Assembly: GCA_028713055.1 (NCBI GenBank)
Contig: JAQTOX010000005.1
Span: forward strand, 1 to 45,971
DNA: 45,971 nucleotides
Direction: 5' to 3'
DNA from: Methylococcales bacterium
GTDB lineage: Bacteria > Pseudomonadota > Gammaproteobacteria > Methylococcales > Methylomonadaceae
Under the pieces are notes generated by a model. It was not told the DNA's origin and searched no databases. It saw only the letters and a list, made by a program, of their open reading frames with translations. Below, piece after piece: positions 1 through 45,971 of the stretch (positions are counted from its first letter, which is position 1; each line of letters starts with the position of its first letter). The position numbers were made by a program, and so were the translations under genes.

Positions 1-445
1 AAGGTACTAAAACCCAATGTGCAGCAGATAGTGCATTTAAAAGTAAATTATCTAGCGTAGGAGGCGTATCAATAATGACTAAGTCAAATCGTGAAGTAAT
101 CGATTTATCTGCTAATGCCGATACTAATCGGCGTTCATCTTTACCACTGTTACCGTGTTGAAATGTTGGATCGGCGGGTAAAAGGGAAAGATTATCTATC
201 GACGTTTCGCGTATAGCATCAACAAGCTGAAAAGTTGGCGATGTGAAAATATCATGAACGGCTGCCTGCCCTAGACCCATTTTTATACCCAAGCCCACCG
301 CGCAATGCCCTTGAGAATCGAGGTCAATAAGTAATACCCGCCGCCCAACCGCTGCAAATTCAGCTGCTAAATTTACAGAAACTGTCGTTTTACCCGCACC
401 GCCTTTACGATTGGTAATAACTAAAACTGGAACAGAGGAGTTCAT
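1..445 (-). CDS. ParA/MinD-family ATPase (Soj-like), C-terminus truncated by window edge
   Basis: Minus-strand frame from ATG at 445 reads MNSSVPVLVITNRKGGAGKTTVSVNLAAEFAAVGRRVLLIDLDSQGHCAVGLG..., with a deviant Walker A (KGGAGKTT) and later VIIDTPPTLDNLLLNAL. Not in the ORF track because it has no stop in the window. Overlaps the next CDS by 4 nt (ATGA). Confidence 0.9.
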   Translation of the reverse strand, partial: MNSSVPVLVITNRKGGAGKTTVSVNLAAEFAAVGRRVLLIDLDSQGHCAVGLGIKMGLGQAAVHDIFTSPTFQLVDAIRETSIDNLSLLPADPTFQHGNSGKDERRLVSALADKSITSRFDLVIIDTPPTLDNLLLNALSAAHWVLVP

Positions 446-813
446 AATCCCAAGGCGTGCTGTACAGCTTCACGTAATTGATCACGGGTAAATGGTTTAG
501 ATAAAATGCCTTTCACCCCCAACATTTCAGCTGATTCTAAATTGAATTCCGCCGTAATGGCACGCCGTCCTCCTGAAATAGCAATGATGGCAACATTCGG
601 ATTGCGACACAGTAATTCCGTAATTACTTCAATACCATCTTTATTGGGCATGATAATGTCAGTAATAACTAATTCGGGATTAAATTGATTAAAAACACGC
701 ATCCCGTCTACACCATCAAACGCAGTAACCACTTCATGCCCATCACGCGATAACATTTGCTTTAAGAGATCTCGCAATTGCTCTTCATCATCAATGATTA
801 ATATTCTCGCCAT
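442..813 (-). CDS. Single-domain response regulator (CheY-like receiver)
   Basis: MARILIIDDEEQLRDLLKQML...VITDIIMPNKDG...KPFTRDQL: acidic pair DDE, phospho-acceptor D in ITDI, conserved KPF. Confidence 0.93.
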   Translation of the reverse strand: MARILIIDDEEQLRDLLKQMLSRDGHEVVTAFDGVDGMRVFNQFNPELVITDIIMPNKDGIEVITELLCRNPNVAIIAISGGRRAITAEFNLESAEMLGVKGILSKPFTRDQLREAVQHALGL

Positions 814-872
814 AACATTTCTCCTTATTAAAAAACTAAAATTGCTGATTCATTCTCACACAACGTCACGAA

Positions 873-2483
873 TTAAAAAAGCTCAAATTTCGGTGGCTGA
901 TCTCCGTCATCACTCGAGTTTAAACTATTACCATGATACGACTCTTCTTCAAGATAACCGTTCAACACGGCATTTAAAGCGGTGGCAAAGTCATCCATAT
1001 TATTACCTGATGTAACATCTAATTGAATGGCAAACTCTTGCAACAATTCATTTCGTCGTTGCATCGCAGCTTGCATTCGCTCAATACGTTGTCGAACAAT
1101 GTCTTGATATTGGATACTCCCCAAAATTTCAGAAATATCCTGTGCTAATTTCATATTACTTTGGTTAATAACAGTGAATAACGTTTTATAATACTGACGC
1201 ATATCCTCATGACCTTCTTGCAATTTTTTCACTGAATCCATCATTTGCGCCGCTTCGTTCATCTGCTGCATGACTTCTTCTAAAAATTTGAATTTTAAAC
1301 CTTCGTGAATGGTATGACGAGCTGTGTCCAGCCCTGCTTCAATCATTTCAGCAGCTTTGTTAGAATTTACTGCCAATTTACGTACTTCGTCAGCAACAAT
1401 TTTAAATCCTAGTCCTGCATCACCAGCATGTGCTGCTTGAATCGCGGCATTAACAGCGAGAATATCTGTTTGAAAACTAATTTCCTTAATGCTATCGACT
1501 AAATAGCTCAACGAATCAATCACGCCACTTGCACTTTGAATCGCTTGAATATCCCTCTGAATTTTTTCTGGAATATCTTGGATAAAATGTCCGATCCGCA
1601 CGATATAGCCCACACTTTCATCAACACCATTTTCCATCGCGTTGATTTTAGAAATCGTCTCTGTGATATAACGCACTAGATTGCCAGCCTGATCACTTAA
1701 ATCACGCATTAACGTAATCAAAGTAAATGCGGAGTCATTAGTGTCATGTGTAACAACTTCCAATTGTTTTTTCACTACATTATCGATAAGCAAATGTGTT
1801 TCAAGTACATCTCCCATCTGCCTAATACACGCAAATAGCTGTGATGTATCTTGTTGTTGATTTTGCGGTACAGTCGCCAATTCACGGCGTAAATTCAACA
1901 AAAGTTGTTGTGTTTCGTTAATCCGCTCGCGCAACTGATTATCGATATTTTGACTAACGTGCAAATACTGCGTAATTGTCTCAGCGGTTTTGTCAATCAA
2001 TGGAATGAATGACTGGCGTGCTTCTTCGAGGCTTTCATTACTACCCATTTGCAATGCACTAAGTAACGATTGTACTTGTTCAGACATTATTGCAACGCAT
2101 TGGATTAGCGTTGCAGCTAACATGTCAGCGGGATTTTCAATACCCCCTACGGCTGTATTTTTGATACCTAACGCGCTTTCAACTTGGCGAGTAATGCTGT
2201 TGAGAATATGGCGCAGTTTTTCATTCGTCGTATGAACACGCTCTTCGGGGGATAAAACTTGGGGAGATTGAATTGTTTTCAGTAAAAACCACTGCGCTCC
2301 TAACGCAATCACCATCGCTAAACCTAAAAACACCACTTCTTTAAAACTACCCAATTGCGTTTCTAAATAACTACTTAAAAACACAGCACTCACCATGAGT
2401 AGCAGCAGCGCACCCATGCTGGTAAGTAAAATGCGTCCTGCCTCGCTTTTAAAATCGATGATGTTTTTGGTTTTTATTGCCAT
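873..2483 (-). CDS. Methyl-accepting chemotaxis protein, two N-terminal TM segments, divergent signalling tip, C-terminal CheZ-like QDxxxQ motif
   Basis: TM stretches TSMGALLLLMVSAVFLSS and VVFLGLAMVIALGAQWFLL; tip IKEISFQTDILAVNAAIQAAHAGDAGLGFKIVADEVRKLA; then SIQYQDIVRQRIERM. Confidence 0.9.
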   Translation of the reverse strand: MAIKTKNIIDFKSEAGRILLTSMGALLLLMVSAVFLSSYLETQLGSFKEVVFLGLAMVIALGAQWFLLKTIQSPQVLSPEERVHTTNEKLRHILNSITRQVESALGIKNTAVGGIENPADMLAATLIQCVAIMSEQVQSLLSALQMGSNESLEEARQSFIPLIDKTAETITQYLHVSQNIDNQLRERINETQQLLLNLRRELATVPQNQQQDTSQLFACIRQMGDVLETHLLIDNVVKKQLEVVTHDTNDSAFTLITLMRDLSDQAGNLVRYITETISKINAMENGVDESVGYIVRIGHFIQDIPEKIQRDIQAIQSASGVIDSLSYLVDSIKEISFQTDILAVNAAIQAAHAGDAGLGFKIVADEVRKLAVNSNKAAEMIEAGLDTARHTIHEGLKFKFLEEVMQQMNEAAQMMDSVKKLQEGHEDMRQYYKTLFTVINQSNMKLAQDISEILGSIQYQDIVRQRIERMQAAMQRRNELLQEFAIQLDVTSGNNMDDFATALNAVLNGYLEEESYHGNSLNSSDDGDQPPKFELF

Positions 2484-2486
2484 AAC

Positions 2487-2861
2487 TTACGCCCCAGGCA
2501 AAACTTGCTTAATGATTTTCAACAAGTCAGCGCCACCCACTGGCTTCACTAACCAACCAGTTGCACCAGCAGCTTTACCTTCGTCACGTTTACCCTGACT
2601 CGCCTCCGTGGTTAACGTCAAAATAGGCATAAATCGAAAACCAGGTAATACGCGTGCTTTTTTAATCAATTCAATACCGCCCATGTTCGGCATATTGATA
2701 TCGGTAATGATTAAATCGGGTTTTAAACCGGCGGTAAGTTTTGCGAGCGCCTTCACCCCATCTTCAGCAGTTTCGACTTTAAACCCCGCAATTTCTAAAT
2801 TGTTTTTTACACTCATCAACATCGTTACCGAATCGTCTACGAGTAAAATTGTTTTTGCCAT
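2487..2861 (-). CDS. Response regulator, CheY/PilG-like
   Basis: MAKTILLVDDSVTMLMSVKNNLEIAGF...LIITDINMPNMGG...WLVKPVGGADL. Confidence 0.93.
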   Translation of the reverse strand: MAKTILLVDDSVTMLMSVKNNLEIAGFKVETAEDGVKALAKLTAGLKPDLIITDINMPNMGGIELIKKARVLPGFRFMPILTLTTEASQGKRDEGKAAGATGWLVKPVGGADLLKIIKQVLPGA

Positions 2862-3035
2862 GAATTCTCACCTAAATTTGTTCAATGTAAAAATACTTCG
2901 ATTTGCACGTTAATGATTGACAATTTATGGCAAGTGAAAGCCTAGCCATATTATGAAGATAGGCTTATGTCTACCGTGTACGTGCCATATTTAACCACAA
3001 AATATAGTTCTACGCTAAATGCTAGGAACTACGGG

Positions 3036-3269
3036 CTAACGTAACAACGGCTCCAGCCATAATTGTAAATCTTCATCTTTTGACCATGCCACAACGGGTG
3101 GTTTTACCGCCATCAAAACTTGCAAATTTGACGCATGAATATGAGTACACGTCGTAAAATTGACTTTGCCTTTCGGATTTTTTTGGAACCATTCTAACAA
3201 AGCTTCTGCATCTTCAACGCCCACAAAATCGTCAAATACCGCCAGTGATTTTTTATATTCAATTGCCAT
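3036..3269 (-). CDS. Small STAS-like protein of the chemotaxis cluster
   Basis: 77 aa, ...KGKVNFTTCTHIHASNLQVLMAVKPPVVAWSKDEDLQLWLEPLL, resembling STAS-like small proteins in che clusters; stops 2 nt from the cheA stop-side neighbour. Family assignment tentative. Confidence 0.6.
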   Translation of the reverse strand: MAIEYKKSLAVFDDFVGVEDAEALLEWFQKNPKGKVNFTTCTHIHASNLQVLMAVKPPVVAWSKDEDLQLWLEPLLR

Positions 3270-3271
3270 AA

Positions 3272-5935
3272 CTAAATTAACTCCCGTGGATTTAACACCA
3301 TTAACACCGAACCATCACCCAATAATGCGGCACCCGAATAACCTGCCAAACCGCCTAAAATACCCGTCATTGGCTTGAGAATAATATCCACGGTTTCACG
3401 AAATTCATCGACCAAAATACCGACGTGTTCACCATGTACGCGCAAAATCAAAGTCGCAAATTCATTGTCTTCATTCGGTAATTGTTCAACGTTGCTTGCT
3501 AATAAATCATTCAATGATAACAACGGCACAATGCGACCACGCAATACCGTCGTTTGTTTTTGTTTAATTCTTTGTATGTGTGAATGCGGCACACGCACAG
3601 TTTCGACCACTATATCCATCGGCACACCAAAGATTTGTTGATTCGATTGAATAATCATCACATTCGTCACCGCCATCGACAACGGCAACGACAAATAAAG
3701 TCGCGTACCTTTGCCAACTTCGCTTTCAATGCCAACTGTACCATTTACTTTTTCGACTGCCGAACGCACCACATCCATGCCTACGCCCCGCCCAGACAAA
3801 TCGGAAATCACGTCCGCCGTCGAAAAACCTGCCGCAAAAACCAAATTCACCGCATCTTGATCGCTAATACGTTCAAGCGTGGTTTCGTCGATTAAACCTT
3901 TTTCATAGGCTTTGTGTTTGATAATTTCTGGATCGATACCTTTGCCATCGTCGATAATTTCAATCAGCACACGATCAGATTCTTGACTGGCTCGAATCAA
4001 TAATTTACCCGTTACCGATTTACCGACAGCAAGCCGAACATCGGGCATTTCTAAACCATGATCCAAACTGTTACGAACAATATGAATCAGCGGATCCGAT
4101 AAGGCTTCAATAATATTTTTATCCGCTTCAGTCGCTTCGCCTTCTAAAACCAACTCGACTTCTTTACCCAATTTGCGCGAAATATCGCGCACCATTCGTG
4201 GAAAACGTTGAAAAATAAACGAAACCGGCATCATGCGAACTTGCATAATCGTATCTTGCATCTCTTCGGCAACTCGATTGATAACCGCATATTGCGCTTT
4301 AATTTCTCTTGCCAAATCCCGTACACCAAATACCGTTTCAGCACGATTCGCCAAGTATGGCAGCGCATTTTTTGCCACCACCATTTCACCAATTAAATTC
4401 ATTAACCGATCTATTTTATCTTGGTCAACTTTAAGCATTTTAGACGCGGCAACGGCACCAGTTATAACGGCATCTTCAGTACGCCGCCCGAATTTAACTT
4501 CGTTTTGTGTTGCTAAATTGCTGACAATGATTGGTGCTTCTTCGGCAGTAAAGACTAATTCTTGTGTACTTGCTGATGAATTGTTCAACCAGTCCAACAA
4601 TGGCTCGGGTGAATTTTTTGTCAGTGCAAGCTGCAATGCACTTTCAATACTTTCGACTTCATGTAATTTCTGTACAGCACGATAACAACCTAATAATGTT
4701 GCTGCTATGGATTTCAATCGACCAGCAGACCATGTGCCACCTAAACTTAAAATTTCACGCTGCGTGTTAATCACCACATTAAAATCACGCAATAATGTAT
4801 CGGATAATTCTGAAAGGTTCACCGATACGGAGGGCATAACCGTGACCATATCACGCGGTTCATTCATTTCCATTATGGATGACGACCAATCAGGTGGGGT
4901 CTGTGCGCGTAAAGTATTCAATAAAGTACGTTGTGCTGATTTATTTTCTGGTTCAACGTCAACAAGTTGTAATGCCCAACGTAATACGGAAGATGACCAT
5001 AATTCTGGTGAAGATAGTTCTAACATTGTGTTGATTGTGCGAATCAACGTCTCAATTTCATCTTTGTCTAATAATGCCAGAACATTGTTAATAAAATCGT
5101 CATCTATCGCTTGACTGTCTTTTCTACCATTAGGTTTTACAAACGCTAATGCAGGAATTTTCACACGATGAATTTGATCGGGAACGTAACGAAACAAATC
5201 GTCCAATTCCACCGCCGGTGCAATCGTCAACAATTGAAATACAAGTTGACTGCTGAACACATCCATTTCCGCCAATGTCGATGAAGTGTTATTTAAAATA
5301 ACGTGCCGCCATGCCGTATCGGGAATTTGTCGCGCTAAGAAGAATGGATCTTCACCTTTAAAAAAACATTCAGGTTCAGGTGTATATTCGAGCCAAAATA
5401 CCGTTTCTCCATCAATCGAACAACGATACAAACCCATTGCAACCGTTTCTGGCAAATCCAATTCCGGTAATTCTGACCATGAAATTGCTTTTACCGCTAA
5501 ACCATCTTCAGTGTAGGTTTCAATTGCAACTGGCACATATACAGCGTTATGGGCATTTAATAAAGCACGTAATGCTTTTGTTAATTCTGTTGATGTTGCA
5601 AAATGATTGCTGCCGGTTTTTCCTGTAATTTCGATTTCATCCATCAAAGAACCCACAAAATCCATTGCTTCCAACAATTGATCCGCAAGGGTTTGAGAAT
5701 AATTGACGCGCCCATTACGCACAGCATCCATTAAATCTTCGCTGGCGTGTAGCACACAGGTCATTTCAGGAAAGTCGAAAAGTCCGCTATTTCCTTTTAA
5801 CGTATGCACAAAACGGAATAACTCAGCCATTAACGGTGTACTGGTCGGATCACTTTCCAACTGCATGAGTTTTTCGCCAATACCTTGTAGAAAATCTCGC
5901 GCCTCAGATAAAAATTGTTCTAATAAACTGTTCAT
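3272..5935 (-). CDS. cheA: Chemotaxis histidine kinase CheA
   Basis: N-terminal HPt (FRFVHTLKGNSGLF), dimerisation region KIDRLMNLIGEMVVAKNAL, HATPase (HIVRNSLDHGLE...DDGKGID...GRGVGMDVV), C-terminal CheW-like domain. Confidence 0.96.
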   Translation of the reverse strand: MNSLLEQFLSEARDFLQGIGEKLMQLESDPTSTPLMAELFRFVHTLKGNSGLFDFPEMTCVLHASEDLMDAVRNGRVNYSQTLADQLLEAMDFVGSLMDEIEITGKTGSNHFATSTELTKALRALLNAHNAVYVPVAIETYTEDGLAVKAISWSELPELDLPETVAMGLYRCSIDGETVFWLEYTPEPECFFKGEDPFFLARQIPDTAWRHVILNNTSSTLAEMDVFSSQLVFQLLTIAPAVELDDLFRYVPDQIHRVKIPALAFVKPNGRKDSQAIDDDFINNVLALLDKDEIETLIRTINTMLELSSPELWSSSVLRWALQLVDVEPENKSAQRTLLNTLRAQTPPDWSSSIMEMNEPRDMVTVMPSVSVNLSELSDTLLRDFNVVINTQREILSLGGTWSAGRLKSIAATLLGCYRAVQKLHEVESIESALQLALTKNSPEPLLDWLNNSSASTQELVFTAEEAPIIVSNLATQNEVKFGRRTEDAVITGAVAASKMLKVDQDKIDRLMNLIGEMVVAKNALPYLANRAETVFGVRDLAREIKAQYAVINRVAEEMQDTIMQVRMMPVSFIFQRFPRMVRDISRKLGKEVELVLEGEATEADKNIIEALSDPLIHIVRNSLDHGLEMPDVRLAVGKSVTGKLLIRASQESDRVLIEIIDDGKGIDPEIIKHKAYEKGLIDETTLERISDQDAVNLVFAAGFSTADVISDLSGRGVGMDVVRSAVEKVNGTVGIESEVGKGTRLYLSLPLSMAVTNVMIIQSNQQIFGVPMDIVVETVRVPHSHIQRIKQKQTTVLRGRIVPLLSLNDLLASNVEQLPNEDNEFATLILRVHGEHVGILVDEFRETVDIILKPMTGILGGLAGYSGAALLGDGSVLMVLNPRELI

Positions 5936-6306
5936 TACGCGACCTCTCCGAGTAACAGCCTAGTGTAGCTGAGTAATTCAGTAGGTTTAAGCGGTTTGGT
6001 TAAATACAAATTTGCCCCCGCTGCATAACCTAAAACCTTGTCATTTTCACCCATTTCAGTTGATACCATAATGGCTGGCGACTGCACAGCATCTTCTTGG
6101 CGACGAAATTCATTTAAAAATCCGTAACCGTCTAATTTCGGCATATTGACATCAACAACGTAGAGGTCATAAGGTTTCACCAAAGCTTTTTCTAAAGCTT
6201 CAATACCGTTGATCGCTTCATCGACGCTATATCCTGCGCTTTCTAAAATATTTCGGTGATAAAGTCGTACCGTTGCCGCATCGTCAATGACGAGTATTTG
6301 TTTCAT
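5935..6306 (-). CDS. Response regulator CheY
   Basis: MKQILVIDDAATVRLYHRNILESAGY...YVVDVNMPKLDG...LTKPLKPTEL. Confidence 0.93.
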   Translation of the reverse strand: MKQILVIDDAATVRLYHRNILESAGYSVDEAINGIEALEKALVKPYDLYVVDVNMPKLDGYGFLNEFRRQEDAVQSPAIMVSTEMGENDKVLGYAAGANLYLTKPLKPTELLSYTRLLLGEVA

Positions 6307-7145
6307 AATGCCTCCAATGGTTTTTGATAGACGATAGCTTCGGGAAATTTACGTACACGGAAAAGCGAAGAAATACGACTCATTGATTCTGAATGTCCTA
6401 AACAGACAAAACCACCCGTTTTCATAGCATCAAAAAACATTTCAGCTACTTGCCGCCGCGAGGCATCATCAAAATAGATCAGTAAATTACGGCAAAAAAT
6501 AATATCGATATTTCGATAAGGGCGCACATCCGCAGAATTCACGATATTAACGCGACTAAATTCCACTGCGGCGCGTAAGTCATCACAAATTTGATAACCT
6601 TCATCTTGATAATGAAAGTATTTTGCCAAAAATTCTTTGGGTAAGTGTTGAACTGATCGTGCAGAATAATGTCCCCGTTTCGCATGTTCAATCATAGTGG
6701 TATCAATGTCGGATGACATAATTTCAACATCCCAATCGTTAATCCCCGCCCAGTATTCAAGCAAATAAATTGCAATCGAATAAGGCTCCTCACCGGATGA
6801 TGATGGTACTGACCAAATTCGAATTGGCGATTTATCAGTTTTTCTTTGCGTAATTTCGTGCATTAACGAATTTACTAAACATTTAAATTGATATTCTTCA
6901 CGAAAAAAATAGGTTTCATTCACTGTCATCGTATTCACTAAGTTTTGCAACTCATTGCCCGATGCTTCAAAACGTAACATATTAAAATAAATACGAAAAT
7001 TTCCTGATTCAGTTGCTTCAATTCGGTCGATTAGACGTTTATCCACAAAATAACGTTTGGAATGATCAAATACAATTCCAGTTTTGCGATAAAAAAATTC
7101 TTTGAATTTCAAAAAATCTTCGTCACTAATCGTGATGGCAGACAT
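6303..7145 (-). CDS. cheR: CheR-type MCP methyltransferase
   Basis: FLKFKEFFYRKTGIVFD..., TMTVNETYFFRE, IRIWSVPSSSGEEPYSIAIYL, IIFCRNLLIYFD; overlaps the next CDS by 4 nt. Confidence 0.95.
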   Translation of the reverse strand: MSAITISDEDFLKFKEFFYRKTGIVFDHSKRYFVDKRLIDRIEATESGNFRIYFNMLRFEASGNELQNLVNTMTVNETYFFREEYQFKCLVNSLMHEITQRKTDKSPIRIWSVPSSSGEEPYSIAIYLLEYWAGINDWDVEIMSSDIDTTMIEHAKRGHYSARSVQHLPKEFLAKYFHYQDEGYQICDDLRAAVEFSRVNIVNSADVRPYRNIDIIFCRNLLIYFDDASRRQVAEMFFDAMKTGGFVCLGHSESMSRISSLFRVRKFPEAIVYQKPLEAL

Positions 7146-7793
7146 TTAATGACTCCCCTCTTCAATGCGCTTCAATGCTAAATCAACCGAAAAACAAATA
7201 TACGGTTCGTCTTCAAAACGTATTTTTAATTGTTTAAGCGCGGGAATAGAGCGTTCGGATCCCACTTCACTTAGCAAATCTACTGCCGTCGCGCAAACGT
7301 TCAGGTGTGAGTCTTTTTCAATAACATTGAGCAACCACTGTTCAACATTTTTATGACGTAAGGATTCCAAAATGTTTACGGCAAAAATCCGCACGTCTGA
7401 ATCCGAATCTGTTAACAAGGTGCTGATAATTGGCTCAACTTCATTTGGAGATTCTTTTAAAACTCCGATAGCTTCATTGCGTAGCGCAGCTTCTTCGCTT
7501 CGTAGACAATGAACTAAACCTGCTATTGCAACGTCATCCCCTAAGTGTGCTAACGCATTCAGAATAGCCGTCCGCACGCCAGCGTTGTTTTCCACAACCA
7601 AACGATCAACTAACACTGAACTCACATCAGGCATTTCTGCTAAATCACGTACTGCCCAACGTCGAGCAGTTGAATCTTCGGAATATAACTCTTCGACAAG
7701 TCCAGTGAAATCACGATTATTTATACGATCGTCATGATTAGTGCATTGAATTTTCGGAACTTGTTTTTTTATAATCGGCATACATTCCTTCAA
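7146..7793 (-). CDS. HEAT-repeat protein of the chemotaxis cluster
   Basis: Repeated units DSTARRWAVRDLAEM / NAGVRTAILNALAHLGDDVAIAGLVHCLRSEEAALRNEAIGVLKE / DSDVRIFAVNILESL. Start codon uncertain. Confidence 0.85.
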   Translation of the reverse strand: MKECMPIIKKQVPKIQCTNHDDRINNRDFTGLVEELYSEDSTARRWAVRDLAEMPDVSSVLVDRLVVENNAGVRTAILNALAHLGDDVAIAGLVHCLRSEEAALRNEAIGVLKESPNEVEPIISTLLTDSDSDVRIFAVNILESLRHKNVEQWLLNVIEKDSHLNVCATAVDLLSEVGSERSIPALKQLKIRFEDEPYICFSVDLALKRIEEGSH

Positions 7794-7796
7794 TTT

Positions 7797-8834
7797 TTAG
7801 TTGTTTGTCCACGCTAATACTTGACGAGTAATGCGCGTAGCCGGAAGTGTGACAGACGCACCATTACGGCTAATCAATTCTGCTGGCATACCAAATACCA
7901 CACAGGATTCTTTGCTTTCAGCGATGGTTTTACCACCGCGTTTTTTAATTTCTGTAAAAGCATCCGCACCGTCATACCCCATACCAGTAAGCATTACTGC
8001 AATAACTTTGGTCGCATCGTAATGATCTAACACGGAACGTCCTAATAATTCCACCGATGGATGCCAAGCAAAATCACTGTTTTCAGGTCTGGGCATAACT
8101 CGCGCTTTACCATCTCGTTGCGACACAGTCATGTCTGCACCGCCTTTTCCAATGTAAATCACCCCCGCTTCTAACTGCATTGGATGACTCGCTTCTATCA
8201 CACGCAACGCACACAATTTATCCATTCGCGCAGCAAACGGTGCTGTAAAACTATTTGGCATGTGTTGTGCGACCACTACCGGATAAGGAAAATCACTCGG
8301 AAACAGTGGCAACACTTCTTCTAATGTTCGAGGTCCTCCCGTTGAAACACCAATAATCACAATACCATTACTTGCAGCATGCGGTTCGGCTTTCACAATC
8401 GCACGGGCAGGAATAATAGGAGCGACGCGTGATATTTTGACTCGCGCTTTTGCCGCTGCCCGAACCTTACTCACAAGTTCTTTATTTATTGCATCGATCG
8501 ATAATGAAATCGTGCCGCCCGGTTTTGCAATGTAATCCACCGCACCTAAGGCTAAGGCTTCAAAAGTGGCTAACGCACCCTGCTCTGTCAACGATGACAC
8601 CATTACAACGGGAACTTTACGTTGTGCCATCATCGTTGATAGCGCAGTCAAACCATCCATTTCAGGCATGTTTATATCTAACGTCACCACATCAGGTTGA
8701 AAGCGCATATTTTCTTCCACGGCTTCTTTACCATTACGCGCCAGACGAATTTCAAAATCGCCTTGCTCCTCAAACACTGAGCTAAGTTGTCGCCGCATCA
8801 AAGCGGAATCGTCAACAATGAGTAGTTTTATCAT
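7797..8834 (-). CDS. cheB: Protein-glutamate methylesterase CheB
   Basis: Receiver domain (MIKLLIVDDSALMRRQL...VTLDINMPEMDG) plus methylesterase (IVIIGVSTGGPRTLEEVL..., AQHMPNSFTAPFAARMD, MLTGMGYDGADA). Confidence 0.96.
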   Translation of the reverse strand: MIKLLIVDDSALMRRQLSSVFEEQGDFEIRLARNGKEAVEENMRFQPDVVTLDINMPEMDGLTALSTMMAQRKVPVVMVSSLTEQGALATFEALALGAVDYIAKPGGTISLSIDAINKELVSKVRAAAKARVKISRVAPIIPARAIVKAEPHAASNGIVIIGVSTGGPRTLEEVLPLFPSDFPYPVVVAQHMPNSFTAPFAARMDKLCALRVIEASHPMQLEAGVIYIGKGGADMTVSQRDGKARVMPRPENSDFAWHPSVELLGRSVLDHYDATKVIAVMLTGMGYDGADAFTEIKKRGGKTIAESKESCVVFGMPAELISRNGASVTLPATRITRQVLAWTNN

Positions 8835-8857
8835 GCCTAAATCAGTTCCTATTTTTG

Positions 8858-10420
8858 TTATCTAGCAAATGACGCTAAACCTTCACGATCTTCCGCTTCA
8901 AGTAAATGTGATGGTTCAATAAGTAAAATTAGCCGTTTTTGTTCTTCCAAATTCGCCACGCGAGCAATCAATTTCAATTGGTTACTCGACAAATTCGGCG
9001 CGGGTTCAATTGCCGATTTAGGCACTTTCAATACCTCCGCAACCGAATCGACAATAAAGCCTGTTCTCACGCCATCAAGCAAAAATACCATAATGCGTTG
9101 TTGTTCACTTCGCTCCATCGTCGGTAAACCTAAACGACGACGTTGATCAATTACGGGTAATACCGCGCCGCGCAAGTTAATCACACCTTCAATAAATGGC
9201 GGTGTTTTTGGCACATGAGTCAGTTCATTGGGTACACGCACAATTTCTTGTACGCTTTCAATTGGCACACCAAACTCTTCTTTATCTAAACGAAACACCA
9301 CCATTTGTTCATCGTCTTCGATAGTAGCCTTTTCTGTATCATTACTCATGGAATCATCCTGCATTTGTTCGACAACTTTTAAAGCATCGAGTACCGTGTT
9401 ATGCCGAAACATATTGTCAGCAGAAATAATTGATACCAACCGTTTACCTCCATCTAATCGGCAAATATCGGTAATTTCCGACATATCTCCATCACGCGCT
9501 AACATACTTGGCATGGCATCGACATGATTTTTTGACACACGTAACACTTCATTGACCGTATCCATCACTACACCAACTGATGAATTTCCAACCGATACCA
9601 CCACGATACGGCTGTGTTCGTTGGCTTCACGGAAAGGCAAGCCAAACATTCGGCGTAAACTCACCAACGGTAATAATCGATTACGCAAGGTCATAACACC
9701 TAAAACGTGTGATTCAGCGTGCGGTACATGAATAATATGTTCCGGTACTTGCACAATTTCTTGCGTGTCTTCAATGCTGATCGCGTATTCCTGTTCAGCA
9801 ACCGTAAAGCTGACCAACTGTAATTCATCACTAAATTGATCAGTTTCTGTTTTTTCGGTGCGACTTGTCGCATTCGTTGAATTGTTATTACTGCTCAGTT
9901 TGGCAATATCGGCAAATTCATTCGCAATCAATTTGGCGAAATCCAACACCATAATCATGGCATGACCGCCGACATCTTTGAGTAACCCCGTCAATAAGTT
10001 GGTGTTTACTGTGCCGCTAATCGAACTAACATTTTCAATTTTATGTATCTCAACGCCCAACACCCGTGATACGCGATCGACCACAAAACCCAAAGGTTGT
10101 CCTAAATCAATCACCAACGCACGAGTTGCATCGTCGTATTCACAATCAGGAAAGCCAAAAATTCGACGCAGCGAAATAATCGGGATCACTTTACCGCGTA
10201 AATTTGCCAAGCCTTCAAGCGCATCCGGTGTTAGTGGCACATGAACGACATCGGGTACACGAATAATCTCTTGTACCGGAGCCATATCAACCGCAAACAC
10301 TTCATCACCAACGATAAAAGTGACGAACTGAAGAATATCAGATGCCTCTTCACGGACGACTAACTCATCTACGCTCGTCGGTGTTTTCGCTTCTTGTTCT
10401 TCTGTAATTTCTGTCGTCAT
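8858..10420 (-). CDS. Protein with three tandem CheW domains
   Basis: Three repeats of the CheW signature: FVTFIVGDEVFAVDMAPVQEIIRVPDVVHVPLTPDALEGLANLRGKVIPII; LVSFTVAEQEYAISIEDTQEIVQVPEHIIHVPHAESHVLGVMTLRNRLLPLV; MVVFRLDKEEFGVPIESVQEIVRVPNELTHVPKTPPFIEGVINLRGAVLPVI. Confidence 0.95.
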   Translation of the reverse strand: MTTEITEEQEAKTPTSVDELVVREEASDILQFVTFIVGDEVFAVDMAPVQEIIRVPDVVHVPLTPDALEGLANLRGKVIPIISLRRIFGFPDCEYDDATRALVIDLGQPLGFVVDRVSRVLGVEIHKIENVSSISGTVNTNLLTGLLKDVGGHAMIMVLDFAKLIANEFADIAKLSSNNNSTNATSRTEKTETDQFSDELQLVSFTVAEQEYAISIEDTQEIVQVPEHIIHVPHAESHVLGVMTLRNRLLPLVSLRRMFGLPFREANEHSRIVVVSVGNSSVGVVMDTVNEVLRVSKNHVDAMPSMLARDGDMSEITDICRLDGGKRLVSIISADNMFRHNTVLDALKVVEQMQDDSMSNDTEKATIEDDEQMVVFRLDKEEFGVPIESVQEIVRVPNELTHVPKTPPFIEGVINLRGAVLPVIDQRRRLGLPTMERSEQQRIMVFLLDGVRTGFIVDSVAEVLKVPKSAIEPAPNLSSNQLKLIARVANLEEQKRLILLIEPSHLLEAEDREGLASFAR

Positions 10421-10435
10421 TACATTCCCCTTTGA

Positions 10436-12352
10436 TTAGCCGTTCTGCAATTCATCTGCCAATGAGGCGATTTCTTCAATAGCTTCAGCCAGTTCATTTG
10501 TACCTTGAGATTGTTGTTTTGCAGATGTTGCTGCTTCGGCAGCTGCTGCATTTACAGCAAGTGCAGCTTGATTTACCTGTTCTGCATTGTCAGTCACAAT
10601 CACCACACCATCAGATACTTTTGCTGCTTGAGAAATAATATTTTGTGCGTATACCAACAAGCCATCAATTTCACTAATAATACTGCCAAAACCACCGACC
10701 AAAATTTTCACTTTTTCAGTTTCTGCAATCGCAATACTGCTATTGCCCGCTAAGTCTGAACGTGCCGTAATGACTTGCTCCTGCACGTCGCGTACCATGT
10801 CTTTGATACGTTCCGCATTTTCAGATGAATCTTGCGCTAAATTACGAATATCGGTACTTACAACAACAAAACCTTTGCCAAATTCACCCGCCCGCGCCGC
10901 TTCGATTGAACCGTTTACTGCCAACATATTGGTTTGCACCGATACAGTTGAAATAGCATCGACAATTTTTTCAACTTTGCGAGCAATTGTGCCTAACGCA
11001 ACAGTCAATTCACGCCCTTGGTCTGTTTGTTCACAAGCAATCACAACCTCTAAAATTAAACCTTCCATCAACGAACACACCGTACCGAATTCGTCACGCA
11101 TAGATTTAATAGCGATTTCACCATCTTTTGCACGGGAATCTGCCGTTTCAGCACTATTTTTTACAATGGTTAATGAAGCTGCTGCTGTATTAGCCGCCGT
11201 AATTTGTTGCTCTCCACCTTTACGAATTTCTTCAATCGCGCCAACTAATTGACCCGAAACACTGCTGATTTCATTCACGCTTGAAGATAATTCTTCAGCA
11301 GCGGCGGCAACTTCTTCAGAACTTTTTGAAATATCGCTAGAGGTTTTTAAATCTTCAGCAGTATTCGCTAAATCTTGAACCGCACTTTCAATTTGATCCA
11401 TTGCAATCGTTTGTTCTTCTAATGTTTTTACCGCCCATTCGACCGATGACGTTTGTTGAATTGACGCAGCGGCAACCGTTTCGGCAGCTTTTTGAATATC
11501 ACCAACACGATTTTTTGCTTCGGTTGCAGCATCAAAAACTTCTTGAGCGGCTTTTGCCACTTCGGCAGAAAGACCTTGGATATTAGCTAAACCATCTGTA
11601 ATGCCCGCGCCTTTATTTGCCGCCGCTGTTGCGGTTTCGGATGATAATTTGACTAATTCAGCACAACGCTTCACTTCCGATTGGAATTGACTAACGAGTT
11701 CTTGAATTTCTTTCGCACTTTTTTCAGATATTTCAGCTAATGTGCGAACTTCGTCTGCGACAACTGCAAAGCCTTTACCGTGCATTCCAGCACGAGCTGC
11801 TTCAATCGCCGCGTTTAATGCAAGCAAATTAGTCTGATCGGCAATGCGACCAACCGCCTTCACGATTTGACCAATGTTTTCAGCTTGAACTTCTAAATCC
11901 GAAATTACTTTGACTGAATTGGTTTGACGTTGAGCGACTTCACGGGTTGCGTTCAATGATAAGGTAACGTTGCCACTTAAGACCGTCAGTGTTTGTTTTA
12001 AAATACCGCCACGCTCACGCGCTTGTGCGGAATCAACAACTGCACCGTCAATCATAACCATTGCGTCGCTACACGCTTTTGCGGCTTGATCAGCATTAGT
12101 TGAAGCGCGACGTGCAGCCGTTAAAATTTGATCGCCATTTTTTCTCAACTCACGAGTTGAAGCAGCGGTTTCTGTGGTACTTGACGCTAATTCAGATGAA
12201 GCGGCAGCGATGCGTTCTGCAGCCTGTTGTTGTTTTGCAAAAGTGCGGGCTTTTTTGCGTTGTGCTTCAACATCATGTGTTGAGGTGGCTAAACTTGAAC
12301 GCAGTGCATTTGTTGGAGCTGAGGCATTTGTAGGTTTTTTAATGAGTGCCAT
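10436..12352 (-). CDS. Soluble chemoreceptor with two MCP signalling tips (DosM-like architecture)
   Basis: Tip 1 [39 protein letters not shown]; tip 2 [39 protein letters not shown]. No TM in the body. Start revised to MALIKKPTN (ATG at 12352) because the upstream extension [13 protein letters not shown]... is atypical. Confidence 0.9.
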
Positions 12353-12460
12353 AAGAGTTACCTTTAAAATAAAATTAAAAAAATGAAAAACTGCTTTCAA
12401 CGTCGCGCTATATCGATAACAGACGAAATAACCAAAAATTCGATACAACAAGTTTTTGTA

Positions 12461-12550
12461 TGACGGTTTGAATTTGCGCCATATTCATGGCAAGGATAAT
12501 GCAATCACTACAAACCAGCAGAACATAATTTGTTATAATTCAAACCGTCA
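12461..12550. repeat. 14-bp perfect inverted repeat flanking the divergent MCP/gyrA intergenic region
   Basis: TGACGGTTTGAATT at 12461-12474 and AATTCAAACCGTCA at 12537-12550; partial third copy ATTCAAACC at about 12596-12604. Confidence 0.85.
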
Positions 12551-12642
12551 TTTCATTACATCGGAAATAAAAGCACAAAGCATTCCACAGTCGTCATTCA
12601 AACCATTTCGTTGAACCTAAAAACCTTTTACAAAAGAGAATC

Positions 12643-15264
12643 ATGTCAAACTTCGCTAAAGAAATTATTCCAGTCAATCTCGAAGACGAGATGAAGCAAT
12701 CCTATTTGGATTACGCTATGAGCGTAATTGTCGGTCGAGCATTACCCGATGTGCGTGATGGTCTAAAACCTGTGCATCGACGAGTGCTGTTTGCAATGAG
12801 CGAAGAAAATAATGATTGGAATAAATCACATAAAAAGTCAGCTAGAATTGTAGGAGCTGTGATAGGAAAATATCATCCACACGGTGACACAGCTGTTTAT
12901 GAGACGATGGTTCGGATGGCGCAGCCCTTTTCAATGCGTCACATGTTGATTGATGGACAAGGAAATTTCGGTAGCGTTGATGGAGATTCACCAGCGGCAA
13001 TGCGTTATACGGAAGTTCGTATGGCGAGAATCGCACATGAAATGCTGACGGATTTAGACAAAGAAACGGTCGATTTTTCACCTAACTACGACGAATCCGA
13101 ATTTGAACCCGTCGTATTACCAACACGGATTCCAACGCTGTTGATTAACGGTTCATCAGGCATTGCGGTCGGAATGGCAACGAACATTCCGCCACATAAT
13201 TTGAGCGAAGTAGTGAGTGCGTGTCTAGCCTTGATCGATAATCCAGATTCAAGCATTGACAATTTAATGGAACACATTAAAGGTCCCGATTTTCCAACAG
13301 CCGCGTTTATCAACGGCGCGGCGGGAATTCGACACGCTTATGAAACGGGACGCGGCAAAATTTATTTACGTGCTAAAACTCATTTTGAAAATATCGGCGA
13401 AGGTTCACGTCAAGCGATTATTACCACCGAATTACCCTACCAAGTCAACAAAGCGCGGTTGCTCGAAAAGATTGCTGAATTGGTCAAAGAAGGAAAACTG
13501 GAAGGCATTTCGGGCTTGCGTGATGAATCCGATAAAGACGGAATGCGGATGGTGATTGAATTAAAACGCGGTGAAGTTGCCGAAGTCGTATTGAATAATC
13601 TTTATAAACAAACTCAATTTCAAACTGTTTTCGGCATGAATATGGTGGCGATTCTCGACGGTCGCCCATTCTGTTTAAATTTACTTGAAATTCTCAATTC
13701 ATTTATCAATCATCGCCGCGAAATCGTCACACGTCGTACCGTTTATTTGTTACGCAAAGCACGCGAACGCGCCCATATTTTAGAAGGTTTAGCGATTGCG
13801 TTGGCGAATATCAATGCCATGATTGACTTAATCAAAGCTGCAAAAAATCCTGCCGAAGCCAAAGAACAATTACTTGTTACGCAATGGGCAGCAGGTTTGG
13901 TTTTATCGCTAATTGAGCGTACAAATGCGGGCGATTCCCGTCCTGATAATTTACCCATTATTTACGGTTTGGCAGGCGAGGTTTATCGACTTTCTGAAGC
14001 ACAAGCGCAAGCCATTTTAGAATTACGTTTGCATCGGTTAACCGGTTTAGAACAAGACAAAATCGTTGGCGAATACACGCAATTACTCGAACAAATATCC
14101 TTTTATTTACATATTCTGGGCGATGATTTGCGCTTAATGGCAGTGATTCGAGAAGAATTGGTATCTATTAGAGAACAATACAGCGAACCACGTCGCACGA
14201 TTATTATGGAAAATCGTGATGATTTGAGTGACGAAGATTTAATTACCGAAGAAGACATGGTCGTCACGGTTTCACACGAGGGTTATGTAAAAGCTCAACC
14301 GTTAAGCGATTACCAAGCGCAACATCGTGGCGGACGTGGCAAATCCGCAACACAAACTAAAGAAGAAGATTTTGTTGATCAACTCATTATCGCTAGCACG
14401 CACGACACGATTTTATGTTTCTCATCGAAGGGAAAAGTTTACGCACTAAAAGTGTATCAATTGCCAATGGGTAGCCGAGCTGCACGCGGCAAACCATTTG
14501 TGAATTTATTGCCATTGGAAGAGGGGGAAAAAATTAACGCTTTCTTACCGACGCGCGATTATGATGAAAATAAATTTGTGTTTATGGCAACATCAGCAGG
14601 AACGGTGAAAAAAACACCATTGAGTGAATTCGCTTATCAACGCGTTAGCGGTAAAATTGCGATTGATTTACGCGAAGATGACTCGTTAATTGGCGTAGCA
14701 ATTACTGACGGGCAACAAAATGTCATGTTGTTTAGCAGCAATGGTAAAGCAATTCGCTTTAACGAAGCCGACGTACGGTCGATGGGACGTGGTGCGGCTG
14801 GTGTTCGAGGTTTACGATTAACGAAAGGTGAATGTGTAATTTCGCTAATTATCGCGTCTGAAGGAGCCGTTTTGACAATTTCTGAAAACGGTTACGGTAA
14901 GCGTACGGAAGTTGAAAAATTCCGTCATCAAGGTCGAGGTGGTTCTGGGGTTATCGCGATGAAAACATCGGAACGAAACGGTGCAGTTATTGGCGCGTTA
15001 TTAGTGAGCGATACTGATGAGTTGATGATTATCACAGACGGCGGCACGTTGGTCAGAACCCGAATTGCAGAAATTTCAGTTGTGGGACGAATTGCACAAG
15101 GCGTTCGCGTGATTCGTTTAGACGAAGGCGAAAAAGTTGTTGGTGTGGATAGAATTGCGGGATTAGTTGATGGTGAACTGGAAGTAATTGAGGCAGGTAA
15201 CGAAATTAGTGGCGTTGAACTTGAAATTGTTGACGCTGATATTGACGACGTAATCGAAGATTAA
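12643..15264 (+). CDS. gyrA: DNA gyrase subunit A
   Basis: [75 protein letters not shown], catalytic [11 protein letters not shown]-terminal GyrA-box region ([10 protein letters not shown]). Confidence 0.98.
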
Positions 15265-15269
15265 ACGTA

Positions 15270-15698
15270 ATGGAAAATTTTACGCCTTATTCAGCATTTT
15301 TTGGTGGCAGTTTGATTGGTTTATCTGCTGCCTTATTGCTGTATTTTAATGGTCGCATTGCAGGAATTTCAGGCATAATTGCTGGCGCATTTAGTGTTAA
15401 AGATAATGACAGATATTGGCGATTTTTCTTTTTAATCGGACTGATTTTAGCAGCTGTCATTTTCAACTTATTTGTTTCATCCTCGCCAGCTGCTTATTCA
15501 CGGTCAACGTTGTTGCTGGTAATTTCGGGCATTTTAGTAGGTTATGGCACTCGTTTAGGTAGTGGTTGTACCAGTGGACATGCAGTTTGCGGCATGGCGA
15601 GACTTTCAATGCGTTCAATTGCAGCAACGATTACATTTATGTTCGTGGCGATGTTAACCGTGTTTATTACACGTCATTTATTTGGAGTTTCACAATGA
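15270..15698 (+). CDS. YeeE/YedE-family membrane protein (first half-type)
   Basis: ENFTPYSAFFGGSLIGLSAALLLYFNGRIAGISGI..., GYGTRLGSGCTSGHAVCGMARLSMRSIAATITFM. Confidence 0.9.
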   Translation: MENFTPYSAFFGGSLIGLSAALLLYFNGRIAGISGIIAGAFSVKDNDRYWRFFFLIGLILAAVIFNLFVSSSPAAYSRSTLLLVISGILVGYGTRLGSGCTSGHAVCGMARLSMRSIAATITFMFVAMLTVFITRHLFGVSQ

Positions 15699-16114
15699 CA
15701 AAGAATAAAGCCGCGCTGCTCTGTGGCGTTTTATTTGGTTTGGGATTAGCAATTTCGCAAATGAATAATCCTGACAAAGTGCTGGCATTTTTGGATGTTA
15801 CGGGGAATTGGGACGCTAGTTTAGCCTTTGTGATGGCTGGGGCATTGATAACATTGGCAACATTGCAGCACTTTATTTTGAAACGTTCACAGCCCGTTTG
15901 CGATACCGAATTTCATTTGCCGAAAGTCAATAACCCCATCGACAAGCGTTTAATTTTAGGGGCGATTATTTTTGGAATAGGCTGGGGATTAGTCGGTTTT
16001 TGTCCAGGTGCGGTACTCGCCGCTTGGGGGGATGGAAAAATCGAACCATTTTTATTTACCTTCGCTTTGGGCGGAGGCATGATGTTATTTAGTTGGCTTC
16101 ACGATACAAAATAA
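15695..16114 (+). CDS. YeeE/YedE-family membrane protein (DUF6691-like second half-type)
   Basis: ATG at 15695 overlaps the previous stop (ATGA); MTKNKAALLCGVLFGLGLAISQMNNPDKVLAFLDVTGNWDASLAFVMAGAL...IFGIGWGLVGFCPGAVLA. The longer ORF start (15566) is out of frame with this reading as a gene start. Confidence 0.88.
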   Translation: MTKNKAALLCGVLFGLGLAISQMNNPDKVLAFLDVTGNWDASLAFVMAGALITLATLQHFILKRSQPVCDTEFHLPKVNNPIDKRLILGAIIFGIGWGLVGFCPGAVLAAWGDGKIEPFLFTFALGGGMMLFSWLHDTK

Positions 16115-16148
16115 CGTACTTCAATCTAGCGCGTAAGGGCGTGACAAA

Positions 16149-17993
16149 ATGAAAAAATACTTCGTTCATATTTTCTTTATTCTTGCGATTAGTTTTGCAA
16201 GTTACTTTATTTTTGAGCGTGTCAATACCGAGCCGCCAATTGACAATTCGTTGGCGTATTCGGATTTCATTGAGCGCGTGAAAAATAAACAAGTCGATCG
16301 CGTCGAAATTTCTGGGCAAGCCATTAAATTACGAACATCTGATGGTGAAAACTACGAGACATTTAATCCTGGCGATGGTCATCTAATTGACGATTTGTTG
16401 GCTGCTGACGTGCAAATTCGCACCAAAGTTCCACAAAAACAATCGATGTTTATGCAAATTTTCATCGCGTGGTTTCCAATGTTATTGATGATTGTCGTGT
16501 GGATTATTTACATGCGTCGTAATCAAGGTTATGGCACCAATGGTTTTGGAAAAAGCAAAGCTCGGATGCTTGAAGAAGATAAATTAACGGTTAAATTTGC
16601 GGATGTTGCCGGATGTGAAGAAGCGAAAGAAGATGTCGCAGAATTAGTCGATTTCCTTGCTGCACCACAAAAATTCCAACAATTAGGCGGACAAATTCCA
16701 CGCGGTATTTTGATGGTTGGTCCTCCAGGAACAGGTAAAACCTTAATTGCCAAAGCAATCGCGGGCGAAGCGGGTGTTAAATTTTTCAGCATTTCAGGTT
16801 CAGATTTTGTTGAAATGTTTGTTGGCGTTGGTGCATCACGGGTTCGTGATATGTTTGCACAAGCTAAAGAACATTCACCCTGTATTATATTTATCGATGA
16901 AATTGATGCAGTCGGGCGGCAACGTGGTGGTGCTGGAATGGGCGGCGGTAATGACGAACGTGAACAAACCTTAAACCAATTACTTGTCGAAATGGACGGA
17001 TTCAATGGCAACGAAGGTGTGATTGTTATTGCCGCCACAAACCGCGCCGATGTACTCGACAAAGCGTTATTAAGACCTGGACGTTTTGATAGACAAGTGA
17101 ATGTTGGTTTACCCGATGTGCGTGGACGGGAACAAATTTTAAATGTTCATATCAAAAAAGTACCTGCCGCCGCCGATGTTAAATTGTATGATTTAGCGCG
17201 TGGCACACCAGGTTTTTCCGGTGCCGATTTAGCCAATATTGTGAACGAGGCAGCGTTGCTCGCCGCCCGTTCCGATAAAAAAGAAGTCAGCATGAGTGAC
17301 CTCGAAAAAGCTAAAGATAAAATTTTGATGGGCGCAGAAAAGCGCACGATGGTCATGAGCGAAGAAGATAAATTACTTACGGCTTACCATGAAGCTGGAC
17401 ATTGCATCGTTGGTCAATTATCACCTGAACATGATGCAGTTTATAAAGTGAGTATCATGCCGCGAGGTCGAGCGTTAGGTATTACGATGTTTTTGCCTGA
17501 ACAAGATCAATACAGTGCAAGTAAACGTAAATTAGAAAGCCAAATTGCTAGTTTATTCGGTGGACGAATTGCAGAACTGATTATTTATGGTGGAGATCGT
17601 GTCACGACAGGTGCATCAAATGACATTGAACGCGCTACCGAATTAGCACGCAACATGGTGACACGTTGGGGATTTTCGGAAAAATTAGGCACGATGGTTT
17701 ACGGCGAGGAAGGTGGTCAACCCTTTATGGGTTACGCTGCAAAAGGTAGCAAGGTTTCCGAGTTAGTTTCGCAACAAATAGATGAAGAAATTCGTGCAGT
17801 GATTGATGCGAACTACCACCGTGCCGAAACAATTTTGCAAGATAACTTGAGTATTTTGCACAACATGGCAAAGGCGTTAATGAAGTGGGAAACGATTGAT
17901 AAAACTCAAATTGATGCGCTTATGGTGGGGGAAGAACCTTTACCTCATCCCGAATTTCCAATGCCGAATTTAGAAAAAGTGGCAGCGGTGTAA
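16149..17993 (+). CDS. ftsH: ATP-dependent zinc metalloprotease FtsH
   Basis: Two N-terminal TMs, Walker A GPPGTGKT, Walker [34 protein letters not shown], zinc site HEAGH. Confidence 0.97.
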
Positions 17994-18109
17994 ATGATAA
18001 TTTCGTATCATGATTCGCAATATGGTGAGTCGCGCCAAGTTTTAGTATGTTCACTGCCGAACAGGCGGCTTAGAAATGAAAGTGTGAATGAAAATGTGTT
18101 GGTGTTATT

Positions 18110-18463
18110 GTGAAAACACAGCATTTTTATTGGCTTGCACTCATCGCATTTTTTGGACTATTCGGTTTGCTAATGCTTTGGCAAACCGTTTTGGCTCCGT
18201 CAACCCGCTTTCCCGTTGCACTACTTTTATTACTGAATATCACACCGTTGTTGATTCCATTGCGTGGTTTTCTCAATGGTGACAAAAAAAATTGCTCATG
18301 GATGGCTTACATCAGCTTATTTTATTTAATTCACGGTGCCGTCGAATGTTACGCTAATGCCGATGAACGCTGGCTTGCAGCATTGGAAGTGTTTTTAAGT
18401 CTACAGCTCTTTTTTGCTGCCGCATTGTATGTTCGCTCACTCAGTCGTGATGCCCGAATATAA
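18110..18463 (+). CDS. DUF2069-like small membrane protein
   Basis: Hydrophobic 117-aa ORF MKTQHFYWLALIAFFGLFGLLMLWQTVLAP...; likely GTG start; family assigned from memory. Confidence 0.65.
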   Translation: MKTQHFYWLALIAFFGLFGLLMLWQTVLAPSTRFPVALLLLLNITPLLIPLRGFLNGDKKNCSWMAYISLFYLIHGAVECYANADERWLAALEVFLSLQLFFAAALYVRSLSRDARI

Positions 18464-18493
18464 CAAGTTTATTTAACACAAAAAAACCAGACA

Positions 18494-18535
18494 AATAAAA
18501 ACCACGCTAGATTAAATCTTAGCGTGGTTTTTATT
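18494..18535. terminator. Bidirectional intrinsic terminator between converging genes
   Basis: Perfect 16-bp stem AATAAAAACCACGCTA ... TAGCGTGGTTTTTATT with a 10-nt loop and A/T-rich flanks on both sides. Confidence 0.9.
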
Positions 18536-18541
18536 GAAGAA

Positions 18542-19555
18542 TTACGCTTCTAAAACAGCTAAACGATCTGCCAACAAAGTTTCTAAAACCACAAGAGCTT
18601 TTGCAAAACCGTCAATACCTTCGGCTAATTTATCTTTAGCCATACGGTTTTCTTCGTGCATACGATCAAATGTGGTCTTATCAACAGTGATTTTTTCAAT
18701 TGCAGAAGTTGCTGCATTTTCAGAGGTTAATTTGCGAACTAACTGTCCTTCCGTTGAATGCGAATTATCAAGTAATGCAACCTCATCAAGTTCTGTAAGT
18801 AATGAAGGTGAAATAGTCAATAAATCACAGCCCGCTAATTCAATGATTTCGCCAATATTACGGAAACTGGCTCCCATCACTTCGGTTTTATAACCGAATT
18901 TTTTGTAATAGTTATAAATATCCGTTACAGACAATACACCGGGATCTTCCGTGGGGGCGTAATCTTCAATTCCAGTATCTTTTTTGTACCAATCCAAGAT
19001 ACGACCAACGAAAGGCGAAATTAAAGTAATGCCGTTTTCAGCACACGCAATCGCTTGGTGTAAACCAAACAATAAAGTCAAGTTGCAATGAATACCTTCT
19101 TTTTCTAAAACCGCTGCCGCTTGGATACCTTCCCATGTTGCTGCAATTTTAATCAATACGCGCTCACGTGAAATTCCCGCTTCTTCGTACTGTGCAATTA
19201 ACTCACGACCTTTAGCAATTGACGCATCCGTATCAAATGACAAACGAGCATCTACTTCGGTAGATACGCGACCAGGGATGATTTGTAAAATTTTCAAACC
19301 AAATGAAACAGCCAACCGATCAAACGCTAACGTCACAACTTGTGCTGCACCCGCGTCCGCCCCCAATGTTTCACGAGCACCTTTCAGCGTATCATCAACG
19401 ATACTTTGGTATTGCGGCATTTGAGCGGCTGCCGTAATCAATGAAGGATTGGTAGTTGCATCGCGTGGGGTAAACTGTTCAATTGCTTGAATATCACCCG
19501 TGTCGGCCACAACAACGGTAAAGTTTTTCAATTGTTCGAGTAAAGATTGACTCAT
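18542..19555 (-). CDS. tal: Transaldolase
   Basis: [91 protein letters not shown]. Confidence 0.96.
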
Positions 19556-19585
19556 TTAAACACCTGTTTTCAAAGTTAAAATAGT

Positions 19586-20197
19586 TTAGTGTTGTGCTTT
19601 CAAATACTTTTCAACGCCGGTCAACGCAATATCGTTGACAATCTCCTCCATAGCTGAGGCAACTTCTACCTTAGGTTGTGTTGCGCTTACTACAGCTTTT
19701 TTTGCCAAATATTTGCTGACATTGCTGATCTTGGTTTCTGGGAGGTTTTGCAAATAGCTTTCAACACGAGTAGGCTTCGCTTTAGGTGGTGCATTACGTT
19801 CTGCAATTGCTTTTTGCAACATGTATTTTGTAACGCCACTTGTTGGAGTTTGATCCTGATTAGCTAAATACTTCGCTACGCCAGTCCTGACAATCGGTGC
19901 GCTCTCTTTGTTATTATTCAAATATTTCGCAACACCACTCAGAATTACAACAGGCTTGCTTTTTTCCGCAATCGCTTGTCTAGCTAAATACTTTGCCACA
20001 CCGCTCGGGCGATTTTGTTCTTGTTCTTTTAGATATTTCGCTACACCACTTAACGTAGTTGACGGTTTTTCGTCCAAATAACGACTTACACCCGTGCGAA
20101 CATCAGACGAATCCGGCGCAGAAACAATCGCATTTCGTGTTGTTGTACTGTAAGCATCTTCTGATCGCGCACCAAAAAGACTTGAGAAAAAGCCCAT
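19586..20197 (-). CDS. Uncharacterised soluble protein with nine [ST]GVxKYL-type motifs
   Basis: 203 aa; motifs TGVSRYL, SGVAKYL (x3), TGVAKYL, SGVTKYM, TRVESYL, SNVSKYL, TGVEKYL. No family recognised. Confidence 0.85.
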   Translation of the reverse strand: MGFFSSLFGARSEDAYSTTTRNAIVSAPDSSDVRTGVSRYLDEKPSTTLSGVAKYLKEQEQNRPSGVAKYLARQAIAEKSKPVVILSGVAKYLNNNKESAPIVRTGVAKYLANQDQTPTSGVTKYMLQKAIAERNAPPKAKPTRVESYLQNLPETKISNVSKYLAKKAVVSATQPKVEVASAMEEIVNDIALTGVEKYLKAQH

Positions 20198-20199
20198 AA

Positions 20200-20859
20200 C
20201 TACCCCCGATTCGCGTCATTTTGAGCAGCTGCAGCTTTTTGAGCAAGGTTTTGTTTAGCAATATAACGTGCAACGTTAGTTGGTTTACCAACACGATCCA
20301 AATATTTAGTCACGCCAGAAACTTTAGGAATTCGTGCATTTAAGTAACGGGTTACACCAGTTTCTTGTGGTGCAGAAGACGTTTCGTTTGAAACAGAACT
20401 TCCACCAAAAATTCCAGCAAATTTAGGACATCTTGAGGCAGCAAAACCTGCTACAACTAAAGCACCTAAAAGTAATAAATTAGTCTTATCGCCTTCTTTT
20501 TCAGCTTTGGAAATAGCCGCTTCTTCCATGATAACTGCACCGGCACTGGTTGTATATTCAGAAACGGGTGCCGATTTGCTTGGTTTGTAAGTGTCATCTT
20601 TGAACAAAATTTTTGGTTCAAAGTTCGATGCTGGATATTTTGAATCGTCAGCAGCAGAAACAACTGGAGCCGGAGTAGATACCTCGGCTGTCGCCACTTT
20701 TGTGGCTGGAGTAGAAGCTGGTGTTGATTTTACAGATTCATCTTGATAAAGAACTTTTGGTTCAAAATCTGCGGCTGGATATTGACCTGCATGAGCCGCG
20801 AGCGGACTCGCTACAAGCAATGCAACGATAGCACCTTGGAGTAAATTATTTTTTTTCAC
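20200..20859 (-). CDS. Uncharacterised membrane-anchored protein: signal peptide, two YPAxxFEPK repeats, one TM, C-terminal tail with three GVxKYL-type motifs
   Basis: MKKNNLLQGAIVALLVASPLAAHAG signal peptide; QYPAADFEPKVLYQDES and KYPASNFEPKILFKDDT; TM TNLLLLGALVVAGFAAS; tail TGVTRYL, SGVTKYL, TNVARYI. Confidence 0.85.
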   Translation of the reverse strand: MKKNNLLQGAIVALLVASPLAAHAGQYPAADFEPKVLYQDESVKSTPASTPATKVATAEVSTPAPVVSAADDSKYPASNFEPKILFKDDTYKPSKSAPVSEYTTSAGAVIMEEAAISKAEKEGDKTNLLLLGALVVAGFAASRCPKFAGIFGGSSVSNETSSAPQETGVTRYLNARIPKVSGVTKYLDRVGKPTNVARYIAKQNLAQKAAAAQNDANRG

Positions 20860-20884
20860 ATTGACACCTATTATTGTTATATAA

Positions 20885-20918
20885 AGTCAAAACCTCGATT
20901 AGTCGTGACCAATCGAGG
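20885..20918 (-). terminator. Intrinsic-terminator-like hairpin between tkt and the motif genes
   Basis: Minus-strand transcript CCTCGATT-(10 nt)-AATCGAGG followed by TTTTGACTTT. Confidence 0.6.
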
Positions 20919-20940
20919 ACTTGTGCTAAAAATTTTAAAG

Positions 20941-22926
20941 TTAAAGCACGGCTTTAACGTGCTTGACGACGTTCTCGGTTGTGAAACCGAAATGTTCGAA
21001 CAATGCGTTGCCCGGTGCAGATTCGCCGAATGTATCGATACCGACTACGCCGCCCTCTAAACCAACATACTTGCGCCAAAAATCAGTGATACCGGCTTCG
21101 ATAGCAACACGTTTCACGTTCGGTAACAAAATGCTGTTTTTGTAGGCTTGATCTTGACGATCGAAAACGTTGGTTGAAGGCATTGAAACCACGCGAGCAT
21201 GAATTCCTTCCGCCGCTAAAGCTACTTGTGCTTTCATCGCTAATGTCACTTCTGAACCTGTCGCAATTAAAATAACCGCTATATCGCCAGCCGCTTCAGA
21301 GACAACATAAGCTCCTTTACGCATCGCCGCGATCTGCACATCATCATGTGCAATCGCGGGAATACCCTGACGACTTAACACCAAACTGCTCGGACCAGTT
21401 TTGCGTTCAATTGCACAAACCCACGAAACCGCAGTTTCGGTTGAATCCGCAGGTCGCCATACGTCCATATTTGGGATATAACGCAACGCTGACGTATTTT
21501 CGATAGGTTGATGCGTTGGACCATCTTCGCCCTGACCTATTGAATCGTGTGTTAATACCGCGATGGTCTGCACTTTCATCAGTGCTGCCATTCGTAAGGC
21601 GCTTTTAGCATAATCAGAGAACATGTGGAACGTACCGCCGAATGGCAACAAACCACCATGCAATGTCATGCCGTTCATGATAGCGTACATACCAAATTCG
21701 CGTACACCATAAGAAATGTAGTTACCTGGCTCTTTACCGCTGACGTGTTTGAAACTTGCACAACTGGTTAGGTTTGAACCTGTCAAATCCGCAGAACCAC
21801 CTAAGAACTCAGGCAAAATTTCAGCTAATCCCGCAATCGCTTTTTGCGATGCTTGACGAGACGCTAAATTTTCACCTTTTTCGTTGGTTGCTTTAATGAA
21901 TGCTTCAGTAACTTCTTGCCAGTTCGCAGGCAAATCGCCTGCCATACGGCGTGTGAACTCTGCGGCTAATTCTGGGAACTCTGTAGCATAGGCTGCAAAT
22001 TTTGCATCCCAAGTGGATTCAATTGCGGCACCTTTTGCTTTTGCATCCCAACCCGCATAAACGTTTGCTGGAATTACAAAGGCTTCATAATCCCAACCTA
22101 AAGCCGCTTTAGTCAAATTGATTTCGGGTTGACCTAAAGCGGCACCATGACATTCATGCGTACCGCCTTTATTTGGTGAACCAAAACCAATTGTTGTTTT
22201 GCAGCAAATTAGGGTAGGCATGTCAATTATGCCTTTAGCCAACCCAATTGCTTTAGATATTTCTTCGGGATTATGTCCATCTACAGATAAGACATGCCAA
22301 CCGTAGGCTTCAAAACGTTTTACAGTATCATCCGTGTACCAGCCTTCAATATGACCATCAATAGAAATACCGTTATCATCCCAAAAAGCAACTAATTTTC
22401 CTAAACCCCAAGTACCGGCTAAGGCACATGCTTCGTGTGATACACCTTCCATCAAACAGCCATCACCTAAGAAAACATAGGTGTGATGGTCAACAATTGT
22501 GTGATCAGGACGATTGAATTCATGTGCCAACAATTTTTCTGCCATTGCAAAACCAACACCGTTGGTAATTCCTTGACCTAATGGTCCAGTGGTAGTTTCA
22601 ACACCAGGTGTGTAACCGTATTCAGGATGACCAGGGCATTTAGAGTGCAATTGACGGAACGATTGCAATTCTTCCATCGGTAAATCGTAGCCTGTCAAAT
22701 GCAACAATGAATAAATTAGCATTGAGCCATGACCATTCGATAATACGAAACGATCACGATCTGCCCAATTCGGATTAGTTGGGTTATGTTTTAAATAATC
22801 GTTCCACAACACTTCGGCGATGTCCGCCATACCCATCGGCGCACCCGGATGTCCTGAATTTGCTTTTTGAACGGCATCCATGCTCAACGCACGTATGGCG
22901 TTAGCCAATTCTCTACGCGATGTCAT
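20941..22926 (-). CDS. tkt: Transketolase
   Basis: [71 protein letters not shown]. Confidence 0.97.
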
Positions 22927-22950
22927 ATTATTTTCCTTTGGTTAAGTGTT

Positions 22951-22987
22951 AAAAAAATTGCACTACCAAACTTCTTCAATAGTGCAA
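22951..22987 (-). terminator. Intrinsic terminator between phi and tkt
   Basis: Minus-strand TTGCACTA-(14 nt)-TAGTGCAA followed by a T tract (TTTTTTT). Confidence 0.7.
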
Positions 22988-23002
22988 CCGGTATATTCTG
23001 AC

Positions 23003-23038
23003 GTTAAAAGCGAACGACAGAAGTCACTCGCTTTTAAC
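23003..23038 (-). other. Second stem-loop in the phi-tkt intergenic region
   Basis: GTTAAAAGCGA (23003-23013) and TCGCTTTTAAC (23028-23038): 11-bp stem, 14-nt loop. Confidence 0.65.
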
Positions 23039-23046
23039 TCGATTTT

Positions 23047-23580
23047 TTATTCTAAATTAGCGTGTCTTGAACGCATGATTTCTTCTGGAATGCCTTTCTC
23101 ATGAATAATGTGAGAAATTGTGGATTCCAAAAAGAGCAATGTTGACAATTCAAATACCGTTCCCATAGGCATTCCAACGACTTTGCCGTACAACTCAGAT
23201 TTTCCGATTTGAAACAAACCGTCTGCCATATCGCCGATTGTTGATTTCGATTGTGCAGAAATCAGCATGATTTTCGCGCCAATTCTCTTTGCACTTTTAG
23301 TAAAAGCAACTAACTGTTCAGTTTCGCCTGAACCTGAAATGACAATTAACAAATCACCCGCTTGAATACTAGGAGTAACGATTTCACCTACAACATTGAC
23401 GTTATAACCACCATGCACCAACCGCATCGCAAAGAAATTGCCAACCAGTTTTGAACGACCCGCACCCGCAATAAAAATGCGTGAAGCCGCGTCGAGCATA
23501 GCGGTTAATTTTTCATCATATGATTCTTCTGTTGCCTCAAGAATACCGGTGATTTTATCTAAGATAAGTTGTTGGTGCAT
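23047..23580 (-). CDS. hxlB: 6-phospho-3-hexuloisomerase
   Basis: SIS-domain protein: RIFIAGAGRSKLVGNFFAMRLVHGGYNVNVVGEIVTPSIQAGDLLIVISGSGET; adjacent to HPS. Confidence 0.94.
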   Translation of the reverse strand: MHQQLILDKITGILEATEESYDEKLTAMLDAASRIFIAGAGRSKLVGNFFAMRLVHGGYNVNVVGEIVTPSIQAGDLLIVISGSGETEQLVAFTKSAKRIGAKIMLISAQSKSTIGDMADGLFQIGKSELYGKVVGMPMGTVFELSTLLFLESTISHIIHEKGIPEEIMRSRHANLE

Positions 23581-23594
23581 AAGAGTTCCTTTAA

Positions 23595-24236
23595 TTAAAC
23601 AGCGTCAACTAATTCACGGATTTCACGAGCTGCTTCAGCAGGTGAAGCAGCACCATAAATTGCCGCGCCAACAACGATAATGCTCGCGCCTGCACGAACT
23701 ACGTCTTGAACAGTTTTAGCGTTGATACCGCCAGCAACTGAAATGCGTGCGCCTAAACCCAAACCAGCAATTTCATTCAAATCAGCAAAAGGTGTGTGAC
23801 CAGCTGCTTGAGCGTCTAAACCTGTGTGAATACCTAAAATTTGTGCGCCTGCTGCAACTGATGCACGAGCGCAAGCCGCTTTGTCGTCAACATTGATTAA
23901 GTCGATTTGAACTTCAGCGGCGTTAGCATTAGCCGCTTTGATTACGCCTTTGATTGTTGCTAAACCAGAAACCCCTAAAACAGTCACAATGTCTGCACCA
24001 GCGGCGTAGAAAGGAGTTGCTTCATATTCGCCAGCGTCCATCGTTTTCAAATCAACTAACAACAATTTGTCAGGGAATTCTGCACGTAACGCTTTTACTA
24101 AATTGATGCCATTGTGTTTGATGCAAGGTGTGCCGATTTCGAAAATATCAACGAATGGGGCAACTTGTTTCGCCAATGAAATAGTTGCATCGAAATCTAA
24201 TGAATCTAATGCCATTTGAATCAATGGTTTTGCCAT
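23595..24236 (-). CDS. hxlA: 3-hexulose-6-phosphate synthase
   Basis: MAKPLIQMALDSLDFDATISLAKQVAPFVDIFEIGTPCIKHNGINLVKALRAEFPDKLLLVDLKTMDAGEYEATPFYAAGADIVTVLG. Start chosen at MAKPL (24236) rather than MYIMAKPL (24245). Confidence 0.96.
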   Translation of the reverse strand: MAKPLIQMALDSLDFDATISLAKQVAPFVDIFEIGTPCIKHNGINLVKALRAEFPDKLLLVDLKTMDAGEYEATPFYAAGADIVTVLGVSGLATIKGVIKAANANAAEVQIDLINVDDKAACARASVAAGAQILGIHTGLDAQAAGHTPFADLNEIAGLGLGARISVAGGINAKTVQDVVRAGASIIVVGAAIYGAASPAEAAREIRELVDAV

Positions 24237-24301
24237 GATGTACACTCCAAAAAAGTTATAGTTATAGTTAAAATTGTTACGCTAATTTATGCGGAGCTAA
24301 C

Positions 24302-24329
24302 TTTAAAGTACAAGGGGTAGCAATGTCAA
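24302..24329 (-). promoter_or_regulatory. Candidate sigma70-type promoter for the RuMP genes
   Basis: On the minus strand TTGACA (24324-24329), 16 nt, TTTAAA (24302-24307), about 65 nt upstream of the hxlA start. Confidence 0.45.
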
Positions 24330-24342
24330 TGCAAAATGCGCC

Positions 24343-26004
24343 CTAATCCTTTTGCCCGTTATCACGCAGGGTCACAGTGCGATTGAACACCAATTTTTCT
24401 GGCATACTGTCTGTGTCCAAACAAAAGTAGCCTGTACGTTCAAATTGATAACGATTTGCTAAGGTTGCATTTTTCAAACTCGCCTCAACACGGCAATTTC
24501 CCAAAATTTGCAGCGAATTCGGATTCACAACATCTAAAAAATTTTCTTCATTATCGGGTTGTGGCACCGTAAATAAATGATTATACAAACGAATTTCTGC
24601 CGCGTACGACTGCGTCTCCGAAACCCAGTGAATTACACCTTTCGCTTTACGACCTTCGGGGGTTTTACCTAAGGTATTTTCGTCATAGCTGCAACGTAAT
24701 TCGATAATTTCACCGTCTGCATTTTTAATCACTTCATTACAACGAATCACATACGCGCCACGCAAACGCACTTCTTCGCCTTGACTTAAACGTTTGTATT
24801 TTGGCGGCGGATTTTCTGAAAAATCGTCACGTTCAATCAAAATCGTTTTTGAAAATGGTACGATTCTCTTACCGAATTCTTCACGCTGCGGATGATTACT
24901 AACTTCTAAATTTTCAATTTTGTCGTCAGAATAATTGGTAATCACGACGCGCAACGGTTCTAAAACCGCCATCGCCCGAAACGCATTGACGTTCAAATCT
25001 TCACGGATGCAATACTCCAAAACCCCCATTTCAATCCACGAATTCTGTTTAGTAATTCCAATACGTTCACAAAAATATTTAATTGCTTGCGGTGTAAAAC
25101 CTGCACGGCGTAGACCTGCAATGGTTGGCATTCGTGGATCATCCCAGCCTGAAACATGTTTTTCCGTCACTAGCTGATTCAATTTACGCTTGCTGACAAT
25201 CGTATATTCGAGTTGCAAACGGGCAAATTCAATTTGCTGCGGATGACATGGCGTTTCCAATTGCTCTAAAACCCAATCATAAAGTGGACGGTGATCAGCA
25301 AATTCCAACGTACAAAGCGAATGGGTAATACCTTCGATTGCGTCAGAAAGACAATGTGTATAATCGTACATCGGATAAATACACCACGCATCGCCTGTAC
25401 GTTGATGATGCACGCGGCGAATGCGGTAAATTGCAGGATCACGTAAATTCATATTCGGTGAAGCCATATCGATTTTGGCACGTAAAACGTATTCACCATC
25501 GGCAAATTCACCTGCTCGCATTCTCGAAAATAAATCTAAATTTTCTTCAATTGAACGATTTCGATCAGGACTTTCTTTGCCGGCTTCTGTCAATGTGCCA
25601 CGATAAAGGCGAATTTCTTCTGCCGACAAACTATCTACATAAGCTAAATTTTTCTTAATCAGTTCGACTGCATATTGATAAAGTTGCTCAAAATAATCTG
25701 ACGCATGGCGTAATTCAGTCCATTCAAATCCCAACCAATTCACATCACGTTTAATCGAATCCATATATTCGACACTTTCTTTTTCGGGATTTGTATCGTC
25801 GAAACGCAAGTTGCAAGTGCCGTTATTTTCTAATGCCGTACCGAAATTTAAACAAATTGATTTCGCGTGACCGATGTGTAAATAGCCGTTTGGTTCAGGT
25901 GGAAAACGAGTGGCGACCTTGCCATCATTTTTGTTTGCTGACAAATCACTAGCGATAATTTGGCGAATAAAATTCGCAGGTAAAGTTGTTTCTGGGGTTT
26001 GCAT
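24343..26004 (-). CDS. glnS: Glutaminyl-tRNA synthetase
   Basis: [45 protein letters not shown]. Confidence 0.97.
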
Positions 26005-26212
26005 AATAGTTTTAAATTAAAAGTGAAAATTTGGTGGGTCATGGTAAAGGAATCTTAAAATGCTAACAAGGCAGATAGTGTGCCGTTTCAGGAAAAATGC
26101 AATGAAAAATATTTGTTTGTTCAGTGCTATAGATTGTTTTACCATTCAGTTCGATTAGCCGTTCTGGCTAACTGTAGACTGTAAAACATAACAAATAATG
26201 ACGAGGTGGATT

Positions 26213-27007
26213 ATGCTTAAAAAACTTTCTTTTACTGCTACCGTTTTGGCGTTAGCGACAACTTGTGGTTCTGCAATCGCAGATAATAAAAAACCCGTAA
26301 CACCAGTGGATCCGACTCCAACGTGTAAAGATCTGCCAAATTTTGCCTCTTTAGCCGCGGCATTGTCCGCAGCCCAAGCTCAAGACAATGGTGGCTTTGC
26401 GTTAAATATGTGGGGAACAATTGTGAATCGCGACGGTGAAGTTTGTGCTGTTGCAAAAACAGGCACTAACCGTGGAGATCAGTGGCCTGGGAGTCGAGTG
26501 ATTTCTGCTCAAAAAGCCAATACCGCAAATGCGTTCAGTTTGCCTGGATTGGCATTATCGACTGCGAATTTATATTCCGCTGTTCAACCAGGTGGTAGTT
26601 TATTCGGATTACAGGAAAGTAATCCTGTAGACACAACGGTTGCTTATGGTGGTGTTTCTAAAAAATTTGGGACGGTTAACGATCCGTTGGTTGGCAGAAG
26701 AATTGGTGGCGTAAACGTGTTTGGTGGTGGATTAGCGTTATATAACGCTTCTGGTACATTAGTTGGTGCAATCGGTGTGAGTGGTGATAGCTCTTGTGCC
26801 GACCACAACATTGCATGGAGAACGCGCCACGCTTTAGGTTTTGACAAAGTTCCTGTGACGGGAGTTGCACCTGATAAATCTGACAATATCATTTTTGATA
26901 TTGGGGCTGATGGTAAAAGTGTAGGCGGTTGGGGACATCCAACTTGCAATGCTAACAGTGCAACAGCCAACACAACAGTGTTAGGCGTAGCACCAATAGC
27001 TAAGTAA
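26213..27007 (+). CDS. Exported GlcG/HbpS-like heme-binding-type protein (DUF336-like)
   Basis: MLKKLSFTATVLALATTCGSAIA signal peptide; VNRDGEVCAVAKTG...SRVISAQKANTANAFSLP...GGLALYNASGTLVGAIGVSGDSSCADHNIAWRTRHALGF. ATG at 26213 preceded by GAGGTGG. Confidence 0.8.
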   Translation: MLKKLSFTATVLALATTCGSAIADNKKPVTPVDPTPTCKDLPNFASLAAALSAAQAQDNGGFALNMWGTIVNRDGEVCAVAKTGTNRGDQWPGSRVISAQKANTANAFSLPGLALSTANLYSAVQPGGSLFGLQESNPVDTTVAYGGVSKKFGTVNDPLVGRRIGGVNVFGGGLALYNASGTLVGAIGVSGDSSCADHNIAWRTRHALGFDKVPVTGVAPDKSDNIIFDIGADGKSVGGWGHPTCNANSATANTTVLGVAPIAK

Positions 27008-27030
27008 TGCTCATGTAGGGCGAGTGATGT

Positions 27031-27855
27031 TTACTTGCCCTGCTCTTTCGATTTTAATAATTGTGTATTGTCTGCATTGATTACTTTATCAATCCAACTA
27101 TAAATTCGCTTCACCAATAGTCCGTCGTCGTGTAAATACAAATGCCCTTCGTTATCGAGTTTCACTTGGCGATAATTCGTATTTATTTTCCCCGTAACTT
27201 GCCGTTCTCTTGCGCTGCTTACCACATTCGGCATATCCAATGCGCCATAAATATCCAACATTGGTAGCGTTATTTTAGAAATGAGTGACAACGTTTGAGC
27301 AGATACCTCATTAGTTTCTGGTACTGGCAAACTAATGGTCACTAAGGCTTTCACATTTTCATTTTTCATATCCGCTAACGCATAACTCGCCATCAAACTT
27401 CCTAAACCGTAGCCAATCACAACGACTTTTTCAGCCTTTTCTTTTTTTGCAAAATCTAAGGCGGCAATTAAACGTATTTTTGCATCAGGAAAAAGTGCGT
27501 AGTAATCCTGAACAGGCGCACTTGCTTCACGGACAGGCATTTGAATCGATAAAGTTGCCCAATGATGTTCGGGAAAAAACGTACGTAAATTTCTAATTAT
27601 CGCTTGTTGATTTGGATGACCGCCAACGTCATGTAACAAAATGATGATGCCAGAACGGGGATTTTTGGCTGTGTCGGTGTACAAACTTAAAAACTTTTTG
27701 CCCGCTGTTTCGAGCCAAACGGTTTGTCCAACATTTAATGTTTTTTGAATATCGGCGGCAAATTCTGCCTCTCGTTTTTCATCACTTGCCACGCAGGTCA
27801 ACACACTACATAAATAAAGTGCGAGGCTAACGTGGGTTAATTTTTTGATGAACAT
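27031..27855 (-). CDS. DUF3530-like exported alpha/beta hydrolase
   Basis: Signal peptide; SGIIILLHDVGGHPNQQAIIRNLRTFFPEHHWATLSIQMP; VVVIGYGLGSLMASYALAD. Confidence 0.75.
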   Translation of the reverse strand: MFIKKLTHVSLALYLCSVLTCVASDEKREAEFAADIQKTLNVGQTVWLETAGKKFLSLYTDTAKNPRSGIIILLHDVGGHPNQQAIIRNLRTFFPEHHWATLSIQMPVREASAPVQDYYALFPDAKIRLIAALDFAKKEKAEKVVVIGYGLGSLMASYALADMKNENVKALVTISLPVPETNEVSAQTLSLISKITLPMLDIYGALDMPNVVSSARERQVTGKINTNYRQVKLDNEGHLYLHDDGLLVKRIYSWIDKVINADNTQLLKSKEQGK

Positions 27856-27870
27856 ACGAGATTCCTAAAA

Positions 27871-28305
27871 TTACATGTTGTAAATAACGTCACGATTACC
27901 ACTTTTGGGATCGCTGATTTTTTCTTTCACGTCCGATTTTGCTTTTCCTTGCTTAATACGATCACGATCATATTTCGCCATCATTTCTTCCCACGTTTTG
28001 TATTGCTGATATTCAGCGAAACCTTCGGCTTTACGTTTTTCATAAATTTCTTTGCCCATTGCGATAATCTCACTCGCCTTTTTACCATCGACAGCGGCTA
28101 AAAATTCAGCATTATCCTTTTTTGCATCGCGTATCATCCAAAATGACATTTCATATTCGACACGCATATCTTCCTGCAAGTGATTTTTAATCATTTTGAC
28201 AGATCTGTAAGCTGTTTTTTCGCTGTGTGCGTTAATTTTGTCACCACTACATGCTGCCAACATTGTGCAACTGAGCATTAACAAAATAAGTGGGAGTTTC
28301 TTCAT
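27871..28305 (-). CDS. Small putative lipoprotein
   Basis: MKKLPLILLMLSCTMLAACSGD lipobox LAAC; remainder charged, no recognised family. Confidence 0.75.
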   Translation of the reverse strand: MKKLPLILLMLSCTMLAACSGDKINAHSEKTAYRSVKMIKNHLQEDMRVEYEMSFWMIRDAKKDNAEFLAAVDGKKASEIIAMGKEIYEKRKAEGFAEYQQYKTWEEMMAKYDRDRIKQGKAKSDVKEKISDPKSGNRDVIYNM

Positions 28306-28366
28306 TACAAGTGCCTCGAATTAAACGTAAAATAGTGGGTCATTATAAACCGAAGCCATTTTTTTT

Positions 28367-30076
28367 ATGCTGGAATTTATTTCTTTGTTACGCCAACGTT
28401 ATTACGTTGTTTTGAATTCCAACGCACAGGAAGTACGATATTATCAATCTGTGTTTGAACAATTGACCCTTGCCGAAGCATTTTTTCGTAAAGGTAGATT
28501 TCGTGAAACATTGCCGCTACAAATCGCCATTATTGGTCCAACGCAAGCAGGTAAAAGTTCGCTTACAAATGTATTCTTGCAATCACAAAACGCCGGCGTT
28601 AGTCCGTTAGCGGGTTATACGATACATCCGCACGGTTTTTGTCATTCATTAGCCTTTTTTGATTGTAAAAAATTAGCGGACTATTTCGCACCATTTGAAC
28701 AAATATCGTCCGACAACTTGAGTAAAAGTCGTTTTGATTGTTACTCACTCACTCATATTGAAAAGCCATCGTTGCTTTTACCGCCAGCTATTCTTTGGGA
28801 TACGCCCGATTTTGATTCGATTGATTCGACGCATTATCGAGAAGGTGTTTTAAAAACAATTGCGTTAGCTGACATTATTATTTTGGCGGTGAGCAAAGAA
28901 AAATATGCCGACCAAACGGTGTGGGATACGCTAAAACTCATTGAACCGTTGCGCCAACCCACGCTAATTTGTATCAACAAATTAAGCGAAGGTTCAGAAG
29001 CGATTATTTTGGAATCGCTGAAAGAAAAATGGCGTGATTATCGACGTGATAATTTCCCCGAAGTGATGCCGTTGCTTTATCAACACGCAACAAAATCGCC
29101 AGAAATTCCCGAGTCAAAACAGCAAATTTTGTTTGCATTGGCGAAAAAAGTGCAACGTGAAAAACATCATCGTCGAGAGCAAAAATTACTACAAACGCAT
29201 TGGGCAGAATGGACAAAACCGTTACGCGCTGAACATATTGTTATCAAAGCATGGCAAACGTTGGTGGATGATGCGATTGAGCAAGCGTTAAATGATTACG
29301 AACGTACTTATTTAAACCATCCGCGCCACTACGAAACTTTTCAACAAGCGATTGCGGCATTATTGTTGTTACTTGAAATTCCAAGTGTGGCAAAAGTGAT
29401 GATGACGGCACGAAAAGTTTTGCTTTATCCGTTCAAGAAATTACGGCGTTTGTTTGGCTATAATCGAAAACATTTAGCTACAACAAGCCATGAAATGACG
29501 GTTTTAACACTGTTGTTAAACCATATTCTGACTGAACTGGCACATGAATTAGTCAATAAAAATGAGGCGTTGTGGCGAGAGTTGAGCGAACAATTACGTC
29601 AAAATCGTACCGCCGTTTTAAACGAATTCAATCACGCTGCCGAAGATTATCATCAAAATTTTCAGCAAGATGTTGAACTTGCCGCACAAGGACTTTATTC
29701 AAAATTAGAAGAACAGCCACTTGTTTTAAACACATTGCGTGCTACTCGTGTCACGGCTGATGCGGCTGTTGTTGCTTTAACGTTGTACACGGGGGGAATT
29801 GGTTTACATGATTTAGCGATTGCACCGGCGATGTTGATGTTAACGAATTTACTAACTGAAAGCGCGATTGGCAGTTATATGAAAAAAGTTGAAACTGATT
29901 TGAAAACGCAACAATTCACTGCCGTGAAAAAACAAATTTTTGCGCCACTTGCACAGCATTTACACACGTTGCCACAACACATAAAAACTGAAACATATTT
30001 TGCGATTTCACCCGAACAACTTGCCACCGTTGAAACCAAATTTAATGAAACACCACATGGCTTACGATTACTCTGA
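28367..30076 (+). CDS. Membrane-associated GTPase (dynamin/YfjP-like)
   Basis: P-loop GPTQAGKSSL, G3-like DTPDFDSI, G4-like CINKLSE, C-terminal hydrophobic segment. Confidence 0.82.
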   Translation: MLEFISLLRQRYYVVLNSNAQEVRYYQSVFEQLTLAEAFFRKGRFRETLPLQIAIIGPTQAGKSSLTNVFLQSQNAGVSPLAGYTIHPHGFCHSLAFFDCKKLADYFAPFEQISSDNLSKSRFDCYSLTHIEKPSLLLPPAILWDTPDFDSIDSTHYREGVLKTIALADIIILAVSKEKYADQTVWDTLKLIEPLRQPTLICINKLSEGSEAIILESLKEKWRDYRRDNFPEVMPLLYQHATKSPEIPESKQQILFALAKKVQREKHHRREQKLLQTHWAEWTKPLRAEHIVIKAWQTLVDDAIEQALNDYERTYLNHPRHYETFQQAIAALLLLLEIPSVAKVMMTARKVLLYPFKKLRRLFGYNRKHLATTSHEMTVLTLLLNHILTELAHELVNKNEALWRELSEQLRQNRTAVLNEFNHAAEDYHQNFQQDVELAAQGLYSKLEEQPLVLNTLRATRVTADAAVVALTLYTGGIGLHDLAIAPAMLMLTNLLTESAIGSYMKKVETDLKTQQFTAVKKQIFAPLAQHLHTLPQHIKTETYFAISPEQLATVETKFNETPHGLRLL

Positions 30077-31619
30077 AATTTCACAGCGCGTCGATTCATG
30101 GGCGCAACAGGCTTATGAATTGGGTTGGCTAAATCAAAAGTACATCCCCCCTGCCCCCCTTCAAAGGGGGGATATGCTTGAAACTCGTCCGTTAATCGTT
30201 GCTTTTATGGGCGGGACGGGGGTCGGCAAAAGTTCATTATTGAATCGGCTCGCAGGAAAACCGATTGCAAAAGCAGGTGTGGCACGTCCAACGTCAAAAG
30301 AAGTCACGTTGTTTCACCATCGTGACATCACATTGCCAACGTTGCCATTGACTGATATTCACGTTGCCAATCATGACGATGCGACGCAAAAAAACGTGGT
30401 TTGGATTGATATGCCTGACTTTGATAGCACCGACGCGCATAACAAAGAATTAGTATTGCGTTGGTTGCCATATATCGACGTGTTAATTTATGTGGTGAGT
30501 CCTGAGCGTTATCGTGACGAAAAAGCGTGGCGTTTGTTGCTTTCTGAAGGTGCAACGCATGCGTGGTTGTTTGTGATGAATCAGTGGGATAGAGGACAAA
30601 TTGAACAAGCTGAAGATTTTGAAAAACAGTTACGGCTTGCTGGATTTAATGCGCCACTGATTTTTAAAACGTGTTGTGCAGAATCTATCGAAAACGATGC
30701 GTTTAGCGAATTAGCCAAAACATTAACCTCACTCGCAACTCAAAAAACTATTGAACAATTAGAGCAACATGGCAACCACGCGCGTGTTCAGGCATTACAA
30801 AATTGTGTGCAAAACTATGTTGTTCAACTTGGTAATGAAACAGCTTTAAAAAAATTACATTCGAATTGGCTTTTGAATTGGAAAACTACTGCAATGCAAT
30901 TACAACAAAGTTTTACATGGCTCGTTCAATCGTTAGCTGAAAATTTCGCACACCATGCGAGCGATTTATTAAATTCAACACCGCCCATTTTGCTATGGGA
31001 TGATTGGGCGCAAACATGTTTTGATGATGCTTTGAATACGTTGGTGATTGATGCGCAACGATTGAAATTACCTACCGCTCCGTTAGAAATACAACTTTTA
31101 ACATTGCGTGAAACAGCCCAAAAAAAATTCAATTCGCACGTTGAACTTCAAACGCGGCAAGCTTTGGCACAACGTGGAAATGTAGTGCAACGCGTGTTAT
31201 TAAAATTCGTAGCAGGTACTGAAATTATTTTACCTTTAGCGGCGATGAGTTGGGTGGGCTTTCAAGTTGTAAATGGCTATTACGAAAGCAATCAAACACA
31301 TGAACATTATTTGAATATTGATTTTGCGGTACACAGCACGTTGGTATGTGGATTGTCGTGGCTCGTACCCTTTTTTATCTTAAAAAAATGTCAGCCTTCA
31401 CTCGAAAAATGTGTATTGCGGGGTTTAAATAAGGGGATTTCACAAAGTTTAAGTAATTTGAATAGCGAGGTTTGCGAAGCGGTTGAGCGGTTTCAACGAC
31501 AACGTGCAACGCAATTACAAAAAGCAAATGCGTTGCTAGCGGTGTGTGAATCGATTACGAAAATGCCTGTGAAAATTGACGAAAATAGTACGTTAAACCG
31601 AATGTTAATGGGCAACTAA
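30057..31619 (+). CDS. Second membrane-associated GTPase (dynamin/YfjP-like), overlapping the first
   Basis: P-loop GGTGVGKSSLLNRL, G3-like DMPDFDST, G4-like MNQWDRG, TMs LPLAAMSWVGFQVV and STLVCGLSWLVPFFIL. Start taken at MAYDYSEI (30057). Confidence 0.82.
   Translation: MAYDYSEISQRVDSWAQQAYELGWLNQKYIPPAPLQRGDMLETRPLIVAFMGGTGVGKSSLLNRLAGKPIAKAGVARPTSKEVTLFHHRDITLPTLPLTDIHVANHDDATQKNVVWIDMPDFDSTDAHNKELVLRWLPYIDVLIYVVSPERYRDEKAWRLLLSEGATHAWLFVMNQWDRGQIEQAEDFEKQLRLAGFNAPLIFKTCCAESIENDAFSELAKTLTSLATQKTIEQLEQHGNHARVQALQNCVQNYVVQLGNETALKKLHSNWLLNWKTTAMQLQQSFTWLVQSLAENFAHHASDLLNSTPPILLWDDWAQTCFDDALNTLVIDAQRLKLPTAPLEIQLLTLRETAQKKFNSHVELQTRQALAQRGNVVQRVLLKFVAGTEIILPLAAMSWVGFQVVNGYYESNQTHEHYLNIDFAVHSTLVCGLSWLVPFFILKKCQPSLEKCVLRGLNKGISQSLSNLNSEVCEAVERFQRQRATQLQKANALLAVCESITKMPVKIDENSTLNRMLMGN
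30144..30173. repeat. G/C-run palindromic element inside the GTPase reading frame
   Basis: ATCCCCCCTGCCCCCCTTCAAAGGGGGGAT; encodes IPPAPLQRGD in frame. Confidence 0.7.
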
Positions 31620-31620
31620 A

Positions 31621-33231
31621 TTAGTCGATAATCTGACCATATTCAATTTTTATGACTCTGTCGGCGGATGGAAAATAACGATCATCATGACTAACTGCAA
31701 TGACCGTTTTACCTTTCGCTTTCAGATCTTTTAGCAATACTTCATAAAAATACTGTCTAAATTCTGGATCTTGATCCGCCGCCCATTCGTCAAAAATATA
31801 AATCTGTTTATCTTCCAACACTGATGCAATATAGGCTAAACGTTTTTTCTGTCCCGTAGATAAATCAGTATTCAAAAAATGTTCATTTTTAAAAGTCGTT
31901 TTTTTCTCTAACTTCATTGTTTTCAACAGCGCGTTTACACGGTTTTCGTCTATATCCTCAACGCCGTATAGTCGGTCAAACAAATAAAAGTCGGTAAAAA
32001 TCGTCGAGTACAATTCGCGACAATGAATGTAATCACTGGCAAGTAACGGCTTATTATTCAGATGGATATTGCCAGATGTTGGGTAATACAGCCCCGTTAA
32101 TATTTTCAATAAGGTTGATTTACCGCTACCGTTTCCACCGACGATAAACAAAATTTCGCCTTGATTCAGTTTCAAGTTCAGTGGACCAACACTAAATGAA
32201 ATGCCTTCATTTTGTGGCGGATAATTAAACGTAACGTGTTCGAGTTCGAGACTTTCAAAAACAGGTGCTTTCGATTTTACTTTAGATATTTCTTTGCTTG
32301 CTAAATCGATTTCGTGTTCTAGGTGATAAATGTTTTCCACTGCAACATTCGCTCGTGCAAATAATGGAAATGCACTGACAACCATACTGAGTGGCCCGAA
32401 TAAAAATAAAACTGCAATGGTAATACCCGCAATTTGTTCAACGTTCGTTGAACTCAAAATCGGCAGAATAAAAATAATGCTCGCGCATAAAACATAAAAT
32501 GACGTTTGTGCAAACATGAGTTCGATAATGAAATTCAAACCTGTCGCAACTTTCATGTCTTTAGCTTCTTTAGAAATCGTTTCAATATGCGTAAACAACG
32601 CATCATTTTTTTTACGATTTATTTTGATTTCTTTAAAACCCATCAAAATGCTTTTTATACCATTGAAAAATTCCGATTCTTTATTTGATACGTCATGTAA
32701 TTGTGTACTCACACGGTTTGAATTGTACAAATACATCAATACGGACGAACCTAACACGCCAGTTGTAATAATAAAGCCAGGGATAGACAACCACGCGACA
32801 TAAAGTAAGCAAATAAAAACTACAATTAGTTGCTGACAGGCGTTGATTAAAATAATCGCCGATTCTGAAATTAAACTACTGTCTTGTGTAATCCGAGAAT
32901 AAATATTGGCATGACCGGCAGTTTCAATGTAAGGCAATTCGACATGACGCAATTTGTCCGTGACCCGAATTCTGACACGATTGATTGCATCTTCAACCGT
33001 AAAGGTCGCTTGTTTTAACGCATATTGTTTGGTGTAAATCAGTAATACCAAATCAAGCAAAAACAGCAGAAAATTTTGTGCTTGAATCTCATCACCTTTA
33101 TTTACTGCTTCCGCCGATTTGTTAATCAGCATCAACAAATAACCGTTTGCCAAACCCGAAACCAAAGCCGTAAAAATCATTTGTTTCTTTGGTACTTTAC
33201 TTTCTACGTTAAAAAAATCTAATAGTTTCAT
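31621..33231 (-). CDS. Cyclic-peptide-type ABC exporter (fused permease-ATPase, PvdE/SyrD-like)
   Basis: N-terminal TM region; Walker A VGGNGSGKSTLLKIL; signature LSTGQKKRLAYI; Walker B IYIFDEWAADQDPEFR. Overlaps the NRPS by 4 nt. Confidence 0.9.
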   Translation of the reverse strand: MKLLDFFNVESKVPKKQMIFTALVSGLANGYLLMLINKSAEAVNKGDEIQAQNFLLFLLDLVLLIYTKQYALKQATFTVEDAINRVRIRVTDKLRHVELPYIETAGHANIYSRITQDSSLISESAIILINACQQLIVVFICLLYVAWLSIPGFIITTGVLGSSVLMYLYNSNRVSTQLHDVSNKESEFFNGIKSILMGFKEIKINRKKNDALFTHIETISKEAKDMKVATGLNFIIELMFAQTSFYVLCASIIFILPILSSTNVEQIAGITIAVLFLFGPLSMVVSAFPLFARANVAVENIYHLEHEIDLASKEISKVKSKAPVFESLELEHVTFNYPPQNEGISFSVGPLNLKLNQGEILFIVGGNGSGKSTLLKILTGLYYPTSGNIHLNNKPLLASDYIHCRELYSTIFTDFYLFDRLYGVEDIDENRVNALLKTMKLEKKTTFKNEHFLNTDLSTGQKKRLAYIASVLEDKQIYIFDEWAADQDPEFRQYFYEVLLKDLKAKGKTVIAVSHDDRYFPSADRVIKIEYGQIID

Positions 33232-36200
33232 AATTTTTCCAATATACCTTGTATGATTTTGGCATTATTCAGTACGTGTGGTTCGGCTAGAATTTGAAAA
33301 TGATTACCTTCACCTTGATGGATTGTCACGTTGCCAGTTGTTGAATTCGTCCAATCACGGCTAAATGCCTCGCTTGGCAAAGATAAACTGTCTTTTTCTT
33401 GTGCGTTTAAACAAAAAATATCTGTTGTTAAATCACTTTGATTTGGATGATGCAAAATAAAATCTAAATATGCTCGCATCGTTTTTTGAATCACGGTTTT
33501 ATCTAAAGTGGCGGGCAATTGCGATTCTTTCATCGCTAATTCGATGATGTCTTCTTTTTCTTGTGCATCCAAAACAGAATCGGCAGTCATTCTAATACTG
33601 TCAACTAATATCAATGCTTGAACCGTTTCACCTTGTGCCTGCAATGCCGCAGCGACATGATAAGCGTAATTTCCGCCAGCCGAATAGCCCAATAAGATGT
33701 AAGAACCTTGTGGTTGAATTTTTTTAACAGCCGCAAGTGCATAAGCAATAAAATCGACGTCCGAAACAATATCAAAGCTATAACAGGCAAAGGGTAAATG
33801 CTCGGCTAAAACCCGAAACACCGTACCAAAACCAGAAATTGGTGGAAAACAAAATACGATTTGAGCATTCGGGCGCGTATTAAGCGGAATCATTACAGAT
33901 TGTTGCCTGTCACTAACTAAAGAATCCGTTAATGCCGCAATGTTCGGATGCGTCCAAAAGTCATTTAGCATAATTTCTTTGCCATATAACTTACTCAATT
34001 GCGTCATCAATTGAATAGCGTTAATGCTGTTTCCACCCAAACTGAAAAAATCATCATCAATGCTAATAGAATCCTGTTTAAGCACTTGTTCCCAAAGCGT
34101 GACGACTTGTCTTTCAATGTCATTTCTTGGCGCACGATAAAATGTTTGTGGTGTAGATAACTCGCCTAACATTGAAACTAATGCTTTGCGGTCAACTTTG
34201 CCGTTACTATTCAATGGCAAATTTTCAATAATGACAAATCGACTTGGAATCTTAAACTCCGGCAACCATTGAGTTAAATGTTTACGTAATTCAACGGAAA
34301 GCGTTTCATTGGTGTAATTTTTTTCGTCGTTCAAAACAACAAACACACTTAAAACGGCATTTTCACCATTGCCGCTATTTACAACGGCAGCTTGTGAAAC
34401 TGCTGGATGTTTTATGGTTTGCCCTTCGATTTCGCCTAACTCAATGCGAAAGCCACGAATTTTCACTTGGTCGTCATTGCGACCTAAACATTCAATTTCG
34501 CCGTTTTCCAACCAACGACCCAAATCGCCAGTGGCATACATTCGTTGACCTTGCTTAAACGGATCGGTGGTAAAGGCTTTATGTGTTCGTTCAACATCTT
34601 GCCAATAACCACGGCTTACGCCCGCACCTGCAATGACAATTTCACCAATAATTCCCACCGGCTGTAATTGACATTCAGGCGATAAAATATAAATGCCCTC
34701 CCCTGCTAATGCTGTGCCGATGGTTAACTGACCATTATCCAATTGTTTACATGTTGACCAAATCGTCGCTTCGGTTGGACCATAAACGTTAATGGTTTGT
34801 GTCGCCGTTAATTCTTTAAGTTGCGTTGCCAAACTTTCAGATAAGGCTTCACCACCTACTAAAATAATTCGCAACGAAGAAAGTTCAGAAATTTGTCCCG
34901 CATTGATTAACCATTGCAAACGTGATGGCGTGGCTTGTAACAATGTAATTTTAAGCGTTTTAATCAACTCAATGACGGCAACTGGATTTTGACATTGTGA
35001 ATCCGTTGCAATCACAACCTGTATTCCAACGGTTAAAGCACCGAGTAATTCTAAAATTGAAATATCAAAACTCGCTGTGGTCAACGCAAGCAGTTTATCG
35101 GATTCGCTAAAACCAAAACGTGCCTCTAAATTCGTACAAAATGCCGCAAGATTACCGTGTTCAACCATCACGCCTTTAGGTTGTCCTGTCGAACCTGAGG
35201 TATAAATTAAATACGCTAATTGATTGGGTAAAATGTGAACGTTAGGATTCGACTCAATGTCACAACAATTAACCGCCTCTTGAATATTTATAGCCGTTAC
35301 GGAATATGTGGCGGTTAAACCATTCGTGACAACTAACACGGCTTGACTATGTTCCAAAATATAATCAACTCGCGCTTTGGGATAAGCCGTATCTAAAGGT
35401 AAATACGCAGCACCTGTTTTTAAAATCCCCAATAACGCGACGACTAAATCGACATTTCGAGGCAATAAAATAGCAACTTTGTCTTCTGCTTTTAAGGCGA
35501 AATTAGTGATTAAATAATGCGCGAAACGGTTGGCACGACGGTTTAATTCCTCATAACTTAGCTGTTGTGTTTCGTCAGTCAACGCGATTTTTTTCTGTTT
35601 ACAAACTTGTTGCTCGAACAAATCTAGCAATAACGGACAGCTTTCAATCTCAGAAACTTTGCTGAAAATATCTAAAATTTGTGTGCGCTGTGATTCTGGC
35701 AAAATCGAGAGTTCAGAGATTTTGACATTCGGTTGCCGCGCCATTTGTTCAAGTAAATAACAAAATTGTTCAGCAACCCGCTTAATTTTCACATCACTAT
35801 AAATGGCTTGATTGTAAGTTAAGGTTAATTCGATTTCAGAATCGGGTGTGATAGATAACATGAAGGGATAATGCGGATGTTCAAACATATCGGTTTGCTT
35901 AATGGCAAAACCATTCGTTTGAAATTCTGTATCTTCAGCCGCTTGTGGGACGTTTTCAAAAACTAATACATGATTCAACAAATTTTGTTTCAGCGCACTG
36001 ACACTTTGAATATCTGACAGCGAATAATAATGGTGTGCCTCTGTGATTAAGGCTTGTTGCTGAACAGTTTGCCAAAATTCAACTAGACTTTGCGAATGGT
36101 CAATACGAATTCGCAATGGCACCGTGTTAATGAATAATCCAACGGTATTTTCAACATTCACGACTTCGGCAGGTCGTCCCGAAACCGTCATACCAAAAAC

Positions 36201-37016
36201 AACGTCATCACAATTATTATGCGTACCTAAAACCAACGCCCATGCGGCTTGAATGGCGGTATTTAAAGTCACTTTCGCGTTTCTAACGGCTGTTTTCAGA
36301 TTATCAGAGTCAGCTTGAGATAAACACAGTTTTTGCCGTCCATACGAATAATCATCTGTGTGCGGTTGTTGTGCATATAAACTGACGGCAACCGTGTAAT
36401 TTTGCAGATAATTTTCCCAAAAAGTACGCGCCGCCTCGTTATTTTGCGTTCCTAACCACTGGATATAACGGCTGAATGGTGGTGCGGGTGGTAAACGAAG
36501 CGGTTGATTGTGCAATAAACTTTGATAGCAACTCATCAACTCGTTGTAAATAATACCAAAACACCACGCATCCAAAATAATGTGATGCACACTCCAAATC
36601 ATTTCGTGATGATTCGGTTGCATTTTGAATACTGCCACCCGTGATAAACGATCTTTGGTCAAATTAAAACCTTTCGCCCTATCTTGTACTTGAAAATCGG
36701 CGATTCGTTCGGCTTGTTGAGTTGAATCTAACGCACTTAAATCAACAAATACAAAATCAACATCGCGATATTTCAATACCATCTGTAACAATGTCGCCGA
36801 TTTGTTATGAACAAAAACCGTGCGTAATACATCGTGTCGATTGTGTAGCAATTGCCAACTTTGTTTTAGAATTTTCACATCCAAAACACCGTCAATTTCA
36901 TAGCGCATTTGTTCAAAATACGCTCGACTCTTTGACTGATGCAAGGCATGAAACAACATCCCTTGTTGCATCGGCGACAAGGGATAAATATCTTGTAAAT
37001 TTGCTTTATTTAACAT
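33228..37016 (-). CDS. NRPS, module C-A-T-TE (terminal module)
   Basis: C domain (YPLSPMQQGMLFH, MIWSVHHIILDAWCFG), A domain (LAYLIYTSGSTGQPKGVMVEH, YATGDLGRW), T domain (FFSLGGNSINAIQLM), TE (LLGYSAGGNYAYH). Confidence 0.95.
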   Translation of the reverse strand: MLNKANLQDIYPLSPMQQGMLFHALHQSKSRAYFEQMRYEIDGVLDVKILKQSWQLLHNRHDVLRTVFVHNKSATLLQMVLKYRDVDFVFVDLSALDSTQQAERIADFQVQDRAKGFNLTKDRLSRVAVFKMQPNHHEMIWSVHHIILDAWCFGIIYNELMSCYQSLLHNQPLRLPPAPPFSRYIQWLGTQNNEAARTFWENYLQNYTVAVSLYAQQPHTDDYSYGRQKLCLSQADSDNLKTAVRNAKVTLNTAIQAAWALVLGTHNNCDDVVFGMTVSGRPAEVVNVENTVGLFINTVPLRIRIDHSQSLVEFWQTVQQQALITEAHHYYSLSDIQSVSALKQNLLNHVLVFENVPQAAEDTEFQTNGFAIKQTDMFEHPHYPFMLSITPDSEIELTLTYNQAIYSDVKIKRVAEQFCYLLEQMARQPNVKISELSILPESQRTQILDIFSKVSEIESCPLLLDLFEQQVCKQKKIALTDETQQLSYEELNRRANRFAHYLITNFALKAEDKVAILLPRNVDLVVALLGILKTGAAYLPLDTAYPKARVDYILEHSQAVLVVTNGLTATYSVTAINIQEAVNCCDIESNPNVHILPNQLAYLIYTSGSTGQPKGVMVEHGNLAAFCTNLEARFGFSESDKLLALTTASFDISILELLGALTVGIQVVIATDSQCQNPVAVIELIKTLKITLLQATPSRLQWLINAGQISELSSLRIILVGGEALSESLATQLKELTATQTINVYGPTEATIWSTCKQLDNGQLTIGTALAGEGIYILSPECQLQPVGIIGEIVIAGAGVSRGYWQDVERTHKAFTTDPFKQGQRMYATGDLGRWLENGEIECLGRNDDQVKIRGFRIELGEIEGQTIKHPAVSQAAVVNSGNGENAVLSVFVVLNDEKNYTNETLSVELRKHLTQWLPEFKIPSRFVIIENLPLNSNGKVDRKALVSMLGELSTPQTFYRAPRNDIERQVVTLWEQVLKQDSISIDDDFFSLGGNSINAIQLMTQLSKLYGKEIMLNDFWTHPNIAALTDSLVSDRQQSVMIPLNTRPNAQIVFCFPPISGFGTVFRVLAEHLPFACYSFDIVSDVDFIAYALAAVKKIQPQGSYILLGYSAGGNYAYHVAAALQAQGETVQALILVDSIRMTADSVLDAQEKEDIIELAMKESQLPATLDKTVIQKTMRAYLDFILHHPNQSDLTTDIFCLNAQEKDSLSLPSEAFSRDWTNSTTGNVTIHQGEGNHFQILAEPHVLNNAKIIQGILEKL

Positions 37017-40000
37017 TATTCTGCGAAAAGTGAATCAAGTTCATCGAGGCTAATATCTTGATACGTTAAATCGGACGGCGTGATTTCACTGCTATCTTGT
37101 TCCATACAAAATGCACATATATGGGACAGATTTTGCGAATATAACTCACCAAATTGACGAATGTTGTCTGCTGAAAAACGCTGTTTGTTGTAGCTAATAT
37201 GAACACAAAGGCTTTTTTTATCGACCAAACTTAAAATATCCAATTCGTGCGCCAACGGCATTTGCGAACTTACCGCTTGCCCTAAACCTTGCCAATCAAT
37301 ACTGAATAATTCATTTTTATCTTCAGCATCCATTTGACCTAAATAATTAAAGCCAATTTCGGGCGTAAGTGCCAATTCCGAATGTTTACCTAAATAACGT
37401 AATACACCATAACCTAAACCTTTGTTTGGAATTTTACGCAACGATTCTTTCGTTTCTTTGACTAAAGTAGCCAAGTCTTGCCCAGAATCGTAATGCAATA
37501 ATTTCGGATAAGCCGTTGTGAACCAACCGACAGTGCGTTGTGTATTCAAATCCGCCAATTCATCGCGCCCGTGACCTTCCATTTCAATCAACGTTTGTGA
37601 ATCACCACGCCACTGATAAACGCTCATCGCTAATGCCGCCAACAAAACATCATCAATTCGGGTGTTAAACGCGCGGTGAATATCCGTCAGCAACAAATGC
37701 GTGTCGGCTTCATTTAAATTCAACGAAAATTCACCAATATCGGCAACTGTTGCACCACTCGCCTGCGGTTTTGGATTGACGCTCGCTGTTACAGTTTGCC
37801 AATACGATAATTGCTGATTCAAATCGCTACTTTCTGCATATTTCAATAATTGTTCAGCATGATTTTTAAATGAATCCGTTTTTGCGGGTAACGCAATCGG
37901 TTGTCCATTTAAAATTTGCTGATAAGCCGTACTGAAATCTTCCAACAGAATGCGCCACGAAACCCCGTCAATCACTAAATGATGGCAGAACAACAGCACA
38001 TAATCGCATTCGGGTAAATGGTATAAAACCGCATTGAATAACGAACCCGATTTTAAATCGATAGCCGCTTGCGCTAAATCTGCATGTTGTTGCATCGCTT
38101 GTGATGGTTCAACGTGTTGACGTAAATCGACTTCTTGTAAACCTGGAAATTTGTAGGGTTCGCTAATTTTTTGCAGATAACCCTTTTCAATTTCAAACTG
38201 TGTTCGCAACGCATCATGATGAAAATGCAACGCTTCAAACACCGTTTGCAAATTGCTTTTTTCAACGCGCTGATTAAATTTCAACACAACTGCTTGGTTG
38301 AAATGATGCGGCGCGGAATTATTTTGAGTAAAAAACCATTGTTGAATCGGTGTTAAAGGCACATCACCCGTAACAGGATGTTGATCAATCGTTTTAACAA
38401 GTTCGCGGACTTGTGTGGCTAATTCGTAAATCGTTGGATATTGAAAAATATCACGCACATCAAGTTTTAAATTACGGTCACGCAATCGCGCCACAATTTG
38501 AATCGCTCGAATCGAATCGCCACCGCGATGAAAATAATGGTCATGAATGCCAATCGGTGATTGATCTAAAACGTCTTGCCAAATTTCAACCAACTGTTTT
38601 TCGATGTCCGTAGTTGGCGCGGCAAAATGTTCATTTTGTTCAACAACAAACGGCGCGGGTAACGCTTTTAAATTTATTTTTCCTGCAACGCTTAAAGGTA
38701 AACTTTCTAATTCCATGAAGTGTGTCGGAATCATATAAGCGGGCAACGATTCTGCTAAAAAGTCGCGCAATTCTTCAACGGCAAGCGCAGAACGAACAGG
38801 AATTTTTGCCTCTTCATTAAACAAACGTTGATAGAACTCACTGGCTCGAAATTGTGGCTGATCGTGATACGCCGAATACGAAATCGGAAGTGTTGAATCA
38901 TCCATTTTCGTCAACGTGCCGTTGATAAAATAATCGGGATTCAAACCATTGGCACACAATTTACGTTGCAATGTCGCCTTAAACACGTCGCCTTTCGATA
39001 CCTTAATTCCAGCAATCGAAACAGGTAAATAAACAGGAATCCAACTGTCTTGGCTATGCAAAATATCAATCACTTCATCAGCGTCAGGATAAAGCGTAAG
39101 CCAAACCAAAAAGCCTGTGAAAATACTGTCTTGCTCAAAATTCAAAACAATTTCGTGCTGCGTTTCTAACGGAATTTCATGTGTATAATCCAAATCTTCA
39201 AACACATCGGCATTCGTTAAAATCGCGCTTTCTGCAAAGTTTTTAACACACAAACGTAAATCGAACGGATAACCCACTTCCGTAAAAATCCGTTCCACAT
39301 AATGTGCGGCAATCGCTGAAAAATTAAATTCAAAATCGTTCTCAGATAATGAAAATGCGGCAATTTTAGTCAAACTGCGCGTGGGCAACATATTTTGTGG
39401 ATTGTGTAAAAACCGCCGTGCCGAATTGATGATTTTTGCCGCACCTTCCGAACCACCGATGCCGCCAACGATTTCAGAAATACAATAATCCACTTTTTCA
39501 GGCAATTCAGCCGTCATCGCGTTGCCGTGCATCAAATGAATTTTGTCTTCCAAACCTAAACGTTTTAACGTCTGTTTCGCTTTAAGATACGTTTCTTCGA
39601 GTAATTCAATGGCGTAAATTTTTTCTGCACCGGCTTCTAAACATAAGCGACTTAAAATAACTTCAGGGCCTGGACCAATTTCGACAACGATTTTACCTTT
39701 TAAAACTTTGCCAAACGCCGCGCGATAACGATCGTTACGCGCATAATCGGTTGCCATACTGCCATAAACCACATCGTCATAAACGTAGAATTCTGCAATC
39801 GAAGGGAATAATTCGACTTTTTTGGCGCGTGTGTAATAAGCACACAAAGCATTTTGACCATTCGCATCGCGCTGTGTGGTGACGAAAGCTTGATTGATAG
39901 CGGTGAATTGACGCAATGCAAAATCGACTTCAGCCGTTTCAATTCGATAGCCTGAAACTTTAACTTGTTGATCTTTTCGACCTAAGTATTCAATTTGTCC

Positions 40001-43000
40001 AACTTCATTCCAACACCCCAAATCCCCCGTTTTATATAACACTGACGTTGAGAATTGTGGCATCGAAACAAAACTGGCGGCGGTTAATTCTGGTGCGTTG
40101 ACATAACCTTCTGCTACACCAATTCCTGCAATATAAATTTCCCCCGCTACGCCAATCGGTACTTGATTTAGCGCATCATCGAGTAAGTAAAATTCTAAAT
40201 TTGAAATTGCCGAACCAACAGGAATACGTTGTGAATAATCACCTTCTGGATTCACACGATAAAACGAGGCACAAACCGACGTTTCTGTAGGACCATACGC
40301 ATTGAAATAGTTACATTGTTTCGCGTAATACAGCGCGTCATCAATGTTTGCGGCTTCACCAGCGGTAATCAATGTTTTAAGTGTGGGTAATGGCTGACGT
40401 TGTAGAGCTTGCAAATAAACAGGCGGTAACGTGATATGTGTTACGCCATAACGCGCTAAATAATTCACAAATTCAGTGGTGTCGTTAATGGTCGCTTGTT
40501 CAATTGTGACTAATCTCGCTCCACTCAACAATGCCATAAACACTTCCGATAATGACGCATCAAAAGCCATCGAGGCAAATTGCAAAACAGTATCTTCAGC
40601 CGTTACCGAAAAACCATTAACTTGCGCTAACGCCATATTCACAAAGCCAGCGTGTTTAACTTTTACGCCTTTTGGATGCCCCGTTGAACCAGATGTGTAC
40701 AAAATGTAAGCTACGTCATCAGGCGAAATTTCACGTTTAGGATTAACAGCATCATGCTCAACTTTATTCGCCCATGCTAAATTTGAATAAGCTGTTGATA
40801 ACGTTTCGGGCAACGCAATTTCAGCACGATGCAAAATCAATTTGCAGTCACTGTCTTGCAACATAAATTGAATACGTTGCAACGGTAAATCGCTATAAAT
40901 TGGCAAATACACCGCACCAATTTTTAAACACGCCAACATCAATACAACATCAACACGCTCGCTATAAACGGCAATCACAGCGCGTTCAAGATTTAATAGC
41001 TGTAATTTTTCAGCAAGAGAATTCGCTTGATGATTTAACTGCTCATACGTTAGCGAAACATCTGGTGACATCAATGCCACATGATTCGGTGTCAGTAAAA
41101 CTTGCTGTTCAAACGCATCAGCAATCGTTTGTTTTGTAATTTCAATTGGCTGCGGATTGAATGAAGTTAATTGTTCAATCTCGCTAAAACTCAGCATCGG
41201 CAACGTCGAAATCGCTTCATTCGGCTGTTGCAAAATGCTATCAAACAACTGCAAAACGTGGTTGCCCATACGTTGCATTCGCGTTTTTGAATACAAATCG
41301 GGATTAAAATTTAAATCCAACGCCAAACCATCGGCATCCTCGCCAAAGTGAAAGAGCAAATCGTAACGGCTAATGTCCCAGTGATTTTCTTTTACAAAAG
41401 GTTCGATGCTCAAACCCTCGACGGCAGGCGTTCCCATTTCATTATTTTGCAACGCCAACATCACGTCAAAAATCGGTGAACGACTCATGTCTCGTTGCAA
41501 TGTTAAATCGTCTACTAAAACATCAAATGGGTAAAGTTGATGATCGAAAGCATTTGTAGCAGTAATTTTTATTTGTTCTAAAAGGGCTTCAAACGATTTT
41601 GACGGTTCAATAAAATCACGCAACGCTAACGTATTAACGTAAAAACCTTGTTGATTTTCTAACTCCGCATGACCACGACCTGCAACTGGCGTTCCTAAAA
41701 TCAAATCTTGTTGCCCTGAATAACGATGCAATAAAATTTTTACCACCGCACACAACCCCATAAAAAGGCTGACGTGATTTTTATTTAACAGCGATTTGAA
41801 TTGTTGCAGTGCGAAATCAGGCAATTTGAAATGCAATGTTTCGCCGTTAAACGTTTGCACCGCAGGACGTGGATAATCCGTAGGCAATTCTAAAATAGGC
41901 AGTTCACCGGCTAATTTATCCAGCCAGTAATCACGATGTTTAAGCGATTTATCAGACTGAAGATACGCATTTTGCCACGCGGCATAATCTTTATACTGAA
42001 TAGTCAACGGGGAGAGCGAAGGCACGTGACCACTCATCAAATCACGATAAGCTCTTAACCATTCACGAGTCAAAACACCCAAAGACCAGCCGTCGCTAAT
42101 GATGTGATGAATGTTAAACAGTAAAACATGACGTTGAGGTGCGAGTTTCAACACGCTAGCTCTGAAAAGTGGCGCGTGCTGTAGATTAAATGGCAACCTC
42201 AAATCGTTATCAACGCAGACTAAGGCTTGCGCGTCAGCATCGGCAACGCCACTTAAATCAATTAGTGGTAATTTAACGGTGAAATCGTCGATAACTTGGC
42301 GCGGTTCACCATCACATTCAATAAAACGAGTTCGCAACGATTCATGACGATTCACAATCGCTTGCAACGAATTTCGCAACACATCGATATTGAGTTCGCC
42401 GTTAAATAGCAAGGCTTCTGGCAAATTATAAGCCACCGAATCGATGTGCATTCTGTCCATTAACCACAATCGTTTTTGCGAATGTGAAACAGCATAATCA
42501 GCAGCAATTTGCACTGGCAAAATTTCTTGTTGCGCGTCAACGTTGGTTTTGGAAATTAAATTGGCTAAATGACGAATCGTTGGTTGTTCGAAAAAATCTT
42601 TTAAACTGATATCTACGTTAAACGTTTTATAAATCCCCGCAATCATCCGCATTGCTTTTAACGAATCGCCGCCCATATCAATAAATGCGTGCGTTACGCC
42701 GATTTTATTTAGCCCAAGCAACTTTTGCCATTGTTCAACGAGTTGAATTTCGATTTCATTTTCAGGAGCTTGATAGTCTTCGCTATAAAGCAATTCATCA
42801 GGTTTTGGCAAAGCTTTTCTATCCACTTTGCCGTGCAAATTGAGCGGCATTTCTGTCAATGAAACAAAAAATGTTGGCAACATCGTAGACGGCAACCATT
42901 GGCGTAAATGGTCGCGTAATGCGTCATTACTTAGCGGTTCACGCGCCACAAAATAACACACCAAAACACCGTCTTGTGCGATAACAACGGCTTGTTCAAT

Positions 43001-44281
43001 CGTTTCGTGCGTCAAAACGGCTTGTTCAATTTCAGTTAATTCAATGCGAACACCGTTAATTTTGACTTGATTATCTTGACGACCTAAAAACTCAACGACA
43101 TGATTTTCTAAATAACGTCCCATATCGCCTGTTTTATAAACAATATCTTCGCTATCTTGATGCAAAGGATTTTGTACAAAAACGGTCGCCGTTAATTCGG
43201 CATCGCGATAATAGCCTTTGGTTCTAAAAGGCGTTTTGATAAAAATTTCGCCGATTTCCCCCGTCGCACATAACCGTCCGTTTTTAATAATTAGTAACGC
43301 ACTGTTTGAAATCGCCTGACCAACTGGAATCATAGCTTGTGGCTGCGATGGCAACGTTTTAATCGGAAAATAGGCTTTTGCTAATGTCGTTTCAGAAGGA
43401 CCGTAAAGGTTCACTAATTCAATTCGCTCACCAAATAATTCGCGCCAAGCCATCACATCTTTGGCATAAAGTGGTTCGCCAGCCAATAAAACTTTTTTCA
43501 AATCCGGCAAATGTAAATGCGGTGAATCTTGAAATTCTTTAATCAACACGCGAAAAATTGACGGTACACAATGTAACAACGTAATTTTATTTTCAGCCAA
43601 CCACGTTGGTAAATAAGACGTTTTTTTGCGTGCTTCCGTATCAGGGATAACCAACGTGCCGCCAGATAATAACGGTACAAAAATATCACGTAAACTCACA
43701 TCAAAAGTGGGTGGGGCTAACCAACAGATACGCGAATTTTCATTTAATTCAAACGTTTTCATTTCCCAATGAATAAAATGACTCAACCCTTTGTGTTGAC
43801 CTTCAATGGCTTTTGGAAAACCTGTCGAACCAGAAGTAAAAATAATGTAGGCACTGTCATTTCCATCAACAACAACTTCGGGTTCTGAACTAATTTCTGG
43901 TTGAAATTCGTGCAGCAACGTTACAGGAACAGAATAATCGGCGGCTAATTCGGGATTATTCGTAATAATCAGTTTCGGAGCGGTTTTTTCAATGATGAAA
44001 TCAAGGCGTTTTTTCGGCGTTTCAGAATCTAACGGCATAAAAATCGCACCCGCTTTTAACACGCCTAACATCGCTACAACATAATCAATGCTTGTACCGA
44101 TTAGCAAGCCAACAACGTCGCCTTTTTGTATTCCTTTTTCAATTAGCGACGCTGCAATTTGATTCGCATATTGATTCAACTGCACGTAGGATATATTTCG
44201 GTTTGTTTCTGCAATTGCTGTGTTATTTGGAAAAGTTTGACTACTATGCAGAAAAACACTGTGAACCAATTTTTTATCCAT
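37016..44281 (-). CDS. NRPS, A-T-C-A[MT]-T-E
   Basis: A1 (AYIIFTSGSTGFPKAIEG), T1 (FIDMGGDSLKAM), C (HSQKRLWLMDRM, FNIHHIISDGWSLG), A2 (VAYILYTSGSTGHPKGVKVKH), inserted methyltransferase (VVEIGPGPEVILSRLCLEAGAEKIYAIE), T2 (YFHRGGDSIRAIQIV), epimerisation domain (FCHHLVIDGVSWRILLEDF, EMEGHGRDEL, IGFNYLGQMD). Start taken at MDKKLVH (44281). Confidence 0.93.
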   Translation of the reverse strand: MDKKLVHSVFLHSSQTFPNNTAIAETNRNISYVQLNQYANQIAASLIEKGIQKGDVVGLLIGTSIDYVVAMLGVLKAGAIFMPLDSETPKKRLDFIIEKTAPKLIITNNPELAADYSVPVTLLHEFQPEISSEPEVVVDGNDSAYIIFTSGSTGFPKAIEGQHKGLSHFIHWEMKTFELNENSRICWLAPPTFDVSLRDIFVPLLSGGTLVIPDTEARKKTSYLPTWLAENKITLLHCVPSIFRVLIKEFQDSPHLHLPDLKKVLLAGEPLYAKDVMAWRELFGERIELVNLYGPSETTLAKAYFPIKTLPSQPQAMIPVGQAISNSALLIIKNGRLCATGEIGEIFIKTPFRTKGYYRDAELTATVFVQNPLHQDSEDIVYKTGDMGRYLENHVVEFLGRQDNQVKINGVRIELTEIEQAVLTHETIEQAVVIAQDGVLVCYFVAREPLSNDALRDHLRQWLPSTMLPTFFVSLTEMPLNLHGKVDRKALPKPDELLYSEDYQAPENEIEIQLVEQWQKLLGLNKIGVTHAFIDMGGDSLKAMRMIAGIYKTFNVDISLKDFFEQPTIRHLANLISKTNVDAQQEILPVQIAADYAVSHSQKRLWLMDRMHIDSVAYNLPEALLFNGELNIDVLRNSLQAIVNRHESLRTRFIECDGEPRQVIDDFTVKLPLIDLSGVADADAQALVCVDNDLRLPFNLQHAPLFRASVLKLAPQRHVLLFNIHHIISDGWSLGVLTREWLRAYRDLMSGHVPSLSPLTIQYKDYAAWQNAYLQSDKSLKHRDYWLDKLAGELPILELPTDYPRPAVQTFNGETLHFKLPDFALQQFKSLLNKNHVSLFMGLCAVVKILLHRYSGQQDLILGTPVAGRGHAELENQQGFYVNTLALRDFIEPSKSFEALLEQIKITATNAFDHQLYPFDVLVDDLTLQRDMSRSPIFDVMLALQNNEMGTPAVEGLSIEPFVKENHWDISRYDLLFHFGEDADGLALDLNFNPDLYSKTRMQRMGNHVLQLFDSILQQPNEAISTLPMLSFSEIEQLTSFNPQPIEITKQTIADAFEQQVLLTPNHVALMSPDVSLTYEQLNHQANSLAEKLQLLNLERAVIAVYSERVDVVLMLACLKIGAVYLPIYSDLPLQRIQFMLQDSDCKLILHRAEIALPETLSTAYSNLAWANKVEHDAVNPKREISPDDVAYILYTSGSTGHPKGVKVKHAGFVNMALAQVNGFSVTAEDTVLQFASMAFDASLSEVFMALLSGARLVTIEQATINDTTEFVNYLARYGVTHITLPPVYLQALQRQPLPTLKTLITAGEAANIDDALYYAKQCNYFNAYGPTETSVCASFYRVNPEGDYSQRIPVGSAISNLEFYLLDDALNQVPIGVAGEIYIAGIGVAEGYVNAPELTAASFVSMPQFSTSVLYKTGDLGCWNEVGQIEYLGRKDQQVKVSGYRIETAEVDFALRQFTAINQAFVTTQRDANGQNALCAYYTRAKKVELFPSIAEFYVYDDVVYGSMATDYARNDRYRAAFGKVLKGKIVVEIGPGPEVILSRLCLEAGAEKIYAIELLEETYLKAKQTLKRLGLEDKIHLMHGNAMTAELPEKVDYCISEIVGGIGGSEGAAKIINSARRFLHNPQNMLPTRSLTKIAAFSLSENDFEFNFSAIAAHYVERIFTEVGYPFDLRLCVKNFAESAILTNADVFEDLDYTHEIPLETQHEIVLNFEQDSIFTGFLVWLTLYPDADEVIDILHSQDSWIPVYLPVSIAGIKVSKGDVFKATLQRKLCANGLNPDYFINGTLTKMDDSTLPISYSAYHDQPQFRASEFYQRLFNEEAKIPVRSALAVEELRDFLAESLPAYMIPTHFMELESLPLSVAGKINLKALPAPFVVEQNEHFAAPTTDIEKQLVEIWQDVLDQSPIGIHDHYFHRGGDSIRAIQIVARLRDRNLKLDVRDIFQYPTIYELATQVRELVKTIDQHPVTGDVPLTPIQQWFFTQNNSAPHHFNQAVVLKFNQRVEKSNLQTVFEALHFHHDALRTQFEIEKGYLQKISEPYKFPGLQEVDLRQHVEPSQAMQQHADLAQAAIDLKSGSLFNAVLYHLPECDYVLLFCHHLVIDGVSWRILLEDFSTAYQQILNGQPIALPAKTDSFKNHAEQLLKYAESSDLNQQLSYWQTVTASVNPKPQASGATVADIGEFSLNLNEADTHLLLTDIHRAFNTRIDDVLLAALAMSVYQWRGDSQTLIEMEGHGRDELADLNTQRTVGWFTTAYPKLLHYDSGQDLATLVKETKESLRKIPNKGLGYGVLRYLGKHSELALTPEIGFNYLGQMDAEDKNELFSIDWQGLGQAVSSQMPLAHELDILSLVDKKSLCVHISYNKQRFSADNIRQFGELYSQNLSHICAFCMEQDSSEITPSDLTYQDISLDELDSLFAE
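38825..39825 (-). other. Methyltransferase domain embedded in NRPS A2, PRMT-like
   Basis: From VELFPSIAEFYVYDDVVYGSMATD to FYQRLFNEEA, between A8 (YRIETAEVDFAL) and A9 (LPAYMIPTHF). Boundaries approximate. Confidence 0.75.
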
Positions 44282-44323
44282 TTTTATGTCCTTTTGTTTG
44301 TTGAGATTACACATCACTACGTT

Positions 44324-45196
44324 TTACTGATTACCTAAAATAACGGGCATTCCATCTTTTCCAGAGCCAATGACCACAACTTTCGCATTTTCAGATTTTG
44401 CCAAATCGAGTGTTGCATGTACGCCTTGCCATTTAATCAGCTTGTCCGTCAATGTTTTAGAAATAATCGCTTGGTAATTTTCAATCCCTGCTGCTTCAAT
44501 TGCCTTTCTTTCGGATTCCTTTTTTTCCACTTCTAACATAAAGTCATACGTTGCTAACTTTTGTTGTTCAACCAACTTTTTTTCAATCGCTGATTTAATG
44601 ACATCCGGCAATTCAATCGACCTGATAATAATGTCTTCAACCACAATATAATTTCGAGAGGTTTCTTCAACGGCTAACCACATGATTTTATTCAAAACCC
44701 CTTCTCTGTTAGTGTAGACATCTTCAGCTTCAAGCGTACCGATGTTTTTTCTCAAAACAGATTCAATTTGCGGCATGATGATACGGTCAACGTAATCGGG
44801 TCCTACTTTTTGATGTAAAACGCCAAGCATTTCATAATCTGGATGGAAACGAATCGATAATTTTAGCGTAATGGGTAGACCAAGGTTGGTCAGTACAATC
44901 AACTCGTGATTAACCGCTTGTGTTCTGACTTGGTAAATGTACATTTTGTTCCACGGCAAAATAAAATGCACCTGCTCTGGATAAATGTAATCTGTGTCAG
45001 TACCTTGTGAGAAACGTCGGTATAAAACCCCAGCTTCGCCAGAATTAATTGTGATGACGATATTATCGAAAAAAAACACGAGCGTTAAGGTCAGTAAAAT
45101 ACCTACAGTGATTAGTGTTGGAGTGCTATTTTTTATCCAAAAACGAATTTTTTCCCAGATTCTATATTTACGTTGTTCTATTTTGGTATTTTTCAT
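44324..45196 (-). CDS. SPFH/Band-7 (prohibitin-like) membrane protein
   Basis: N-terminal TM STPTLITVGILLTLTLVFFF; INSGEAGVLYRRFSQG...; LPITLKLSIRFHPDYE; long charged helix VEQQKLATYDFMLEVEKKESERKAIEAAG. Confidence 0.88.
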   Translation of the reverse strand: MKNTKIEQRKYRIWEKIRFWIKNSTPTLITVGILLTLTLVFFFDNIVITINSGEAGVLYRRFSQGTDTDYIYPEQVHFILPWNKMYIYQVRTQAVNHELIVLTNLGLPITLKLSIRFHPDYEMLGVLHQKVGPDYVDRIIMPQIESVLRKNIGTLEAEDVYTNREGVLNKIMWLAVEETSRNYIVVEDIIIRSIELPDVIKSAIEKKLVEQQKLATYDFMLEVEKKESERKAIEAAGIENYQAIISKTLTDKLIKWQGVHATLDLAKSENAKVVVIGSGKDGMPVILGNQ

Positions 45197-45222
45197 GGTT
45201 CTAAATGCTCTCCGATTTAATT

Positions 45223-45971
45223 TTAACTACCGCTCAATTCGGCTAATTCTCGTGCTAAAAGCTCTGCAATATCGCAATCCATGGATTGATCTTTTTCTTC
45301 AATAAACAGTTCGGGAATAATGTCGTTCATTATATGTATGTGTAAATCTTCCAAGGTCGGGTAATCAAAAACTAGCGTTGAAGATAACGATTTTTTAAGA
45401 TCAGCTTCCAGACGGTTTTTAAGTTCCACAGACATCAATGAATCCAATCCTAAATCAAAAAAGCGACGACGTTGTTCAATATGGGAATTTAATCCCAATA
45501 CCGCTTTCACTTTGTCGTGCAAATAATTTTGCAATGTCGTTTGACGCTCAGATAAATTTAACTGAGCAAGTTGCTCAACAAAACTTTGCGTTTTTGATGT
45601 CGTAGTGGGTGAAACAGTTTGGGCTTTCAAACCCGACAAAAATGCGGGCGTGATCGAAGTCAAGGAATTTTGCCAATACTGTGTCCAATTCAAATCTAAT
45701 GCGCCAATTTGTGTCACACCTTGTGACAACAACGATTTAAAAAGAGTTAGACCCTGCCGTAACTCAATTTGCTTCCAGCCTAATTTTAATACGCGTTGCT
45801 GATCTTGTGTTTGCAAGCCTTTCAGCATCCCGACTTCACCCCAAGGTCCCCAATTGATACTTAAGGCGGGTAAATTTTTCAATTTTCGATAATGCGCCAA
45901 CGCATCTTGAAACGCATTTGCTGCTGCATAATTTCCTTGACCAGGTGCGCCGAGCAACGCGGTTGCCGATG
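45223..45971 (-). CDS. Polyketide synthase, C-terminal part (KR end + ACP), truncated by window edge
   Basis: SATALLGAPGQGNYAAANAFQDALAHYRKLKNLPALSINWGPWGEVGM (KR C-terminus) and FFDLGLDSLMSVELKNRLEADL (ACP). The frame is open through 45971. Confidence 0.92.
   Translation of the reverse strand, partial: SATALLGAPGQGNYAAANAFQDALAHYRKLKNLPALSINWGPWGEVGMLKGLQTQDQQRVLKLGWKQIELRQGLTLFKSLLSQGVTQIGALDLNWTQYWQNSLTSITPAFLSGLKAQTVSPTTTSKTQSFVEQLAQLNLSERQTTLQNYLHDKVKAVLGLNSHIEQRRRFFDLGLDSLMSVELKNRLEADLKKSLSSTLVFDYPTLEDLHIHIMNDIIPELFIEEKDQSMDCDIAELLARELAELSGS

Follow-up and report, generated by a model that had tools for sequence, protein, structure and literature searches.

Two proteins that carry the same short repeated motif sit among the enzymes of the ribulose monophosphate (RuMP) cycle in a Methylococcales genome, and the question is what they do there. 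The DNA analyzed (the window, 45,971 nucleotides) carries on its minus strand a single run that reads hps-phi-tkt-M3-M9-tal, where M3 and M9 are the names used for the ORFs with three and nine motif copies (Table 1). The genes are closely packed, with gaps along the minus strand of 14 bp between hps and phi, 120 bp between phi and tkt, 81 bp between tkt and M3, 2 bp between M3 and M9, and 30 bp between M9 and tal. Pfam bears out the enzymes of this same-strand order, which had been named in a preliminary description of the DNA.

Other parts of the same window hold a large non-ribosomal peptide synthetase cluster (31621-45957, minus strand), with synthetases of 2433 aa and 1262 aa, a peptide-exporter-like ABC protein, and a partial polyketide synthase at the edge. 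Side by side at 28367-31619 on the plus strand lie two large GTPases (each about 540-570 aa), which may be a dynamin-like pair.

Table 1. Positions of genes and protein elements of the RuMP run, in window coordinates.
Feature	Position	Strand	Basis
hps, 3-hexulose-6-phosphate synthase, unfused	23595..24245	-	Pfam PF00215 OMPdecase/HUMPS, E 9.7e-39; TIGR03128 over cut-off
phi, 6-phospho-3-hexuloisomerase	23047..23580	-	Pfam SIS domain; position beside hps
tkt, transketolase	20941..22926	-	Pfam Transketolase_N/Transket_pyr
M3, predicted membrane-anchored motif protein, 219 aa, GTG start	20200..20859	-	
M3 putative signal peptide, residues 1-24, AxA-type end (AHA)	20788..20859	-	hydropathy up to 1.75 over 19 residues; sequence reading
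M3 periplasmic repeat 1 (YPAADFEPKVLYQDESVK)	20728..20781	-	alignment; lower non-synonymous/synonymous ratio than linkers
M3 periplasmic repeat 2 (YPASNFEPKILFKDDTYK)	20584..20637	-	as repeat 1
M3 putative TM helix, residues 126-143, positive residues on C-terminal side	20431..20484	-	hydropathy; AlphaFold2 helix 125-139
M3 motif TGVTRYL	20341..20361	-	
M3 motif SGVTKYL	20299..20319	-	
M3 motif TNVARYI	20260..20280	-	
M9, soluble motif protein, 203 aa	19586..20197	-	
M9 motif TGVSRYL	20075..20095	-	
M9 motif SGVAKYL	20030..20050	-	
M9 motif SGVAKYL	19985..20005	-	
M9 motif SGVAKYL	19919..19939	-	
M9 motif TGVAKYL	19865..19885	-	
M9 motif SGVTKYM	19820..19840	-	
M9 motif TRVESYL, degenerate	19751..19771	-	
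M9 motif SNVSKYL	19706..19726	-	
M9 motif TGVEKYL, C-terminal	19601..19621	-	
tal, transaldolase	18542..19555	-	Pfam TAL_FSA

The motif and its carriers

The motif follows the pattern [ST]-G-V-x-[KR]-Y-[LMI], a single copy of which is exemplified by TPTGVAKYLAKQAIA. All nine copies listed earlier for M9 are present exactly, as are the three at the C-terminus of its neighbor; residue shuffling gives mean matches of 0.012 for M9 and 0.007 for M3, with a maximum of 2 in 20,000 shuffles. At the DNA level, the degenerate pattern WSNGGNGTNNNNMRNTAYYTN has 8 matches in the whole 2.67 Mb genome, all of them within the M3 and M9 ORFs, and its reversed control has 3 in the same genome. With a looser motif pattern, the locus gains one match, and two unrelated singletons appear elsewhere in the genome. 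Across 103 proteins with 598 motif instances, where V and Y were fixed by the search itself, there is a strong preference for T/S, G, K/R, and L, and the modal spacing is 20 residues. Single copies serving as docking tails of enzymes were also considered. None occurs in the window's genome, and isolated matches in three others (G126, G645, and G168) lie in unrelated ORFs or wrong frames.

The preliminary description had the motifs and the gene order right and missed the extent of conservation, the predicted membrane anchoring, and three features of M3: the signal peptide, the transmembrane (TM) helix, and the duplicated periplasmic repeat. The repeat has the form YPAxxFxPKV[LV][YF]xDxxYK and is conserved across the order in one to three copies; the two in M3 are the only exact matches in the window's genome. 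With a signal peptide before the repeats and a TM helix after them, we infer a topology in which the repeats are periplasmic and the C-terminal motifs cytoplasmic. The duplicated repeat (20584-20781, minus strand) may be where a partner in the periplasm binds.

M9 begins with a hydrophobic and, among homologues, nearly invariant N-terminus (MGFFSSLFG), and the remainder consists of low-complexity linker and motifs. AlphaFold2 models M9 with a mean pLDDT of 55 and a pTM of 0.16, and the predicted helices overlap eight of the nine motifs (all but the first), mostly starting directly after the T/S. Such low confidence and such helix starts fit a chain without a fold of its own, in which the T/S would act as a helix cap. 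M3 gives a similar picture (pLDDT 51). In other family members, the long soluble motif proteins of six loci (L056, L057, L066, L071, L072, and L077) share a second element, LEGEFI[PS]A, near the C-terminus and outside the repeats.

Selection on the motifs

Codon-aligned homologues from 15-16 strains were compared as differences per codon pair, which are raw counts and not normalised dN/dS. At the motif positions of M3, there are 0 non-synonymous and 0.419 synonymous differences, against 0.567 and 0.165 in the cytoplasmic linker beside them. M9 behaves likewise, with 0.094 non-synonymous and 0.395 synonymous differences at the motifs and 0.383 and 0.287 outside them. The periplasmic repeats of M3 (0.170 non-synonymous, 0.323 synonymous) also differ from the periplasmic linkers (0.493 and 0.219). 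Expressed as a ratio of the two counts, the motifs stand at 0.00 in M3 and 0.24 in M9, and the linkers and remaining segments at 1.0-3.5. Selection thus acts on the motifs and not on the linker, with a large contrast inside each protein.

Spread and linkage to RuMP genes

In the window's family (Methylomonadaceae-like; f1), motif proteins were matched in 139 of 151 genomes and in all 29 genera sampled, usually, in nearly every genus, in the order hps-phi-tkt-M3-M9-tal. The motif family also occurs in several other Methylococcales families, where an M3-type protein lies directly before or close to hps-phi. In three of these genomes (G168, G183, and G189), the M3-type protein belongs to a duplicated unit resembling the 5.3-kb repeat described around the transaldolase of M. 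capsulatus (PMC517821). Judged by gene order, the motif genes of M. capsulatus are probably MCA3042 and MCA3048. A further family (f10), probably Methylophilaceae, has matches in 49 of 57 genomes, a few of them to a ChpA-type kinase. Its usual order is hps-MOT-tal-hps-phi, with a soluble protein (MOT) of 60-206 aa between hps and tal; its motifs are of the TGVERYI type, and its N-terminus is hydrophobic, e.g., GFFSSICGLLKGIFSS.

The preliminary description had staked its proposal on a neighborhood link to RuMP genes, and the link holds, the second family included. The loci read in detail were mostly picked for the motif and not for hps; of their 128 motif clusters, 118 have hps, phi, tkt, or tal as a same-strand neighbor. 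By group, the share is 65 of 68 within the window's family (the three unlinked clusters are located at contig ends), 17 of 24 for Methylococcales of other families, and 36 of 36 for f10. Extra hps cassettes bring their own long soluble protein with 8-16 motifs. One genome (G010) has three tandem hps-phi-tkt units, of which two include a 13-motif protein and the third M3 plus tal, and further cassettes read hps-tkt-MOT16 (G126) and hps-phi-MOT12 (G043). The motif protein is kept in extra hps cassettes without phi (L074, L082), without tkt (L064, L065, and f10), or without tal. Since it persists where any of these three is missing, hps is the best common denominator.

A less biased test started from a profile (HMM) of hps, with which 370 genomes sampled across the class were scanned. 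Seven had hps over the cut-off, and all seven carry motif proteins beside it, although in three (G153, G250, and G390) these were found in the locus or by pattern and not by the motif query. That query found nothing in the sampled genomes without hps, and its sole match outside Methylococcales sits between two hps genes. In the same scan, unfused hps was motif-linked in 13 of 13 cases and fused hps-phi in 0 of 2; two further fused copies (L238 and L240) have no motif neighbor either. At the level of the phylum, a scan of 398 genomes (E 1e-4) matched only the window's genome, but it was not fully sensitive, since it missed G153 with its motif clusters. No match was found by tblastn in either phage or plasmid collections.

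The motif protein is not obligatory, since unfused hps stands without a nearby one in four loci (L215, L217, L218, and L239). In the first three of these, which have unfused hps-phi, Hps is clearly more divergent. When linked and unlinked Hps were compared, the unlinked lineages were divergent throughout, and this divergence singles out no binding surface, because Phi from the same loci is divergent too.

Known families and nearest systems

That the proteins belong to no recognized family, as first described, was upheld by searches of Pfam, NCBIfam, and PDB, which gave no significant match. The sub-threshold HMM matches DPC2, RHH_5, and Zein were put down to repeats or composition, as were U1snRNP70_N and ATP_synth_reg, where the score is summed over repeats and no single stretch is significant. 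The similarity of the repeat regions to diatom pyrenoid component 2 (PF25195 DPC2) is weak (E 0.005-0.1; 13.5-17.7 bits against a curated cut-off of 70 bits) and probably reflects composition and repeats, not homology. A search of open-licence papers for the motif strings found none.

The nearest systems in design are the Rubisco linkers of the EPYC1, PYCO1, CsoS2, and CcmM type, disordered chains in which a short motif, repeated tens of residues apart, crosslinks the enzyme. M3 and M9 share with them many short motifs on a chain predicted to be disordered and a tie to a C1-fixing enzyme, and crosslinking would be expected here as well. As in such scaffolds, copies of a motif under selection are strung along the chain, and the chain is genetically tied to an enzyme. 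There are also differences. Searches of Pfam, NCBIfam, and PDB gave no sequence homology with EPYC1, PYCO1, or CsoS2, the pathway is that of formaldehyde and not of CO2, some of the motif proteins have a TM anchor and periplasmic repeats of their own, and their binding to an enzyme is putative. Fused Hps-Phi enzymes also keep Hps and Phi physically together, but covalently; such copies occur in the same genomes (L168, L169, L238, and L240) without a nearby motif protein.

Motif copies away from RuMP genes

The proposal of a multivalent RuMP scaffold agrees with the linkage, the selection, and the structure prediction. It is qualified by further carriers of the motif that are encoded apart from RuMP genes, so the motif does not serve RuMP alone. 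Outside the window's family, seven Methylococcales clusters have no nearby RuMP gene. The recurrent kinds are M3-like orphans, TM-plus-motif proteins (L148, L150), and proteins with a C-terminal CQAxTxKGTQC...C..H element, possibly zinc-binding (L131:8424-9272, plus strand; L143:7776-8555, plus strand; L235:7145-8509, minus strand). No common neighbor of the orphan copies was recognized. In f10, ChpA-type kinases of 1,830-2,010 aa (L203:5426-11458, minus strand; L204-L209) carry the motif, in the form T[GS]VERYI, 3-7 times in the linkers between domains. Apart from these repeats, they are ChpA/PilL hybrid kinases with Hpt (three copies), HATPase_c, CheW, and receiver domains, encoded in a pil-chp cluster whose neighbors were read by eye as pilG, pilH, pilI, and pilJ (L206). 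Downstream in L206 lies a protein resembling methenyl-H4MPT cyclohydrolase.

It is mainly these kinases and the orphan clusters that speak against calling the motif specific to RuMP, and together with the zinc-finger-tailed type, they indicate that its receptor may be broader than RuMP. They would be accounted for if the motif bound a general localization hub, such as a polar or membrane organizer or a ParA/MinD-like positioning protein, and not a RuMP enzyme. The motif would then be one address code for RuMP-locus proteins, f10 kinases, and orphans, with the pathway positioned through other contacts. We regard this as unlikely, for motif proteins are found, and duplicated, together with hps genes, the window's genome has no other motif cluster, and no neighbor shared by the orphans was recognized.

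A probable docking scaffold at the membrane

On balance, M3 and M9 probably represent an undescribed family of multivalent, membrane-associated docking scaffolds for RuMP enzymes, with Hps as the likeliest partner. This reading builds on direct observations, namely the features of the sequences, the selection acting on the motifs, and a linkage that is conserved; selection and structure prediction both fit a multivalent scaffold of linear motifs. Docking to Hps, clustering, and a benefit for formaldehyde capture are what we infer from them. Each motif would form a short N-capped helix, with T/S-G as the cap, V..YL on one face, and K/R, and would dock by fitting into a groove on its partner enzyme, most likely Hps, the most constant neighbor when phi, tkt, or tal is missing. 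The neighborhood cannot separate Hps with certainty from Tkt, Tal, or other enzymes in this role. Hps, Phi, Tkt, and Tal all form dimers or larger assemblies, and 3-16 motifs, most often 20 residues apart on a disordered chain, could crosslink such oligomers into a cluster. The cluster would be kept at the cytoplasmic membrane by M3 and by M9-type proteins through their hydrophobic N-termini. This membrane is the entry point of formaldehyde made by periplasmic methanol dehydrogenase, and clustering there may raise the capture of this toxic, diffusible compound.

Membrane attachment recurs in several unrelated forms, namely M3, short TM types (L055, L148), and amphipathic N-termini in f10, which points to the membrane as the intended site of the cluster. 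The same TM and hydrophobic N-terminal elements, together with a helix face that V..YL could make sticky, might instead mean that the motifs bind each other or lipid, forming a structural meshwork or shaping intracytoplasmic membranes, with the RuMP genes as mere operon partners. We find this improbable, since the hydrophobic moment of the motif helix does not show strong amphipathicity, and f10 still keeps the protein beside hps, although its genomes appear to be those of non-methanotroph methylotrophs, which are not known to have internal membranes of the methanotroph type. Regulation of the operon or its enzymes without clustering, such as sequestering or inhibiting Hps at low formaldehyde, would suit the gene neighborhood and the general ability of disordered multivalent proteins to sequester enzymes, but it is very improbable, given that Pfam and NCBIfam revealed no regulatory domain, copy number tracks hps cassettes, and a simple inhibitor would not be expected to be anchored in the membrane.

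The docking scaffold could conceivably extend across the membrane. The YPAxxFxPKV repeats of M3 would bind a periplasmic source, methanol dehydrogenase or a neighbor of it, the cytoplasmic motifs and M9 would hold Hps, Phi, Tkt, and Tal, and the ChpA-type motility kinase of f10 would be tied in. Such a transmembrane formaldehyde-capture hub is doubtful, but if it existed, formaldehyde would be fixed at its point of entry.

Implications for RuMP bacteria

For bacteria that use the RuMP cycle, the intermediate to be fixed is toxic and diffuses freely; a search of open-licence papers found none on a RuMP scaffold or metabolon. Methylococcus Hps was reportedly isolated by Ferenci, Strom, and Quayle in 1974 as a large complex, perhaps particulate, and a membrane scaffold could account for this. 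A conserved motif code of this kind, linked to hps in two bacterial families, would explain the cohesion of the pathway, and possibly its placement at the membrane, and would supply a natural part for synthetic methylotrophy.
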